The notes under the pieces were generated by a model, which did no database searches, had not been told where the DNA came from, and worked only from the letters and a program-made list of their open reading frames with translations. This document shows positions 1-64,000 of a stretch of DNA of 64,000 bases, in pieces. Where the stretch lies: contig NZ_LMQB01000001.1 of assembly GCF_001424045.1 (NCBI RefSeq), positions 2 through 64,001 on the forward strand, given 5' to 3'. Within the stretch, counting starts at the first letter, position 1. Each line of letters opens with the position of its first letter. Origin of the DNA: Rhizobium sp. Leaf371 (GTDB lineage Bacteria; Pseudomonadota; Alphaproteobacteria; Rhizobiales; Rhizobiaceae). Both the position numbers and the translations under genes were made by a program.

Positions 1-26
1 TGAACCGCGCCGGGTTTGCCGGAGGC
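1..26 (+). repeat. IS left terminal inverted repeat
   Basis: These 26 bases are the exact reverse complement of 1296-1321 and start TGAACCGCGCCGGGTTTGCC. They mark the left end of the IS3-family element. Confidence 0.93.
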
Positions 27-53
27 TCCAACTTCTGAGAAAGTGGAGCCACC

Positions 54-380
54 ATGAGCAAGACAACGAACAAGTTTTCACCTGAAGTCCGTCAGCGTGC
101 CATCCGTATGGTGCTGGACCACGAGGTCGAGCATCCATCACGCTGGGCTGCCGTTTCATCTATCGCTGCCAAGATTGGCTGCTCGCCAGCCACGCTGCAC
201 GAATGGGTCAAGAAGACCGAGGTCGATAGTGGCAAAAGAACAGGCCTGCCGAGCGATGTCGCCGAGAAGATGAAGGCTCTCGAGCGGGAGAACCGCGAGC
301 TTCGTCAGGCCAACGAGATTTTGCGCAAAGCTTCGGCCTATTTCGCCATGGCGGAGCTCGACCGCCCCTTCAAGCGATGA
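54..380 (+). CDS. IS3-family transposase OrfA (helix-turn-helix)
   Basis: 108-aa first frame of the IS. The N-terminal 60 residues form a transposase helix-turn-helix of the HTH_Tnp_1 type ([13 protein letters not shown], then [17 protein letters not shown]), which binds the terminal repeats. Residues about 70-95 ([21 protein letters not shown]) form the leucine-zipper-like coiled coil usual in OrfA, used for dimerisation. A GTGGAGCC stretch precedes the ATG. It overlaps orfB by four bases (ATGA), the arrangement expected for translational coupling or a -1 frameshift making OrfAB. Confidence 0.93.
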
Positions 381-1282
381 TTTCGTTCATCGACGAACAC
401 CGTGGTGTGTTTGGGGTCGAGCCGATCTGCAGACTGCTGCCGATCGCCCCGTCAACCTACTACGAGAATGTCGCCAAACGTCTGGACGTGGATCGCCTGT
501 CGATCCGCGCCCGCAGCGATGTCAGCCTGAAGATCGAGATACGCCGTGTCTTCGAGCAGAACTTTCGTGTCTATGGCGTTCGGAAGGTCTGGCGGCAGTT
601 GAAGCGTGAAGGCTTCGATGTAGCCCGCTGCACTGTCGCCAGACTTATGAGGTCGATGAGCCTGCAAGGTGTTATTCGGGGAAAGCCTATCCGCAAGACG
701 TTCTCGGACAAGACGGCTCCGAGCCCGCTTGACCGCGTGAACCGCCAGTTCAAAGCCCCTGCGCCGAACAGGCTGTGGGTTTCGGATTTTACCTATGTCG
801 CCACTTGGCAGGGCTTCGTCTACGTGGCCTTCGTGATCGACGTCTTCGCTCGTCGCATCGTCGGCTGGCGGGCGAGCCGGACGGCACACGCAAGCTTCGT
901 CCTCGATGCGCTGGAGCAGGCACTTCATGATCGGCGTCCTGCTCATGGCGGTGGCCTTGTGCATCACTCGGATCGCGGCGTTCAATACGTGTCCATTCGC
1001 TATTCCGAGCGGTTGGCAGAAGCCGGTATAGAGCCATCTGTCGGAAGCGTCGGCGACAGCTACGACAACGCCCTCGCAGAAACGATCAACGGTCTTTACA
1101 AGGCCGAGGTCATTCATCGACGTGGACCATGGAGGAGCTTCGAAGCGGTCGAGTTCGCTACCCTGGAATGGGTCGACTGGTTCAACCACCGACGCCTTCT
1201 GGAGCCCATCGGAAACATACCGCCAGCCGAAGCCGAGGAACGCTACTACGCCATGCTGGACGAACCAGCCATGGCCGCATAA
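377..1282 (+). CDS. IS3-family transposase OrfB (DDE integrase core)
   Basis: 301-aa catalytic frame. An N-terminal HTH_21-like region (residues about 50-105, with [10 protein letters not shown]) is followed by an rve integrase core. The three acidic residues are visible: Asp in LWVSDFTYV, Asp in HHSDRGVQY and Glu in [14 protein letters not shown]. The C-terminus has the usual [21 protein letters not shown] motif. It starts with the ATG that overlaps the orfA stop. No internal stop or missing catalytic residue was seen, so the protein should be functional once fused to OrfA. The end of this frame is duplicated just downstream. Confidence 0.94.
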
Positions 1283-1295
1283 CTTAACCGAAATG

Positions 1296-1321
1296 GCCTC
1301 CGGCAAACCCGGCGCGGTTCA
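1296..1321 (-). repeat. IS right terminal inverted repeat
   Basis: Exact reverse complement of the first 26 bases of the window, placed 13 bases after the OrfB stop. This is the right end of the intact element. Confidence 0.92.
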
Positions 1322-1335
1322 TGCTGGAGAGAACG

Positions 1336-1433
1336 CAGCCGAAGCCGAGGAACGCTACTACGCCATGCTGGACGAACCAGCCATGGCCGCATAACTTAAC
1401 CGAAATGGCCTCCGGCAAACCCGGCGCGGTTCA
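1336..1433 (+). repeat. Second copy of the IS right end (98 bp)
   Basis: Positions 1336-1433 repeat 1224-1321 exactly. The repeat covers the last codons of OrfB, its stop and the right inverted repeat. A 14-base stretch (1322-1335) separates the two copies. The copy has no left end and no start codon, so it is a remnant of a second element rather than a gene. It could come from a tandem IS arrangement that was deleted down, or from insertion next to an older IS remnant. Confidence 0.9.
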
Positions 1434-1571
1434 GTTTTATGATGGCCCGCCCTTCCGAGAAAATCGAGCATGATGTCTCGTCGGACGAACGAATATCGCG
1501 ATCGCCGGTTCGCCAAGGCTGGATCGACGGCAAACTGGTCCAAGGATGCAGCATTAGAATGATCCGTCACA

Positions 1572-2315
1572 CTAATGCTCCGCCCTGCCAAACTTGTATT
1601 TAATCAGGATCTCAATTCGCCGGTTGTTGCGTCGCTTGAGATCATCTGAGTTGGCCACGTATAAATCATTTGACGAAAATGTGGCGTCCCTCATGCGAGC
1701 CACCGGGCTGTAGAACCCGAAGCTGGAGACAGATACGAGTGTTGAAAGTGGGTTGATGCCGACGGGCCCGACCATATAGTCGAAGACCGTCATTGCTCTT
1801 TGAGCGCCGAGCTGAAGATTGAACTTCTCACTGCCGACATTGTCGGTGTGACCTAGGATCTGGATCTCCTCAAACGAATTTTGGATGGGCGCAATTGAGG
1901 ACCCAAAGTTCCTTAGGACCTCCTGCCCTCCCGGAAGGAGATCAGCTCTGTTCTGTTCAAAAATGGTATCGCCCTCAAAAGAAAAGCGCTGCGACGTCGG
2001 CTCATTGGTAATTCTGATTGTTTTGCCAAGGCCAACGATTGTCAGTTCAACGTCATTGCATGGGCGGTCGTTGGAAAGATCAGTTGAGGAAGACATACTT
2101 TTCGCCAGTGCCACAACGATGCGCTGCTTAGCCTCGCAGACCCGTCTGAGGTCGACATTGCCTCCCATAACCTCGACAAAGAACAACTTACTGACGACGA
2201 GCATGAGCAGAAGCGTAGCAAGAAGAGCCGGCATCAAATCGGTGAACGGGTTGACGGTTTCGTCATCAAATGATGTGTTTAAATGCGAGCCATCGTCGAA
2301 CAATATTGCCACCAA
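1572..2315 (-). CDS. OmpA/MotB-like membrane anchor protein
   Basis: 247 aa. One membrane segment (about residues 27-46, LMPALLATLLLMLVV) is preceded by PFTD, placing Asp26 where MotB, TolR and ExbD keep the proton-carrying aspartate. Residues about 110-240 form an OmpA-like peptidoglycan-binding domain, with GHTDNVGSEKFNLQLGAQRA and a terminal RRNNRRIEI. This is the architecture of MotB and of ZorB in Zorya defence systems. The frame opens with TTG GTG and no clear ribosome-binding site, so the exact start is uncertain. It is divergent from the 774-aa and MotA-like genes across only 58 bases, so shared control is likely. I infer that it pairs with the MotA-like protein at 4718. Confidence 0.8.
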   Translation of the reverse strand: MVAILFDDGSHLNTSFDDETVNPFTDLMPALLATLLLMLVVSKLFFVEVMGGNVDLRRVCEAKQRIVVALAKSMSSSTDLSNDRPCNDVELTIVGLGKTIRITNEPTSQRFSFEGDTIFEQNRADLLPGGQEVLRNFGSSIAPIQNSFEEIQILGHTDNVGSEKFNLQLGAQRAMTVFDYMVGPVGINPLSTLVSVSSFGFYSPVARMRDATFSSNDLYVANSDDLKRRNNRRIEILIKYKFGRAEH

Positions 2316-2373
2316 CCGTTGATGTTGTCACGATAGAAAGGCGAGTTTGGATTTGCAATAGGGGGACGAAGAC

Positions 2374-4698
2374 TTGCTGCTCGAAGAACTGATCTCGGAT
2401 GTTGAAATCAAAGAACCCTCTGTAATTCCTGTTTCAATACGGTTGGATAGAAAAGGCCGCTCTGTATCAGGTTTCTCGGGGTTGATGAGCGCTCGCTACA
2501 AGCGATACGTGCGGGCAGGTGTGGAGGCGACAAGCCGACTGCGCCGAGACTACAGCGCAGCCGGTGACGATCGCTCAATGCGTATTGACGTTTCAGTGCA
2601 CGCCGTAATCGACGGCCCGGACGCGGCCGAACGAGCAGCAATTGCCTCTGCAAGGACGTCTTGGCTTCAGGCGTTGAACAGCCAGGTTGACGCAGCATTC
2701 AACGAGGCAGCGAGAGGTGGAAACCGCTTTGCCTCCCTTCTCGCTTTGTGTGGGGAAGATGGAGCCGCAGATCTCTATGACAGGCTTGCACCGAAGCTGA
2801 GTGAGATTGGGCTTACCCTGACATCAACCATCGCTGAACCGGCTGATCCGGGTGTAACTGCTGTTCAATTCAAACGCTCAATGATCGTCGAAACAGACGC
2901 AGATCCGCTTTCCATCGATATTAGTTTCTCGCTCGAGCGAAATCCCGCGCGCGATACTGATTACTATACCTCGAGCGCTCCGTCTCAAGTCATTGTGGAA
3001 AAGCTCCACGCTGAATTGAGGGATTATCTTGAGAGAAGATACCCTTTGCAGCAATGGCGCTTTAATTCGGATCAGATCCGCGCCGAGACGCGCCAATTCA
3101 TAAACGCGAAAACCGCACAGTTTGGCCGGCAGATCGTCGGGCCTATCGTCATAAACAGCCCCGAGGAGCGTACAAACCGGGCAGTGTCGGTGAACGGCAA
3201 GTTCCGTCTCTCGTTACTAGGCCGCGATACGGAGGTGAGCTATTCCGCCGGTGTTCAGTTGACCGACGCGGCAACTTGGGAGCGGCTTAAAAGGAACGAC
3301 GCGGCCGTGCGCGATATGGCGCCCGTCGCGTCAACGGAGTTGCAAGCTGCGCTCACCCGTGTCGCAAAGCAGAGCGGCGACCAATATGCACTGGATATTC
3401 TTCTGAACCGAGTTGATGTCTTGGAGATGGCTGAAAAAGTCAGAGAGAATGCCAACAAGCACTTGCTGCCCTACGGATGGAAGTTAAGTGAAGTCGTTCT
3501 TGACGGGAAACCTTTTGCTGATGCTTTCGTCGTTAAGGGTGGCAGTAGCGTAACCCTAGATATTCAGGATTTCCCACTCGGGCTAAACCGTGGGTTCGCC
3601 AGATTGGGCCTTTCCGTCTTGCTCAAAGTTGTTGATCCACTCGCGTTGTTGAGTAGCGTGCAAAGCGGTGTCCAAAGCATCGACATAATCAGGGATCGTA
3701 TGAAGGTGGCGGTTCAGGACGTGACTAGGACGACGACAGCTGGGGAGTTTTTCGATTTCGCCTCACAAACGGAGCTTAAAATAAGCGACGCTTTGAGACT
3801 TCGCCTTGGAGAAGCGATTGAAGCAAATCTGTCCGATCTTGGCGTTGGTTTCGCCGTGGTTTCAAACAGCCGTGGCATGACTTTCAGGCTTGAAACCAAT
3901 CCTGCACTCGAACGGTTGTCACTACTCACGAATGAGCGGTACGAACTGCAATATGGGGAACCAGTGAAGGATTCCCGGGGCACCACCTACCCTGTAAAGT
4001 TTGACGTCCGAATGAGGGTCGACGGGCTTTCGAGCATTGCGCGCTATAAAGAGATCTTCATTGACCACTCGCTGAAAAAGGATCTCGCCGCTCATATCGA
4101 AGCTGTGAAAAAGACCGTTGAAGATTGCTGCGTGGCGGTTCTCCGCCGAATCCCCGCAAACTACTATTATCGTGAGAACTTAAGGACAACGCGGCTTGAT
4201 GGTTTTCTTGCAACAGTTCTGATGGAGCGGATAGAGACGTATCATGGTCTGGTCGTTGAGATCCCTCCTGGTCAAATCACGGTGCTTGTCGACGACGGCA
4301 ACAACATGAGCGGGGAGCTAGAAGATGCACGACGGGATTTAAAACGCCAGGTACTTCAAAATGCCGTTTTGATAGACGCGATCGATGACGGGGAATCGGA
4401 GCGGAAAATTGCAATGGCCGAGGAGCGCCTTGGCAAGCTCTTGGCGGTACAGGGCAAACTTCTGGAAGGCGAGTTGGGAGCGCAAGAGACGTTTGAGGGG
4501 CTACGCGACAATCTCTACCCCTATCTCCAGTATATCGCCGACGATCAGAACGTTCACGCCGCAGCGAAGGCGTTTCTTGACCGTCAGGGGCTTTTGACCA
4601 TTGCACCATCTCGCCCGGGTCAAATCCCTGCTTCGCAGCCGCCTCTAGAGATAAGCAGCGAGGACAGCGAAAACCAAAGCAGATCCACAGAATCTTGA
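2374..4698 (+). CDS. Large protein with possible SPFH-like repeats, unknown
   Basis: 774 aa, no signal peptide or obvious membrane segment. I do not recognise it with confidence. Several stretches share a pattern of a charged helix followed by a short strand, for example ALDILLNRVDVLEMAEKV then LLPYGWKLSEVVLD; KISDALRLRLGEAIEANL then LGVGFAVVS; and a third ending HGLVVEIPPGQITV. This recalls SPFH/band-7 domains in tandem, which is inference only. The C-terminal 60 residues look disordered (Ser, Pro and Glu rich). Translation probably starts at TTG 2374, eight bases after AGGGGGA. It lies 19 bases upstream of the MotA-like gene in the same operon. It may be a scaffold or sensor for the MotA/MotB-like channel. 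Confidence 0.6.
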   Translation: MLLEELISDVEIKEPSVIPVSIRLDRKGRSVSGFSGLMSARYKRYVRAGVEATSRLRRDYSAAGDDRSMRIDVSVHAVIDGPDAAERAAIASARTSWLQALNSQVDAAFNEAARGGNRFASLLALCGEDGAADLYDRLAPKLSEIGLTLTSTIAEPADPGVTAVQFKRSMIVETDADPLSIDISFSLERNPARDTDYYTSSAPSQVIVEKLHAELRDYLERRYPLQQWRFNSDQIRAETRQFINAKTAQFGRQIVGPIVINSPEERTNRAVSVNGKFRLSLLGRDTEVSYSAGVQLTDAATWERLKRNDAAVRDMAPVASTELQAALTRVAKQSGDQYALDILLNRVDVLEMAEKVRENANKHLLPYGWKLSEVVLDGKPFADAFVVKGGSSVTLDIQDFPLGLNRGFARLGLSVLLKVVDPLALLSSVQSGVQSIDIIRDRMKVAVQDVTRTTTAGEFFDFASQTELKISDALRLRLGEAIEANLSDLGVGFAVVSNSRGMTFRLETNPALERLSLLTNERYELQYGEPVKDSRGTTYPVKFDVRMRVDGLSSIARYKEIFIDHSLKKDLAAHIEAVKKTVEDCCVAVLRRIPANYYYRENLRTTRLDGFLATVLMERIETYHGLVVEIPPGQITVLVDDGNNMSGELEDARRDLKRQVLQNAVLIDAIDDGESERKIAMAEERLGKLLAVQGKLLEGELGAQETFEGLRDNLYPYLQYIADDQNVHAAAKAFLDRQGLLTIAPSRPGQIPASQPPLEISSEDSENQSRSTES

Positions 4699-4717
4699 GA
4701 CAAGGCAGAAACTGAGA

Positions 4718-6115
4718 ATGTCAAATATTCGCGCGGTTGCAACCGGTGCAAGTGGATCTTGGTGGTTGCCAGTCGTTTTCGTGCTTTACGTCGGTGCTCT
4801 CGTCGCTGTTGTTCCTACCCTCACGTTTTTTCCTGGCGAACAATTGAAATGGCCTTTCATCGTGCCGCATAGCATGGTGGACAGTTGGGAAGATTGGATC
4901 CGCATTGTTTCTGCCGGTATACTTCATGTCATCCCATTCTTCATGTTCGGGTCGGCGATCTTGGCGTTGCGTCGATTGGATCGCGAGCGCGCCTATGCTT
5001 TGAAAATCGCTAATGCCAGCAATGCTGCCGTGGGCAAGACCGACGACATTGTGGCGATTTCGGCCAAGGGATCAGCGACGCGTGACGACTTTGTAAGCTT
5101 ATTCGGTGGTGATTTTTCCGGGGGGCCTCCCGAAGCGAGTGAGTTGTTTAACGAACTCATCCAGAAATCCCTTTCTGGCCGTTTTGAACCAACCACCACA
5201 ATTCTGTCCAGCTACCGAGAGACGCTATCTCAAGATCTTTCGCGACTGGCTTCAGCGCAGCGGATCTGCCTACAGGGTGGGGTTTTCTTCACGTTTGTTG
5301 GTCTTGGCTGGGGCTTCAGCGTTGCAAAGTTCGGCAGTGGAACCAGTTTGTCGAATGGAAATGCCATTGTCGATGACATGCTCGGGAGTCTCAGCCTTGC
5401 ATTCGGTACTTCCATTGCAGGCCTTCTCGCATCGATCACGATCATTCTTTTGGCACAGATCGTCCGCCGCCGTTATATCCAGACACTCCTGGCGTTCTCT
5501 GTTCTTGTGCAGGCAGTCTTTGATCTTGGCCGCAGATTGCCTCAGGACAAGTTTTTCATAACGCAACTCTCTGAAATTTCGAACGCAGTAGGGAACTCGA
5601 CGGAAGCGACGCGCGTCGCAAATGATCGCCTGAATAGGCTGACGGACGCGATCGGGTCGGGTCTCCAAGAATTGGTTTCAGTGCGCAACTCGTTCGACGG
5701 CGCCGTCAACTCTATATTGGAAGATCAAAGGAAGCTTGGCGACACCTTCAAAGCTTACATCGATACCTTGGATCCCGAAAAACTGAGGCGTCAGATTGCG
5801 GTTCTCGTCGATCAAAACAACGATTCGGTTGCAAAGGATATCAGCCGCACATCGGCAGCGTTGGAAAGCACAACCGAGGCCCTCGCAAAAATTACTTCGC
5901 TTCTCGAAGCGATGCAAAGTCAGCGCAGCCGGGTTGAGGTGCAAGTGCCGGCGATGTCGCATAACCCAGAGTCACGCCGTCGCCGAGCCGCAGAGGTTCA
6001 AGACCGCCATGTAGCAGAACACAAAACGGATGTTCCTGACGACGCACTACCAATCGAAGGCCTTCAACCAGAGGCGATGCCGAAGCAATCTGTCTGGCGA
6101 CGGTTATTCAAATAG
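4718..6115 (+). CDS. MotA/TolQ/ExbB-like proton channel subunit
   Basis: 465 aa. Four membrane segments can be placed at about residues 15-37, 60-84, 186-205 and 222-248. The last two carry a MotA/TolQ/ExbB-like core: FFTFVGLGWGF, then LAFGTSIAGLLASI. A cytoplasmic tail of about 200 residues with heptad-like helices follows (residues 265-395), ending in a basic, disordered segment. Long tails of this kind are known in ZorA of Zorya defence systems, where the tail reaches into the cytoplasm. With the OmpA/MotB-like protein at 1572 it would form a peptidoglycan-anchored proton-driven motor. Other explanations include a dedicated transport energiser. No zorC, zorD or zorE homologue is seen beside it. 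Confidence 0.75.
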   Translation: MSNIRAVATGASGSWWLPVVFVLYVGALVAVVPTLTFFPGEQLKWPFIVPHSMVDSWEDWIRIVSAGILHVIPFFMFGSAILALRRLDRERAYALKIANASNAAVGKTDDIVAISAKGSATRDDFVSLFGGDFSGGPPEASELFNELIQKSLSGRFEPTTTILSSYRETLSQDLSRLASAQRICLQGGVFFTFVGLGWGFSVAKFGSGTSLSNGNAIVDDMLGSLSLAFGTSIAGLLASITIILLAQIVRRRYIQTLLAFSVLVQAVFDLGRRLPQDKFFITQLSEISNAVGNSTEATRVANDRLNRLTDAIGSGLQELVSVRNSFDGAVNSILEDQRKLGDTFKAYIDTLDPEKLRRQIAVLVDQNNDSVAKDISRTSAALESTTEALAKITSLLEAMQSQRSRVEVQVPAMSHNPESRRRRAAEVQDRHVAEHKTDVPDDALPIEGLQPEAMPKQSVWRRLFK

Positions 6116-6144
6116 CGCTGGCGAATATAACCTCGGACAGCGCT

Positions 6145-8556
6145 TCAATACGCACCCTTCAGGATTACCGACAAGCGATCCCTTAGTATTCTGCTCGAGT
6201 TGACGAGCTTGTCGATCCTGCTTTTCGTAACGCTGGTCTTAGCAGCGTCATAAAGTTGTACGACCGAATGGAGCAGTCGTTTGACGTCCTCGACTCCCTC
6301 CCTGAATTCGAGCCTCTCCAGCCGACACGCTCCGGGGCGACTCAGGTCCTTCAGTTTTATCGAAGCGTTTTCCCGGCTACTGGAAATGTCGATTAGCGTT
6401 GCTAAACAAAGGCCGCGGTTCATCCTGGCAAAGGGCTCCAGCGCGGCATGCATGGTTTGAAGCGAAATCCCAAGGGGAGTGGTTTTCAACCAAGTTGAGA
6501 TATACCGCACGTTCGGAGCACTGTTCGGTGCGCCGTGTGCCCGTGCCCAGGCGTAAAGAGCGGTAAGGAAAACTCGATCGTCTTGCCCGGACAGTAACAG
6601 CTCAGATACGGCAACCACCATTGGAGAAACGAGGCGTGCCCTACGGACGTCTAACACGTGCACTTGATATCTCCGGCTAATCTTGCGCTCGAGTGACGTG
6701 GGCACGCTTGTCTGTATCCATGTCGTTATTGCCGGAAAGGGCGGCTCAAAATATGGGCCCGTCGACATGATTAGCGACAGATCGTCCGGTCTGAGATTTA
6801 AAACGGACGCGTTCCAGTCTGCCATGGCGCTTGCTTCCCCGATCAACTTCGCGTGCCAATAGGCAAAGCTTCCGATCTGGAAAAGGTGCATTCCAGCAAC
6901 AAGCAATCCGACGGTGTTTGTTGCACGATACTGCTGGAGAAATTCGAGCCCCAGGGCAATCACGTGGTATGGGTCCGGCAGGACCTCGGCAAGAGTTTCG
7001 AAAAACCCGCGAAAGCAGGGAAATGTGTGGAGATGATCAATCTCGATTATATCGGCCAGGCTGTAGCCGTGAGATACGACAAGCTGCGCAAGCGCGCTAC
7101 CTGATATCCAGATAGCCCTCTCGATGTCTTCGATGTCGCTCAACTGCTTGAAGCGGATCTGGCCGATCAACTGCGGGAAGCGGGGGCTTTCGGGCAAGTC
7201 CGCTTCGGCAAGTTCGTGCATGAAGCCATTTATAGCGGTGACTGACCGGAAGGCGATCTCACGATCACCTAACGTTTCTTTATTGCGAAGAACCGCGACT
7301 AAACACGCCTCGAGCCCAGTCGCTAAAGCGGCAGGATCGGTTCGATGGAGTGGGAAGAGAGTGGCTTTTGCGAATAGGCGGCCGGCCTCGAATTCAAAGC
7401 CTTCTTCGACGCCGCTCTGGACAAGGATTTCAACGATTTCTTTAAAGAGTTCCTCTGCTTCCATGAAGCCCTGGCGGAATGTCTCTGCCATGCCTAATCG
7501 TCGGCCGTCGCCAGCAACCTGCACGTAGCTGCCGCTTGGATAGTCGCGCGCGCTCGCGGTCAACTGCGTCAACAAAACAGTGCCGACACGCATCTTGGGG
7601 CCGTCTGTCGTCGCCCGTCGCGCGGAAAAACCTTCGCACAAATAGCGAAATGTCGTCCTGGGAATCTTCTCAATCTGGCTTAATGCGAATGCCACCGGAA
7701 GCAGTATGCCGTCTGGATCGAGCAGTGCTTCCTTAGCAAGTTTCTGCCCCGCGGCTCGACTTGGAGATATATTTGCTGCGGGCTCTTCGAGGAAGGCTTC
7801 GAAGAACGCTTCAAACTGAGTTCCGTCGGTCAAGATAAAATCGAGCACGCTGGTCGAGGTGCTATCCCAATTTTTGAGGCTCGCCTGTTCACGAAAGTTT
7901 TTCTCTTCGGTCGAGCCGCCGGATAGACCTTCAACATCGATAAGTGCCTGCAACACTCCTAGCTCATCGATTCGTTCGATCGACGCGCGCCTACCGACTT
8001 GCTTAGAACTCGCGACAATTGCAAGAATCGTCTGCCCGTGCCACCCCTCCAATTCGCGCCAGAGTGCGTCGGCAAGTGGCTCACCCAACTGCACGATGTC
8101 AATTTCGACCAGCGACGGCCCGTGGACGTCTCTGATCTTTCTACCTATTTCTTCAGCCGTCGCCTGCTCCAGACGTTCCCTGCTAAGCGTCACATGATCG
8201 ATAAGGGACCACTCTTGATCTGACGCGCCGAGCATCATCCTTATGAAGCGGGCGTCCGTCGTCCAGATCCGCTTAGGGACGCAATTTTTGTCTTCCCAGC
8301 CAAGTCTGGCGTCCTTTATAGCCAGCAGGTACCTTGTAAGGTCGTCATGCACCAATATCTCGCCGAGAGGTCTAACCGGCACCTCCATCGGCTTGATCAT
8401 GTCATCGAGGAAAAATGCCGGCACACCGGGTTCATCACCCTGTTCGATCGGGTGGGCCTGCGATGCGGCCTGGCTCTGGGTTTCCTTGATGACCTCAGCA
8501 GATTCGGCTAGAATCTTGTTGGTCTCAAGCTCGGGGGAGATATCGTCTGGGTGCAT
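6145..8556 (-). CDS. 803-aa protein of unknown function, coupled to the TIR gene
   Basis: No Walker A, nuclease or other signature was found. The protein is soluble in appearance and mostly helical, with an acidic N-terminus (about 45 residues) that looks disordered. Residues about 90-230 have an alternating strand-helix look, and the rest resembles helical-repeat proteins. ATG 8556 is chosen because it lies one base after the TAG of the TIR gene (TAGAATG). That nearly certainly means translational coupling, so the protein should be made in step with the TIR protein and may be its sensor or regulator. The 3' end is convergent with the MotA-like gene, 29 bases apart. Longer reading upstream of this ATG would overlap the TIR gene and is unlikely. 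Confidence 0.7.
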   Translation of the reverse strand: MHPDDISPELETNKILAESAEVIKETQSQAASQAHPIEQGDEPGVPAFFLDDMIKPMEVPVRPLGEILVHDDLTRYLLAIKDARLGWEDKNCVPKRIWTTDARFIRMMLGASDQEWSLIDHVTLSRERLEQATAEEIGRKIRDVHGPSLVEIDIVQLGEPLADALWRELEGWHGQTILAIVASSKQVGRRASIERIDELGVLQALIDVEGLSGGSTEEKNFREQASLKNWDSTSTSVLDFILTDGTQFEAFFEAFLEEPAANISPSRAAGQKLAKEALLDPDGILLPVAFALSQIEKIPRTTFRYLCEGFSARRATTDGPKMRVGTVLLTQLTASARDYPSGSYVQVAGDGRRLGMAETFRQGFMEAEELFKEIVEILVQSGVEEGFEFEAGRLFAKATLFPLHRTDPAALATGLEACLVAVLRNKETLGDREIAFRSVTAINGFMHELAEADLPESPRFPQLIGQIRFKQLSDIEDIERAIWISGSALAQLVVSHGYSLADIIEIDHLHTFPCFRGFFETLAEVLPDPYHVIALGLEFLQQYRATNTVGLLVAGMHLFQIGSFAYWHAKLIGEASAMADWNASVLNLRPDDLSLIMSTGPYFEPPFPAITTWIQTSVPTSLERKISRRYQVHVLDVRRARLVSPMVVAVSELLLSGQDDRVFLTALYAWARAHGAPNSAPNVRYISTWLKTTPLGISLQTMHAALEPFARMNRGLCLATLIDISSSRENASIKLKDLSRPGACRLERLEFREGVEDVKRLLHSVVQLYDAAKTSVTKSRIDKLVNSSRILRDRLSVILKGAY

Positions 8557-8557
8557 T

Positions 8558-9448
8558 CTACCTAGCCCTGTTGATCCAAAGTGAAGCAGAACTGTCCTGC
8601 AGTATCGGTTCCAGCATATCTGACCCATGTCTGAGGATGCGCGGACCTTGGTCGGTTCTGCAGTAGACGCCGTCTCCAGCGGACCATTCGAGGCCGAACG
8701 GATGATTTTTGCCCCAATCTATGTTGCCCGGTGTGAAGGCCGCTTTGCATTGGTTGAGGTGAAGAATTGAGTCCCGAAGGTGAGCTGTTTTTTCCAGCAG
8801 GGATTTCAACTCCCCCGCCTTAATGTTTTCCGCGTGACGGGAAATCCAAAAGGCACTATCCGACCCACTCACGGGGATGCACGTTGCAGTCGGGAGTTGG
8901 CATTTTTCGCCTCCAGCCGTGTATTGAAGGATTTCCCAATAGGCGCGGACGTCGTTTTTATCGAAACTCAGCCCCGCTTCATTGGCAAGAGGCAGTTCTT
9001 TGCTCGTGCTCAAGATTAACTCTCGAATGAGGGCCTCGAACGAACCTTTTTCCGATAGCCTGGCAAACTGATGCGCGCTTCGGACATCCTGCGGCGGTTC
9101 AGCATCGTCAATATAAACTTGGAACGCTGTGCCTCGAAATAGATGAACCGCGACCTCCATCAAGATGATAGGCTTTTTGGCCTGATCGACGGATCGTTTT
9201 GACCAAAAGACGACCAAAGCATCGGCATCGTTAAGTGCTTTTCCGAGCTCCAGATGCCAGACCTTTCCGAATCTCAGGCTCGTCACGTGCTTTCGAATTG
9301 GGTGGGATTCCGGCCAGGGTAATGTCTCCTCGTACGTGCGATCCAACCAGAGCTCGAATCCGTGCGATACGAGTTCCTCCATTAGCGGCGCAATAAGAGT
9401 TTTGTCTTCCTTTGCATGCGATATGAACAGCCGCTTCCTGTGAGACAT
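8558..9448 (-). CDS. TIR-domain protein, probable defence effector
   Basis: 296 aa. Residues 1-140 form a TIR domain. It begins RKRLFISHAKEDKTL, continues with LVSHGFELWLDR, and has VVFWSKRSVDQ with a glutamate at residue 98 (ILMEVAVHL) at the position of the catalytic Glu of NAD-cleaving TIR proteins. The rest (150-296) is unassigned and could sense or bind a partner. ATG 9448 is preferred over longer reading because it begins directly at the TIR domain, with AAGAAAG upstream. It is followed with one base between by the 803-aa gene. TIR proteins in such settings usually deplete NAD+ or make signalling nucleotides during phage infection; which one applies here is not visible. Confidence 0.82.
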   Translation of the reverse strand: MSHRKRLFISHAKEDKTLIAPLMEELVSHGFELWLDRTYEETLPWPESHPIRKHVTSLRFGKVWHLELGKALNDADALVVFWSKRSVDQAKKPIILMEVAVHLFRGTAFQVYIDDAEPPQDVRSAHQFARLSEKGSFEALIRELILSTSKELPLANEAGLSFDKNDVRAYWEILQYTAGGEKCQLPTATCIPVSGSDSAFWISRHAENIKAGELKSLLEKTAHLRDSILHLNQCKAAFTPGNIDWGKNHPFGLEWSAGDGVYCRTDQGPRILRHGSDMLEPILQDSSASLWINRAR

Positions 9449-9484
9449 CCCAGACTTTCTTTGCGCTGGCAGCGCCAGACTGCC

Positions 9485-9526
9485 GGTAGTGAATATGTTG
9501 TCTTTACAATGCACTACCGCTATGTT
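9485..9526 (+). promoter_or_regulatory. Divergent control region with 7-bp inverted repeat
   Basis: GGTAGTG at 9485-9491 and CACTACC at 9512-9518 are perfect inverted copies. They flank a likely -35 box, TTGTCT (9498-9503), which is followed after 17 bases by TATGTT (9521-9526). The repeat could be an operator controlling the rightward membrane-protein gene and perhaps the leftward TIR gene. No regulator gene is visible in this block. Confidence 0.4.
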
Positions 9527-9571
9527 TCTTACCAGAGGAAGATGTTTAGCGTTGAAGTTTATTGGGTTTTC

Positions 9572-9991
9572 ATGGAAAAAGTATTTACTGATGCGAAAAT
9601 AAAGCACCTTGAAATGATCCAATCCGTGATTGCGCGCCTTGCCAACAGTAACAGCGCCCATAAAAACTATTGCATCACGCTGGTGACTGCAGTGTGTGGT
9701 TTGGCGACCACATTGCATCGCCCTTACATGGCCCTCTTGGCCATTGTTCCAGTCATGATTTTTGCCATCTTGGATGCACAATACTTGAGGCTTGAGCAGC
9801 GTTATAGGACGCTCTATGAACAGGTTAGGAGCGAACCGGTTACGGTAGCCCCAGATTTTCGGCTTTCCGTTGCAAACGTGAAAGGAGCCACCTTTCTCCG
9901 GACGCTCTTGAGCTGGTCAATTAGTGTATTCTACCTCCCAACCTTCTTGGGCGTTATTGCCGTCGCAGCCACCCTGTTGTTTTTGCCCTGA
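9572..9991 (+). CDS. Small multi-pass membrane protein next to the TIR gene
   Basis: 139 aa from ATG 9572 (an upstream in-frame ATG at 9542 is possible). The N-terminus VFTDAKIKHLEMIQSVI is followed by two closely spaced membrane segments (about residues 30-65), a charged linker with EQRYRTLYEQVR, and one or two more segments near the C-terminus. From memory this resembles small membrane proteins repeatedly found beside TIR-like genes in bacteria, possibly SLATT-like pore formers; I could not check this. It diverges from the TIR gene with 123 bases between starts. The ATG at 9572 leaves room for a leader after the candidate promoter, which favours it over 9542. Confidence 0.65.
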   Translation: MEKVFTDAKIKHLEMIQSVIARLANSNSAHKNYCITLVTAVCGLATTLHRPYMALLAIVPVMIFAILDAQYLRLEQRYRTLYEQVRSEPVTVAPDFRLSVANVKGATFLRTLLSWSISVFYLPTFLGVIAVAATLLFLP

Positions 9992-10070
9992 CACCAGCAT
10001 ACGTTTTTCCAACCCAGTTAGTCTAAGGCAGGGGAGGGCAGCTTTGCACACCTCTATTCTTGCGCGGCCA

Positions 10071-10331
10071 TCATGTGATCAACGGCTTGGTATCCGTAAC
10101 GGCAAATCTGGGGCGGTTCAGTGGTTTTCCGGCATGCACTTTGTTCCAGTAGCCTTGCGGTGGCAAAGGAACGCCATAATTGGATAGCTGCTTCCGCAGC
10201 CCAACATCCGAAATATCAAGCTCTCCGGCGAGATCGCGCATCGGCGCCGACCATGCAAATGCGATCAACTCTTCTGGCAAAACGAGAATATCGTTCCAGT
10301 TACCGTATCGCGTGACCATCCATAATCTCAC
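10071..10331 (-). CDS. Short protein with LA..ISDVGL...PPxGYW motif
   Basis: 86 aa. The core reads LAGELDISDVGLRKQ, then VPLPPQGYW and KVHAGKP, a helix-turn-helix-like motif I know from the N-terminal part of longer uncharacterised bacterial proteins, usually of several hundred residues. Here the frame stops about 25 residues after the motif, so it may be a truncated relic or a genuine short form. It starts at GTG 10331 or ATG 10319. It lies 27 bases after the nuclease-like gene on the same strand and is probably co-transcribed with it. Function unknown; DNA binding is a guess from the motif. Confidence 0.5.
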   Translation of the reverse strand: MRLWMVTRYGNWNDILVLPEELIAFAWSAPMRDLAGELDISDVGLRKQLSNYGVPLPPQGYWNKVHAGKPLNRPRFAVTDTKPLIT

Positions 10332-10358
10332 TTCTTGAAATGTAGATGATCTTTCATG

Positions 10359-12329
10359 TCAGCGGAGTTCGCTGCGCGGCCTCAAAGCGACTTGGATCTC
10401 CATCGTTGGCACGCCGAGCAGCGGGCGAGGCAGCGAACCAGGCGCGCCTCCCGCTCGCTTGACAAGCTCCGTATAGGGATCGCCAACGCGGAGTGCGAGC
10501 GCGTCATATGTAAGCCAGTCTGCCAGTGAGCGGGAGGCTACGGCAACCACATCTCGAGAGAGCGTTGTCCCCGATCCTCTGTGTTCGGACAGATCGGCAA
10601 CCAAATGGGTGGGGATCACCGGAACGCCGCGACCGCCAGCCGGTGGCCCATGGAAGAAATACACGCTTGCGTGCGTCTGCTCTTGCAGGTGAATACGCTG
10701 GTCGCGGTCAATCTTGAACGAGTCAGACCAAGCCGGCTGCTTACGGGCCTTCTTGTTTCGGTAGAGGCGTTTGGCTTGAACGAGCGTCACGCGCCGACCG
10801 AGTGAGATGCCGTCGATAATAGGGTCCACGATCAGGCACAAATCGGCTGAAAAGCTTTTCACCTTCCGGATGCCTTTTGCACCCTCTTCGGCGCGGTCAA
10901 CGTTGCGGTATTCCATGGTGACCGAGGCGCGATGCGGTGCGGCGGCAGCGCGAGCCAATGCCTCAAGCGCATGATCAAGGTCGGTGAAGCGGAGTGCAAG
11001 CTCGCGGAACAGCGAGGAAAGCAGTCGATCCTCACCTTCATCGCCGTGACTTATATATTCTTGAGCAACCCTGGCTTCTACGCGTGCGATCGTCTGTTCG
11101 ATCAGACGTTCCACGGCGCGATCGCCGAGCCAAGTGCGCGCAGGCTCGTCGGTAGGTGCGACGCCGCTGTCAAGCGTGACGAGAGCTTGCGCGAAGCTCC
11201 CGTTGGCGGGAAGAACTCCGATGCCAAGTTGCTCGCCAAGCTTCGCGGCTCTTACCGCGCGGGCCGCGTACTGAACTAGGCGGACGGGATGCTGTTCAAG
11301 CTCGAGAAGCGCGGCGCGATCTTCGGGCCGTGTGAGAGCGACAGCAGCGAACTGGGCGAGATCTGCTGCTCGACCTTCACCAGACCACAGCAAAGCTTCG
11401 ACGACCGCCTGCCGCAGTTGCGGATCCTCCCCGATCGTTGCACGTAGCTTGTCCACATATGCCGCACGGGTTTCCGCTGGGCGGCTTAGGAGACCGTGGT
11501 CGCGCCATCCTGCGCCCTGCCCAACCAGTTCAAGCACCAAACTCGCAACGTCGCGTACTTTAGTCTGCGCCTCGATTGCCTGCGCCATCTCAAGACGGTG
11601 GTCGATATCCGCTTGAGAATCCTTTGAACGATCGCCCCCTCGTTCAAAGGTTGCATGGAGACCAGCATAGTCGGGCCGCACATGCAGGATCGCTTGCAAT
11701 GACACCCAGGCGGTCCAGCCTATGCCGCGCCCAAGAGTGCAGAACAGAGACGTTGCAAGAACAAGGTCCTCCTTATCGCGGTTGCCGCGTTCAACAAGCG
11801 CCGCCACAAGCGTTCGTGCCACCGAGATCGCATCCGGCGTGAGTTCGTCGAGGACCCTCTCGAGCTGAAATGTGTAGTGCTGCCGAGTGGCAATGGAGGC
11901 CGCGAGTCGCGCGAAGAGGGCACCTTCGGACCGGAGTTTGGGAAACACGCTGAAAATAAATGATGGTTGGTAGCTATCGAATGCACGATTGACGAGCGGT
12001 TCGGCGAAGTATGGCCAACGTCGCTCGACATGGGCCGTCACCCGGCCGCGGAGCGTGTCGATCTGCATCCCGTGTCTGCCGAGCGACTCGATTGCATCAA
12101 GCAGTTTCAACATGACTGCGGCGTCGACGTAGGGGTCGGCTGTCGAATCTGCTAACGCAGACGTTGCCGCAATGATCTCGTCCGCGCCCGGTCCTTGATC
12201 CTTATCGATTTCGATTCTCCTACGTGGCGTCGGCTCCCGGCGTTCAGGGGCGAGATGACCGATTACTGCGCGAAGCATGTCGAGTTCTATGCGCATGCTT
12301 TCGGCGCCATGTTTCTTATCTGCATTCAT
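10359..12329 (-). CDS. 656-aa protein with a PD-(D/E)xK nuclease-like C-terminal motif
   Basis: The first 470 residues look like helical repeats. In the last third, ADLCLIVD (about residues 493-500) is followed by a strand and VTLVQAKRLYR (about 514-524). The spacing and the QAK triplet match the D...(E/Q)xK catalytic signature of restriction-type nucleases, for example Mrr-like folds. This is a motif call, not a domain search. ATG 12329 is chosen over the in-frame GTG 12347 because AGG lies seven bases upstream. The gene is followed by the small PPxGYW protein. Its position beside the TIR and MotA/MotB-like genes fits a defence nuclease, but the target is unknown. Confidence 0.6.
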   Translation of the reverse strand: MNADKKHGAESMRIELDMLRAVIGHLAPERREPTPRRRIEIDKDQGPGADEIIAATSALADSTADPYVDAAVMLKLLDAIESLGRHGMQIDTLRGRVTAHVERRWPYFAEPLVNRAFDSYQPSFIFSVFPKLRSEGALFARLAASIATRQHYTFQLERVLDELTPDAISVARTLVAALVERGNRDKEDLVLATSLFCTLGRGIGWTAWVSLQAILHVRPDYAGLHATFERGGDRSKDSQADIDHRLEMAQAIEAQTKVRDVASLVLELVGQGAGWRDHGLLSRPAETRAAYVDKLRATIGEDPQLRQAVVEALLWSGEGRAADLAQFAAVALTRPEDRAALLELEQHPVRLVQYAARAVRAAKLGEQLGIGVLPANGSFAQALVTLDSGVAPTDEPARTWLGDRAVERLIEQTIARVEARVAQEYISHGDEGEDRLLSSLFRELALRFTDLDHALEALARAAAAPHRASVTMEYRNVDRAEEGAKGIRKVKSFSADLCLIVDPIIDGISLGRRVTLVQAKRLYRNKKARKQPAWSDSFKIDRDQRIHLQEQTHASVYFFHGPPAGGRGVPVIPTHLVADLSEHRGSGTTLSRDVVAVASRSLADWLTYDALALRVGDPYTELVKRAGGAPGSLPRPLLGVPTMEIQVALRPRSELR

Positions 12330-12638
12330 ATTTAGCCTATCGTTCACATACGAATAGTCGCAGGACTATAGGCGAAGGCTTGGCAGCCGGTAACAGAGTT
12401 GAACGAGTTGCCTGAAAATTTCATGCGGACATGATCGAGTGGATCATGGCACACGAACCGAAATTATGAGCACCGCCGCCTTCGCCGGATGAACACCAGC
12501 CGAGTTACAGCGGCGGCTGAACAGCAGGCCTTCGTCCTGGCGATGGAAGCGTAGCGATGCACGGCACGGCGGAGTTTGGAATTAGTCTGGCACAGCAGCC
12601 AGCCGACCTGTATGCAACGCGCTAAGTCTTGCTTCATT
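12330..12638. other. Gap without a convincing gene
   Basis: About 310 bases between the nuclease-like gene and the small secreted protein. I see short open stretches on both strands but no ribosome-binding site with a sensible start and no tRNA. It may carry the promoter of the leftward nuclease-like gene. Confidence 0.5.
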
Positions 12639-13028
12639 TTAACGAACGGTCCATTTTCCCGTCGTGGTCATTCCGAGCAGGTGGACGTCGCCAGTGGCCC
12701 CGGCGTGTGCCTCCGCGGGAATGAGGTTGTAAAGGAAGGCTTCTACCTCCCTACCATCAACGCCGACGAGAAGACCAGTGCCCTTGACAGCGAAGCCAGG
12801 AACGACGTTGGTCCCGGCTTTATAGGAACCACTTCGTGCTTTTAGTAGATCCCCAGGATTATCATTAGTTCCGGCCCATCTTTTGCTGTCGCCATCTAAG
12901 AAGACTGAGGCCGTTCCACCAGAAGTGCCGACGATGCGGATTGTCACATCCGCTGCTATGGCAGGAAAGTAAGCCCCCGTGAAGAGCAGCGCCCCCAATA
13001 GCACTTTACCAATATCTCTTTTCAGCAC
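12639..13028 (-). CDS. Small secreted protein, unknown
   Basis: 129 aa. GTG 13028 follows GAGGT at good spacing and gives a clean signal peptide (MLKRDIGK, hydrophobic core, then PAIAA before DVTIRI). The mature part is glycine and threonine rich and strand-like, with no cysteines and no motif I know. It points away from the giant gene, with 400 bases between the starts, and may belong to the same functional group, since another small secreted protein follows the giant pair. Confidence 0.6.
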   Translation of the reverse strand: MLKRDIGKVLLGALLFTGAYFPAIAADVTIRIVGTSGGTASVFLDGDSKRWAGTNDNPGDLLKARSGSYKAGTNVVPGFAVKGTGLLVGVDGREVEAFLYNLIPAEAHAGATGDVHLLGMTTTGKWTVR

Positions 13029-13428
13029 CGGTAATACCTCTACTTCTGAATGCGATTTCAACGTCTTTTCTGCTGTTATCCGGAAGCATCATTCCTAAGC
13101 AGCGACGCTGTGTCTATCAGTCAACTCGTCAGGCGATTATTCTTTTGAAGCGCGCGCCAATCGAACACGCCATATGAACAGCAAGTTCGAATTCTAAACT
13201 AGCATGTATAGCTTGTCCCAAATATATTTTTCTATTTCCCCTTGTTGCCGCGTTGACGTTTGCGAATTGCTAGACGAGTATGGCGGAACGTTCGCATGTA
13301 TTGGGGGTTGCGGACGTCATCACTGGATTTGTTGCAATCAGACTTCTCACTTGCGCTTGGCAGGGCCGGATTTCCGCTCTTCGCCGAAGGTGCGTGCTTT
13401 TGCGCGCGCGTAGACCACAGGAGGGGGC
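13029..13428. other. AT-rich divergent intergenic region
   Basis: Four hundred bases between divergent starts. The middle is clearly AT-rich (about 13,120-13,250). A possible rightward promoter is TTGACG at 13,253-13,258 with a weak -10 (GAGTAT) after 17 bases. It presumably holds the promoters for the secreted protein and the giant pair. No gene is supported. Confidence 0.4.
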
Positions 13429-16400
13429 ATGGACAATCGTCAAGGGCTTGAGATCTCACGCCGTGGCTTCTTGCTGGGTGTTGCTTCGCTGCCCGTTGCA
13501 CAGGAAGCTCTTGCAGCGGAGGCACCGGACAGCGACACCGACCTGATTTTCGACCTCTCGCCTGACGAAGCCACTGTTCGCGTTGTTCGCGTCGCACGGC
13601 CAGCCTTCGAGTCTAATGATGCCGGTGCGGCGGAGGGGAGTAAGTCGGCGGACCTTTCCCGCCAATGGCAGGCATGGGAGCTACATGCCTCCGCATTCGG
13701 CAAGAACGCGTTTTTCGATCTGGAACCGCGCACGCTCATCGACAAGGACCTGGAGGCGGCTCACGCATTGGCGGTTCGCGACGTTTCCTATGGCGAACTT
13801 GCCGGCGGCACGGTGATCCTGCGCTTCTACGAGTCTGATCAGGGCGGCAGGCACTGGCGCGTCGGGATGATCACCGATGTCTGGCACAGCGAACGAGGTG
13901 GGCGCAAGCAATACCACGTGGCCGCAAAGGACGGCCAGCCGCTCAGCGAGATGGCCAAGGCTGACGGCGCGGCACGCCTTTCGATGACACTGACGCCGGC
14001 CCGCATCAACAAGACTTTCGAATTGCTGGCCGATGGATTGATCCGCTGCGATGCGGGCATCTCGACGGTTGCACTCGACGGCGCCATGAATTGGCACGTC
14101 AATGGGTTGCTGTCGACATTTGACGGAAAGGTCCGCCTTGGCGACCTTACCTTCGGATGGCAGCAAGAATCAATTAGCGCCTCGACCGCGGAGGCTCGGG
14201 CAAGTACCGAGGCGCTCTTTCTCGCCACTGCCGAGGTGGTCAAGATGGAGCCGCTGCCGCTTGGTACGAGCAAGGAACTCCCGCTTACGATCCATGCGGA
14301 TTCAGGCGGAGAGGGCGCTAACTTCACGCTCATCGGCAGGACCCGCAAGCTTGCGGCCTTCTCAAGCCGCGATCCTTCACAATCTGGCCCGCAGGCCGCG
14401 GCGGTTGCGTGGATCCAACCGGTCGCCGGGCAAATCACGACGGACAGACCGGCAGCATCGGCGCCCATTGCAAGCTTCGCGACGCTGCCGTTCCATGAGG
14501 CCACGATCAGCCAAACCCTCAGCCTCTCATCTAAAGGCACGCCAAGACGCACTGCATTCTGGGGAGATGCGGGTTTGCTGCATAAGACCAGGCCCAAGGA
14601 CTTTGTCGATCCGGATCCGGGCGATGACTCGATCGGCGAAGTCAATACGCGGATCGGCCGCGTTCGCTACCGACAGGTACCTGCCGAAAAACCCGGGGCG
14701 GAAACAAAGGACAGCTTGCGGACGAGAATCGGTAAGATCATCTCGGCCGCGCTGGGCGATCGATCCGGCGTCTTGCAAAACACCCTCTACGCTGCTGGCG
14801 ACGGCCGCCCTTCGGTTGTTCGGAGGTTTTCAGCAGACCTGCACCTCGTTGGCCTCGACGCCGCGCTGCCGGACGTCCAGGACAGCCAATTGCAGTTCGA
14901 TCCAACGCTCCTGCGCCTTGCCTTTACTGACGGCGTATCGCTAACCGCGAAACCAGGGGTCCCCTTCTACGAACAGGCATTGGCCGAACCGCCAGCATTC
15001 ATCTGGCTCGGGCCTGCGGCAGCGGGTCTCCCCGTGGCCCGCTTCGATCTGCTGAGGGCAGCCCTCAAGGCGCGAGGTGACCGTGACCTGGTCGATCTCA
15101 CGTTCCGATTTGCCGACATGCGCCTGGATTTCACGTCGACCGGCCTCGGCTACCAGAGACAGATCAAGCCGCGCGCAGATGATTGCGGCGTGAGGTCGGC
15201 CGTCGACGGCACAGTGATCGACAACCGGCCCATCCTGTCGGTCGAATTCGCGCCGCAACACGTGATGGAGGAAGCATTCTTCCAGTTGGAGCCGCCGCCC
15301 TTGCCGGATGCACCGACCTTTCTGGAGCGCGGCGACCCGGGAGTAAAGACGCCGCCCAAATTCATGGAGAGCGCGGCAGCCGTGCTCGCCCGGCTAGACG
15401 TCATTCCCGACGAAGAAGGCCGAAGAAATTTCCGGATTGAGGTACAGGCCCGCAAGATTGCCATGGAGGTCGCCAGCCGCCTTGGCGCATCGACGCCGAG
15501 CCCGCTGACCTTCGAACACTTCGCCGGATTGTTCGGCGCAGTGGCAACGGTTCTGCCGCGGGACCAAAAGGTCTACATCGGCCCATTGGGGTTGGATCCC
15601 GACGGCATGGATATCGCCAGGCGAGAACGCGACAAGGTTCTTTCCCAGGCGCTTGCCGCGGCGCCGGCTGCCATTGAAAAGGACGCATCTGATCTTTTGT
15701 CGAGGAAATACTCGGGAACGGGCGGAAACCCGGATGCACCCGACCTGACGGAGGCTCTTCGGCGCGAGCGGGAGATCGAAAACGAACTTCCGGTCTACAG
15801 GCTGTGGCGCGACTGCTGGCGCGATACGGTTCTCGACCAGAAGGGGAGCGGCGCACCGCTTGAATGGCTCATGGACGGCAACCGTCCCAAGGACGGCAAA
15901 TTCGGCACCGGAGATAGATTCGACAAGGCGACCAAGGATAAGGCCGTGAAGTTGATGATCGATCGGCTGTCGGGCCAGGAAGAGATACCCGAGCTTGCAA
16001 AAGCGCGACATTCCGGTCCCACGTTTCTCGCCTTCCACATCAATTGCACGCCATCTGCCCAGGATGATCCGGAGACAAACTGCCTCCCGGCCGCATCGGG
16101 CTCGTCGCCCAAGGCGCCCGGGGGCCTCGGGACGTCCTTCAGTGCTTTTCCATTTACCTTTGAGGCGCTCACGGATTGGTCACACCATGAACCTGCCGTA
16201 ACCCGTCGAGCTCGAAACATCTACTCGCCGACCGCAGGCGGCGAACTGCCGCCGGTCGCTGACCGCGCCGGGGATCTGGACTTGAACAAGATGCTGGTGT
16301 TCCAAGGCATTTCCGAAGCTCCGCACCAGACCGCCTCGCAGCGCATGCGTGAGATCCAGGCCTCCGTCAATGAAACGCCGGCGCCTTTCGAAACGCACAT

Positions 16401-19400
16401 CGAAATCCCGTCGAGAGTGATCCTTTCCACGGCCCAGGACGCCGTATGGAGCACCAAAAGGCGCCGTCCATCCCCTCGCAGGCCTACAGGTGCCGGCGCT
16501 TGCAAGGCGCCATCGCCGGTGGCCCAGAGGCAGGCCCCAGGGCAGATGCCACGTTCGGAGTTCACGGCCGAGCCCCTATGGTCGGCTCGACTGATGACAA
16601 CAGACGGGCTACGTGGGCTGAAGCCCGGCGTCCGTGTCGTTGATTCACCGGATTTCCGGCCTGGTGCCCTCTCCCGCTCCGAATATCCGGTCGGAAACGA
16701 AACAGATCGTATTCCTGGTGAGGCGTCGCCGCCCCGTGGGAAATACGCGCCCTGGACCCTCGGCCGGGACCAGTGGGAGGGCGGAATGCAGGCCCAGGTT
16801 TGCAAGCAAGAGGAACAGGGCGGAACACCGCGAACCGGTTTGGTAGGGTGGATTTGCGCCCAGTTCGACATTCGTTCGAAACTGCCCGATGACGTCAGGT
16901 TCTTTCGCAGTTCTCTCGACGCCTACGACCGGCATGAACTGGTATTGCTATCCTCGACATACGGCCTTCCGGTGCTGCCCGCGGGCAACGCGGCCGGCGG
17001 CAGCCAGTTCAAGCCTAATCCAGAATTTGTGCTCGTAGACGGTACCGGTGAACAGGCTGTCTATGTCCCGAAGACCCTCGACCTGAACGAACTGACGCTC
17101 ACCGCACTTGGCGGATCGCTTGATCATGACACGATCTTCGTGCCGCCGGCACCGGCGCGCGGATCGATCAGCGGCAAGGCTTTTTTCGATGGCCTGTCGA
17201 TAGAGCGCTGGCAACACAAGACGGTCCTCGGCCGGGATATCATCGCCACCGTCGTCTATTCGGGCTTTCTCTTTCCGTTCGGACACAAGGCATCCTTGGT
17301 GAAGGTAACCGAGCGTGTATTCCACCGAAGCAAGTCCGGAGAAATAAAGGCTCCGTTGAGGCAGCGGATGTTCATTCGTGTTTCCGATCCCGACAAGGTC
17401 TATCCGGCAGTCGGCCATCCAAATGAAGGAAGACGGTGGTGTGGGCGAACAGTTAAGCTTATCACCAAGACGACCCCCGATATCGTCGATCCGATGATCT
17501 CGACGACCGGCATTGCGTCTAACGCTGGACCGGGAGACGTGGAGCTGAACGGACGCATCAAGTTTTCCGGGTCTGGACTTGCCTTCTGGCCCAAAACGTC
17601 CCTATCTGACTCTGGGCTGGTGTCTTTCGACCTGGAGATCGATGGGCGACCCACGAGCCTTCCGCTCATGTTCGTCGATAAGGCTACGACCCAATATGAC
17701 GGGTCGGTCAAGACGGTCGTGGACCACTACAACCAGTTCTCAAGCGCAACCCGCGCCGTCGGCGACGAGGATGCACGCTGCAAGGTCCAGATGGGCGGGC
17801 AGACGCTTGAGTTCGCGCCGTCGAAGGTGAGTGGTGACACGACCTTTGCCACTGACACGATCGTCTTGCGGGCCGAGGCGCGCTACGCGGGAGATGGGAG
17901 TGTCTCGTGGTCGCAGGATAATACCGAGTACGGTAATATCCAGGCGCTGGAATCGGCATCTCAACCACCATTCTACCCGATCATGGGCGCTGCCCACATT
18001 CGCATCGAGCAAGTCGAGACGTTGACCGGAGAGACAGGTCGAAGTGTCCGGGTGAAGTACGATGGCCACTACGTCCGAAACGGCTTTGCCGTGGATCAAT
18101 CCACAACGTCTTCGGCCGTACAGAACCCGGCGGAGGTCTTTCTTTGCATCGCCGATCACGCTCCACCTCGTCTGGGAATGGGCGCTAAGGGAGAGCAGGC
18201 GGGTGCACTCGCGCAACCGAATGCGTTGATTGCTGCGTTGGGAAGGAAATCTGGTCCGCTTGGTGGGACTGAGCCGAGTTATTCGCTTCGGCCGGGCTTT
18301 TCGACAAAATTGTTCGTAGCCTTGACGCCCTCGGATCCGCGACAGCCTGCTGAGGAGATGTTCTCGCTCGCCGAGCATTTTTCGATGGGAACCACCACGC
18401 TCACCAAGGCCGGTGAGGGCAGCACGGCGGCCAGCACGACCTACAAGGACTTCTTCGCTGACGACGCCAAGCTTCTGGGGGTCATCAAGCTCAGGGATCT
18501 CATCGACTTCCTTGATATTTCGGGCGCGACCGATGCACTGCCCGTCCTCAAGGAGGCGGTTGAATTTGGTACCGAGGCTCTTGCAAGCCTCCAGAGCGGT
18601 GCACGCGATGGCCTTGACCTGGTGCGTCGCGAGATACTGGTGCCGCTGCGGGAACTGACGCGGCGCGTTCGGGAGCAATGGGCAGATCTTGACAGGAGGC
18701 TGCGCGAGAAACAACGTGGCCTCGACACAGGCAGCCTTGCGACGGGGCCTTTGTCCGTCAAGACGATCTATCCTGAGATCGATGCCGGCCTGGCGTCTCT
18801 TGACGAGGCGCTGGATCGCGCAATCGCCAACGAAGACCCGGTGCTCGCCCTGGCGATGCTTGCCGAAGTCCACGAAGCCGGAAAGAGCTTGGGGCGGCAA
18901 CTCGCGGTGATCGCCTCGAATCCCATCGAGCGTGTCGAGGCGGAGATACGCCGGCGCATTGACGCTTTCACAGCTGACGTCAGCAGGCTCGTCAATGTCG
19001 TCGTGTCCCAGGTACGCATCTGGGCGGATGCGGTCAAGGCGACGCTGACTGAACAAGTGTTCACGCTGGTCGATGACCTCTTTCAAGACGGTACCGATGC
19101 ATTCCTGGCGTTTCTCGGGTTGCCGCTGCCACTTGAAATCATTGACAGGACTGCGAACGCGATATCCGACGCCAATGCAGCCGCCGTCCTAGTCGATAAC
19201 CTGCGCCCGATCCTCGGTCGTCTCGACGGTGGATCGATCAAAGCGACGGTCCGTGATCAGTTAAGAGCGGTGCAAGCCGATCCGTCGAAAGCCAAGGCAG
19301 CTGTCATCAGGATATGCGAAGCTGTCTATCAAAGCGCAAAAACGCAACTGGATGAGGCACGCGCAGAACTCAAGAAATCGAGCCTGTCGGATGAATTGAA

Positions 19401-22400
19401 GACGGAGCTTCTCGCATGGCTGGACGCATATGGAGTTGAAATCGAAAGGCTGCTGAAGGCCGTTCAGGCCGAGAGCAGCGATCTTCTTGCGAGCCATTCC
19501 GAAGCCGTCGAGCTGGTCATCGCTTCCAAACGGCGCCTGACCGGGATGTTCGAAACCATAAAGCGTCTGCTTGACAGCCGGGACGAAATACATGTCCGGC
19601 GGGAAGTCGTGCGCATCGCCGGCGACTGGATGGGGACTGACCTCGCCAGCGTATCCAGGCTCGTTGCGGGCAATATGGCCAAGGCGATAAGGCCGTGGGC
19701 CGGTGGCGCCCGGACCCGTGTCCAGGCATTTCTCGGCGGAGCGATTCCGAGGCTTCCCGGCGGGGCAGGCGCCTTCGCCTTGGCAGGCGACCTGCAAAAA
19801 TCCGCCGAGATCATCGAGTCGTCGAGCGGCGATCCAATGGCAGACTTCGCCCGGATAATCGTCCAGAGCGCCGCTGCTCTCACAAAAATCGCCGAAGTGC
19901 GAGACGGCATTCCAACCCAGGTGCCTGATCTCACAAAAATGGAACTGGTCAAGACATGTAATAATTTGGCGGATTCCATTCGCGCCACGCAAGGCATATT
20001 CCAAACCACGATCCTGCTTCGCCACCACGCGGAAAATACTGGGGATGGCCTCGAAACGCTGCTGAAGGCGATCGACGACGAACTCGCGACCGTCGCGCCG
20101 GACAATCAAAGGATCGTGGGCCTGGTCACAGCTTTCGGCCACGAAGTTCGACGGGTGGCGTCGATAGAAAAGACATTGTTTGCCGCTTTTATCCGAGATG
20201 CCAAGAGCCTGGTCGCATCGCTTTCTCGCCAGGCGGGATTGATCGGGCTGGCTGTACTTGCCGGCGCCCTTGCCGACGCGCTGAAGGGAACGAGGCTGGA
20301 GGCCAGAGCGCAGGCCGTCAAGGACTTCGCGGATCAAAGCGAAGCGGAACTGGCCAAATGGACCCTGCGGTGCGTCAAGTGGGTCGCGGCTTCGGCTGCG
20401 AGCCTCGCGGACCCGTCGTCCAACCTCACTGGCCAACTTCCCGTCCTCGCCGCGCAGATCCGCGAAGCCCGCTACCTTGCGCTGTTCGATCCCGAGCGCA
20501 GCGAACTTGCAGGGAGCATCGATGATCTAGGCCGGAGTCTCGCGGCCGGAACGGGCGGGATCAACCAGTTGGCCACGGCCGTTGCCTCCCTGGCCGAGAG
20601 CACGGCACTCGCACAGCTGGTCGAGATCCTCCAGCCGATCATCGTCGAGCTACGCCTCGACGAGAAGCTTCTAAAGATTGCCCGATCCGCAAGCCAGGTG
20701 ACGATCGATGGTTCTCGGCTTGCATCCCGCGCGCGGGGATTGCCCGGGATGCTCCAGGCGCGCGCCGAAAAAGTGCGGGCGAATGCTGAGCAATATGCCC
20801 TGCAGCAACTCAAGGACATTTTGACGGCCGAGGCCAGCAAGCTTGAAGACAACCAGCGCAAGGTACTAGCCATCGCCGATCCATGGGCTGCAGGGCTCGT
20901 TGACAAGATCCACTCGCTTCATCGAGAGCTCACGGACAATCGCGACAAGGTTTATGGAGAGTTTGCGTTGGGGGCGGGGGCTTTCCTGAAGATCAAGCAG
21001 GCGATCGTCGTCGGGCCGATCCAGCTCGGTGTTAAACCGGAGCCCTTCGACGACCTGCGTCGGGAGCAGGAACTCCTGAGCGAAGTTCAAGTCACCGGTC
21101 ATCCCCTGTCGGACGCAAGCGCGCGAGAGAAGTTGCGGAGCTACCTCGAGAATTATGGCGAAGACAGAGCGGCGCTACAAAAGCTCGGCCGCCAGATCCG
21201 GGCAGTGGCGAGGGATCTCGAGCGCGGCGACTTGCTGACGCTTATCGACGTTGGAGCACTGCGGGAGGAAATCGAAGAACGTATCGCCGAGCTTGTTCCT
21301 CTCAAGCGCACCTTGAAATACCAGCTGGACTTTGCGTTCAAGGATCTTCCCGCGAACCCGATTGCCGAGATTTTCCAACCGAAGCGGGGGGGTCGTTTTT
21401 CCCTGGAGATGGCCGCGACCATCGACCTGTTGAAGTTCGAGACCAAAATGACGGCCCGCGGTCGAATCGACGCATTCGACATCAAGCTTGTCGGAGGCTT
21501 CATCGATGCCTTGACCCTCTCCTTCGAAGGCGCGGAGTTTTCCTTCGACGGCGGCGGGTCGGCGAAGTTCGACGTCTTCTACCGAGACTTCAAGATCGGG
21601 CCTGCCTTGAAGTTCATCGAGGAACTGCAAGCCTGGCTGAAGCCCAACAAGGATGGCAGCGGCTTCTTCATCGAGCCGGCGCGCGGCGTGCCGGGCATCA
21701 AGGCCGGATACGGCATCAGCCTCCCCATCATCATGCTCGGCAACGTTTCGTTCTCCAATATTTCGTTGAACACGGCCGTCATTCTACCGTTCGATGGCAG
21801 CGAGGCCCTGTTCGAGATATCGCTCGGCCGCCCGACTTCGCTCTTCCGCATCGCCGCTTCACCTTACGCAGGCGGTGGGTTCCTTGCGGTGACCGCCAAT
21901 GTGGATGGGGTCAAGGGCTTTGAGATGTCGCTTGCCTTCGGGGGCGGGGGAGCGTTCCAGGCAGGGCCACTTGTCGGCCAGGGCTTCATCGATACCGGCA
22001 TCTACATCCGCACGATGACGCTGTCGAACGGCAAGCGCATTACGGATCTCTACGGAACATTCTATGCCGGGGGGGCCGCATCCATCTGGATCTTCCATTT
22101 CGCCGCCTCGCTCTACGTCAGGCTTGGCATGACCGGCGGCACCGGGAGCATGGAGGGGGTTGCGATCTTCACCTTCTCCTTCTCGATGGGGATCGTCGAC
22201 TACGACTATCGCTGCGAGATGCGAAAGTCGCAGGGCGCGCTGAGCAATGGCTCGACGCAATCGATCGCGCCTGACCGCCGTCCTTCGCGCGCACCCATCA
22301 CGATCGACCACGACCCCAACGAGCTTATCGACCCAATGGTGACGGATTCGACGACATCAACGATCGACAGGCTGACGCACACCAGGCGCAAGACCAAGGG

Positions 22401-22452
22401 TCTTGAGCAGGACCCCAATAAATTCATGGATTATTTCGACCTCCTAATTTGA
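13429..22452 (+). CDS. Giant 3007-aa Tat-exported protein of unknown function
   Basis: The N-terminus has a twin-arginine signal: SRRGFLLG (residues 10-17), a hydrophobic stretch and an Ala-rich end before EAPDSD. AGGAGGGGGC lies just before the ATG. Three zones are visible. Residues about 35-1670 are strand-rich and mixed. Residues about 1673-2630 are long, mostly amphipathic helices rich in Ala, Leu, Glu and Arg. Residues about 2640-2960 are glycine and phenylalanine rich strands, including SPYAGGGFLAVT and FGGGGAFQAGPL. The tail (2960-3007) is polar. No catalytic motif was found. The frame is intact over 9 kb, so it is under selection. Export by Tat implies folding in the cytoplasm first. 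It is followed 12 bases later by the 1770-aa gene. Confidence 0.75.
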   Translation: MDNRQGLEISRRGFLLGVASLPVAQEALAAEAPDSDTDLIFDLSPDEATVRVVRVARPAFESNDAGAAEGSKSADLSRQWQAWELHASAFGKNAFFDLEPRTLIDKDLEAAHALAVRDVSYGELAGGTVILRFYESDQGGRHWRVGMITDVWHSERGGRKQYHVAAKDGQPLSEMAKADGAARLSMTLTPARINKTFELLADGLIRCDAGISTVALDGAMNWHVNGLLSTFDGKVRLGDLTFGWQQESISASTAEARASTEALFLATAEVVKMEPLPLGTSKELPLTIHADSGGEGANFTLIGRTRKLAAFSSRDPSQSGPQAAAVAWIQPVAGQITTDRPAASAPIASFATLPFHEATISQTLSLSSKGTPRRTAFWGDAGLLHKTRPKDFVDPDPGDDSIGEVNTRIGRVRYRQVPAEKPGAETKDSLRTRIGKIISAALGDRSGVLQNTLYAAGDGRPSVVRRFSADLHLVGLDAALPDVQDSQLQFDPTLLRLAFTDGVSLTAKPGVPFYEQALAEPPAFIWLGPAAAGLPVARFDLLRAALKARGDRDLVDLTFRFADMRLDFTSTGLGYQRQIKPRADDCGVRSAVDGTVIDNRPILSVEFAPQHVMEEAFFQLEPPPLPDAPTFLERGDPGVKTPPKFMESAAAVLARLDVIPDEEGRRNFRIEVQARKIAMEVASRLGASTPSPLTFEHFAGLFGAVATVLPRDQKVYIGPLGLDPDGMDIARRERDKVLSQALAAAPAAIEKDASDLLSRKYSGTGGNPDAPDLTEALRREREIENELPVYRLWRDCWRDTVLDQKGSGAPLEWLMDGNRPKDGKFGTGDRFDKATKDKAVKLMIDRLSGQEEIPELAKARHSGPTFLAFHINCTPSAQDDPETNCLPAASGSSPKAPGGLGTSFSAFPFTFEALTDWSHHEPAVTRRARNIYSPTAGGELPPVADRAGDLDLNKMLVFQGISEAPHQTASQRMREIQASVNETPAPFETHIEIPSRVILSTAQDAVWSTKRRRPSPRRPTGAGACKAPSPVAQRQAPGQMPRSEFTAEPLWSARLMTTDGLRGLKPGVRVVDSPDFRPGALSRSEYPVGNETDRIPGEASPPRGKYAPWTLGRDQWEGGMQAQVCKQEEQGGTPRTGLVGWICAQFDIRSKLPDDVRFFRSSLDAYDRHELVLLSSTYGLPVLPAGNAAGGSQFKPNPEFVLVDGTGEQAVYVPKTLDLNELTLTALGGSLDHDTIFVPPAPARGSISGKAFFDGLSIERWQHKTVLGRDIIATVVYSGFLFPFGHKASLVKVTERVFHRSKSGEIKAPLRQRMFIRVSDPDKVYPAVGHPNEGRRWCGRTVKLITKTTPDIVDPMISTTGIASNAGPGDVELNGRIKFSGSGLAFWPKTSLSDSGLVSFDLEIDGRPTSLPLMFVDKATTQYDGSVKTVVDHYNQFSSATRAVGDEDARCKVQMGGQTLEFAPSKVSGDTTFATDTIVLRAEARYAGDGSVSWSQDNTEYGNIQALESASQPPFYPIMGAAHIRIEQVETLTGETGRSVRVKYDGHYVRNGFAVDQSTTSSAVQNPAEVFLCIADHAPPRLGMGAKGEQAGALAQPNALIAALGRKSGPLGGTEPSYSLRPGFSTKLFVALTPSDPRQPAEEMFSLAEHFSMGTTTLTKAGEGSTAASTTYKDFFADDAKLLGVIKLRDLIDFLDISGATDALPVLKEAVEFGTEALASLQSGARDGLDLVRREILVPLRELTRRVREQWADLDRRLREKQRGLDTGSLATGPLSVKTIYPEIDAGLASLDEALDRAIANEDPVLALAMLAEVHEAGKSLGRQLAVIASNPIERVEAEIRRRIDAFTADVSRLVNVVVSQVRIWADAVKATLTEQVFTLVDDLFQDGTDAFLAFLGLPLPLEIIDRTANAISDANAAAVLVDNLRPILGRLDGGSIKATVRDQLRAVQADPSKAKAAVIRICEAVYQSAKTQLDEARAELKKSSLSDELKTELLAWLDAYGVEIERLLKAVQAESSDLLASHSEAVELVIASKRRLTGMFETIKRLLDSRDEIHVRREVVRIAGDWMGTDLASVSRLVAGNMAKAIRPWAGGARTRVQAFLGGAIPRLPGGAGAFALAGDLQKSAEIIESSSGDPMADFARIIVQSAAALTKIAEVRDGIPTQVPDLTKMELVKTCNNLADSIRATQGIFQTTILLRHHAENTGDGLETLLKAIDDELATVAPDNQRIVGLVTAFGHEVRRVASIEKTLFAAFIRDAKSLVASLSRQAGLIGLAVLAGALADALKGTRLEARAQAVKDFADQSEAELAKWTLRCVKWVAASAASLADPSSNLTGQLPVLAAQIREARYLALFDPERSELAGSIDDLGRSLAAGTGGINQLATAVASLAESTALAQLVEILQPIIVELRLDEKLLKIARSASQVTIDGSRLASRARGLPGMLQARAEKVRANAEQYALQQLKDILTAEASKLEDNQRKVLAIADPWAAGLVDKIHSLHRELTDNRDKVYGEFALGAGAFLKIKQAIVVGPIQLGVKPEPFDDLRREQELLSEVQVTGHPLSDASAREKLRSYLENYGEDRAALQKLGRQIRAVARDLERGDLLTLIDVGALREEIEERIAELVPLKRTLKYQLDFAFKDLPANPIAEIFQPKRGGRFSLEMAATIDLLKFETKMTARGRIDAFDIKLVGGFIDALTLSFEGAEFSFDGGGSAKFDVFYRDFKIGPALKFIEELQAWLKPNKDGSGFFIEPARGVPGIKAGYGISLPIIMLGNVSFSNISLNTAVILPFDGSEALFEISLGRPTSLFRIAASPYAGGGFLAVTANVDGVKGFEMSLAFGGGGAFQAGPLVGQGFIDTGIYIRTMTLSNGKRITDLYGTFYAGGAASIWIFHFAASLYVRLGMTGGTGSMEGVAIFTFSFSMGIVDYDYRCEMRKSQGALSNGSTQSIAPDRRPSRAPITIDHDPNELIDPMVTDSTTSTIDRLTHTRRKTKGLEQDPNKFMDYFDLLI

Positions 22453-22464
22453 GAAGGCGTGGTG

Positions 22465-25400
22465 ATGAGTGTAGCCGTAAAACCCTATCTTCGGGCGATA
22501 GCAAGTGGACGAGAACCCTCCGGCGACCTGCGGATCACGTTGCTGGTCTCGCCTGTCTTCCAGGAGACCCCCGACACATCGACAATCAGCCTGCACGCCT
22601 GGCCAGAAGAGATCCGGACCTATTTTGCAAAGAAGCCGGAAGCCGCTGACAAATATCGGATTAAAATCGACTTTGACGACGGGACCACGGTGCAACCTGT
22701 GCCGGCCGTCGTAGACTACCTTGAGAGTTCAAAGGACCTATCGGCGGTCTACGCGGGCATCAACAAGGCATGGCAGGGGGCAGTCGCCGCCGACCCTGAC
22801 GACGCGGTGTGGAAGAGCCTTGCCACGACGATCAGGCACTCCTTGCAGTCTGCGTCGACGAAAGGCGCGATAACCGATGCAAATCCAAAGGCACCCGGCA
22901 CAGACGACGGCAAGCATCCCGCGATCGCCGCGAGCGAGGTCGCGGGCGGTGTCATAAGCATCACCTCGGTGATCCCGGTGAAACAAGGCGACATTGCCTT
23001 CCACAAGGAATTTGAGCGCGCGGCAGCCGTCGCCCGAAGGCTTGCAGGACTGGCGCAGCCAGAAACAGACCCAGAGCCCGAAATGCGTGGCGCTTCCGCC
23101 GGCGTGGCGGAAAGGTCCGCCGATGATCTGCGCAAGGAGCGGTGGGAGCTGGAATTCGACAAGCTTGTCATGGACACCGCCAAAGACCGCAAGAACGCGA
23201 ATGACTGGTGGAAAGGCGAGAAATGCGCGGCGGCCGATGAAAAGGATCATGCAGCCCTTGTCGCGGAAGTCGTCGCAGGGACCTCCAAGGAAGCTGCCGA
23301 CGCGGTATCCAGCCACAGATACGGTTATCATCCGCAAACGGATGCGGGCCCGCCCAAGCAAGTGGGCGAAGATGCAACCAAAGACCAGGCAGCGAATGCA
23401 AAGCTGCGCATGGCGCTGGCGGCTTATTACGCAATCAGCTCGTCTCCGGCGTGGAGCCGTCTTTTTGGTTTCGCGGTCGATGTCGTCGTACGCAGCAAGG
23501 ATATTCCAGCAGACCTGTCCGGAAAGCTCAAGGTGACTGTCAAGGCCGACAAGATACCGGGACTTCCGGTTGTCAGCACCTGGGCGAAGTTGGAGAAAAC
23601 TGGCTTCTGGCCGACCACCAGCATCGATACGTGCACGGACATTCGAGACGGCTTCATTGACTTGAACACGAAAACCGACACAGGCGATCCCAGGCACGAG
23701 CTCGTCACGCTTGATGTGCGCAGGGCTGTGGAGGTCGACCGGTTCTATGGGTCCGTCGCTAATGAACGGCCGCAGCTCTTCAAGTCATCGGGCCTGACAC
23801 TGATCGACCGGGGGCGGGCGCGCGCAATGGTGCGAACGCTTTCACGCGCGAAACAGGCGTGCGACGCGTGTGGGGACTCTGGCCCGTTCGAGATCGACGC
23901 GGAAGACCTCATGGTTGGAATGCGCCTGCAAATCGGCCTGGTGCGCAAGGACATGACACATTGGCGCAGCCTTGCCGAACGCAGCGTCGACTATCGCCTG
24001 GATGGAGACGCCAATCCCGCCAAGACGGCCCGGTTGATCGAAATAATGCTTGGCAAGAAGGGCACGCCGCGCCGTCGGATGATTGATCAATCCATCCTGA
24101 CGACTGCGACGCGGCTTGTCCCTGTCACGGGCACGGGGGAGGGGGTCGAGCGAGAAGCGATTGTCGAGCAGGCGCTGGGAACCTGGGATGGCTCGCCGAT
24201 GGCGGTCTATTGTGGCGAAGATTCTCGCGCATTGGACGCCGGAGACGTGCTCGAGCTTGGAGTATCGACCGAGCTCGACTTGCCGACGCAGCGTGATCTC
24301 AGGCTACCGCCGCTGCGCTATGGCGAAACGTATCGGAAACTTGCCCGTCCAGTGTACCCCGGTGGGGTGTCGATCGTAGCGGGCAGTATAGACGAACGAT
24401 ATGCGACGCCGGCACGCCGCTTCCTGCGGCACGAGGCTCTGGGCGCCCCCATCGTCCTGCTGCCGGAGGCCATTGCCGTCGGCAGCCGGCCATCGCCAAT
24501 GGACTTCGAGCGTCACCTCTCTGCGATCCTGCGCTCGGCAGGCGGCGTGATTGGAAATGATCCGGAGGACCTCAAGACTGCGGAGCCATTCATCAAGGGG
24601 CGCCAGTATGTCCCGCTCTCGACGCGGCTGAGTGGTCCAGACACCATCCGGGTGATCATCCCACCGGAAGCGTCGCTCGACGAATTGTTGCGGCACAGCA
24701 GTCTCGACGTGTTGGGGACGCGGGCGGCGATGTTAGAGGGCGGCTTGAAGAAAGTCGCTTTCGGTCTTCCTCCCCGCTTTTCTTCGCAAGACAAGCCGGC
24801 GCCGCGATTTCCGTCCTTGGTAACGAAAAGCCGCCCCGGGTTCGATGACGGAAAGATCGACCTGAGCCGCGCTCTTGGCTGGTCAGAGCAACAATCACGC
24901 CGAGCGCCCGACGGGTCGGACGGAGCGCAGGGAACCGGTGTTTTTACAGGTCGGAGCCGGACCAGCCATCAGCACGCCCCCTTCAGGCCAGATCCCGCCG
25001 CCGAGGAGATGTTCATCCGGTTCCGCTACACCGGCACGAGCGTGGTGGCTGGCGATGCGGTTGTTGTCGAGAACGACAAGCTTGGTGCCTATCCCAACCG
25101 CAAGCCCGTCGTCCTACAGGTTCGAAAGTCAAACCAGACACGTGCCAATCCGAAAAGCGGTCGTCCGGTGACGCGCATTTCGGCATCGACATACGACGGA
25201 ATCAGGATTGGTGCGCCCGGCGGCGAGCCCGTCGTCGTCGTCGAGATCGAACTGTTGCGAGGCGACGATTTCGAAGCCGATGTCTTCTATCTGCCGTCTG
25301 CAGAACAGCTTGCCAAAAAATTTGCCCTGATCGAGACGCTCGGTGCGCTCGCCCTAGCTCATCAGGGCAAGGGGCCAGCGACGAAAGCCGGCATGACACA

Positions 25401-27777
25401 GGCTGACAAGCCAGCCGTCGATCCCGGAATTTCGGATTGTCTCAAACTCCTGTTGGCAAAAGCCGAGACCCCCGGCGGGACGCCGACCACGCGTGGGCTC
25501 GCCGTCCCTTCGAACCTCAAGGACGTGGCTGACGTGGTCGTCGACAAGATCAAGTCTCAGACGAATATCCCCGAGCTTTCCGCCTTCGAAACCATTCGCC
25601 TTGCGCATGCGGTCAATCGTCCTTTCGCCGCACCTCAGTTGCAGGGCATTTCGCTTCTGCGACCTGCTGCACGAAAGGGGTTGGGACAGGACCTGCCTGC
25701 GGCCGGGACGCTGCGCTCCCGCAAATGGGAAGAACAGTCAAAAATTGTTGAAGAGGCGGGCACGAACGTCGCCTTGACCAAGGATTACCTGCTGAGGGGG
25801 CAGCTGAAATTTCACGCATCCACTACCGGGACCATTGAAATCGAAGCCGAAACGGTTTCGCCCCGCGACCCGGTGTTCGACAATCCGGAACGAAAGCGGT
25901 CTCTGCGCGCCCGCCTGGCGGGGACATGGCCAAGGCGCTTCGACCTGAATGGCGATCGCGCAGACGCTACCGTTCGCGATGTCTATGGCTTCCAGGATAT
26001 CGATCCCGTCACGGGCAAAGTCTCACTGGCGACGTCGCGCGTCACCTTGCTGCGCATCGAATTCCTGGGGCATCCAGCCAATCTTCCCGCAGATATCCTC
26101 AAGGGCATAGACGCCGGTGGAATGGCAGCGATCGACCTGGCATTCGTCCATGCCTTGGCGCGATCGGGCGAGGTGATCGTCGACGAACATGGCCTGCCAC
26201 TCCTCAAGGCACTGCAGGTCCATGCATTTCCAGACGGAAGAGCGCGAGAACTTCTCCTGCGCCCCATTTCCTATTCCCGGTTCGCAACCGACTTCCAGAC
26301 CGCACCCTTCTGGGATGGCGAAAAGGCCAGGTCGCGGGTGCTGCTGCGGCAGGAGCTGCAGCAGCAAGAGTTAAGGCAACGCGGCGAAACGCAGCGCGTC
26401 TGGTTGCCGTCGACGGTCCGGCCAGCCAAGTGCGACGCGGAGGCACCCGTTCCGATGATCTCCATCGAACGAAAGCCAAGGCATGGCGAGGGTGCCGAGA
26501 CGGTCTTCGAGCTAATCCGTCACGCGAAAACCCGGGTGTATCTCAAGCGCAGCTGGTATTCCTCCGGGCAGGGCGAGCGCGTAGGTCTGGTTGTCTGGCC
26601 ACCAACGATCTTCTCCGCCAAGGCACCGACGGAGTTGAACAAGGTTGTCCTGGATCATCGGGCCGGCCAACTGGACGTCACGAACCTTGTCGATGCAGAC
26701 TTGGGGGTAGCTGGCTCGTTCATCACCCGTTGGGGAGGCGACCCGATCAGGGAGGACCGTGCGCCATCGAAGGAAACATTGATGTCGAAATCCGTGTTCA
26801 TCGACGCCGATCTCGATGACGTGGCCCGAGCATCGAACCCGCATGATCCCGAAGTTCGCGAAAACGTGGCCGTTCCCATTCGGCTGCCAGGCCGCACAGA
26901 CGACAGTCCTGATGCATTTGTCCCGTTGAAGGCGAGCCTGCTCACTTACGTTCCATGCTTCGATACAGATCGGGAAGAGTGGTTTGTCGATATCGACCTG
27001 ACAACCGAAAACGCCACGAACCCGTTCGTTCGGTTTGGTTTGGTGCGCTTCCAGGCAAACAGCATACTGGGCGACATCAGGGTTTCGGAACCCATCGTGG
27101 TTTGGAGCCAGTTGCTTCCTGACCGCAATCTCAAGGTTAAAACCACGATGGCGAACGGGACGTTGACGGTATCGAACCTGACGCTGACAGGTCCAGCATC
27201 GGTTGGCATCAGGGAACTGGATATCAGTGCCGAGGCTCGGGACGCACTCAGGAAACAGCGTATCGACGATCCGAACAGGAACCTGCGAACGCCGTTCGTG
27301 CGAACGTGGCTGGTCCACGAGGTTTCAGACACAAGCGGTGTCCGCAGATCGCCGGTACACCCGCGCGACGTTCGCTATGAGATGCGGGGAGACAATACCA
27401 AGAACATTCAAACGATCTGGGAGTTTCACGACATCAGCGTGGACGCGGCCCGGCTCGAGGAACTAGGAGAGGGTAAAATCTACGTCTATGTCGAAGAGCG
27501 CGATCGCAGAATGCCTGCGACATATATTGACTACCCAAAGCCTAGAGCGCCTTCCGGTCAGCCGAGCCAGTCGATGGCGGGCAAAGAATCGAAAGACCCC
27601 ACCAGAGTCATCGAGCCGCATTCCAGCCACGATACGCGGTCCAGCCATCGAACGGCTCGCGAGCCGGTGACCGAGGTCGACATGTTCAACAACTCAACCT
27701 TCGTCGCATCTGGCCCCAGCTTCTCCGCGAGGATCGAGATCCACGATATTCAGCGACCTGGTAGTAAACCACGCTAA
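22465..27777 (+). CDS. Giant 1770-aa protein of unknown function
   Basis: ATG 22465 lies seven bases after GAGAAGG, which itself begins inside the stop codon of the 3007-aa gene. The two genes therefore form one operon and are probably made together. There is no signal peptide, so unless it is carried out with its partner the protein is cytoplasmic. Composition is mixed alpha/beta, with a single CDACGDSGPF stretch near residue 470 and no recognised domain. The C-terminal 80 residues are Ser/His rich (SSHDTRSSHRTA) and look disordered. The intact frame and host-like GC usage argue for a real function. I cannot assign one. Confidence 0.72.
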   Translation: MSVAVKPYLRAIASGREPSGDLRITLLVSPVFQETPDTSTISLHAWPEEIRTYFAKKPEAADKYRIKIDFDDGTTVQPVPAVVDYLESSKDLSAVYAGINKAWQGAVAADPDDAVWKSLATTIRHSLQSASTKGAITDANPKAPGTDDGKHPAIAASEVAGGVISITSVIPVKQGDIAFHKEFERAAAVARRLAGLAQPETDPEPEMRGASAGVAERSADDLRKERWELEFDKLVMDTAKDRKNANDWWKGEKCAAADEKDHAALVAEVVAGTSKEAADAVSSHRYGYHPQTDAGPPKQVGEDATKDQAANAKLRMALAAYYAISSSPAWSRLFGFAVDVVVRSKDIPADLSGKLKVTVKADKIPGLPVVSTWAKLEKTGFWPTTSIDTCTDIRDGFIDLNTKTDTGDPRHELVTLDVRRAVEVDRFYGSVANERPQLFKSSGLTLIDRGRARAMVRTLSRAKQACDACGDSGPFEIDAEDLMVGMRLQIGLVRKDMTHWRSLAERSVDYRLDGDANPAKTARLIEIMLGKKGTPRRRMIDQSILTTATRLVPVTGTGEGVEREAIVEQALGTWDGSPMAVYCGEDSRALDAGDVLELGVSTELDLPTQRDLRLPPLRYGETYRKLARPVYPGGVSIVAGSIDERYATPARRFLRHEALGAPIVLLPEAIAVGSRPSPMDFERHLSAILRSAGGVIGNDPEDLKTAEPFIKGRQYVPLSTRLSGPDTIRVIIPPEASLDELLRHSSLDVLGTRAAMLEGGLKKVAFGLPPRFSSQDKPAPRFPSLVTKSRPGFDDGKIDLSRALGWSEQQSRRAPDGSDGAQGTGVFTGRSRTSHQHAPFRPDPAAEEMFIRFRYTGTSVVAGDAVVVENDKLGAYPNRKPVVLQVRKSNQTRANPKSGRPVTRISASTYDGIRIGAPGGEPVVVVEIELLRGDDFEADVFYLPSAEQLAKKFALIETLGALALAHQGKGPATKAGMTQADKPAVDPGISDCLKLLLAKAETPGGTPTTRGLAVPSNLKDVADVVVDKIKSQTNIPELSAFETIRLAHAVNRPFAAPQLQGISLLRPAARKGLGQDLPAAGTLRSRKWEEQSKIVEEAGTNVALTKDYLLRGQLKFHASTTGTIEIEAETVSPRDPVFDNPERKRSLRARLAGTWPRRFDLNGDRADATVRDVYGFQDIDPVTGKVSLATSRVTLLRIEFLGHPANLPADILKGIDAGGMAAIDLAFVHALARSGEVIVDEHGLPLLKALQVHAFPDGRARELLLRPISYSRFATDFQTAPFWDGEKARSRVLLRQELQQQELRQRGETQRVWLPSTVRPAKCDAEAPVPMISIERKPRHGEGAETVFELIRHAKTRVYLKRSWYSSGQGERVGLVVWPPTIFSAKAPTELNKVVLDHRAGQLDVTNLVDADLGVAGSFITRWGGDPIREDRAPSKETLMSKSVFIDADLDDVARASNPHDPEVRENVAVPIRLPGRTDDSPDAFVPLKASLLTYVPCFDTDREEWFVDIDLTTENATNPFVRFGLVRFQANSILGDIRVSEPIVVWSQLLPDRNLKVKTTMANGTLTVSNLTLTGPASVGIRELDISAEARDALRKQRIDDPNRNLRTPFVRTWLVHEVSDTSGVRRSPVHPRDVRYEMRGDNTKNIQTIWEFHDISVDAARLEELGEGKIYVYVEERDRRMPATYIDYPKPRAPSGQPSQSMAGKESKDPTRVIEPHSSHDTRSSHRTAREPVTEVDMFNNSTFVASGPSFSARIEIHDIQRPGSKPR

Positions 27778-27850
27778 CCCAATTCAGGCGAAACATTGCA
27801 AGCAGGATACAAACCCGATGGAACGGTCAATCAGCAGAATGGAGCTTTAC

Positions 27851-28183
27851 ATGTCGAAGATGCTTTTACTTGTACCGGCCATGCTCTGCCTTTCGTACGC
27901 AGGAGCCGCGAGCGCGGCGCCAGCGTGCAAGACAAGCTTTCGAAACGATAGCCTCGGCGACAAGGAAGCCGTTATCAAATGCAGCCATGACGGCAGCGCC
28001 AAGCCCAGCTATATGTGCGGCTTTACGTGGGAACTGGAAAATGTGAAGGGCGGCAAGAGGACCCTTACCGGCAACTTCACCGTCATTAAGAACGAAAAGG
28101 ACGTCGAGAAATACACCGACAATCGAGTGGGAGATGAGAGGATTGAGCGGGAAGTCTCGCCGGCCAAGATAAGCTGCAAATAG
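27851..28183 (+). CDS. Small secreted cysteine-containing protein
   Basis: 110 aa. ATG 27851 lies six bases after GGAG. The first 23 residues are a signal peptide (MSKMLLLVPAMLCLSY then AGAASA). The mature protein has four cysteines (PACK, IKCSH, YMCGF, ISCK), enough for two disulfides in the periplasm or outside. The rest is lysine rich and strand-like. It follows the giant pair by 73 bases on the same strand, so it may be the third gene of the operon. Longer in-frame starts at 27,818 and 27,839 would spoil the signal peptide. Confidence 0.62.
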   Translation: MSKMLLLVPAMLCLSYAGAASAAPACKTSFRNDSLGDKEAVIKCSHDGSAKPSYMCGFTWELENVKGGKRTLTGNFTVIKNEKDVEKYTDNRVGDERIEREVSPAKISCK

Positions 28184-28270
28184 CGCGGATAGACCAGGTG
28201 TCTGGAGGCGCGTGCGGCGCTGACTGCCGGCAGCTTTTTACATTAGGGAATGACCAACGGAGGTAATGTC

Positions 28271-28597
28271 GTGGCAGTTTTCAAGCTGAGGCTGGTGAGG
28301 CCAACAAAGCACACTGTACTAGAATTGACCGAAGGACTTCCGTTGATGAAAGGATCGTGGCGGAGGCTCGTTCCGGACTCCAATTCTTCACTACAAGCAA
28401 ATTCCGGAGAATGGGAAAACTGGGTTCTTGGATCTCCGGGCGGTGGCCAGAATATCCGGCTCTATGACGGTTCCGCAACAAAATCAGCAGTGCTGAAAAA
28501 CTACACTACGGGGACAATATCAGGAAAGGCGGAAATCATTCTTCCAGGATTCGGAGGGGAATTTGGCGATGACGATTTTGACTGGTTTGTTTCATAG
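28271..28597 (+). CDS. Small acidic protein, unknown
   Basis: 108 aa from GTG 28271, eight bases after GGAGG. An ATG at 28250 is in frame but has a weaker site. No signal peptide. Sequence is strand-like with a glycine-rich middle (GSPGGGQNIRLYDG) and an acidic end (FGGEFGDDDFDW). Same direction as the giant pair and the small secreted protein, with 87 bases before it. Function unknown. Confidence 0.55.
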   Translation: MAVFKLRLVRPTKHTVLELTEGLPLMKGSWRRLVPDSNSSLQANSGEWENWVLGSPGGGQNIRLYDGSATKSAVLKNYTTGTISGKAEIILPGFGGEFGDDDFDWFVS

Positions 28598-29659
28598 ACT
28601 GTAGTCCGTTCAACCAGGCCTGGACCTCAGCAACAGCTAGCAAAATGCTTTGGGTGGCCTGAAACTTCGGGACGCGGTTTGTGGGTTCTCGAAGCAGATT
28701 AGGCTGATGGGAGAGTGCTGTCGACAAATCGGCGGTATTGGCGGAGTTTGGGCTACAATAGCGTCGTTTCGAATGCCTTTCTCCATCGAGCAGCGTTGTT
28801 TCCAATCCTTCAGGCGGTCGAGCATCACAAGCTACGATGCTTGGCGATACGAGCTGCTTTATGAGTACTGCAAACGGGCGCAAGACAATATTTTGGTGGG
28901 TTGACCCAAGCCGTCGGTGCGTCAAGCGATTGCCGTCCCAGTCGCTTGCATAGCCAAGGACAGGACCGGTGGCATGGTCTTTTGGCGAACAGTTGATCGA
29001 CATGGCCGCGGCCTGGCTATGATAGCGGCTGTATCATCCGTGCCAATTTGCCCGCTGTTCAGCGGGCCGCTTAGGCGGTGGATAGAGCGGCCTCGCCCTT
29101 GGGAATCGTCGCTCGCCTGCTGTTTTTTCAGGGGGCAATTGAACGCAGGAAACGTCCCTAAATACGTGACGCTCGATTCCGCCAACGGCGCAACAACTAA
29201 ACATTTTTCTCGAAGTATAGTTTGTATTCGTCGAAGGCGGTGGATGATGTCACGCTGCGATCTGCAGAACGCGTCGCTCAACCAATCGCAGGAATCGTTG
29301 GTTGTGAGCCCCCGCAACCAAAACACACCACAGATAAAAACCGACACACCAAAACCCCCGCGCCGTAATGGCCGGGGGTTTTGGTGTTTCTGGGATGCGT
29401 GACGCGGGGGAGGGGATGGCGTGCCTTCTGGCCGGGTGCTGCACCGCATGCTCGGCCGGTAGGGGCATCCGATGGTGCTGGGTGTTCAACCATGCTGGAC
29501 GGTGGAGAACGTGATCGACATTGCCGGGACTGATGGGGCGGGGACGATGGCGGTCAAGCCATCGTCACCCCCGCGACCTTGATCCTGATCGAGGTCGCCC
29601 GAGGCATCGGAATTTGCCATGATGGCGCTTTCGTCTTCATCCAGATCGTCGCGCTCCCG
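28598..29659. other. About 1 kb without a supported gene; right edge of the accessory block
   Basis: Several short open stretches exist but none has a ribosome-binding site together with a credible protein. A short hairpin lies at 29,050-29,067 (arms GCCCGCT and AGCGGGC) and a strong one at 29,346-29,387. On its right side base composition changes to the GC-rich, ordinary chromosomal style. The segment may hold decayed genes or an untracked small RNA. Confidence 0.5.
29346..29389 (+). terminator. Strong rho-independent-type hairpin
   Basis: Arms ACACCAAAACCCCC (29,346-29,359) and GGGGGTTTTGGTGT (29,374-29,387) pair perfectly over 14 bases with a 14-base loop. A short T run follows on the plus strand. 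No convincing gene ends just upstream, so it may serve a small RNA or a lost gene. Confidence 0.6.
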
Positions 29660-30754
29660 ATGCCCTTCATTCCGCTGCCCTTCGTTGTTGCCCTGCTGCT
29701 TCTCCTGCTTCTCGCCACCGTGCTTCGACGGGACGAGGGGGTGTCGCGGCGTCTTGCGCTGATCGTCTTGATCGTCATCGGCATCTGGCAATCGGTCCTC
29801 TCCGGGCTGCGCTGGGGCTATGACGTGCAGGCGATGATGTTTCTGGCGCCTGTCGGGCCGGCGCTCGTTCCGCCGCTTGCCTATGCCGGTGTTGAAAATC
29901 TCGTGCGGAGGAAGAGGCCGTGGGGGTGGTGGCGGTATGGGGTTCATGGGCTTCCCGCCCTGGCAATCGTGCTGCTCCTCATTCTGGCGCGGGAGGCGAT
30001 CGATGCGGCTTTGATCGCGATCTTCGTCGGCTATGCCCTTGCCATTCTCCGTCTCATGCGGCCCGGCACGGATGCCTTGCGACTGGCGCCGTTCGAGGGC
30101 GCGGCGCCGGCCTATCGCGCCAGTCTGTTCACAGCACTTTGCCTTCTTCTCTCGGCAGCCGTCGATCTGTTCGTCGTTCTGGATCTCGCCTGGGCGCAAG
30201 GCGCCTATGTCCGGCCGGTGATCGCAATCGCCAATCTCTGCCTGCTCGTGATCCTGTCGATCGCAGCCGCATCGACCGGTGCGCCGCCGGAACGGGTCCC
30301 GGTCCTGCCGTCCGCTCCGGACGTTCCGGGGTTCGAAGCGCCGGCTTTCGAAGGGCCGGTCCCCGAGGCAGCAACCGCCGAAGAGGCCGGGACGATGGAC
30401 GCCATCGAACGCCTGCAGACAAAGCGCGTCTATCGCGACGTCGATCTCAACCTCGACCGCCTGGCCCGCAAGGCCGGAATACCCGCCCGCCAGATCTCCG
30501 CCGCCATCAACCGCGCAACCGGAAAGAACGTCTCGCAATATGTCAACGAGCAGCGCATCGCGGAGGCCTGCCGGCTGCTGACGGAGACCGGGCGTTCGGT
30601 CACCGAAATCATGTTCGATGTCGGCTTTCAGACAAAATCGAATTTCAACCGCGAGTTCAAGCGCGTGACCGAGATGACGCCGCTGCAATGGCGGGAGAAA
30701 GCGTCCTCGAACGCGATCGAGCACGACCTCCATCCCGTTTCAGGTCTCGACTGA
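29660..30754 (+). CDS. Membrane-bound AraC-family transcription regulator
   Basis: 364 aa. The N-terminal 220 residues form about six or seven membrane helices. After a Pro-rich linker, the C-terminal 100 residues are an AraC/XylS helix-turn-helix pair, with LDRLARKAGIPARQISAAI and then RSVTEIMFDVGFQTKSNFN and FKRVTEMTPLQWR. Regulators of this build sense a signal in or near the membrane and activate neighbouring genes. It is directly upstream of, and in line with, the MacAB-like exporter genes, which it probably controls. The start is uncertain: ATG 29660 begins at the first membrane helix, and a TTG at 29579 is also in frame. Neither has a good ribosome-binding site. Confidence 0.82.
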   Translation: MPFIPLPFVVALLLLLLLATVLRRDEGVSRRLALIVLIVIGIWQSVLSGLRWGYDVQAMMFLAPVGPALVPPLAYAGVENLVRRKRPWGWWRYGVHGLPALAIVLLLILAREAIDAALIAIFVGYALAILRLMRPGTDALRLAPFEGAAPAYRASLFTALCLLLSAAVDLFVVLDLAWAQGAYVRPVIAIANLCLLVILSIAAASTGAPPERVPVLPSAPDVPGFEAPAFEGPVPEAATAEEAGTMDAIERLQTKRVYRDVDLNLDRLARKAGIPARQISAAINRATGKNVSQYVNEQRIAEACRLLTETGRSVTEIMFDVGFQTKSNFNREFKRVTEMTPLQWREKASSNAIEHDLHPVSGLD

Positions 30755-30779
30755 GATCGGCGATCGTCAGTCTGGGGGC

Positions 30780-31880
30780 ATGAAACACCAGATCGACCAT
30801 CCCACACCTCACGCCCTCTCCCTCGTCGAGACGCTTCAATCCTTCTCGTCCGAGGCAAGGCCAGCTTCCATCCCGACGCGTGATCCATCGCGTCGGCCTA
30901 TCATCGCCATCGGCGTCCTTGTTCTCATGGCCGGCGCAGGCAGTGCGGCCTTGCTGTTTTCGCACGGTGCGGACGTCTTTTCTGGACGGACGGCATCGCC
31001 GCCGCGGGACCAGACGGCCGCGCCCCAGACACCGGCATCGTCTGCATCCGATGCGGTTGCCCCGTCGCCGGCCGTGCCCTTGGCCGTTCGCGAAATCACC
31101 GGCTCGGGCTTCGTCGTCGCAGAGCAGGGAACCCGGATTTTTTCGCGATATGAAGGCCGGGTCATCACGGTTGCCGTCGATATTGGCGATCTCGTGCGGC
31201 GCGGGCAGGTGCTCGTCGTGCTGGAAGATCGCGATGCCAGGTTCGCGCTCGAGCAGGCACAAGCCGCACAGGCCGCCGCGCAGCTGCAAGAGGCCGCACG
31301 GAGCATCGACCTTTCGCAAGCCGAGGCCGAACGCGACCGGACAGACCGGCTCTTTGCGAGCGACGCCGTGTCCAGACAGGCGCTCGATCAGGCCCGCCTT
31401 CGGCGGGATCAGGCCGAGAATGCCGCGGCGCAGGCGCGCCAGGCGGTCGAAAGTGCGGGAATTTCGCTTCGCATCGCGCAGGAGCGTCTCGAGGAGCAGA
31501 TGATTTCCGCACCCTTCTCGGGAAGGGTGACCGGCCTCTCCGTGCATGTCGGCGATACGGTTCTGTCGCGCGCCGACAGTGTTCGCGAAGAGCAGAGCCT
31601 GATGACGCTGACCGATATGAACCGCCTCGTGATCGATGCGGATGTGGCGGAGACCACGGTCGCGGTGCTGACGCCGGGGCTTGCCGGCGAGGCCGTGCTC
31701 GATGCGTTTCCGGACAAGCCATTTCGGGTTGCAATCCGGCGTCTTGCGCCGGTCGCCTCGGCTGAAAAGGGAACGGTGGCGCTCCGCCTCGACCTCGTTG
31801 ATCCGCCGCAGGGGCTGCGGCCCAACATGGCGGCGCGCATTCGCATTCCCATCCACCCGACAGGAGATATCGCGCCATGA
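30780..31880 (+). CDS. Periplasmic adaptor (membrane fusion) protein of ABC exporter
   Basis: 366 aa, HlyD/MacA/DevB type. A membrane anchor lies at residues 40-61. Then come a lipoyl-like half (FSRYEGRVITVAVDIGDLV, then GQVLVVLEDRDA), a helical hairpin (about residues 155-230, Ala/Gln/Arg rich coiled coil), the second lipoyl half (MISAPFSGRVTGLSV HVGD) and a beta-barrel part. Adaptors link an inner-membrane transporter to an outer-membrane channel. The gene overlaps the ATPase gene by four bases (ATGA). The substrate is not visible; macrolides, peptides and lipids are all known for relatives. Confidence 0.88.
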   Translation: MKHQIDHPTPHALSLVETLQSFSSEARPASIPTRDPSRRPIIAIGVLVLMAGAGSAALLFSHGADVFSGRTASPPRDQTAAPQTPASSASDAVAPSPAVPLAVREITGSGFVVAEQGTRIFSRYEGRVITVAVDIGDLVRRGQVLVVLEDRDARFALEQAQAAQAAAQLQEAARSIDLSQAEAERDRTDRLFASDAVSRQALDQARLRRDQAENAAAQARQAVESAGISLRIAQERLEEQMISAPFSGRVTGLSVHVGDTVLSRADSVREEQSLMTLTDMNRLVIDADVAETTVAVLTPGLAGEAVLDAFPDKPFRVAIRRLAPVASAEKGTVALRLDLVDPPQGLRPNMAARIRIPIHPTGDIAP

Positions 31881-32581
31881 CGGAAACGCCGGACATCTAC
31901 ATTCGACTGGAGAGCGTCAGCAAAGCCTATCGTATTGCCGGGCAGGCAATCCCGATCTTTTCCGGCCTCGATCTGGCGATCCCCCGCGGCGACTTCGTGG
32001 CCGTCATGGGGCCTTCCGGCTCCGGAAAATCGACGCTTCTCAACATGCTGGCCGGGATCGACCGACCGGATGCCGGGCGCGTGCGCATCGGCACGCATCA
32101 GCTCGACCAGATGGGCGAGGCGGCCCGTGGCGCCTGGCGGGCGCATCACATGGGCATCGTCTTTCAGTTCTACAATCTTCTGCCCATGCTGAATGCCGCG
32201 GAGAATGTCGAACTCCCGCTTCTTCTGAAGCCTCTCTCGGCGCGGGAGCGGCGTCTGCGGGTGGAGCGCGTGCTCGATCTCGTCGGGCTCTCCGGACGCG
32301 AGCGGCAATATCCCGGCATGATGTCGGGCGGTCAGCAACAGCGCGTCGGCATCGCCCGGGCTATCGTCGCCGATCCGGGCCTTCTGCTTTGCGACGAGCC
32401 GACCGGCGATCTCGATCGCACGTCCGCCGATGACATCCTGGAGATGTTGCAGACGCTTAATCAGGTGCTCGGCAAGACGATCCTCATGGTGACGCACGAT
32501 CCGCAGGCGGCCCGGCTTGCGAAGCGGACGCTGCATCTCGACAAAGGTGTTTTCGTCGAAGAGGCGAGGGCGCCTCGATGA
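31877..32581 (+). CDS. ABC transporter ATPase, MacB/LolD type
   Basis: 234 aa, a single nucleotide-binding domain. Walker A is GPSGSGKST (residues about 47-55), the signature is [14 protein letters not shown], and Walker B is [12 protein letters not shown]. The [18 protein letters not shown] stretch is typical of the LolD/MacB/FtsE branch that works with FtsX-type permeases. It overlaps both neighbours by four bases, so the exporter genes are coupled. It powers the mechanotransmission exporter encoded here. Confidence 0.93.
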
Positions 32582-33720
32582 GCTTTTACTCTCTCGCGAA
32601 ACGCAACGCGCTGCGGAAACCCCTGCGCGCCGTTCTCCTCATCATCTGTATCGCCATCGCGTTCCTGATCTATGGCCTGACGACGAGTTTCCTTGGGGGA
32701 GCCCAGAGCGCTTCGGCGGCGAGCGAGGATATCCTCGGTATCACCAGTGCCGGCGGGCGGGCACAGGCGCTGCCGATCCAGTTGCTGTCCAGACTTGCCG
32801 ACATCCCCGACGTCGCCGCCGTCGGCTATGTCGCGCGCCTGCGGGGCTATGCGGGTGTCGAGAAGAACAGGATTGCCGTCAGCGCGGCGGATATGCCGCG
32901 ATTGATGCAGGTCAACGGCAAGGGCCTGGGTCTGACGCCGGCGCTGCTCTCGGCCATGGACGGCGCGCGTGACCGCGTGCTCGTCGGCCGGGCGCTGGCC
33001 GAGGCACAGGGCTGGGTGGTCGGTCAGCGCGTGACCATCACGGCGTTCGATGTGTTCCGGCAGGCGGGCGGTCGCGACTGGCGGTTCGAGATTGCCGGCA
33101 TTTTCGACGGCGAGACGGCCTCGACCGATACCTATTTCATGATTGCCCGCTTCGACTATGTGAACGCTGTCCGGGCGCGCGGACGGGATATGGTCGATGC
33201 CTTCGTCGTCTTGCCATCGCCGGCCGTGTCTCCAGCCGTTCTCGCCGCCCGGATCGATGCGCGGTTTTCCAGCTCCGCCACGCCCACGCAGACCCAGTCG
33301 GAGAAGCAGTTCCTGGAGGCGTTCCTCCGGCAATATGCCGATGTCGGGCTGATCGTGAACCTCGTCGTCGGCGCGGCTTTCGTCACGCTGCTGATGATCG
33401 TGATCAACACGATGATCTTCGCGATCCGGGAGCGGACCTTCGAGATCGGCGTCTTGAAGACGCTCGGCTTCTCGCGGGGCCATATCGTCGCGCTCGTTCT
33501 GGTGGAGACCTTCTTCGTCGTACTGCTTGGCGGGAGCGTCGGGTTGTCTCTGGCATGGCTTGCCGCGCAGCTTGCCGGAGCCGAGCTCGGGCTCGTCTTT
33601 TCGGGTGCGGTGCTCGCCAAGGGTGTGGCGATCATGGTCGCGCTCAGTCTTGCGACCGGCGCGCTTCCGGCCATCGCGGCGCTTCGCATTCCCGTCATCA
33701 ACGCCTTCAGAACACGGTGA
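32578..33720 (+). CDS. ABC exporter permease, FtsX/MacB type (first)
   Basis: 380 aa. One membrane helix near the N-terminus (about 18-37), a large periplasmic domain (about 40-245), then three membrane helices with the cytoplasmic RTFEIGVLKTLGF coupling motif between them. This is the FtsX/MacB_PCD fold. With the second permease it forms the membrane part of a DevBCA- or MacAB-like exporter. It overlaps the ATPase gene by four bases and ends five bases before the second permease. Confidence 0.9.
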   Translation: MSFYSLAKRNALRKPLRAVLLIICIAIAFLIYGLTTSFLGGAQSASAASEDILGITSAGGRAQALPIQLLSRLADIPDVAAVGYVARLRGYAGVEKNRIAVSAADMPRLMQVNGKGLGLTPALLSAMDGARDRVLVGRALAEAQGWVVGQRVTITAFDVFRQAGGRDWRFEIAGIFDGETASTDTYFMIARFDYVNAVRARGRDMVDAFVVLPSPAVSPAVLAARIDARFSSSATPTQTQSEKQFLEAFLRQYADVGLIVNLVVGAAFVTLLMIVINTMIFAIRERTFEIGVLKTLGFSRGHIVALVLVETFFVVLLGGSVGLSLAWLAAQLAGAELGLVFSGAVLAKGVAIMVALSLATGALPAIAALRIPVINAFRTR

Positions 33721-33725
33721 TCTCC

Positions 33726-34925
33726 ATGTCCATGCTTCTCAGACAGACCGGCATCCTCATCCGTGTCAATCTTCTCAGCCTGCCGCGTCGTCTGGCCATC
33801 TCCCTGTCGATGGCCTTGTCCATCGCCCTCGTCGTTTGCGTGCTTGCCGGTTTTCTGGCTTTGGCCAAGGGTTTCGAGCGCGCGCTTGCCGGAGCGGGAT
33901 CGCCCCGGGTGGCCGTGGTTCTCGGCGGCGGCACGCAGCAGGAAAGCGGTTCGGATATTCCGGCCGAGGCCGTCCGCACCCTGCAGGCGACGACGGGCGA
34001 TATCGGCGTCGTCCGGGATGCGGCAGGACAACTGGTCGCCTCGCGGGAGATCGTGGTGGCGGTGGACGTCGAGACGGCCGGCGACGAGGCGGCCCGCACC
34101 ATTGCTGTCCGTGGCATGGATCGCGCGGGAGCCGCCATGCGCGATCAGGTTGCGCTATCGGCAGGGCGGCTCTTCGTGCCGGGTGCGCGGGAGATCGTCG
34201 TCGGCGACCAGCTTGCCGCCACGCTCGGCATGACGGTCGGCCGCAGCGTCCGGCTTGGCGCCGTGGACTGGACGGTGGTCGGGCAGTTTTCGGCGCATGG
34301 CAGCGCGTTCGAGTCCGAGATCTGGGCCGATCTCGATGCGGTGCGTGCGGCCTTCGATCGGGAAAATGCGGTGCAGAGCCTGCGCCTGCGATTGATGGAC
34401 CCGTCCGGGCTCGGGCGTCTGCAGGCCCGATTGGCGACGGTCGGAACGGTGCCTTTGTCTGCGCTGTCGGAGGCGGATCTCTATGCGGCGCAATCGGGCC
34501 GCACGGCGCGGCTCATCCGCCTTTTCGCCTGGCCGCTGGCCTTGCTGATGGCGCTCGGCGCGACGGCGGGGGCGCTGAACACGATGATGAGTTCGGTGTC
34601 CGACAGGACGGTCGAGATCGCCACGGTCCGGGCGCTCGGTTTCCGACGATCTGCCGCCTTCGTCGGAACCTGGGTGGAAGCGTTGTGCCTGGCCGCTGTC
34701 GGCGTGGTCCTCGGCCTCGTCGTGTCCTGGCTCGCCTTCAATGGCTGGCAGGCCAGCACCATCGGGGCCAACAATGCGCGGCTCGCCTTCCAGCTGTCGG
34801 TGACGCCGGATGTCGCTGTCGTCGCCGGGCTGCTCGGCCTGGCGATCGGCGCGCTCGGCGGTCTTGTTCCGGCGTTTGCCGCCACGCGCCTGCCGCTGAC
34901 GGCGGCTCTTCGGGCGCGAGGCTAG
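33726..34925 (+). CDS. ABC exporter permease, FtsX/MacB type (second)
   Basis: 399 aa with the same plan as its neighbour: one N-terminal helix (about 20-42), a periplasmic domain, three C-terminal helices and the coupling motif VEIATVRALGF. Two distinct permeases plus one ATPase suggest a heterodimer, as in Lol-type or DevC-like exporters, rather than a MacB homodimer. ATG 33726 is the first start after the preceding stop. The gene is the last of the exporter operon and converges on the metallophosphoesterase gene with 10 bases between. Confidence 0.9.
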   Translation: MSMLLRQTGILIRVNLLSLPRRLAISLSMALSIALVVCVLAGFLALAKGFERALAGAGSPRVAVVLGGGTQQESGSDIPAEAVRTLQATTGDIGVVRDAAGQLVASREIVVAVDVETAGDEAARTIAVRGMDRAGAAMRDQVALSAGRLFVPGAREIVVGDQLAATLGMTVGRSVRLGAVDWTVVGQFSAHGSAFESEIWADLDAVRAAFDRENAVQSLRLRLMDPSGLGRLQARLATVGTVPLSALSEADLYAAQSGRTARLIRLFAWPLALLMALGATAGALNTMMSSVSDRTVEIATVRALGFRRSAAFVGTWVEALCLAAVGVVLGLVVSWLAFNGWQASTIGANNARLAFQLSVTPDVAVVAGLLGLAIGALGGLVPAFAATRLPLTAALRARG

Positions 34926-34935
34926 GTGACGTCTT

Positions 34936-36054
34936 CTATCCCTTGCGGCGGAAGGTGATGACCGTGAGTTCCGAAGGGCGGCCGAGGCGGAGCGCGAAGC
35001 CGGGCCAGAGGCCGGTGCCATTGTTGACGTAAAGCTGCAGGCCGCCGACCGTGTAGAGGCCGGAGACGAAACCGTTGTTCGGGCCGGAAACGAGGCGGTC
35101 GAGGCCGATCACCATGCCGCCATGGGTGTGGCCCGAAAGCTGCAACGCGACCCCGGCTGCCGCGGCCGTCTGCGCCTCGCGCGGCTGGTGGTCGAGAAGG
35201 ATGATCGGCGCGTCGGACGGCGCGCCCTTCAGGGCTTGCGCCAGATCGGGGCCGGGCAGGCCGTTGGCGCGCGCGGAAAGATCGGTTACGCCCGCAATGG
35301 TGATCGAGCCACCGTCCCGGGCGACCGACACATGCGCGTTTTCGAGCACCGTCATGCCGAGCGAGGCAAAATGGGCCATCCATCCGGTATAGCCGAAGAA
35401 ATATTCGTGGTTGCCGGGAATGGCGATCACGCCGTCGCGGGCGCTGAGACCGGCGAGCGGCGCCACATCGTCGCGGCGGTTTTCCAGACTTCCGTCGATC
35501 AGGTCGCCGGTGATGACGATGACGTCCGGTGCGAGTGCATTGGCCTTCCCGACGACCGCTTCGGCCCAGGCTCGTGGAAAGAGCCGGCTGATATGCATGT
35601 CGGTCAGCTGCAGCATCCGATAGCCGTCGAAGGACGGCGGCAGGTCGGGAATGGCGATCTCGATCGATTTCAGCGGGGGAACGCGGATGGCATTGGCAAC
35701 GCCGATGCCTGCCGTGACCAGCGCCGTAACGCCCATGGCGTACCGGACCACTGGCGGCACGGCGATCCAGTGACCTTTCACGAGGGCGAGCCCGAGCGAC
35801 ACCAGATCGAGCGCGATCTGGAGAACGGCCAGAAGAATGATGGCACCGAACAGCAGGTTGAAGCCGATCACCAGCCAGCGCGGAAACTCCGGCGAGAAGA
35901 CGGAGCCCGAGGAGATGCGGCTGAACAGGTGATACTGGGAGGCCAGCAGAAGCAGGATGGCCAGAGCCGCCTTTGCCGACCAGAGCCAGGGAAGAGGCTG
36001 GATGAAGCGGACGAGGACGACCAGCCAGGGGAGGCCGAAGATGAGATGAAACAT
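34936..36054 (-). CDS. Membrane-anchored metallophosphoesterase, YkuE-like
   Basis: 372 aa. Four hydrophobic helices fill the first 130 residues. The catalytic domain follows, with LTDMHIS, VITGDLIDG, IPGNHEYFFGY, DHQP and SGHTHGGM, which are the metal-binding motifs of calcineurin-like phosphoesterases. It would hydrolyse a phosphoester outside the inner membrane, perhaps of a lipid as proposed for relatives such as YkuE and LpxG/LpxH-like enzymes. ATG 36054 is chosen because it begins at the first membrane helix. Single gene, convergent to the exporter operon. Confidence 0.9.
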   Translation of the reverse strand: MFHLIFGLPWLVVLVRFIQPLPWLWSAKAALAILLLLASQYHLFSRISSGSVFSPEFPRWLVIGFNLLFGAIILLAVLQIALDLVSLGLALVKGHWIAVPPVVRYAMGVTALVTAGIGVANAIRVPPLKSIEIAIPDLPPSFDGYRMLQLTDMHISRLFPRAWAEAVVGKANALAPDVIVITGDLIDGSLENRRDDVAPLAGLSARDGVIAIPGNHEYFFGYTGWMAHFASLGMTVLENAHVSVARDGGSITIAGVTDLSARANGLPGPDLAQALKGAPSDAPIILLDHQPREAQTAAAAGVALQLSGHTHGGMVIGLDRLVSGPNNGFVSGLYTVGGLQLYVNNGTGLWPGFALRLGRPSELTVITFRRKG

Positions 36055-36275
36055 GCGCCGCCGGCTGTGAGGATGAGGACAGGGTCTGGTGTAGCATACG
36101 ACGGCGATGCGGGACTGGACTTTCTTGCGAGCAAAAAGACCTTGGGGCAGAGAGCCCCGCCTGCGCATCGCGTTCCGGGCGACCGTGTCGTCGCCCGGCG
36201 GCTTTCAGCCCGTTCAGCCCGTTAGTCCTGGGGGGCGGGGCGCCCATTCCCGGACGGCCCGCAGGGCTGTCGGTC

Positions 36276-37532
36276 TTAGTCGATCGCGGGGTCGGCCGCG
36301 TATTGCGCGTCGGTCACCTTGTCGAGCCAGGTGACGACGCTGCCGTCAAGGGCTTCGGCCACCGCGAAGTGGACCATGGGCGTATCGGCGGCGGCGCCGT
36401 GCCAGTGCTTGACCAGCGGCGGAATCCACACGACGTCTCCGGGGCCGAAGGCCTCGCGCGGGCCGCCCTCCTTCTGCACCCAGCCCCGGCCGGAGACGAT
36501 GTAAAGCGTCTGGCCGAGCGGATGCGTGTGCCAGGCGGTGCGCGCCCCGGCCGGAAAGGACACGGTCGCGCCGCTGATGCGGGCGGGGTCCGTGCCCTTG
36601 TAGGGCGCGGAAATCTGCACATTTCCGGTGAAGTAAGCCTCCGGACCCGGCTTGGCGTCAGAGCCGGCACGGGTCAGGGTGATGTCGGGGTTTGCGGTCT
36701 CGGACGGTTCGGACATGGCTTCGGCTTTCTTTTCAGGACGGGCGGCCCCTTCATCACGGGCAGCAAGGACCTTTTCCAGGACGGGAACAGCCGACATGGC
36801 CCGCGGCCAGCCGGCATAGAAGCCGAGATGCGTCACGACCTCTGCAGCTTCCGTCGCCGTCAACCCGTTGTCCATGGCCCGGTTCAAATGAAATGGCAAC
36901 TGTTCGGGCTGGCCGATGGCAACGAGCGCGGCCATGGTGACAAGGCTGCGGTCCCGCGCGCTGAGATCCGGGCGCTGCCAGAGATCGCCGAAGAGAACCT
37001 CGTTCGTCAGCTCTGCAAGGGCCGGCGCGGTCGGCGCGACAGACGCATCGACCGTGCGGCGGCGTGTGGCTTCCGCTCCGGGCTCCAGCACGATCCGTCC
37101 CGCGTCGCTCTCGCCGACGGCTGCGATCTTGCGGGCCTCGAACACGGTCTTCGTCTCGGTCACGGCGGACATGGCATTCGGCCAGCCGGTATAGAAGGCG
37201 AGATGGGTGATGAGTTCGCCGATTTCCTGCGGCTTCACGCCATTGTCGAGCGCCCGCCCGACATGACCGCCGATTTGCGCTGTCCGGCCGGTGGCGACAA
37301 GGGCTGCGACGGTCACGAGGCTGCGATCACGGGCGGCAAGCTGCGGGCGGCGCCAGACGTCGCCGAAGAGGACGTCATCGGTAAAATGGCCGAGCCCCGG
37401 CGCGACATCGTAGACGGCTGCGGGCGCGATGCGGGTCCGCCGGGTTTCCCCGGCTTCGGTGCCGGTGGTTTCGGCGGCAGCGCCTGTGGCGGCAAGTGCC
37501 GAAAGGGCGATGGTGGTGGCTATGGTCTTCAT
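36276..37532 (-). CDS. Secreted double carboxymuconolactone-decarboxylase-like and cupin fusion
   Basis: 418 aa. ATG 37532 has GGAGG nine bases before it and gives a signal peptide (MKTIATTIALSALAATGAAA). Two CMD-like domains follow (about residues 40-130 and 165-255), each with FGDxWxRPxLxARDRSLVTxAALVA, HLxFYxGWPxAMSA. A cupin domain (about 300-400) has HTHPLGQTLYIVSG and KHWHGAA. The Cys-x-x-Cys of peroxidase-type CMD proteins such as AhpD is absent, so a hydratase, isomerase or decarboxylase role is more likely. Family members fused to cupins are found in bacterial secretomes, but the substrate here is unknown. It diverges from the response regulator gene. Confidence 0.85.
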   Translation of the reverse strand: MKTIATTIALSALAATGAAAETTGTEAGETRRTRIAPAAVYDVAPGLGHFTDDVLFGDVWRRPQLAARDRSLVTVAALVATGRTAQIGGHVGRALDNGVKPQEIGELITHLAFYTGWPNAMSAVTETKTVFEARKIAAVGESDAGRIVLEPGAEATRRRTVDASVAPTAPALAELTNEVLFGDLWQRPDLSARDRSLVTMAALVAIGQPEQLPFHLNRAMDNGLTATEAAEVVTHLGFYAGWPRAMSAVPVLEKVLAARDEGAARPEKKAEAMSEPSETANPDITLTRAGSDAKPGPEAYFTGNVQISAPYKGTDPARISGATVSFPAGARTAWHTHPLGQTLYIVSGRGWVQKEGGPREAFGPGDVVWIPPLVKHWHGAAADTPMVHFAVAEALDGSVVTWLDKVTDAQYAADPAID

Positions 37533-37919
37533 GAGGACCTCCGGTCGTTGGTCCGCACCCGGTGAATGGGAGGGGGCGTGCGGCACCATGCAGATAGGTG
37601 CTGGACGCGCCTGGATTAGCCCTCCAAAACCGCATGGACCTATCGATTTTCGCCATGAATGACCGTCTGCGGACATGCTTGCCCTGCCGGCCCGTCGTCT
37701 TCGCGCCGCAAAGCGCGCCGATACCGGACAGCCGCATCGCCGAGGATCTTGCGCAAGGGAGGCAATTGATTCTATCGCCTTCGTCCGCGGAACCGAACCG
37801 ACCGATGCGGGGTTCGGCACCGTTACGAAAGCCGGATGCCCGCCTGCAACGACAGGACCGAAACGCAAGGGCATCGGATCGGCGCAAAGAGGAAACGACA
37901 GGATGACGAGGTACGGGTT
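37533..37919. other. Divergent control region, no gene seen
   Basis: About 390 bases between the secreted CMD-cupin gene and the response regulator. It contains the GGAG ribosome-binding site of the leftward gene and a possible stress-type promoter toward the right (37,789-37,814). No protein with a plausible start was found. Confidence 0.5.
37789..37814 (+). promoter_or_regulatory. Possible EcfG-type promoter
   Basis: GGAAC (37,789-37,793) and GGTT (37,811-37,814) are 17 bases apart, close to the GGAAC-N16/17-CGTT pattern of the general stress sigma factor of alphaproteobacteria. The -10 part is not exact. It lies 105 bases before the response regulator start. Confidence 0.3.
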
Positions 37920-38285
37920 GTGAGCGAGGAAGCAGAACTTTTCGACAAGGTCTTTCTCGTCGTCGAAGACGAATATCTGGTGGCGGCGGATATTATGGAT
38001 GTGCTGGGCCGCGCCGGAGCCGACGTGATCGGACCCGTGTCGTCTCTGGAAGGCGCCTTGAAGCTGGTGGACGAGGCGGAACAGATCGATGCCGCCGTTC
38101 TCGACATTCACCTGCGCGGCGCGGAGGTCTATCCGGTGGCGGATGCGCTGTCCCTGCGCAAGGTGCCTTTCGCCTTCCTGACGGCCTATGACCGGCGCGA
38201 TCTGCCCGAGCGGTTTCGCCAGTCGCCCTTTCTCCAGAAACCGGCCGATCCCGACGAACTTCTACAGCTCCTGAGCCGGTTGTAA
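37920..38285 (+). CDS. Single-domain response regulator
   Basis: 121 aa, only a receiver domain. Acidic pocket residues Glu16-Asp17, phosphoacceptor Asp62 (VLDIHLRG), Thr88 (FLTAYD) and Lys107 (LQKP) are all present. No output domain, so it acts by binding a partner, as CheY or the Sma0114-type regulators of rhizobia do. GTG 37920 is chosen because GAGG precedes it at good spacing and the receiver begins right after. It lies 28 bases upstream of the HWE kinase, its likely partner. Confidence 0.87.
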   Translation: MSEEAELFDKVFLVVEDEYLVAADIMDVLGRAGADVIGPVSSLEGALKLVDEAEQIDAAVLDIHLRGAEVYPVADALSLRKVPFAFLTAYDRRDLPERFRQSPFLQKPADPDELLQLLSRL

Positions 38286-38313
38286 TTCGGCCGACAGACA
38301 GAGGATCCGGGCC

Positions 38314-39693
38314 ATGACCTTTCATGATGCGCCTCACCCTCCACTTCTTGCTCCGAAAAGCGATGATCTCCTGCGGGTCGTCTTCGAGAGCGCGATCGAT
38401 TTTGCCATCTTCTCCCTCGACGCCGAGGGGCGTGTGACGAGCTGGAACGCCGGCGCCGAGCGCGTGCTGGGCTATACGGAAGCCGATATTCTCGGGCAGT
38501 CCGGCGACGTGATCTTCACGCCGGAAGACAGGACGGCCGGCTTGCCGGCGCTGGAGCGGGCAGATGCCCGAACGCAGGGGCGGGCGGAGGACGAGCGCTG
38601 GCAGATGCGCAAGGACGGCACCCGCTTCTGGGCATCCGGGCTGACCATGCCGCTCAGCGACGGATCCGGTTTCGTAAAGATCCTGCGCGACCGGACGGAG
38701 TCGCATCTTGCGGGCCAGAGGCTGAGTGAGAACGAGGAGCGTTTTCGCCTTCTGGCCACCAACATTCCCCAGCTCGTGTTTCGCTGCGTGGCGGATGGGT
38801 CCCGCACCTGGGGCAGTCCGCAGTGGGTCGAATATTCCGGCCTCGACCAGCCGCAGAGCCTCGGGCTTGGCTGGCTGAACGCGGTCCACCCGGAGGATCG
38901 CGCGCTGACGCTGGCGGCCTGGCAGGCGGCAGCCAGTACCGGCGAATGCTATGTCGAGCATCGCGTTTGCCGTGCGGCCGACGGCGCCTATCGCTGGCAC
39001 CAGACGCGGGCGCTGCCGGTCATGAGCGCGTATGGCGAAGAGACCGGCGACTGGATCGGCACTATGACCGATATTCACGAGCTTCGGGAGTTGAAAGACC
39101 GCCAGGACGTGCTGGTCGCCGAACTTCAGCACCGGACGCGCAATCTCCTGGCCGTCGTCCAGTCGGTCGCCACCCAGACGCTGCGCAGCAGTTCGTCGCT
39201 GGAAAGTTTCGGGCCCGAATTTTCGAGCCGCCTGCGCGCGCTGAGCCGGGTTCAGGGGCTCGTGGCGCGGGCGGCGGAATCCATCGCGCTGCGTGACCTG
39301 ATCGAGGGCGAACTCGGCGCGCACGGGGCCGCCTCGCGCATGGACGCCGTGCAGGCCAAAGGGCCGCCGGTGACGGTTCCCACGCTCGGCGCGCAGGCGC
39401 TCGGCCTTGCGCTGCACGAGCTTGCGACGAATGCGATCAAATATGGTGCGCTGAGCCAGGAGAGCGGCGTGCTGCGCGTTTCCTGGACGGTCGAGGACGC
39501 CGACGAAGAAAGAGCCGTGCGGCTCGAATGGCGGGAGACGGGCGTCCGCATGCCGGCAGGCGAGACGCCGCGCCGCAAGGGCTATGGCCGCGAGCTGATC
39601 GAGCGCGCGCTGCCTTACCAGCTGAATGCGAAGACGGAGTTGCAATTTCTGGATGACGGCATCCGTTGCCTGATCCGGGTTCCGCTCCTCTGA
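38314..39693 (+). CDS. PAS-domain HWE-family histidine kinase
   Basis: 459 aa, no membrane segment, so cytoplasmic. Two PAS domains (about residues 18-135 and 140-260) are followed by an HWE kinase core: His273 in ELQHRTRNLLAVV is the phosphorylation site, then HELATNAIKYGALS (N box) and LEWRE. HWE kinases are especially common in Rhizobiales and often sense light, oxygen or redox through PAS domains; the ligand here is unknown. No flavin-binding GRNCRFLQ motif of LOV domains was seen. Operon with the response regulator upstream, as in the Sma0113/Sma0114 pair. Confidence 0.9.
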   Translation: MTFHDAPHPPLLAPKSDDLLRVVFESAIDFAIFSLDAEGRVTSWNAGAERVLGYTEADILGQSGDVIFTPEDRTAGLPALERADARTQGRAEDERWQMRKDGTRFWASGLTMPLSDGSGFVKILRDRTESHLAGQRLSENEERFRLLATNIPQLVFRCVADGSRTWGSPQWVEYSGLDQPQSLGLGWLNAVHPEDRALTLAAWQAAASTGECYVEHRVCRAADGAYRWHQTRALPVMSAYGEETGDWIGTMTDIHELRELKDRQDVLVAELQHRTRNLLAVVQSVATQTLRSSSSLESFGPEFSSRLRALSRVQGLVARAAESIALRDLIEGELGAHGAASRMDAVQAKGPPVTVPTLGAQALGLALHELATNAIKYGALSQESGVLRVSWTVEDADEERAVRLEWRETGVRMPAGETPRRKGYGRELIERALPYQLNAKTELQFLDDGIRCLIRVPLL

Positions 39694-40067
39694 TCAAGAC
39701 GTTACCGACCGTTAGCCCCGTGGTCGGGCCTCCGGTCGCGCTGGCCGCCGCCGCCGGGCTTTGCAGGCCCAGGCACCGGCGTCTGTCCGAGCGTCGCCTT
39801 TGCACCGGCGGGGAGCCATCGGCCTGGAAGCCGAGGGAAGGCATCGCTGACGTCGCGGTTTGTTCCGTTCGTAGGCAACCGGACCATGGCCGCATGGTTG
39901 CCCCATCGCGCAGGCGCCTGACGTTCTTGGAGACGTGGGAATGCGAGCTTTTCTGGAACCTTTCGGGAGAGGACCGGTTCCGAAAGTCCGGTCCGGTTGG
40001 CGAACACGTGTTCTGTCGGCCCTGTTTTGCGTCCAGCCGGAATACCCTTTGAACAACGGAGGCCTTT
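39694..40067. other. Intergenic region upstream of the alcohol dehydrogenase
   Basis: 374 bases with no supported gene. It holds a likely promoter near 39,955-39,979 and a ribosome-binding site (ACGGAGG) just before 40,068. Confidence 0.5.
39955..39979 (+). promoter_or_regulatory. Possible EcfG-type promoter or hairpin
   Basis: GGAAC (39,955-39,959), 16 bases, then GGTT (39,976-39,979). This is close to the stress sigma factor pattern. It can also be read as an inverted repeat, GGAACC with GGTTCC, so a hairpin or operator is the alternative. It lies about 90 bases before the dehydrogenase start. Confidence 0.33.
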
Positions 40068-41243
40068 ATGCGCGCGCTCGTCTGGCATGGCAAAGAAGAT
40101 ATCCGGTGCGACACCGTCACCGATCCCGAAATCGAGGATCCCCGCGATGCGATCATCAAGGTGACCAGCTGCGCGATCTGCGGATCGGACCTGCATCTGT
40201 TTCACAATTTCATACCGGCGATGATGCCGGGCGACATCATGGGCCATGAGATGATGGGCGAGGTCGTGGAAACCGGGTCCGGAATGAACGGCAAACTGAA
40301 GAAGGGCGACCGGATCGTCGTGCCCTTCACCATTCAGTGCGGCGAATGCGACCAATGCCGGCGCGGCAATTTTTCGGTCTGCGAACGCTCCAACCGCAAC
40401 AAGGCTCTGGCCGACAAGGCCTTCGGCCATGCGACGGCGGGCCTGTTCGGCTATACCCACCTGACCGGCGGATATCCCGGCGGCCAGGCCGAATATCTGC
40501 GCGTTCCCTTTGCGGACTCGACCCATATCAAGGTGCCGGACAGCCTGACCGACGAGCAGGTTCTGTTCCTTGGCGATATCTTTCCGACCGGCTGGCAGGC
40601 CGCTGTGCATTGCGACATCGAGCCGACGGACACGGTGGTCGTTTGGGGTTGCGGGCCTGTCGGCCAGATGGCCATCCGCAGCGCGGTGCTGCTCGGCGCC
40701 AAGCTCGTCGTGGCGATCGACTGCATTCCCGAGCGCCTGAGCATGGCCCAAGCCGGCGGCGCCTTGACCATCGACTTCAGCGCGGAAAGCGTCGTGGAGC
40801 GGCTGAACGAGCTGACCGACGGCAAGGGGCCGGAGAAGTGTATCGACGCGGTGGGACTGGAGAGCCACGTCTCCATGAACCAGCCGGATACGCTGCTCGA
40901 TCGCGCCAAGCAGATGATGCTGCTGGAGAACGACCGGCCGCATGTGCTGCGGGAGATGATCTATGTCTGTCGTCCCGGCGGCATTATCTCCATTCCCGGC
41001 GTCTATTCGGGCCTCGTCGACAAGATTCCGATGGGGCAGGCGATGAACAAGGGGCTGACGTTCCGCATGGGACAGACGCATGTCAACCGCTGGACGCCGG
41101 ATCTGGTGCGCCGGATCGAGGAGGGGCAGATCGATCCTTCCTTCGTCATCACACACACCGCGACGCTCGAGGAAGGCCCCGAGATGTACAAGGTTTTCCG
41201 CAACAAGCAGGACAGCTGCATCAAGGTCGTCCTCAAACCCTGA
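40068..41243 (+). CDS. Zinc-dependent alcohol dehydrogenase, formaldehyde dehydrogenase-like
   Basis: 391 aa, medium-chain dehydrogenase. Catalytic zinc ligands are in CAICGSDLH and GHEMMGEV. The structural zinc loop [15 protein letters not shown] is complete. The NAD-binding motif is GCGPVGQMA. Its long insert and FDH-like second half resemble the glutathione-independent formaldehyde dehydrogenase branch, but the substrate cannot be fixed from sequence. GGAGG lies just before ATG. The gene is followed after 12 bases by a small membrane protein, a pairing often seen under general stress control in alphaproteobacteria (inferred). Confidence 0.92.
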
Positions 41244-41255
41244 CAGGAGGCAATC

Positions 41256-41807
41256 ATGTCCCTTCTCTCCAGACTGACGCGCAACGAGAGCGATCCGAAA
41301 ATCCTGTCGTCCGGCCCGCGCCTGCACGATGCGACCGACGGGCTGACGCGCGGGCTCGGATGGTTCAGCCTCGGCCTCGGCTTGTTCCAGATGGTCGCGC
41401 CGCAGCGCATCACCCGGGCTTTCGGGCTGCGCGGCGGCGAGCATGTGGTCCGCGCATATGGGGCCCGGGAAATCGCAAGCGGCATGCTCACGCTCTCGAC
41501 CGACAAGCGGGCAGGGCTTGCGAGCCGCGTCGCGGGCGATGGCCTCGACATCGTGACGCTGCTGGCGCTGCTCTCGACCGGCAATCCGCGACGCCAGACG
41601 GTGAAGACGGCGCTTTTAATGGCTGTCGGGATCGCGGCGATCGATCTTCTGGCGGCAAGTGCGGTGACCGCGAAGCAAGCGCGGCCGAAAACCGTCAAGG
41701 ACTACAGTGATCGATCCGGTTTCCCGCGCGGCGTCGTGGGTGCCCGCGGCATCGCCCGGCAGGCGCGGCCCCACGAGCAGAAGGCCGGCTCGGAAACGAC
41801 GCACTGA
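41256..41807 (+). CDS. Small membrane protein following the dehydrogenase
   Basis: 183 aa with CAGGAGG before the ATG. Hydrophobic stretches at about residues 35-50, 88-110 and 118-138 suggest three membrane helices, in a plan like DUF4267-type proteins (GLGLFQMVAPQRITRAFGL, then YGAREIASG). The charged C-terminus (145-183) is probably cytoplasmic. Such proteins occur beside zinc alcohol dehydrogenases and are sometimes annotated as cyclase/dehydrase-linked. Function unknown. Confidence 0.72.
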   Translation: MSLLSRLTRNESDPKILSSGPRLHDATDGLTRGLGWFSLGLGLFQMVAPQRITRAFGLRGGEHVVRAYGAREIASGMLTLSTDKRAGLASRVAGDGLDIVTLLALLSTGNPRRQTVKTALLMAVGIAAIDLLAASAVTAKQARPKTVKDYSDRSGFPRGVVGARGIARQARPHEQKAGSETTH

Positions 41808-41909
41808 CGGCCGATGTCCGGCCTGACAGAGGGGGCAGGCGGCGGACGCCAGGCGAGACCGATGAGGCCCGCACGGTTCCGCCGCCAGATCTTCGACGTC
41901 GAGCGCCCG

Positions 41910-43706
41910 TTAGACGATCAGGATGTCGCCATGATGAAGATCCGACACCTTCGTATCCGCGAGAACCACGCTGCCACCGACCCAGGACAGAACGGCATCC
42001 GCGCCGATCTGGACGAAATGCGAGAGGGCCGCATCCGCCGTTTTGAAGAGCGAGGCGCCGAAGAGGAGCATATCGTGCCCCTCCACGCCGTCGTTGAAGT
42101 CGGTTACGACATCGCGGCCGGAAGTGACCTTCGAGAAGTCGAAGACATCGTTGCCGATGCCGCCGGACAGGCGGTCGTTGCCGGCACCCCCTGTCAGCAC
42201 GTCGTTGCCGATCCCGCCATGGAGATCGTCATCGCCCGCATCGCCAAAGAGCTGATCATTGCCGGTGCCGCCGTGCAGGAGGTCGTTGCCCGCACCGCCA
42301 CGAAGGACATCGTTGCCGGCGACACCGAAGATGCGGTCGACGCCGGCCGTGCCGCCGAGACTGTTGTCCCCGGCCGTGCCTTCGACATGGGCGACATAGG
42401 TCTTGTCTGCGAACAGCAAGGTGTCGAGCTTGGTGGTCGTCACGGTGTAGCTCGTCGGAAGGAGCGTCCCGAACTCGATCCGCTCGACCGAGGTCATGTC
42501 CTTCAGCCCGTATTGTCCTGACAGATCACGCATCACGAGCGTTCCGTCCGAGAGGCGGATGGCCTCGTAGCTGCCGATCGCGCCAGGCATCTGGACCGTA
42601 TCCGTGCCGTCGCCACCCGCGATCGTATCATTGCCTTTGGAAACGCTGAACCGATCGTTTCCGCCAAAACCTTCCAGGAAGTCGCTTGCCTTGCCGTCCC
42701 GCAGCCGGTCGGCCTGATCGGAGCCGAGGATGAAGGCGGGCTGGCCGAAATGGCTGGACGTACTGCGCGCGACATCCTCCACCCAGACGACCGGACGCAG
42801 GAGATCGCTCAGTTGCGAGACGATGATCGCGCTGTCCTTCTCCATGATCGACGCGAAGCTTGAGCGGACGATCGTTGCGAAGGCGTCGTTGAACAGATTG
42901 CCGATATGCGAACTCCAGCCGCCCGGGATGTTGAAGACGGTTGTCGGCCCGAAGGGCGACAGCGGATTGGCGTAGAGGTCATTGAAGAGGACGATGTTGT
43001 CGGCGGAGCTGCCGAAGTTGCGGTCCTTGTGCAGAAACGCTTCGGTCAGTCCCTCGGGAATGCTGTCCGTCGATGTGCCGAGCGAGCGGTAGACGAGGTC
43101 GTTCTCGCCGCCGAGGTTCATGATCTTCTCGCTGTTGTCGTAAATGTTGGGCGAGTCGAACCCGAAATAGTTCGACGTGTCGTAGAAGCCGTCGGCGACG
43201 ACGTCGGAGCGCTCCGCCAGGATGTTGGCGGCGCCGCCGCCGAGGCTGTAGCCCGTGACGACGACATCCTCGCCCGTCAGACCGTTGGCCTTCGCGAAGC
43301 GCGCGGCGGCTTCGAGAACATAGACGAACTGATCGAGATATTCCCCCTTCGCCAGGGCGAAGTAAGCGGGGAGGTCGCCGATATCGCTGGTTCCGGCAAA
43401 GCTGACGCCGATCCGCTCGATCGCTCCGCCGGCGCCGGTATAGGCGAGGATCTTGACCTGCGCGCTGGCAGACGTCGCGCCGTGGAAAAAGCCGAAGCTG
43501 TCGACGGTGTCTGCGGGAAGACCGACGTCGCTGGCTGTCAGATCATGCCAGCCTGCCGGAGGCGAAAAGTTGCCCGTGGTCTCCGTCAGCGTCGTTCCGA
43601 GCTCTCCCAGGGCTCCGAACGCACGTAGTTGTCCATAGCGCGCGAGGTTGAATGCCTCCGATACCTCTGCGCCTGCGTCTCTTCCCTTATAATCAAAGAG
43701 TGCCAT
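41910..43706 (-). CDS. RTX-type secreted lipase
   Basis: 598 aa. The N-terminal 330 residues are an alpha/beta-hydrolase with the nucleophile motif GYSLGGG (Ser154), like the large Serratia/Pseudomonas lipases and polyurethanases. From about residue 450 to 530 there are calcium-binding nonapeptide repeats ([15 protein letters not shown] and similar), followed by a C-terminal secretion region. This is the layout of type I secreted enzymes, which need an ABC exporter. No dedicated export genes lie next to it; the MacAB-like exporter at 30.8 kb is not a type I system. GGGAGGA six bases before ATG 43706 fixes the start. Confidence 0.92.
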
Positions 43707-43715
43707 CGGTTCCTC

Positions 43716-43737
43716 CCGTTGACGTGTACGTTAACGG
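43716..43737 (-). promoter_or_regulatory. 22-bp near-palindrome at the lipase start
   Basis: Arms CCGTTGACGT and ACGTTAACGG are inverted copies with one mismatch and a two-base centre. The site directly abuts the GGGAGG ribosome-binding site of the lipase. It may be an operator, or an RNA hairpin affecting translation. Confidence 0.45.
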
Positions 43738-44141
43738 AATCTGCTTTACGCCTAATTCACGCCTTGCGAAAGTAAAAATGACCGGAATGCCAGGAGACGT
43801 GCAGGTCGAGCGCGCGACGGTGCGCCCTCCGCTCGCGAAATGGAGGAGTGTCGTTCCGGCAACCCCAAGGCTAGCAATACCAAAAAAAACCAATTTGCCG
43901 GGTACACCGAGAGCAGAACCATGAAGGCATTGCATTATAATATCATTGACTACAGTGACTTATGCCGTTCGTTAAAATTCCCTTCCTAAAGGGCTGGACG
44001 ATTGGCCTGTTTTTGGTATGGTCATTGACGAATGAAGGCGCTCGCCGTTCCGTGTGCTGTCTGCGTAACCGGGGCGAAGAAAGCTCCGGGGCTCGGCGGA
44101 TAGGGTCAATGCGGTCGATAGGCGAGATCGGGACTCCGTGG

Positions 44142-44168
44142 ATTTTCACTTTGTGAAAATGAATTTCA
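44142..44168 (+). promoter_or_regulatory. Overlapping operators before the sugar-uptake operon
   Basis: ATTTTCAC (44,142-44,149) and GTGAAAAT (44,153-44,160) are perfect inverted arms with a three-base spacer. They overlap a second palindrome, TGAAAATGAATTTCA (44,154-44,168). The second resembles sites at 53,044 and 53,115 and could bind the RpiR-family regulator encoded at 53,567. Confidence 0.5.
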
Positions 44169-44262
44169 TGGCTGTTCATGGAAACGGTTTTTATGTTGAC
44201 GAGATCGCTGATCTGACACAGGCTGCGAAAATTAATTACGAAAAGACGGGGAGCAGGCCGAT

Positions 44263-45453
44263 ATGAAGGTCGCCATGATCGGGCTTGGGTTTCGGCTGGG
44301 ATATCTCGGCCGCATTTTCAGGGACATGGATCCGACGTTCGAGATCGTCGGTCATGTCGATCCCGCGCCGGCAGGCCTGCCGGGCCTTGCCGAAGCCGGG
44401 ATTTCCGCCGGAAAGGCCTATGCGACGCCGCAGGAGATGATCGCCTCGGAGACGTTCGATCTCCTGATGGTCGGTTCTCCCAACCACATGCATCTCGAGC
44501 ATATCCGCATCGGGCTCGAGGCCGGGCTGACCGTCTTCACCGAGAAGCCGATCGTCGTGACCATCGAGGAAAGCCTTGAGCTGGCGCGTCTGCTCAACCG
44601 TCATGGCCATGACAGGCTGCTGGTCGGCCTCGTGCTGCGCTATTCGCCGCTCTATCGCGACCTGCGTCAGGCGCAGGCGGAGGGTCGTCTCGGCGAGATC
44701 GTCTCGATCGAGGCGTCCGAGCATATCGAGCCCTATCACGGCGCCTTCTTCATGCGCGACTGGCGCCGCTATGGCCGCTATGCCGGCGGCTTCATGCTGG
44801 AAAAGTGCTGCCACGACCTCGACCTCTACAATGGCGTGGTCGGCGCGCGTCCGCGCTACGTGTCGTCCTTCGGCGGCCGCAAGAGCTTCGTTCCCGCCAA
44901 CGATCCGCGCGCTGACGGCGCGAACGACATGGAACTCTATCACCGCAAACCGAGCGGCTGGGAGGGCTCCGACAAGGTGTTCGACAGCGATGGCGACCTG
45001 ATCGACTACCAGACGGCGATCGTCGAATATGAGAACGGCGCCGCGATGACGTTCCATACCAATCTGAACGTTCCCGACCAGTTCCGCCGCTTCTGCGTGA
45101 TCGGCTCCAAGGGTATGGCGGAAGGCGACTTCGTGCGCGGCTATCTCGACGTGCACAATGCGCGCAACAATGAAAAGGTCGTCGCCAAGACGTACCAGGC
45201 GCCGTCCGAGACCTCCCACCACTATGGTGCCGACGAGCAGATGGCCGAGGACGTCTTCAAGTTCATCACCGAGGGGCAGGCGCTGCCGGTGTCGGCGCTG
45301 AACGCCATCGAGGCCGGTATTCTGGCGCTGGCGATGGACGAGGCCCGGTTTGCCCGCAAGGTCGTCGATCTCGCGCCCGTCTGGGCCGAGTACGATGCCT
45401 GCCTGCACGGCACGACTGCCGCGTCATCCGCACCGCAGACCAAGTCTGCTTGA
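44263..45453 (+). CDS. Gfo/Idh/MocA-family NAD(P)-dependent oxidoreductase
   Basis: 396 aa. Rossmann fold at the N-terminus (MIGLGFRLGYLG), then the EKPIVV lysine motif (conserved Lys of the catalytic dyad) and a C-terminal substrate domain with CCHDLDLYNGVVG. Such enzymes oxidise or epimerise sugars and cyclitols. GGGGAG lies eight bases before the ATG. It heads the ABC importer operon, so it likely acts on the imported sugar or a derivative. Confidence 0.9.
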   Translation: MKVAMIGLGFRLGYLGRIFRDMDPTFEIVGHVDPAPAGLPGLAEAGISAGKAYATPQEMIASETFDLLMVGSPNHMHLEHIRIGLEAGLTVFTEKPIVVTIEESLELARLLNRHGHDRLLVGLVLRYSPLYRDLRQAQAEGRLGEIVSIEASEHIEPYHGAFFMRDWRRYGRYAGGFMLEKCCHDLDLYNGVVGARPRYVSSFGGRKSFVPANDPRADGANDMELYHRKPSGWEGSDKVFDSDGDLIDYQTAIVEYENGAAMTFHTNLNVPDQFRRFCVIGSKGMAEGDFVRGYLDVHNARNNEKVVAKTYQAPSETSHHYGADEQMAEDVFKFITEGQALPVSALNAIEAGILALAMDEARFARKVVDLAPVWAEYDACLHGTTAASSAPQTKSA

Positions 45454-45464
45454 GAGGGCCCGTC

Positions 45465-46349
45465 ATGGAAGCCAAACGAAGCACCGTCCTCTTCGCCTGG
45501 CTCCTCATGGCGCCGGCCATTCTCTACGTCACCGTCATCGTCGCCTATCCCCTTGTCGATACGTTCATCCTGTCGTTTACGGATGCCTCCCTGAAAAAGA
45601 CGACGAACTGGGTCGGCTGGGCGAACTACAGCAAGATCTTCAACGCCACCTTCGCCGAAGTCATCATCCGGACCTTCATCTGGACGTTCTTCTCGGTGGC
45701 GCTGAAAATGATCATCGGCACGTTCGGCGCGTCCATGCTGAACGCGGCGGTGCCCGGCCGGGCGCTGTTCCGCGTGCTGACCATGCCGCCCTGGATCGTG
45801 CCCATGGCGATCGGCATCTTCATGTGGGGCTGGATGTATAACGGCCAGTTCGGCATGATTTCGGGCCTGCTCCAGCGCTTCGGCTTCGTCGACAGCCCGA
45901 TCGCCTTCCTGGCGCAGGGGTCGACCGCCTTCTGGGCGACTGTCATTACCGATGTGTGGATCGGCGTTCCCATGGTCACGCTCTACATGCTGGCCGCGAT
46001 GCAATCGATCCCGCAGGACCTTTACGAGGCCGCCTGGACGGATGGCGCCGGCCGCCTCTACCGTTTCCGCCGCATCACGCTGCCGCTGCTCGTGCCTTCG
46101 ATGATCACGATGTCGATGATCTCGCTGATCTCCACCTTCAACTCGTTCGACATCATCTGGATTCTGACGCGCGGCGGGCCGACCGGCGAGACGACGACCA
46201 TGATCATCGACACCTACAAGACGGCGATCGGCTCCAACAAGTACGGGGAGGGCGCGGCGCGGGCGGTTCTGATCTGCATCTTCCTGTCGATCTTCTGCGT
46301 CTTCTATTTCCGCATGACCAGCCGCCTTTCTGCCGGAGACAAGCGATGA
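45465..46349 (+). CDS. Sugar ABC importer permease, MalF type
   Basis: 294 aa, six membrane helices, with a binding-protein-dependent transport motif EAAWTDGAGRLYRFRRITLP (the EAA loop that contacts the ATPase). First permease of the importer. Starts 12 bases after the dehydrogenase stop and overlaps the next permease by four bases (ATGA). Confidence 0.93.
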   Translation: MEAKRSTVLFAWLLMAPAILYVTVIVAYPLVDTFILSFTDASLKKTTNWVGWANYSKIFNATFAEVIIRTFIWTFFSVALKMIIGTFGASMLNAAVPGRALFRVLTMPPWIVPMAIGIFMWGWMYNGQFGMISGLLQRFGFVDSPIAFLAQGSTAFWATVITDVWIGVPMVTLYMLAAMQSIPQDLYEAAWTDGAGRLYRFRRITLPLLVPSMITMSMISLISTFNSFDIIWILTRGGPTGETTTMIIDTYKTAIGSNKYGEGAARAVLICIFLSIFCVFYFRMTSRLSAGDKR

Positions 46350-47206
46350 AAGAACCGTCCGTCCTCATCAACCGCTATGCCTGGTACGAGATCGTCGGCA
46401 TCTATGCGGGGATCTTCGTCTTTCTCACCTTCCTCTTGGCGCCTTTCGTGGAAGGTTTCCTGGTCTCGCTGAAGCCGCTCAGCCAGCTGTTTTCGTCGCC
46501 CTATCGCTTCATTCCGGAGAACGGATCGTTCGAGGCCTACCGGACCATGTGGGTCAGCGTGCCCGGCTTTGCGCGCTACATCTTCAATTCGCTGTTCATC
46601 TCCAGCGTCGTCACCATCGCGGTGCTGATCCTCGTCGTGCCCGCGGCCTACGCCTTTGCCCGGTTCGAGTTCAAGGGCTCGGGCCAGCTGCTCGGCGCCT
46701 TTCTCGCGGTCAACATGTTCTCGGGCGCCGTGCTGCTCATCCCGCTCTTCCGGCTGATGCGCTCGCTCGGCGTGCTGAACACCTATTTTGCGATGATCGT
46801 GCCGGGCGTCGCGTTCCTGATCCCCACCGCGATCTGGCTTTTGCGCACCTATATGATGCGGATTCCACGGGAGCTGGACGAAGCCGCCTTCATGGACGGC
46901 GCCAGCCACTTCTACACGTTGCGCCGCGTCATCCTGCCGATCGCCATGCCCGGTATCGTGGTGGTGGCCATTACGACCTTCATCGGGTCCTATGCGCAGC
47001 AGTTCATCTATGCGCTCACCTTCAATTCAAAGTCCGAATATGCGCCGCTCCCGGTCGGGTTGTTCGCCTATTTCGGACGTCAGGAAGTCGTCTGGAACGA
47101 ACTCATGGCGGCGAGCTTCGTCGGCATAGCCCCGGCCATGATCGTGATCTTCTTCCTGCAACGCTATCTCGTCAGCGGCCTGACCGCCGGCGCGGTGAAA
47201 CAATAA
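46346..47206 (+). CDS. Sugar ABC importer permease, MalG type
   Basis: 286 aa, six membrane helices, EAA loop DEAAFMDGASHFYTLRRVIL. Second permease of the importer, starting inside the first one's stop codon. The start is fixed by that overlap; longer reading would run through the first permease. Works with the binding protein at 47,240 and ATPase at 48,617. Confidence 0.93.
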   Translation: MKEPSVLINRYAWYEIVGIYAGIFVFLTFLLAPFVEGFLVSLKPLSQLFSSPYRFIPENGSFEAYRTMWVSVPGFARYIFNSLFISSVVTIAVLILVVPAAYAFARFEFKGSGQLLGAFLAVNMFSGAVLLIPLFRLMRSLGVLNTYFAMIVPGVAFLIPTAIWLLRTYMMRIPRELDEAAFMDGASHFYTLRRVILPIAMPGIVVVAITTFIGSYAQQFIYALTFNSKSEYAPLPVGLFAYFGRQEVVWNELMAASFVGIAPAMIVIFFLQRYLVSGLTAGAVKQ

Positions 47207-47239
47207 GACCAACCACCAGAGAACAACGGGAGCTTAAAC

Positions 47240-48478
47240 GTGACAATCCAATTCAAGACCGGCCTCATGGCCCTTGCATTGCTCGGCTCGACCGCACTCG
47301 GCACGATGACTGCCACAGTCGCACAGGCCGCAGACCAGGAAATCAGCTGGATCTATTGCGGCGACAAGATCGACCCGATCCATGAAAAGTACATCAAGGA
47401 ATGGGAAGGCAAGAACGCCGGCTGGACCGTGAAGCCAGAGCTCGTCGGCTGGGAACAGTGCCAGGACAAGGCGACGACGCTGGCCGCTGCCGGTAACCCG
47501 GTCGGCATGGCCTATGTCGGCTCGCGCACGCTGAAGGAATTCGCCGAGAACGACCTGATCGTTCCCGTGCCGATGACCGACGCGGAAAAGAAGACCTACT
47601 ACCCCAACATCGTCGACACCGTGACCTTCGACGACAACCAGTGGGGCGTGCCGATCGCCTTCTCGACCAAGGCGCTCTACTGGAACAAGGACCTCTTCGC
47701 GAAGGCCGGGCTCGATCCCGAAACGCCGCCGAAGACCTGGGCCGAAGAGATCGCCTTCGCCAAGCAGATCAAGGAAAAGACCGGCATTGCCGGCTACGGC
47801 CTTCCGGCCAAGACCTTCGACAACACCATGCACCAGTTCATGCATTGGGTTTACACCAATAACGGCAAGGTCATCGATGGCGACAAGATCGTCATGGACA
47901 GCCCGGAAGTGCTGGCAGCCCTGCAAGCCGTCAAGGACATCACGCCCTATTCCGTCGAAGGTGCGACCGCCTACGAACAGAACGAAATCCGCGCCATCTT
48001 CCTCGATGGCAAGGCCGGCATGATCCAGTCCGCATCGGGCGCCGCAGCGCTGCTGAAGAAGACCGACATGAAGTGGGGCGTTGCGCCGCTGCCGCTCGGT
48101 CCCTCGGCCAAGGGTGAGGGCACGCTGCTCATCACCGACAGCCTGGCGATCTTCAAGGGCACGGGCGTCGAGGACAAGGCGATCGAATTCGCCAAGTTCA
48201 TCACCTCGCCGGGCCCGCAGGGCGAATACGAACTGCAGGGCGGCGCTGGCCTGACCCCGCTGCGCCCTTCGGCCAAGGTTGACGAATTCGTCAAGGCCGA
48301 TCCGTCGTGGAAGCCGTTCATCGACGGTATCGCCTTCGGTGGTCCGGAGCCCCTGTTCAAGGATTACAAGGGCTTCCAGAATGCCATCATCGAAATGGTC
48401 CAGTCGGTCGTCACCGGCAAGGCCGAGCCGGCAGATGCTCTGAAGAAGGCTTCGGTCGCGATCGAAGAGTACAAATAA
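47240..48478 (+). CDS. Extracellular sugar-binding protein of ABC importer
   Basis: 412 aa, family 1 (MalE-like) solute-binding protein. Signal peptide in the first 31 residues (hydrophobic core ALALLGSTALG, end TVAQAA before DQEI). The mature part has the usual two-lobe fold features, such as WGVPIAFSTKALYWNKDLF. GTG 47240 follows GGGAG at good spacing. A hairpin behind the gene (48,493-48,522) probably stabilises its mRNA, as binding proteins are needed in excess. Ligand inferred as an amino sugar or oligosaccharide from nearby GH20 and RpiR genes. Confidence 0.92.
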   Translation: MTIQFKTGLMALALLGSTALGTMTATVAQAADQEISWIYCGDKIDPIHEKYIKEWEGKNAGWTVKPELVGWEQCQDKATTLAAAGNPVGMAYVGSRTLKEFAENDLIVPVPMTDAEKKTYYPNIVDTVTFDDNQWGVPIAFSTKALYWNKDLFAKAGLDPETPPKTWAEEIAFAKQIKEKTGIAGYGLPAKTFDNTMHQFMHWVYTNNGKVIDGDKIVMDSPEVLAALQAVKDITPYSVEGATAYEQNEIRAIFLDGKAGMIQSASGAAALLKKTDMKWGVAPLPLGPSAKGEGTLLITDSLAIFKGTGVEDKAIEFAKFITSPGPQGEYELQGGAGLTPLRPSAKVDEFVKADPSWKPFIDGIAFGGPEPLFKDYKGFQNAIIEMVQSVVTGKAEPADALKKASVAIEEYK

Positions 48479-48492
48479 GCTTGTCCAGCCTG

Positions 48493-48522
48493 CTGTCGCG
48501 GCGGCCCCTGCCGTCGCGACAG
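48493..48522 (+). terminator. Hairpin after the binding-protein gene
   Basis: CTGTCGCGGCGGC (48,493-48,505) pairs with GCCGTCGCGACAG (48,510-48,522) over 13 positions, with one G-T pair and a four-base loop. No T run follows, so it is more likely an mRNA-stabilising or partial-termination element than a full terminator. Confidence 0.55.
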
Positions 48523-48616
48523 TCCCTTCCCGGGGCGTAGGACCGGCCTGCCTGCCGACCCGTTTCCCTTTTTCGTCCAGACCAACGCCGCCCGCTTCGG
48601 CGACCGGAGACCGATC

Positions 48617-49744
<1,128 letters not shown>

Positions 49745-49801
49745 GGGCCTAAACGAAGGGTGGAAGGGCCGGGCGCCCTTCCGCCGTCTCTCACCCGTCT
49801 C

Positions 49802-50893
49802 TCACCACACAAGGCCGCGCGCGGCGACGTCCTCGATGCGCGTCACCACGCCGTTCCGGTGGAACGTCATGATGTCGAACAGGTTCGACACCACGCAGGT
49901 GTGGTTCGGCACGATCAGCACCTTGTCGCCGATGTCGGGCCGCGCGCCGGAGACCCGCGACAGGTCCACCACGCCGTGCTCCTCGGACAGGCCCGAGATG
50001 ACGGCGTCGGGATAATCGACGAGCATGCCATAATCCGAAAATCCGAGAAGGTCCGATGTCAGCGCCTTGGAACCGGCGTCGAGCACGGCGCGGTCGGGCG
50101 TGGGGCGCGCGACGACGGTTGCCAGCACCTGCATGGCGCAGTCCTGCAGCGAGCAATGGCCGGAGCGGGCCATGGCACGGTCGTTGTAAACATAGGTGCC
50201 GGCACGGTGCTCGGTGGCGGACGGCACCTGATGGGCTGAGAACAGGCTCGGCGTGCCGCCGTTGCTGACGATCGGGCAGGGCATGCCGAGAGCGGCAAGG
50301 CTGGCGATCGCGCTTGCGAAGAACGCCTCCACCGCCGCTTCGTCATGGGCCTTCGGATAGGTCATCAAGCCGCCGAAGACGAGGCCATCGGCCGCCGCGA
50401 TCCTCTGGCCGAGAGCCACGGCCGCCGCCGGGTCCTGCACGCCGCAGCGTCCGGCGCCGGTGTCGCATTCGACCAGCACCGTCAGCGGCCTGGCGCCGGC
50501 GAAACGGGCTGCGAGGCCTTCGACCGTCACCCCGCTGTCGGCGACGACTTTCAGGCCTGCGATGCGTTCGTTCAGCGCCCTCAGCCGGTCGAGCTTTTCG
50601 GGCCCGAGAATATTGAAGGTGATGAGGATGTCCTCAAAGCCGGCGTCCGCGAAAACCTCGGCTTCCGTGATCTTCTGGCAATTGATGCCGCGCGCGCCGG
50701 CCGCTTCCTGCGCCTTGGCGATGGCCGGGATCTTGTGGGTCTTGATATGCGGGCGAAAGGCGAGGCCATGGCCGTCGAGATAGGTCTGCACGCGGGCGAT
50801 GTTCGCGGCCAGCCTGTCCTCGTCGATGAGGGGCAGGGGCGTCGACAGCGACAGGATGGGCTGGCCGACCTGCGGCCGCAGCGGGGTTGTCAT
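49802..50893 (-). CDS. PLP-dependent D-threonine aldolase/D-serine dehydratase-like enzyme
   Basis: 363 aa, alanine-racemase-like N-terminal barrel of the DSD1/D-threonine aldolase family. RPHIKTHKIP holds the PLP lysine, and C-terminal metal ligands are likely in IVPNHTCVVSNL. Such enzymes act on D-amino acids with a beta-hydroxyl group. ATG 50893 has GGGAG nine bases upstream. Last gene of the leftward operon after an M81 peptidase and an NTF2-like protein. It suggests the pathway handles a D-amino acid. Confidence 0.88.
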   Translation of the reverse strand: MTTPLRPQVGQPILSLSTPLPLIDEDRLAANIARVQTYLDGHGLAFRPHIKTHKIPAIAKAQEAAGARGINCQKITEAEVFADAGFEDILITFNILGPEKLDRLRALNERIAGLKVVADSGVTVEGLAARFAGARPLTVLVECDTGAGRCGVQDPAAAVALGQRIAAADGLVFGGLMTYPKAHDEAAVEAFFASAIASLAALGMPCPIVSNGGTPSLFSAHQVPSATEHRAGTYVYNDRAMARSGHCSLQDCAMQVLATVVARPTPDRAVLDAGSKALTSDLLGFSDYGMLVDYPDAVISGLSEEHGVVDLSRVSGARPDIGDKVLIVPNHTCVVSNLFDIMTFHRNGVVTRIEDVAARGLVW

Positions 50894-50980
50894 CGGCGTC
50901 TCTCCCGTTGGTCTTATCGTCTTCACAGTGGTTCCTCGTCTGCGGGTTGCGCGAGCTTTGCACAGGCGCAGACGCCATTT

Positions 50981-52465
50981 CTATCCCGCATCCCGTGTCA
51001 TCGTGGCAAGTCCGTGCGGGTCCTCGACAATGGGCCAGATGTTTCGGGAGGCGCGGCGATAGGCTGTCTTGGCCGGGTTGTTCGGATAGGGCGAGCCGGC
51101 CGCGCAATAGAGGATCTCGGAGGCGATCTTCGAGAAGGCGGCATAGAAGTGGTTGGTGGATTTGATCACCAGCAGGTGCTTTGTCGTCGGATCGATGCCG
51201 AGCGCGGTGAAGAGCGAGGGATCGTAACTCTGGACCCGCACCGAACTCAGGATGATGTCGATGCCGTCGAGATGGATATGCGCGGCATCGCCGAAGGGTG
51301 CGACGCTTTCGCCGAAGCGCATTTCGGCGCTGCGGACGACGCGCCGGACCGTCACCTGCCCGTCGATCGGGTTGCCGGTGCCGGGCGCAGATTTCGCGCC
51401 GAAGCGGAGCGGGATCTCCGCGCCTTCGCCGGCCGCCATGCAGATCTGCACGGCGATCGGGTCCCAGATCATGCCGACGGCTACATTTGTCACGCCGCGG
51501 GCAAGGAGGGCCGCAAGGATGACCGTCGCATCGCCCGCCGTGCCGCCACCGGGATTGTCCCACATATCGGCGATGACGACGGGCCCGAGCGGGTTCGCCA
51601 GCGCCCGGTCGATCGCTTCCGCCTCGTCGATCTGCGGCATCATGAAGGTTCCGCGCCTTGAAAACAGCTCCAGCCCGAGGTCGCGCGCCAGCCGCTCGCC
51701 TTTCTCTTTCTGTCTGTCGGTGATCGCGATGGTCTTCGTGCCCATCTCCGGCACGTCGCCGGCCATGAAGCCGTGGATGACGGAGAGCGAGAGGATCTCT
51801 GGATCGCCGGCCTCCATCCGCATCAGCCGATCGACAAAGGAGCGCATCGGATCGCGCGAGGTCGGGAAGACGTCGATCATCCGGCAGTCGAACACGGACA
51901 TGACAGGCTTCACGCGCCCTTCCAGCGTGTCCACCGCAATCCGCCAGAGGTCTTCGGCGCGCGCGACGAAGTCGGTATGGGGGAACTCCTTGAACGCGAC
52001 GAAGAAATCGACGGCCGCAACGCGCTTGGCGGTGAGGTGGCTGTGGGGATCGATTTCGGCGCAGACGAGACGATCGGGCCCGACGATCTCGCGGATGCGG
52101 GCGAGCAGATCGCCTTCCGGATCGAGATAGCCATCGGCCACCATCGCGCCGTGCAGGCCCATGACCACGCCATCGACGGGCATCGCGGCCTTCAACTGGT
52201 CGAGGATCTCGTCGCGCAGGCTCTCATAGGCCTGCCGGTTGATCAGGCCCGCCGGGTCCGCCCAGGCGGCCGTGCCCTCGATGAGCGTCCAGCCTTTCTC
52301 CGCACAGACCTTTCGCCCCACCGTGATCGGCGCGGTGCAGAGCGTCGGCGTTTCCGGATGCTGGCCCGGAGGCGCGTAGAGGGACTCCTCGAAGGCGCGG
52401 CGGTCGATGCAGATCGGCGCGAAGGTATTGGTTTCCGTGGCAAGGGCGGCGGTAAAGAGACGCAC
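50981..52465 (-). CDS. M81/MlrC-family metallopeptidase
   Basis: 494 aa. Family motifs ATETNTFAP, GLHGAMVADGYLDPEGD, IDPHSHLT and ADMWDNPGGGTAGD are all present, and the C-terminal MlrC domain is complete. MlrC proteins are metal-dependent hydrolases named for breakdown of linearised microcystin; most members have unknown substrates. GTG start at 52465. It has a second M81 paralogue at 57,279 within the same regulon, which hints at cleavage of unusual amide bonds in the compound used here. Confidence 0.87.
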   Translation of the reverse strand: MRLFTAALATETNTFAPICIDRRAFEESLYAPPGQHPETPTLCTAPITVGRKVCAEKGWTLIEGTAAWADPAGLINRQAYESLRDEILDQLKAAMPVDGVVMGLHGAMVADGYLDPEGDLLARIREIVGPDRLVCAEIDPHSHLTAKRVAAVDFFVAFKEFPHTDFVARAEDLWRIAVDTLEGRVKPVMSVFDCRMIDVFPTSRDPMRSFVDRLMRMEAGDPEILSLSVIHGFMAGDVPEMGTKTIAITDRQKEKGERLARDLGLELFSRRGTFMMPQIDEAEAIDRALANPLGPVVIADMWDNPGGGTAGDATVILAALLARGVTNVAVGMIWDPIAVQICMAAGEGAEIPLRFGAKSAPGTGNPIDGQVTVRRVVRSAEMRFGESVAPFGDAAHIHLDGIDIILSSVRVQSYDPSLFTALGIDPTTKHLLVIKSTNHFYAAFSKIASEILYCAAGSPYPNNPAKTAYRRASRNIWPIVEDPHGLATMTRDAG

Positions 52466-52540
52466 GGTGTTCGGCTTTCCACAGGTTGGCGGGGTCAGGA
52501 GTGGGCATGGCAGGCGCCGATCGCGCGCCGTCCGTCATCG

Positions 52541-53026
52541 CTACCGGGCGGGGTTCGGCAGGTAGCCGGTGAAGCCGCAGATCTTCCAGCGCCCCTCGTG
52601 CAGGCGGCAGGTGTAGAGCGTCTGCCATTGCATCACGTCGAGACTGCCATCGGTCTTGCGGATGCCGCCCTGGAATTTCTTGCGGGCAAGCGCCGTCTCC
52701 CCCTTCACCTCGATCGCCTCCAGCGTCGTCGTGGCAAAGATCGCCTGGCGCGGGTCCTCGCCATAGGTCTGGCTCTGAAAATCGCGGGCCTGCTTCAGCC
52801 ATTCGTCGCGGTAGGCGGCGAGGGAGGGAAAGGCGAGGGTCCAGTCGTCCGGGTCCGGCTTGTGATTGCCGCTGATGGCCAGAAAGCCGTCCTCGACGAA
52901 GTCGCCCGCGACCATCGACCAGTCCGCCGCCAGAAAGGCATCGATATCGCGGGGAACCAGCATCTCCCAGATGGCGTGGCGCGCCACGTCGCTTGCCGGA
53001 AAGGGATTGGCATGGGGATCACGCAT
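52541..53026 (-). CDS. NTF2/SnoaL-like protein
   Basis: 161 aa with an alpha+beta cone layout: an N-terminal helix set including MVAGDFVEDGFLAI, and strands such as WQTLYTCRLHEGRWKICGFTGYLP at the end (split pattern typical of the NTF2-like fold). AGAGG precedes ATG 53026. First gene of the leftward operon, immediately beside an operator-like site (53,044-53,054). Enzyme or ligand-binding role unknown. Confidence 0.72.
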   Translation of the reverse strand: MRDPHANPFPASDVARHAIWEMLVPRDIDAFLAADWSMVAGDFVEDGFLAISGNHKPDPDDWTLAFPSLAAYRDEWLKQARDFQSQTYGEDPRQAIFATTTLEAIEVKGETALARKKFQGGIRKTDGSLDVMQWQTLYTCRLHEGRWKICGFTGYLPNPAR

Positions 53027-53043
53027 GGGACGACCTCTGGTCT

Positions 53044-53125
53044 AAATTATTTTCATGGAGGCTCGAAAACTCTGGTCAAGTTCGGTTTTCTATGGTCCAT
53101 TGTCAACAATTGACGAAAATAATTT
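53044..53125. promoter_or_regulatory. Paired inverted operator-like sites between divergent operons
   Basis: AAATTATTTTC (53,044-53,054) and its exact reverse complement GAAAATAATTT (53,115-53,125) face each other across the divergent start region. Each lies 15 to 18 bases from a start codon. GTCAA-CAA-TTGAC (53,102-53,114) is a further small palindrome. The RpiR-type regulator two genes to the right is the likely binder. Confidence 0.55.
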
Positions 53126-53139
53126 GCAAGAGGGCCGGG

Positions 53140-53526
53140 ATGACCATCACGCGATATGGCACGGAGAAAGCCGGTGCCGGTGGCCAGAGACTGCCTTTCG
53201 CCCGCGCCGTGGAGGCTGCCGGCTGGCTGCACGTGTCCGGCCAGGTGGCCATGGAAGACGGCGAGATCATTTCGGGCGGCATCGTCGAGCAGACGCACAA
53301 GACCATCGCCAATCTCCTCGCCATTCTGGACGAGGCCGGCTACGGCGTCGAGCATGTCGTGCGCTGCGGCGTCTGGCTGGACGATCCGCGCGACTTCTGG
53401 ACCTTCAACAAGATCTACCAGACCTATTTCGGCGAGCACCCGCCGGCGCGCGCCTGCGTTCAGGCGTCCATGATGGTGGATTGCAAGGTCGAGATCGACT
53501 GCGTCGCCTACAAGGCGCCGGTCTGA
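53140..53526 (+). CDS. RidA-family protein
   Basis: 128 aa, complete YjgF/YER057c/UK114 fold, with VSGQVAMEDG at the start and the conserved Arg in PPARACVQ near residue 108. RidA proteins hydrolyse reactive enamines and imines released by PLP enzymes, which fits the D-threonine-aldolase-like gene of the opposite operon. AGAGGG precedes ATG 53140. First gene of the rightward operon. Confidence 0.9.
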   Translation: MTITRYGTEKAGAGGQRLPFARAVEAAGWLHVSGQVAMEDGEIISGGIVEQTHKTIANLLAILDEAGYGVEHVVRCGVWLDDPRDFWTFNKIYQTYFGEHPPARACVQASMMVDCKVEIDCVAYKAPV

Positions 53527-53566
53527 CGGCTTCAGGCGCCGGGCGGGCAAGCTTCGGGGAGGCGGA

Positions 53567-54430
53567 ATGGATATCTTCACGACGATCCAGGAAGGCCGGG
53601 CGCAGTTTTCGCCGTCCGAGCAGCGGATCGCCGATATTCTCCTCGGCGACTTCGAATTCGCGGTCAATGCCTCCATCATCGAGCTTGCCGAACGGGCGGA
53701 GGTCTCGCCGCCGACGGTCACGCGCTTCTGCCGCAATGTCGGCTGCCAGAGCTTTTCCGACTTCAAGGTCAATCTCGCCAAGACCGCCTTCATCGGCGTG
53801 CGCTATCTCAACCCGGAGGCAAAAAGCACCGAGCCGGCCGATGTGGCGGAAGACGTGATCACCAAGGCGCAGAACGCGCTGTTCATGATGCATCGCGCGC
53901 TCGACTCCGTGCTTCTCGACAAGGTGGCCGACCGGCTGTCGCGCGCCGAGATGGTCTATACCTTCGGCTCGGGCGGCAATTCCTCGATGATCGCGACCGA
54001 GCTGCAGAACCGGCTGTTTCGTCTCGGCTCCCGCGTCACCGCCAGCAACGATCACAACATGCAGCTGATGCTGACGGCTGCCGCCCGAACCAACGACGTG
54101 ATCGTCGGCTCTTCCTTTTCGGGCCGCAACCAGGAACTCGCCCGCTGCTTTGCGCTCGCCCGCGAAAGCGGCATCACCACCATCGCGCTCACGCAATCGG
54201 ACAGTCCGGTGGCGCAGGCGGCGGAACTCGTCATCGGCATCGATTTGCCGGAGGGGGCGAACATTTTCCGTCCGACCTCCACCCGCTTTGCTTTCCTCGC
54301 GGTGGTGGATGTGATCGCGAGCCTCGTCGCCTATCGCAACCGCAAGCTCTCGACCGTGACGCTGCGCCACATCAAGCAACAGCTGGTCGAACACCGCGAC
54401 GGTGACGACCGCCAGATTCTCGGAGACTGA
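53567..54430 (+). CDS. RpiR/MurR-family transcription regulator
   Basis: 287 aa. N-terminal helix-turn-helix (residues about 1-77, with SPSEQRIADILL and AERAEVSPPTVTRFCRNVGC) and a C-terminal SIS sugar-phosphate-binding domain (about 110-250, FGSGGNSS, then GSSFSGRNQE). Such regulators sense phosphorylated sugars or amino sugars. Likely binds the AT-rich palindromes at 44,154 and 53,044/53,115, and so would control both the importer operon and the divergent operons. Confidence 0.9.
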   Translation: MDIFTTIQEGRAQFSPSEQRIADILLGDFEFAVNASIIELAERAEVSPPTVTRFCRNVGCQSFSDFKVNLAKTAFIGVRYLNPEAKSTEPADVAEDVITKAQNALFMMHRALDSVLLDKVADRLSRAEMVYTFGSGGNSSMIATELQNRLFRLGSRVTASNDHNMQLMLTAAARTNDVIVGSSFSGRNQELARCFALARESGITTIALTQSDSPVAQAAELVIGIDLPEGANIFRPTSTRFAFLAVVDVIASLVAYRNRKLSTVTLRHIKQQLVEHRDGDDRQILGD

Positions 54431-54464
54431 CCATGCCGTGCACCTCTGCCTACGGGCGCGCGAA

Positions 54465-55247
54465 ATGCCGATGACCCGTTCGATTGCCGTCGTCACGGGT
54501 GCGGCCGGCGATATCGGCCGCGCGATTGCGGCCCGCTTGTCGGACAGCCACGACATCGTCGCGCTGGTCGATATCGATGCCGCGGCGCTGGAGCTTGCCG
54601 CCCGTGAACTCGGTTCTTCCGAGCGTTTCATCTCCGTCGTCTGCGACATCACGGACGAGGCGAGCATAAGCGCGATGGCGGAGGTCACGGCCGGGCTCGG
54701 CCTCGTGCGCACGCTGGTCAACAATGCCGGTGCGGCGCGCGCCGTGAGCCTGCACGATACGGACGGTGCGATCTGGCGGGCCGATGCCGCGCTCAATCTG
54801 GAAGCGCCGTTTCTGGTGTTCCGCGCGCTGGAAACCGCGCTGAAAGAAGCGCAGGGCGCGGTCGTCAACATCGCTTCCGTCAACGGCCTCGCCGTGTTCG
54901 GCCACCCGGCCTATAGCGCGGCCAAGGCCGGGCTCATTCATCTGACGCAGTCGATCGCGGTCGAATACGGCAAGTTCGGCATCCGCGCCAATGCGGTCGC
55001 GCCGGGCACGGTGCGCACACAGGCCTGGGAAGCGCGCGCCAGCGCCAATCCGCAGGTGTTCGAGGATGTGAAGCGCTGGTACGCGCTGCGCCGGATCGCA
55101 ACCGCCGAAGACGTCGCCAATGCCGTGTTCTTCCTCGCCAGCGAGCAGGCCCGCGCCATCACCGGCGTCTGCCTGGCGGTGGATTGCGGGCTGACCGCGG
55201 GGCAGGCCGAGCTGGCGCGGACCTTTTCGCAATCCGACCATTACTGA
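54465..55247 (+). CDS. SDR-family oxidoreductase
   Basis: 260 aa. TGAAGDIGRA nucleotide-binding motif, NNAGAAR, Ser in IASVNG, and YSAAKAG (Tyr and Lys of the active site) are present: a complete classical short-chain dehydrogenase, NAD(P)-dependent. ATG 54465 is chosen because it starts just before the first strand. Third gene of the rightward operon. Probably acts on an intermediate of the sugar or hydroxy-acid pathway. Confidence 0.9.
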   Translation: MPMTRSIAVVTGAAGDIGRAIAARLSDSHDIVALVDIDAAALELAARELGSSERFISVVCDITDEASISAMAEVTAGLGLVRTLVNNAGAARAVSLHDTDGAIWRADAALNLEAPFLVFRALETALKEAQGAVVNIASVNGLAVFGHPAYSAAKAGLIHLTQSIAVEYGKFGIRANAVAPGTVRTQAWEARASANPQVFEDVKRWYALRRIATAEDVANAVFFLASEQARAITGVCLAVDCGLTAGQAELARTFSQSDHY

Positions 55248-55276
55248 CATCACGACCGTCCAGAAGGGAAACCACC

Positions 55277-57199
55277 ATGGCAAACGCACAGGATTTCCGG
55301 CTCGAGAACAGCTGGCACCCGATCGATGGAGACGCGTGCGGCGGCTTCGTCTTCACGCTGTTCAACCTGTCGGACGCGCCGATTTCCGGCTTCACGCTGG
55401 CCTATACGTCGCTGACGCGCGTGATGGACGATCCGGCCTGCGACAATGCCACCTTCCTCCTGCGCAACGCCAATTTCCACCAGTTCGCCCCGCCAGAGGG
55501 CCTGGTGCTCGCGCCGGGCGGCAGCTGGCGTTTCACCGTGTCGGGTCTCTGGCGTCCGGCCAAGCACCGGACGGACGGCGCAAAATCGGCCTATCTGACG
55601 CTTCCTGACGGCCGCCATGTCCCGGTCGATGTGGACGACCTGCTTCTCGACGGGCGCCCGGCCGAGCCCGCCCCGGACCTGCTACCGAAGGGCAGGGTGA
55701 CGGAACCCTTCTATCTGCTGCCCTGGCCGAAGGCCGCCAGCCTGACGGCCGGGGATGCCGTGCCCGTGGCGCTCTATCCCGCCGAGGGCACGGGCGGCGA
55801 GGACCTGAAGGCGGTGAGCACCGTCATCGCGCTTTACCGGCGGCTTTTCAGCGTCGGGCATGTGCCATTGTCGCTTGCGCCGGTGCATGAGGGGCGCGCG
55901 CTCGAATTTCGACAGGCGGACGCCCTCGGTGCCGAAGCCTATCGGCTGGATTTCGCCGATGTGGTCACTCTCGCTTACGGCGGCGCGGCCGGCCGGCAAT
56001 ATGGGCTGACCGCGCTCGCGCAGATTCTGCATGGCGCCCGTACGGAAAAGGCCGTGTTCCGGTTTCCCGCCTCCGGCGAGATCGCGGACGCGCCGCGCTA
56101 TGTCTGGCGCGGCTGCCATCTCGATGTGTCGCGTCAGTTCTATCCGGTTGCCGATGTCATCCGGCTGATCGATATTCTCGCCTGGTACCGCATGAACGTG
56201 TTCCACTGGCACCTCTCGGACGACGAGGCCTGGCGGCTGGAGATCAAGGCCTATCCGACGCTGACGACGCTCGGCGTGCTGCGCGGACCGGACGAGCCGA
56301 TGCTGCCGCAGCTTGGCAACGGGGCGGAGCCGGTCGGCGGCTTCTATTCCCAGGACGATGTGAAGGCGATCGTCGGGCATGCGCTGGCGCTGCAGGTCGA
56401 GGTCGTGCCGGAGATCGATATTCCCGGCCACAGCACGGCGACGCTGGTCGCCCTGCCGGCGCTTGCCGACGGGCAGGAAGCGCCCGACAGCTACCGCTCG
56501 GTCCAAGGCTTTCCCAACAATGCGCTGAACCCTGCGGTCGAGGAGACCTACGTGTTTCTCGGCAAGGTGTTCGACGAGATGGTGACGCTGTTCCCCTCGA
56601 AGCTTCTCCATATCGGCGGCGACGAAGTCGCGTCGAACACCTGGATGGCGTCGCCGCTGGCGCGCAAGCTGATGGCGGACGAGGGCGTCGAGGGCACGTT
56701 CGGGCTGCAGAGCTATTTCATGAAGCGCATCCAGCAGATGCTGTCCGAGCGCGGCCGCAGGCTCGCCGGCTGGGACGAGGTGTCGCATGGCGGCGGTGTC
56801 GATCCCGCGGGGACGCTGCTGATGGCGTGGCAGAAGCCCGAGGTCGGCGTGGAGCTGGCACGCCAAGGCTATGATGTCGTGATGACGCCGGGGCAGGCCT
56901 ACTATCTCGACATGGTGCAGGACGAGGCCTTTCAGGAGCCGGGCGCGAGCTGGGCCGGCACCGTGCCGCCGCAGCACACCTATACGTACGAGGCGGTCGG
57001 CGATTTCCCCGAGGCGCTGCAGGCCCGCATGCGCGGCGTGCAGGCGTGCATCTGGTCGGAACATTTCCTCAACCGCGACTATTTCAACCACCTCGTCTTC
57101 CCAAGGCTCGCCGCGATCGCCGAGGCCGCGTGGACACCGCGGGAGCGCAAGGCCTGGCAGCGGTTTGCCGCGCTGGCGCCGTTGAGCCCGAAACTCTAG
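55277..57199 (+). CDS. Beta-N-acetylhexosaminidase (GH20)
   Basis: 640 aa. GH20 catalytic domain (about residues 275-600): RGCHLDVSRQFYP, NVFHWHLSDDEAWR, VPEIDIPGHS and IGGDEV, in which Asp-Glu are the catalytic pair. An N-terminal beta domain (1-270) precedes it. It removes terminal GlcNAc or GalNAc residues. AAGGGA lies before ATG 55277. No signal peptide was seen, so it is probably cytoplasmic and works on imported oligosaccharides. This gene gives the strongest hint that the operon handles an amino-sugar compound. Confidence 0.92.
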   Translation: MANAQDFRLENSWHPIDGDACGGFVFTLFNLSDAPISGFTLAYTSLTRVMDDPACDNATFLLRNANFHQFAPPEGLVLAPGGSWRFTVSGLWRPAKHRTDGAKSAYLTLPDGRHVPVDVDDLLLDGRPAEPAPDLLPKGRVTEPFYLLPWPKAASLTAGDAVPVALYPAEGTGGEDLKAVSTVIALYRRLFSVGHVPLSLAPVHEGRALEFRQADALGAEAYRLDFADVVTLAYGGAAGRQYGLTALAQILHGARTEKAVFRFPASGEIADAPRYVWRGCHLDVSRQFYPVADVIRLIDILAWYRMNVFHWHLSDDEAWRLEIKAYPTLTTLGVLRGPDEPMLPQLGNGAEPVGGFYSQDDVKAIVGHALALQVEVVPEIDIPGHSTATLVALPALADGQEAPDSYRSVQGFPNNALNPAVEETYVFLGKVFDEMVTLFPSKLLHIGGDEVASNTWMASPLARKLMADEGVEGTFGLQSYFMKRIQQMLSERGRRLAGWDEVSHGGGVDPAGTLLMAWQKPEVGVELARQGYDVVMTPGQAYYLDMVQDEAFQEPGASWAGTVPPQHTYTYEAVGDFPEALQARMRGVQACIWSEHFLNRDYFNHLVFPRLAAIAEAAWTPRERKAWQRFAALAPLSPKL

Positions 57200-57278
57200 G
57201 GGCAGGGCGGAAGGGGGCTCCGTTCCCTTTCGTCTTGCTCTCCTGCTCATCCCGAAACCCGATCAAGGGCCAGACATC

Positions 57279-58712
57279 ATGACCTTCCGTATCGCCGTCG
57301 GCGGCATCCATACCGAATGCAGCACCTCGTCCCCGGTCCTGATGCGGCCGGAGGATTTCCGCGTGCTGCGGGGTTCCGACCTGCTGTCGGCCGATTCCTT
57401 CTCGTTTCTGGACGAGGCCGATGTCCAGCCGCTGCTTCACGCCCGTGCCGTCCCCGGCGGGCCGCTCGCGCGGGAGACCTATGAGGGTTTCAAGGCCGAG
57501 TTCCTTGCACTCCTGAAAGCGGCGCTGCCGCTCGACGGTCTCTACCTTGCCATGCATGGCGCGATGAACGTCGAAGGCATGGACGATGCCGAAGGCGACT
57601 GGATCTCGGCGGCGCGCAGCGTGGTCGGTCCCGACATCCCCGTTGCCGCCAGCTACGACCTGCACGGCAACGTGACGCAGCGCATCGTCGACCAGCTCGA
57701 TATCTTCGCCGCCTATCGCACCGCGCCGCATATCGACGTGCGCGACACCATGGTGCGGGCCTGGTCCATGCTCGTGAAAACGTTGCATTCGGGCGCCAAA
57801 CCCGGCGTCGCCTGGGCGCCGGTGCCGGTGCTGCTGCCGGGCGAACGCACCTCCACCGAGGACGAGCCGGCAAGGAGTCTCTACGACGCGCTGTCACGCC
57901 ACGATGCGGTGCCGGGGATCTGGGACGCCAACCTCATGGTCGGCTATGTCTGGGCGGACGAGCCGCGCGGCACGGCCTGCGCCGTCGTGACGGGAACGGA
58001 CAAGGCAGCGGCAGAGGCTGCCGCGGCGGAGATCGCGATGTCCTACTGGAACGCCCGCGAGGCCTTCCGTTTCGGCCCGGTCACCGGAGCGCTGGCAGAC
58101 ATGCTCGATATTGCCGAGCGGACGGAAACACGGCCGGTCATTCTTGCCGATTCCGGCGACAATCCGACGGGCGGGGGCGTCGGCGACCGGGCCGACGTGC
58201 TCAACGCTCTCGTCGCGCGCGGTTTTCAGGGTGCCGTCATCGGGGGCATCACCGATCCGCCGGCCGTGGACGCCTGCTTTGCGGCCGGCGAGGGCGCGAC
58301 CCTGTCGCTGACGATCGGCGGGGCGCTCGATCCCGCAAGCCCCTCGGCGGACGTCTCCGCGATCGTGGTCCGTCTCGATGATCCCGCCGGTCCGCAGGAG
58401 CGGCAGGCGGTGGTCACCGTCGGTGGCATCACGGTCATTCTCGCGGCGCGCCGGCGGCCGTACCACAACATCGCCGACTTCACGCGCCATGGCATCGATC
58501 CCGAGGGCGTGCGGCTGCTCGTCGTCAAGTCCGGCTACCTCTCGCCCGAGCTTGCGCCGATCGCACGGCCGAACCTCATGGCGCTGACGGACGGCGTCAT
58601 CAACCAGGATATCGAGCGCCTGACCAATGCCCGGCGCCAGCGCCCGTCATTTCCCTTCGAGCGGGATTTCGACTATGTGCCGGAGCCGCAATCCTCCGCC
58701 CGCTGGATATAA
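57279..58712 (+). CDS. M81/MlrC-family metallopeptidase (second copy)
   Basis: 477 aa. GGIHTECSTSSP, MHGAMNVEGMDDAEGDW, DLHGNVTQ and DSGDNPTGGGVGD correspond to the motifs of the paralogue at 50,981 (first half MlrC_N-like, second half MlrC C-terminal domain). It is the last gene of the rightward operon, 79 bases after GH20. The two copies differ clearly in sequence, so they probably cleave different bonds. Confidence 0.87.
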   Translation: MTFRIAVGGIHTECSTSSPVLMRPEDFRVLRGSDLLSADSFSFLDEADVQPLLHARAVPGGPLARETYEGFKAEFLALLKAALPLDGLYLAMHGAMNVEGMDDAEGDWISAARSVVGPDIPVAASYDLHGNVTQRIVDQLDIFAAYRTAPHIDVRDTMVRAWSMLVKTLHSGAKPGVAWAPVPVLLPGERTSTEDEPARSLYDALSRHDAVPGIWDANLMVGYVWADEPRGTACAVVTGTDKAAAEAAAAEIAMSYWNAREAFRFGPVTGALADMLDIAERTETRPVILADSGDNPTGGGVGDRADVLNALVARGFQGAVIGGITDPPAVDACFAAGEGATLSLTIGGALDPASPSADVSAIVVRLDDPAGPQERQAVVTVGGITVILAARRRPYHNIADFTRHGIDPEGVRLLVVKSGYLSPELAPIARPNLMALTDGVINQDIERLTNARRQRPSFPFERDFDYVPEPQSSARWI

Positions 58713-58921
58713 GCGCATCTGACACGACGTCACGGCTGAAAAACAGGCAGCGGCGCGCTTCGCACCGTTGCACTCGGGGTGTCGGCGTCTACATCATTTC
58801 CAGCCGAAGCGGGATCGCTTCGGCGTCGGACAATGCGGTAACAACTCTACTGTAGGCCGCATCCTCACATCCGGCGGTCCGCCGTCTCTCCAACTGGGCC
58901 GATCCGCGCCCTGGTGTCTCC

Positions 58922-60133
58922 ATGAGCCTATCGATCGCGACCGCCCTGCGGGATCCATCGCTGCGCGTCAGCGCGCTTGCCATATTCTTCTTCGGGTTCT
59001 CGGGTGCTGCGACGCAGCCCTACCAGTCGATCATCGGCATCCGCGAACTGGGCCTGAGCGATAGCGGCTATGCCAGCCTGATGTTTGCGGCCGCCGCCGT
59101 CAGCGTCACCGCGAGCGTGCTGATGGGTATCTTCGCCGATCGGCTCGGCGATTACAGGACCTCCATCCTCTATGTCGCGCTGTTCGGCATTACCGGGTTC
59201 GGGCTGGTCTATCTCTCCGCGACGATCACCGCCTTCGTCATCGCCAAGCTCGTTCTGCTGCCCGTCTTCGGCGCGCTGAACTCGCTCATCTTCGCCAATG
59301 TGCGCGCGGCGTCCGGCGGGCTGGCGCAATCGCAGCTCGTTGCGGTCAACGCGACGATGCGGGCCACGATCTCGCTGTCCTGGGTGCTGGTGCCCGGCCT
59401 CGTCGGCATCGCGCTGGCGGGCTCGCAATCCATGCTGCCGGCCTATCTGATCGCGGCGCTCGCCGCCGGCGTCTGCTTCATCCTCGCGGCCTTCTATCTC
59501 CCGCGGCCGCTTCCCCTCGACAACCGCGACGATGCCGCGCGCTACCGCATCCTCTCGTCGCTCGCCGAAGTCGCATCCCCGCGCGTCGCGCTGCGGATAC
59601 TTGCGATCGCGCTCATCTGTTCCATGCTGTTCGTCAACGACGCGGTGCGCTCGCTGATCATCATCGGCAAGGTCGGTGGCACGGTCCGCGATATCGGCAT
59701 CGTCGTCGGCGTGGTCGCGCTGCTCGAAATCGTCTTCATCCTGTTCTGGAGCGCGGCCGAGCGGCGGATCACATCGCTGCGCTCGCTGGTCATCGGCGGC
59801 ACGCTCTATGCCGTCTATCTCGCGCTGCAGGGCATGGCGACGCAGACCTGGCACATCTACGCACAGACGCTCCTCAGCGGCATCGCCGCCGCCGCCATCA
59901 TCAGCCTGCCGATCACGTACCTGCAGGACCTGATTGCCGACCGCCCCGGCCTTGGAAGCTCGCTGATCGCGGTCAACATGTTCCTGAGTGCCGGCATCAG
60001 TGCCGTCGTCTTTGCAGCGGGAACGCGGATCGGCGATTACGGCTTCACGTCGATCCTCGGCGGCTTCGTCGGTCTCGCGGGCGTGGTCCTGCTGGTCGTG
60101 CTGGACGGGAGCCGGGGACGGGCGAAAGCCTGA
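58922..60133 (+). CDS. MFS transporter, sugar efflux (SetA)-like
   Basis: 403 aa with about 12 hydrophobic helices. The first region has FGFSGAATQPYQSIIGI and MGIFADRLGDYRTS (an A-like motif between helices 2 and 3), and the whole plan resembles the SetA/SetB sugar efflux branch. The substrate is unassigned. It is in the same direction as the catabolic operon but 209 bases behind it, so it probably has its own promoter. It could export excess or toxic sugar derivatives. Confidence 0.82.
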   Translation: MSLSIATALRDPSLRVSALAIFFFGFSGAATQPYQSIIGIRELGLSDSGYASLMFAAAAVSVTASVLMGIFADRLGDYRTSILYVALFGITGFGLVYLSATITAFVIAKLVLLPVFGALNSLIFANVRAASGGLAQSQLVAVNATMRATISLSWVLVPGLVGIALAGSQSMLPAYLIAALAAGVCFILAAFYLPRPLPLDNRDDAARYRILSSLAEVASPRVALRILAIALICSMLFVNDAVRSLIIIGKVGGTVRDIGIVVGVVALLEIVFILFWSAAERRITSLRSLVIGGTLYAVYLALQGMATQTWHIYAQTLLSGIAAAAIISLPITYLQDLIADRPGLGSSLIAVNMFLSAGISAVVFAAGTRIGDYGFTSILGGFVGLAGVVLLVVLDGSRGRAKA

Positions 60134-60159
60134 TCCGGCGCGGTCCCGTACCCGCAACG

Positions 60160-60191
60160 AAAAACACCGGAGCGCGGAAGCGCCCCGGTGT
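60160..60191 (-). terminator. Terminator for the small lipoprotein gene
   Basis: A 12-position stem (60,164-60,175 with 60,180-60,191) has one mismatch, a four-base loop, and on the minus strand five Ts after it (60,164-60,160). It ends leftward transcription from 60,635 and may also stop the rightward MFS transcript. Confidence 0.75.
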
Positions 60192-60221
60192 CGTGTCGTC
60201 ATAGGATCGGACGGTATCGGC

Positions 60222-60635
60222 TCAGGACGCCTTGGCGCCGGCCAGCACTTCCTCGCACCAGCTCGGGCCACCCGGCTGACGGCGGTCGCCGACGAGGCGC
60301 ACGGAGCGGATGACGTAGTCCGAGGATACGGTGAGCTGCACCGAGCAGCTGAGATAGTCGGTGCGGGCGGGGGATGTCTGCTTGCCGCGCGAGCCGTCCG
60401 GCTTCTTGGCATAGGTCGCGGGAACCTTGCGATTGCGGTAGCCGCCCTTCCAGGAATAGAGCGTGTTGCCGCCGCTCTGCACGTCGGCGATCGGCGGGCC
60501 GAACTGCGCGAAGAAGACGCCGGCCGGCTGTCCGGCCCAGCGGGCTTCGACCGCATTCTGCTGCTGTGGCGCAATGGTGGTGCATCCGGCAAGCGCCAGC
60601 GCAAGGCCGGCAGCGGCGAAAACCCGCAAGGTCAT
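60222..60635 (-). CDS. Small outer-membrane-type lipoprotein
   Basis: 137 aa. AAGGGGAC precedes ATG 60635. A lipoprotein signal peptide is visible, with LALALAGC lipobox (Cys18), so it is lipid-anchored. The mature part has an FFAQFGPPIADVQSGG stretch seen in small SmpA/OmlA-like proteins, and two further cysteines (LSCS, WCEE) that may pair. Function unknown, cell envelope. Confidence 0.8.
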   Translation of the reverse strand: MTLRVFAAAGLALALAGCTTIAPQQQNAVEARWAGQPAGVFFAQFGPPIADVQSGGNTLYSWKGGYRNRKVPATYAKKPDGSRGKQTSPARTDYLSCSVQLTVSSDYVIRSVRLVGDRRQPGGPSWCEEVLAGAKAS

Positions 60636-60925
60636 ATATCGTCCCCTTCGAAAGATCCTGAAACCGGATGCTCTGCCGCCTGCCGCCAGCCCCATGCCGG
60701 CATCGAGGCGTCCCGCCCGTTCTCCCACGCCTCTAGCGCCAATCGCCTCGAATGAAAATCGGTCGCAACCTGCCGATACGCAATAAATTCCAAGCGTTGC
60801 CGAAAATCTCTACCTCCCGCCGTCCCATCCCGCACGGCGCCATCTTCCTGTCAAAAACTCTGCCGAACCTGTGATTTGCCGCTTGTGGAATGAACCCCCC
60901 TGTTCTATAGAAGCGCCGCTGGTAA

Positions 60926-61002
60926 CGGAGTGTAGCGCAGCCTGGTAGCGCACCACGTTCGGGACGTGGGGGTCGCAGGTTCAAATCCTGCCACTCCGAC
61001 CA
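60926..61002 (+). tRNA. tRNA-Pro (anticodon CGG)
   Basis: 77 bases. The acceptor stem pairs CGGAGTG with CACTCCG; the anticodon stem CCACG/CGTGG carries loop TTCGGGA with anticodon CGG; the T arm reads GCAGGTTCAAATCCTGC; the 3' CCA is encoded. All arms fold normally. Confidence 0.97.
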
Positions 61003-61109
61003 GCTTAGTCTTTGGCTTTCCCGAAGCCGACCTTCAATCTCTACAGGATCCGCACGGTCGTGCGCCGTTTCATTCGGTGTTCGTGGTCCTGCCGAATGTG
61101 CCGCCGCGA

Positions 61110-62933
61110 TCAGGCGGCCCTCTGCCGGCCGACGGCGGCGCCCGGCTGGCGGACGGATTTTCGACGGTTCAGTTTGAAGCCGCCGACGAGGTCGGTGAGC
61201 ACCGAGGCGTCTTCGGACAGGTTGGCGCTGATGGCCGTCGTTTCCTCCACCATCGCCGCGTTCGCCTGCGTCATCTGGTCGATCGCATTGACCGCGGTGC
61301 TGATTTCCTGGAGCCCGACGGACTGTTCGCGTGAGGCCGTGGTCATGGCATCGACCTTGTCGTCGATATCGGCGACATAGAGCGTGATCTGATCCAAGGC
61401 TTTTCCGGTCTGATCCACGAGGCGAACGCCGTCGGAGACGTCGGCCGTCGATGTCTTGACGAGCGCGGTGATGTCCTTGGCGGCCTTGGCGGAGCGCTGG
61501 GCAAGTTCCCGCACCTCCTGCGCCACGACGGCAAAGCCCTTGCCGGCCTCTCCCGCGCGGGCCGCTTCCACGCCGGCATTCAGGGCCAAGAGGTTGGTCT
61601 GGAAGGCGATCTCGTCGATGACATGGATGATCTGCCCGATCTGGGTCGAGGACGCCTCGATGCGGCGCATGGCGTTGACGGCGTCGCCGACGACCGTTCC
61701 CGAGAGGGTGGCACAGTCGTTTGCCGCGCGCACGAGGTCACGCGTCTCGGTCGCCCGTTCGGCCGAGGACCTGACCGTCGCTGCGACCTGTTCCAGCGCG
61801 GCGGAGGTCTGTTCGAGAGCGGCCGCCTGCTGCTCGGTGCGCTTGCAGAGCTGGTCGGCGGCTTCATGCATCTCGGCGGCACTGCCGGACAGTTCGTTGG
61901 TCTTTCCGAGCACTTGCTCCAGCGTTTCCTGGAAGGTGGCGATCGAGTTGTTGAAATCGCAGCGCAGGCTGTCGAACCGATCCGCGAAGGGCTCGTCGAG
62001 CGTTTCGCGAATGTTGCAATCGGCGAGGCGGGCCAGTCCCGCACCCAGCGCCTCGACGACGATCTTGAGCTCTTCCGCTTCGCGTTCGCGGCGGCGTTGC
62101 TGGTCGGCGCGTTCCGCATCCGACAGGGACCGCTCCTGCTCGGCCGCAAGGCGCATCTGCTGGCGTTCGATCGCCGCGTTGCGGAAGATGGAGACGCTCT
62201 CGATCATCGAACCGATTTCGTCATGTCGTGCGGCCAGCGGCACATCCTGCGAATAGTCGCCTCGTGCGAGAACGTTCATGTAGCGCCCGATCTTCACGAG
62301 GGGCACGATGGCGCGATGGCGCAGGAGCCACAGGCCGCCGAGAAAGAGAACGACCGAAAGCAGGCTGCCACCGGCTGCGATCACCGTGTACTTCCGGCTT
62401 TCCCCGTTCGCCTTGGCGACGGAGCTTTCGAGGGTCGATGTCGCGAGCGCCGCAAGGGCCCGGACGCTGGCGTCGTGCACATAGAAGGCCTGTTGAACGC
62501 GATCGAGCGCTGCCGCATCGCTCGCGCCGGCCTGAACCTGATAGTCGGAGACGGCGGTCCAGAACGCGTCTCCGGACGCGATCACCTCGGTTGCGAGCTT
62601 GCCGCGCAGGCCCTCGTCGAGCTGCGCCGTCTTCCAGAAGACGCGCCGTTCCTCGAACGAGGCGCGGAGCGCCTTCATCTTCTCGTCGTTTTCCCGCAGG
62701 CGCCCGGGGTGCACGACCGCCTCGTTGACCAGCATATAGGCTTCGATGACGTAGAGGGGCGGCGGCAGGATATCCGCGATCAGATCCTTGCCATTGGCGA
62801 TCTCGTCGTAGACCGGCCCTCCCACTTTCAAGGTGCCGAGGGCCTGCGTCTGGATGCCGATCGACATGACCAGGCCCAGGGTGACGACGAGCCCGAACAG
62901 AACGAGCAGCCGGGAAATCGTAAGGTTTTTCAC
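61110..62933 (-). CDS. Methyl-accepting chemotaxis protein
   Basis: 607 aa. GTG 62933 is chosen because GGAGAGGC lies six bases before it and the N-terminal helix begins at once (VKNLTISRLLVLFGL). One membrane helix, a periplasmic helical sensor (about residues 25-185), a second helix (about 185-210), HAMP (about 210-265), then the signalling domain with the tip GEAGKGFAVVAQEVRELA. No CheR-binding NWETF pentapeptide at the C-terminus. The attractant is unknown. A longer ATG at 62975 would add a charged N-terminus and is less likely. Confidence 0.92.
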   Translation of the reverse strand: MKNLTISRLLVLFGLVVTLGLVMSIGIQTQALGTLKVGGPVYDEIANGKDLIADILPPPLYVIEAYMLVNEAVVHPGRLRENDEKMKALRASFEERRVFWKTAQLDEGLRGKLATEVIASGDAFWTAVSDYQVQAGASDAAALDRVQQAFYVHDASVRALAALATSTLESSVAKANGESRKYTVIAAGGSLLSVVLFLGGLWLLRHRAIVPLVKIGRYMNVLARGDYSQDVPLAARHDEIGSMIESVSIFRNAAIERQQMRLAAEQERSLSDAERADQQRRREREAEELKIVVEALGAGLARLADCNIRETLDEPFADRFDSLRCDFNNSIATFQETLEQVLGKTNELSGSAAEMHEAADQLCKRTEQQAAALEQTSAALEQVAATVRSSAERATETRDLVRAANDCATLSGTVVGDAVNAMRRIEASSTQIGQIIHVIDEIAFQTNLLALNAGVEAARAGEAGKGFAVVAQEVRELAQRSAKAAKDITALVKTSTADVSDGVRLVDQTGKALDQITLYVADIDDKVDAMTTASREQSVGLQEISTAVNAIDQMTQANAAMVEETTAISANLSEDASVLTDLVGGFKLNRRKSVRQPGAAVGRQRAA

Positions 62934-63336
62934 GCGATGCCTCTCCGCTGATCGGAGGAGGTCCTCCAATCTCATCGGAGCGAAGTCTAAAACCAGGATC
63001 GCTAAAATATCGTGAAGGCCGTAAAGGTAGGCGTTTTGTTCCGGGACATGTCTCGATATCGGAACCCATTCTTCGCCGCACGGAACCACATGGGTCTGTC
63101 CAACATTGTAACGTCGGACAGGACCGCAACCATCCGTGCGCGTTCGTCGCCGGGATTCAACCTTGGACAGCGGTTCGACAGGGTTTGCTTTTTAAGGGCA
63201 GCGAGGGGCGTCGTTCCGATCGCGATGTGGGGTCATCGGGCCGGGGGGCCGGGCTCTCCGTCCCCGGGGTTTCGACCGGCGGCGCAGCGACACCACAACG
63301 TGCGCAATGCAGTCTTGAAAACCGAAGGAGTTCGGC
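62934..63336. other. Upstream region of the chemoreceptor, no gene seen
   Basis: About 400 bases between the leftward chemoreceptor and the small rightward gene. It should contain both promoters; no sure motif or RNA gene was found. Confidence 0.45.
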
Positions 63337-63540
63337 GTGAGTTTGAGGCGGCCCTTCAGGGCGGAAATCATCGGCGGATCGAAGATCTGGATCATCGACG
63401 CGGAGGGCGCCTTCGTGACGTGTTTCCCGAGGCAGAGCGACGATGTCACAGCCGACTTCGCACGGGCACAGGCCGTTGCGTCCGCCGACGTGGAGGAAAT
63501 TCCCCTGGCGGACGGTGCCGGCATCCACAGTCTCTCCTGA
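63337..63540 (+). CDS. 67-aa small protein
   Basis: GTG 63337 follows AAGGAG at ideal spacing. The sequence contains a strand-rich SKIWIIDAEGAFVTCF stretch and an Asp/Ala-rich second half, ending in SLS. No signal or membrane segment. Not recognised; the good ribosome-binding site and the composition make it a probable real gene. Confidence 0.55.
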   Translation: MSLRRPFRAEIIGGSKIWIIDAEGAFVTCFPRQSDDVTADFARAQAVASADVEEIPLADGAGIHSLS

Positions 63541-63615
63541 GACGTCATCGAATGGGGATTGCCCGTTGCGCTCCCGGCCGGCCTTACGTCCGTTCGTTCG
63601 TCGGCAGGCGGATCG

Positions 63616-63723
63616 TCAGACGAGCAGGAGTACCGGGAAGGAGACCGTGAGAAGGGCTGCACCGGTGACGATGACGATCTTGAGGAGGCTGGCGTCGAAG
63701 GACGTTTTCTGCTGCTCGTTCAT
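63616..63723 (-). CDS. 35-aa single-span membrane protein
   Basis: ATG 63723 has AGGAAGCAAGG just before it. The short N-terminus is polar (MNEQQKTSFDASLLK) and the rest is one hydrophobic helix (IVIVTGAALLTVSFPVLLLV) running to the stop. It is too small for most gene finders. Such mini membrane proteins often regulate a larger membrane partner; none is obvious here. Confidence 0.6.
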   Translation of the reverse strand: MNEQQKTSFDASLLKIVIVTGAALLTVSFPVLLLV

Positions 63724-63888
63724 GCCTTGCTTCCTGCACTCGCCCTGTGGATGTCTGCCCTCTTAACGCGCAGGCGGGGGTTAAGGTTTCCGGGCCGTCG
63801 CAGGTTGCGCCGCCCGAGATGGCGGATGTAGAGGCCGGCCGCCTGGCGCGCACTTTTGTTTGGCCCAGTGGCTGGCCTAGTGCCTGGC

Positions 63889-64000
63889 CTAGAGATCAAC
63901 CTTTGCGGGAGGACCGCGGAAGGCGTCGAGGCCGGGGATGGGGTCGAGACGGACGGGTGCGCCGGTTGCGGCCGAGCGGTAGATCGCCTCCATCAGCACG
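63889..64000 (-). CDS. C-terminus of a Gfo/Idh/MocA-family oxidoreductase (partial)
   Basis: The last 37 codons of a leftward gene whose start lies beyond the window. The sequence EAIYRSAATGAPVRL and FRGPP before the stop match the C-terminal end typical of glucose-fructose oxidoreductase-like proteins. The rest cannot be judged. It is separated by 165 bases from the 35-aa gene. Confidence 0.75.
   Translation of the reverse strand, partial: VLMEAIYRSAATGAPVRLDPIPGLDAFRGPPAKVDL

What the first reader, a model, noticed from the sequence alone, without database searches (positions are those of the whole stretch)
1572..9991. Candidate undescribed defence locus built from MotA/MotB-like, TIR and unknown large proteins
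Seen: a MotB/OmpA-like anchor with the key Asp26, a MotA/TolQ-like subunit with a long cytoplasmic tail, a 774-aa partner, a TIR protein with Glu98, a one-base-coupled 803-aa protein and a small divergent membrane protein, all in one AT-richer block after an IS. Known: Zorya systems use ZorA/ZorB motors and TIR proteins act in anti-phage systems. Inferred: the two modules act in defence, possibly together. No zorC, zorD or zorE gene is present, so it is not standard Zorya.
Basis: partly seen in the sequence, partly recalled or inferred. Interest (0 to 1): 0.88.

Follow-up and report, generated by a model that had tools for sequence, protein, structure and literature searches.

The report
Candidate motor-SPFH-TIR phage defence cassette
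A six-gene cassette pairs a flagellar-stator-like proton motor with a protein made of repeated stomatin-like domains and a TIR enzyme; it looks like an undescribed, rare bacterial immune system related in principle to Zorya, but no defence test has been done.

Summary
In detail: MotB/OmpA (Asp26), 774-aa protein, MotA, 803-aa protein, TIR (Glu98) and a small membrane protein lie at 1572-9991. (2) All six genes recur in the same order and orientation in Rhizobium sp. 16-449-1b (37-71% identity) with different flanks, so the cassette is a unit. (3) An SPFH-MotA-MotB core occurs in eight further loci. Over the ten loci it sits with a TIR protein (4) or an active-looking trypsin-like protease (5); one contig ends too early. 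(4) The small membrane protein is PADLOC's defence candidate PDC-M50A; of 28 plasmid relatives, 10 were examined and all had a TIR gene nearby (nine annotated, one by eye). It is not Zorya: ZorA scores are far below cut-offs, no ZorC-G, and these MotAs split from ZorA3 in a tree. Best reading: a Zorya-like, motor-based immune system with a new SPFH component and exchangeable TIR or protease effectors. Defence is inferred; the 803-aa protein is unassigned. No description was found in the open-access library searched.

The parts
1572..2315 (-). MotB/ZorB-like stator B subunit: one membrane helix with the proton-site Asp26, OmpA-type peptidoglycan-binding domain (247 aa, TTG start)
   Evidence: Pfam OmpA 1.1e-10; PADLOC ZorB1 1.6e-13; P23 and D26 invariant in 9 of 9 aligned proteins; 71% identical copy in L013
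2374..4698 (+). SPFH repeat protein: probably five tandem stomatin-like domains (about 44-161, 161-264, 264-383, 384-512, 513-642) and a C-terminal helical region; no clear membrane helix (774 aa, TTG start)
4718..6115 (+). MotA/ZorA-like stator A subunit with a C-terminal cytoplasmic tail, probably coiled coil (465 aa)
   Evidence: NCBIfam ZorA_2 6.8e-9, below cut-off; profile match to six other MotAs (five of the trypsin class and L021) E 3.4e-16; 53% identical copy in L013
6145..8556 (-). 803-aa protein of unknown fold, in operon with TIR; proposed adaptor or sensor
   Evidence: no family at E up to 1 in Pfam, PADLOC, NCBIfam; 37% identical copy in L013; AlphaFold model of no use, pLDDT 44.6
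8558..9448 (-). TIR-domain protein, putative NADase or signal-making enzyme, catalytic-type Glu98 (296 aa)
   Evidence: Pfam TIR_2 1e-8; Glu98; 56% identical copy in L013
9572..9991 (+). small membrane protein of the PDC-M50A family, putative membrane effector or receptor of the TIR product (139 aa, two strong hydrophobic segments)
   Evidence: PADLOC PDC-M50A 5.8e-27; TIR gene nearby at 10 of 10 plasmid loci examined of 28 found; 69% identical copy in L013
2316..2373 (.). 58-bp gap between the divergent MotB and SPFH genes, presumed to hold both promoters
   Evidence: sequence; the same divergent arrangement in L013; promoters not tested

Best explanation
The six genes form one immune system that works on the Zorya principle but is not Zorya. 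Shown: MotA and MotB homologues with the proton-site Asp; a peptidoglycan-binding-type domain on MotB; a partner chain of SPFH domains; a TIR protein with catalytic-type Glu; a PDC-M50A membrane protein; conservation as a unit; exchange of TIR for a trypsin-like protease elsewhere. Inferred: MotA and MotB form a proton-driven inner-membrane motor anchored to peptidoglycan that feels envelope disturbance by an infecting phage. Its cytoplasmic tail is held by a ring or cage of the SPFH protein, in the way FliL, also an SPFH-like fold, assists flagellar stators. A change in motor state is passed through the SPFH assembly and the 803-aa protein to the effector. TIR then cleaves NAD, making a nucleotide signal or draining NAD, and the PDC-M50A protein responds in the membrane, as in Thoeris-type signalling. 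In the sister class the protease takes the place of TIR.
For: Six-gene colinear copy in L013, with no match between the two sets of flanks in the frames compared. Core SPFH-MotA-MotB in eight further loci (L009, L011, L014-L018, L021). Effector next to the core: TIR in 4 of 10 loci (window, L013, L015, L016), trypsin-like in 5 of 10 (L009, L011, L014, L017, L018), of which three have direct Pfam Trypsin hits (L009, L017, L018) and two (L011, L014) rest on homology and active-site motifs. In the tenth, L021, the contig ends upstream. Asp26 in 9 of 9 MotB-like proteins aligned. SPFH fold by structure. PDC-M50A with TIR genes nearby. Sparse spread, as is common for defence genes: 803-aa protein in 1 of 7 genomes of the genus and 1 of 297 of the family, 774-aa protein in 1 of 385 of the class, each time only the window's own genome.
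Confidence: 0.55

Rival explanations
1. Two neighbouring modules that work independently: a MotAB-SPFH envelope machine, and a TIR-803-PDC-M50A defence system sharing the same mobile site.
For: PDC-M50A with TIR occurs with no motor gene among the annotated neighbours on the plasmids examined; MotB, SPFH-MotA, 803-TIR and TM are separate transcription units by orientation.
Against: All six genes stay together and in order in L013 while flanks differ; TIR also sits beside SPFH-MotA-MotB in L015 and L016, where I noticed no PDC-M50A but did not search for one; in five other loci a protease takes that place.
Confidence: 0.2
2. An envelope or transport machine of the Tol/Exb/Mot type that uses proton force at the cell wall, with TIR or protease as regulators, not immunity.
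For: OmpA-type anchor; lipoprotein-like glycine-zipper genes in the trypsin class; metabolic neighbours in several loci.
Against: Very sparse spread even within a genus, strong divergence of the cytoplasmic parts (37-39% against 69-71% for MotB and TM in the same pair), effector exchange, and PDC-M50A.
Confidence: 0.15
3. A divergent Zorya type whose accessory genes have been replaced.
For: ZorA models are the best profile hits of MotA in PADLOC and NCBIfam, and ZorB models the best of MotB in PADLOC; the MotA profile also pulled out two true Zorya III loci.
Against: ZorA scores: at most 22 bits in PADLOC, 35.3 bits in NCBIfam where cut-offs are 100-500, against 475 and 791 bits for true ZorA3; no ZorC-G; the ten MotAs split from ZorA3 and ~350-aa MotA/TolQ-like proteins with 99/99 support (types I and II not included).
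Confidence: 0.1

Closest known systems
Zorya (types I-III)
   Same: Proton-motor A/B pair of the MotA/MotB superfamily, peptidoglycan-binding B subunit, long cytoplasmic A tail, cytoplasmic effector genes alongside (PMC11890865, abstract and passages)
   Different: No ZorC/D, ZorE or ZorF/G found; adds an SPFH repeat protein and an 803-aa protein; effector is TIR or a trypsin-like protease; ZorA and ZorB scores below the curated cut-offs
FliL with the flagellar MotAB stator
   Different: FliL has one such domain, in the periplasm (partly recalled); here several domains in one chain with no clear membrane helix
PDC-M50 (PADLOC candidate: membrane protein plus TIR)
   Same: The small membrane protein is PDC-M50A, next to a TIR gene
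   Different: The TIR does not match PDC-M50B, and the motor, SPFH and 803-aa genes are added
Thoeris
   Same: TIR enzyme with a separate partner protein that could read its product (mechanism recalled)
   Different: No ThsA profile hit; partner is a small membrane protein
Trypsin-like protease modules of AVAST, Hachiman, Lamassu, DRT (PMC12799240, abstract and passages)
   Same: A trypsin-like protease acquired as an immune effector module (sister class here)
   Different: Here the protease is a separate gene in a motor-SPFH locus; the word Zorya does not occur in that paper's main text

Membership tests
Zorya | ZorA by curated profile | tested here: not met
   NCBIfam ZorA_2 35.3 bits against cut-off 100; best PADLOC ZorA 22 bits, against 475 and 791 bits for true ZorA3 in L019 and L020
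Zorya | B subunit with membrane Asp and OmpA-type domain | tested here: met
   Pfam OmpA above cut-off, PADLOC ZorB1 1.6e-13, D26 in 9 of 9
Zorya | ZorB by curated NCBIfam profile | tested here: not met
   ZorB1 17.8 bits against cut-off 400; several OmpA-type families score higher
Zorya | ZorC/ZorD, ZorE or ZorF/ZorG in the locus | tested here: not met
   no such hit among 8 proteins of 1572-12347 at E up to 1
Zorya | MotA groups with ZorA in a tree | tested here: inconclusive
   split from ZorA3 with 99/99 support over 129 columns; ZorA1 and ZorA2 not included
SPFH/Band 7 superfamily | SPFH fold | tested here: met
SPFH/Band 7 superfamily | membrane anchor | tested here: inconclusive
   hydropathy plot only: one borderline segment in the window protein, none in L013
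PDC-M50 | M50A membrane protein | tested here: met
   5.8e-27
PDC-M50 | M50B TIR protein | tested here: not met
   the window TIR does not match PDC-M50B at E up to 1; the Bradyrhizobium TIR does, 6e-48
TIR NADases | catalytic Glu and NAD cleavage | tested here: inconclusive
   Glu98 present; activity not testable here
Thoeris | ThsA partner | tested here: not met
   no ThsA hit among 8 proteins
Any defence system | protection against phage | not testable with these tools
   needs plaque assays

The most novel reading that the evidence does not exclude
A separate class of motor-gated immunity: a proton motor is coupled to an SPFH chain whose five domains per molecule may match the five-fold symmetry of the MotA ring, forming a cytoplasmic cage that holds TIR or a protease inactive until envelope damage changes the motor's state. 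The SPFH-motor core would be a general sensor, with effectors swapped as in CBASS or AVAST. The five-to-five match is speculation; the longer relative in L015 (1014 aa) may carry more repeats.
Probability: 0.3. Interest if true: 0.92.

Novelty: new variant of a known kind. Interest (0 to 1): 0.76.

Why it matters
If true, stator motors were recruited for immunity in a form distinct from Zorya, and SPFH proteins, known as membrane-domain scaffolds and stator helpers, would have an immune role for which I found no paper in the library searched. The exchange of TIR for a trypsin-like protease around one motor core gives a direct test of how a motor passes a signal to an effector, an open question for Zorya.

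Tried and rejected
Single-sequence searches with the 774-aa protein gave no true relative: genome contigs (60 pattern stretches, none confirmed), viral contigs (3, none), plasmids, 385 class genomes (only its own). Among 397 order genomes the one foreign hit (L002) lies across a frame with stops over what reads as a sugar-nucleotide gene; rejected as spurious. The L009 SPFH protein found only itself in 249 order genomes, the L011 one only G893 in 247 family genomes and only itself on plasmids; the L017 one found only the L011 record on plasmids, the L013 one none.

The MotA profile on 101 relatives matched 80 genomes; apart from the window gene these are mostly ~350-aa MotA/TolQ-like proteins, so that count says nothing about this system. 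Against solved structures it hits mostly unspecific coiled coils, with a MotA/TolQ/ExbB channel protein and a ZorA at E 0.005; the MotB and SPFH profiles gave nothing convincing (best E 0.057 and 0.78).

Viral scans with MotA (43 stretches) and 803-aa (69 stretches) alignments found nothing.

Homology of the 803-aa protein with the large proteins of other loci: not detected. That it is an inactive STAND-type NTPase with a helical repeat was only an impression by eye. The 803-aa model (pLDDT 44.6) was not searched.

A shared FGE-like C-terminal domain in TIR and protease proteins: not supported (one weak Pfam hit, 0.036, in L015).

A two-sequence profile did not link the 774-aa protein to the trypsin-class partner (E 0.25); six against two sequences did (E 5.2e-6). 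With eight sequences L015 and L016 joined (earlier weaker, 1.4e-4 and 0.0076). Internal repeats by profile: R2-R3 (3.8e-5) and R1-R5 (0.0015) stand out among ten pairs; three pairs lie at 0.011-0.029 and five at 0.05 or more. Shuffled controls gave E 0.06 or higher.

First MotA tree: of the nine control loci L022-L030, L028 was left out beforehand (stop inside), L024 gave no usable frame and L027 was wrongly extracted; one search dropped L027, leaving six.

Absence from print rests only on searches of an open-access library without preprints, seen as listings (15 of 516; 10 of 11). The one hit (PMC13239085, oak decline phages) and the conflict-system papers PMC8195603 and PMC10907252 were not read. 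In PMC7159879 the two terms occur only in the reference list. PMC12505986: passages only. The main Zorya paper in Nature is not held and was not read.
Full report
1. What is there. The window starts at the end of contig C1 of an unnamed 5.09-Mb genome. Its relatives in the searches (Rhizobium, Neorhizobium) and the genome sizes in its family suggest a rhizobial-type alphaproteobacterium; this is inference. A transposase pair (54-1282) is followed by six genes: MotB/OmpA (1572-2315, -), a 774-aa protein (2374-4698, +), MotA (4718-6115, +), an 803-aa protein (6145-8556, -), TIR (8558-9448, -) and a small membrane protein (9572-9991, +).

2. The single proteins. MotB has an OmpA domain (1.1e-10); its best defence-library match is ZorB1 (1.6e-13), but in NCBIfam general OmpA families score above ZorB, all below cut-off. 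MotA matches ZorA models only weakly (NCBIfam 35.3 bits, cut-off 100). The 774-aa protein has a Pfam Band_7 hit just above cut-off, clearer in its L013 copy (1.7e-7). The TIR hit is 1e-8; its best PADLOC matches are the candidate PDC-S66 (9.7e-7) and ThsB (6e-5). The small protein is PDC-M50A, 5.8e-27. The 803-aa protein matches nothing at E up to 1 in Pfam, PADLOC or NCBIfam.

4. The cassette is a unit. A MotA profile (three sequences) scanned over genome contigs gave 311 pattern stretches and 9 confirmed loci. One, L013 of Rhizobium sp. 16-449-1b, has all six genes in the same order and orientation: MotB 71%, SPFH 39%, MotA 53%, 803-aa 37%, TIR 56%, membrane protein 69%. Of the L013 reading frames compared with window 1-16000, only those of the cassette matched. 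The right neighbour in L013 carries a weak nSTAND-type NTPase hit below cut-off; the window's right neighbour (662 aa) has no such hit. The membrane parts are conserved most and the cytoplasmic SPFH and 803-aa proteins least, as expected if these two face a changing target (inference).

5. A wider family. Of the 9 loci, 7 carry an SPFH-type protein: L013, L014, L017, L018 and L021 by BLAST, and L015 and L016 by profile (E 4.5e-6 and 3.5e-6, against 0.06 or more for 20 shuffles and 0.25 or more for five other large proteins). The other 2, L019 and L020, are true Zorya III (ZorA3 475 and 791 bits, ZorG). Two more loci came by other routes: L009 (genome G893, found with the window MotA) and L011 (Neorhizobium sp. 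NCHU2750 plasmid, found with the L009 SPFH protein). That makes ten SPFH-MotA loci with the window, nine besides it. Four have a TIR protein (window, L013, L015, L016). Five have a trypsin-like protease (L009, L011, L014, L017, L018), with the Ser motif GxSGGP in 5 of 5 and TCAHV in 4 of 5, TASHV in the fifth by eye. In L021 the contig ends upstream. The trypsin class has a common order of about 350-430-aa protein, protease, about 1000-aa protein, SPFH, MotA, MotB, with MotA-MotB divergent in L011 and L017, and the first protein not called in L018. Lipoprotein-like genes with glycine zippers lie in the loci L009 and L011 (related by BLAST) and, by eye, L014 and L017. L016 is an Arcicella MAG (Bacteroidota, recalled), so the core reaches beyond Alphaproteobacteria; L015 is an unplaced bacterial MAG.

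6. The motor. Pro23 and Asp26 of MotB are invariant in 9 of 9 aligned MotB-like proteins (L011 not in that alignment). In a tree of 18 MotA core sequences (129 columns) the ten SPFH-linked MotAs are separated from two ZorA3 and six ~350-aa MotA/TolQ-like proteins of relatives by a split with SH-aLRT 99 and bootstrap 99. The tree is unrooted and has no ZorA1 or ZorA2, and four inner nodes among the ten are weak (bootstrap 37-64).

7. The TIR side. tblastn of the membrane protein over plasmids gave 28 records. I examined 10 of 28. In 9 the record's own annotation places a TIR gene at most about 0.6 kb away, once with a HIT gene between. The tenth, an unannotated Neorhizobium record, has a TIR-like frame downstream by eye only. 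In Rhodococcus the membrane protein lies within a gene annotated as HIT family, and the next gene is annotated as DISARM drmD. PADLOC names the two families PDC-M50A and PDC-M50B. This is the strongest pointer to immunity.

8. Rarity. The 774-aa protein: 1 of 385 class genomes. The 803-aa protein: 1 of 7 genus genomes, 1 of 297 family genomes with a two-sequence profile. Each time the one is the window's own genome. MotA by sequence: 2 of 297, its own and G893. No plasmid match for the SPFH protein of the window or L013.

9. How it would work. Shown: the parts, their conservation and the effector exchange. Inferred: a proton-driven motor anchored to peptidoglycan reports envelope disturbance; the SPFH chain forms a ring or cage at its cytoplasmic side; the 803-aa protein links it to TIR; TIR acts on NAD; the PDC-M50A protein acts in the membrane. 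Zorya gives the precedent for the motor (PMC11890865: abstract and passages) and FliL for a stomatin-like protein with stators (start of the abstract of PMC6426602 in a listing). Trypsin-like proteases are known exchangeable immune modules (PMC12799240: abstract and passages). What TIR and Thoeris do is recalled.

10. Novelty. No paper in the listings of eight searches combined these parts (not all hits were listed or read); preprints and most subscription papers are not in the library. By membership it is not Zorya; by working principle it resembles Zorya. I call it a new variant of a known kind, with a fair chance that it deserves a class of its own.

Noticed in passing
window 1280-1440: A short segment after the transposase, including the end of its reading frame, is repeated in tandem (about 110 bp apart), as if the right end of the insertion sequence had been duplicated.
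   Followed up: no
window 12417-12491: A stretch of about 75 bp has 75-76% identical copies at four other places of the genome, two at contig ends, and a 77% copy in a sibling genome; not a tRNA by ARAGORN.
   Followed up: partly
window 13429-22452 and 22459-27777: Two very long adjacent open frames (3007 and 1772 aa) of unknown role.
   Followed up: no
window 10359-12347: 662-aa protein right of the cassette with no family hit above cut-off; no L013 frame in the held stretch matches it, a gene with a weak nSTAND-type NTPase match lying in that place.
   Followed up: no
L040, L043 and rows H6-H8, H10, H12, H22: PDC-M50A relatives in actinobacteria lie in or beside genes annotated as HIT-domain proteins, with TIR next to them in the two examined (L040, L043); a TIR-HIT-membrane signalling module is suggested.
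   Followed up: partly
L009, L011, L014, L017 (trypsin class): Lipoprotein-like genes with glycine zippers recur in these loci, hinting at an envelope-spanning machine (L014 and L017 by eye).
   Followed up: partly
L016 473-1525 and L015 1196-3376: The TIR proteins of these loci carry Sel1 repeats (L016) and a long extra region with a weak FGE-sulfatase hit (L015), so the part after TIR varies between systems.
   Followed up: partly
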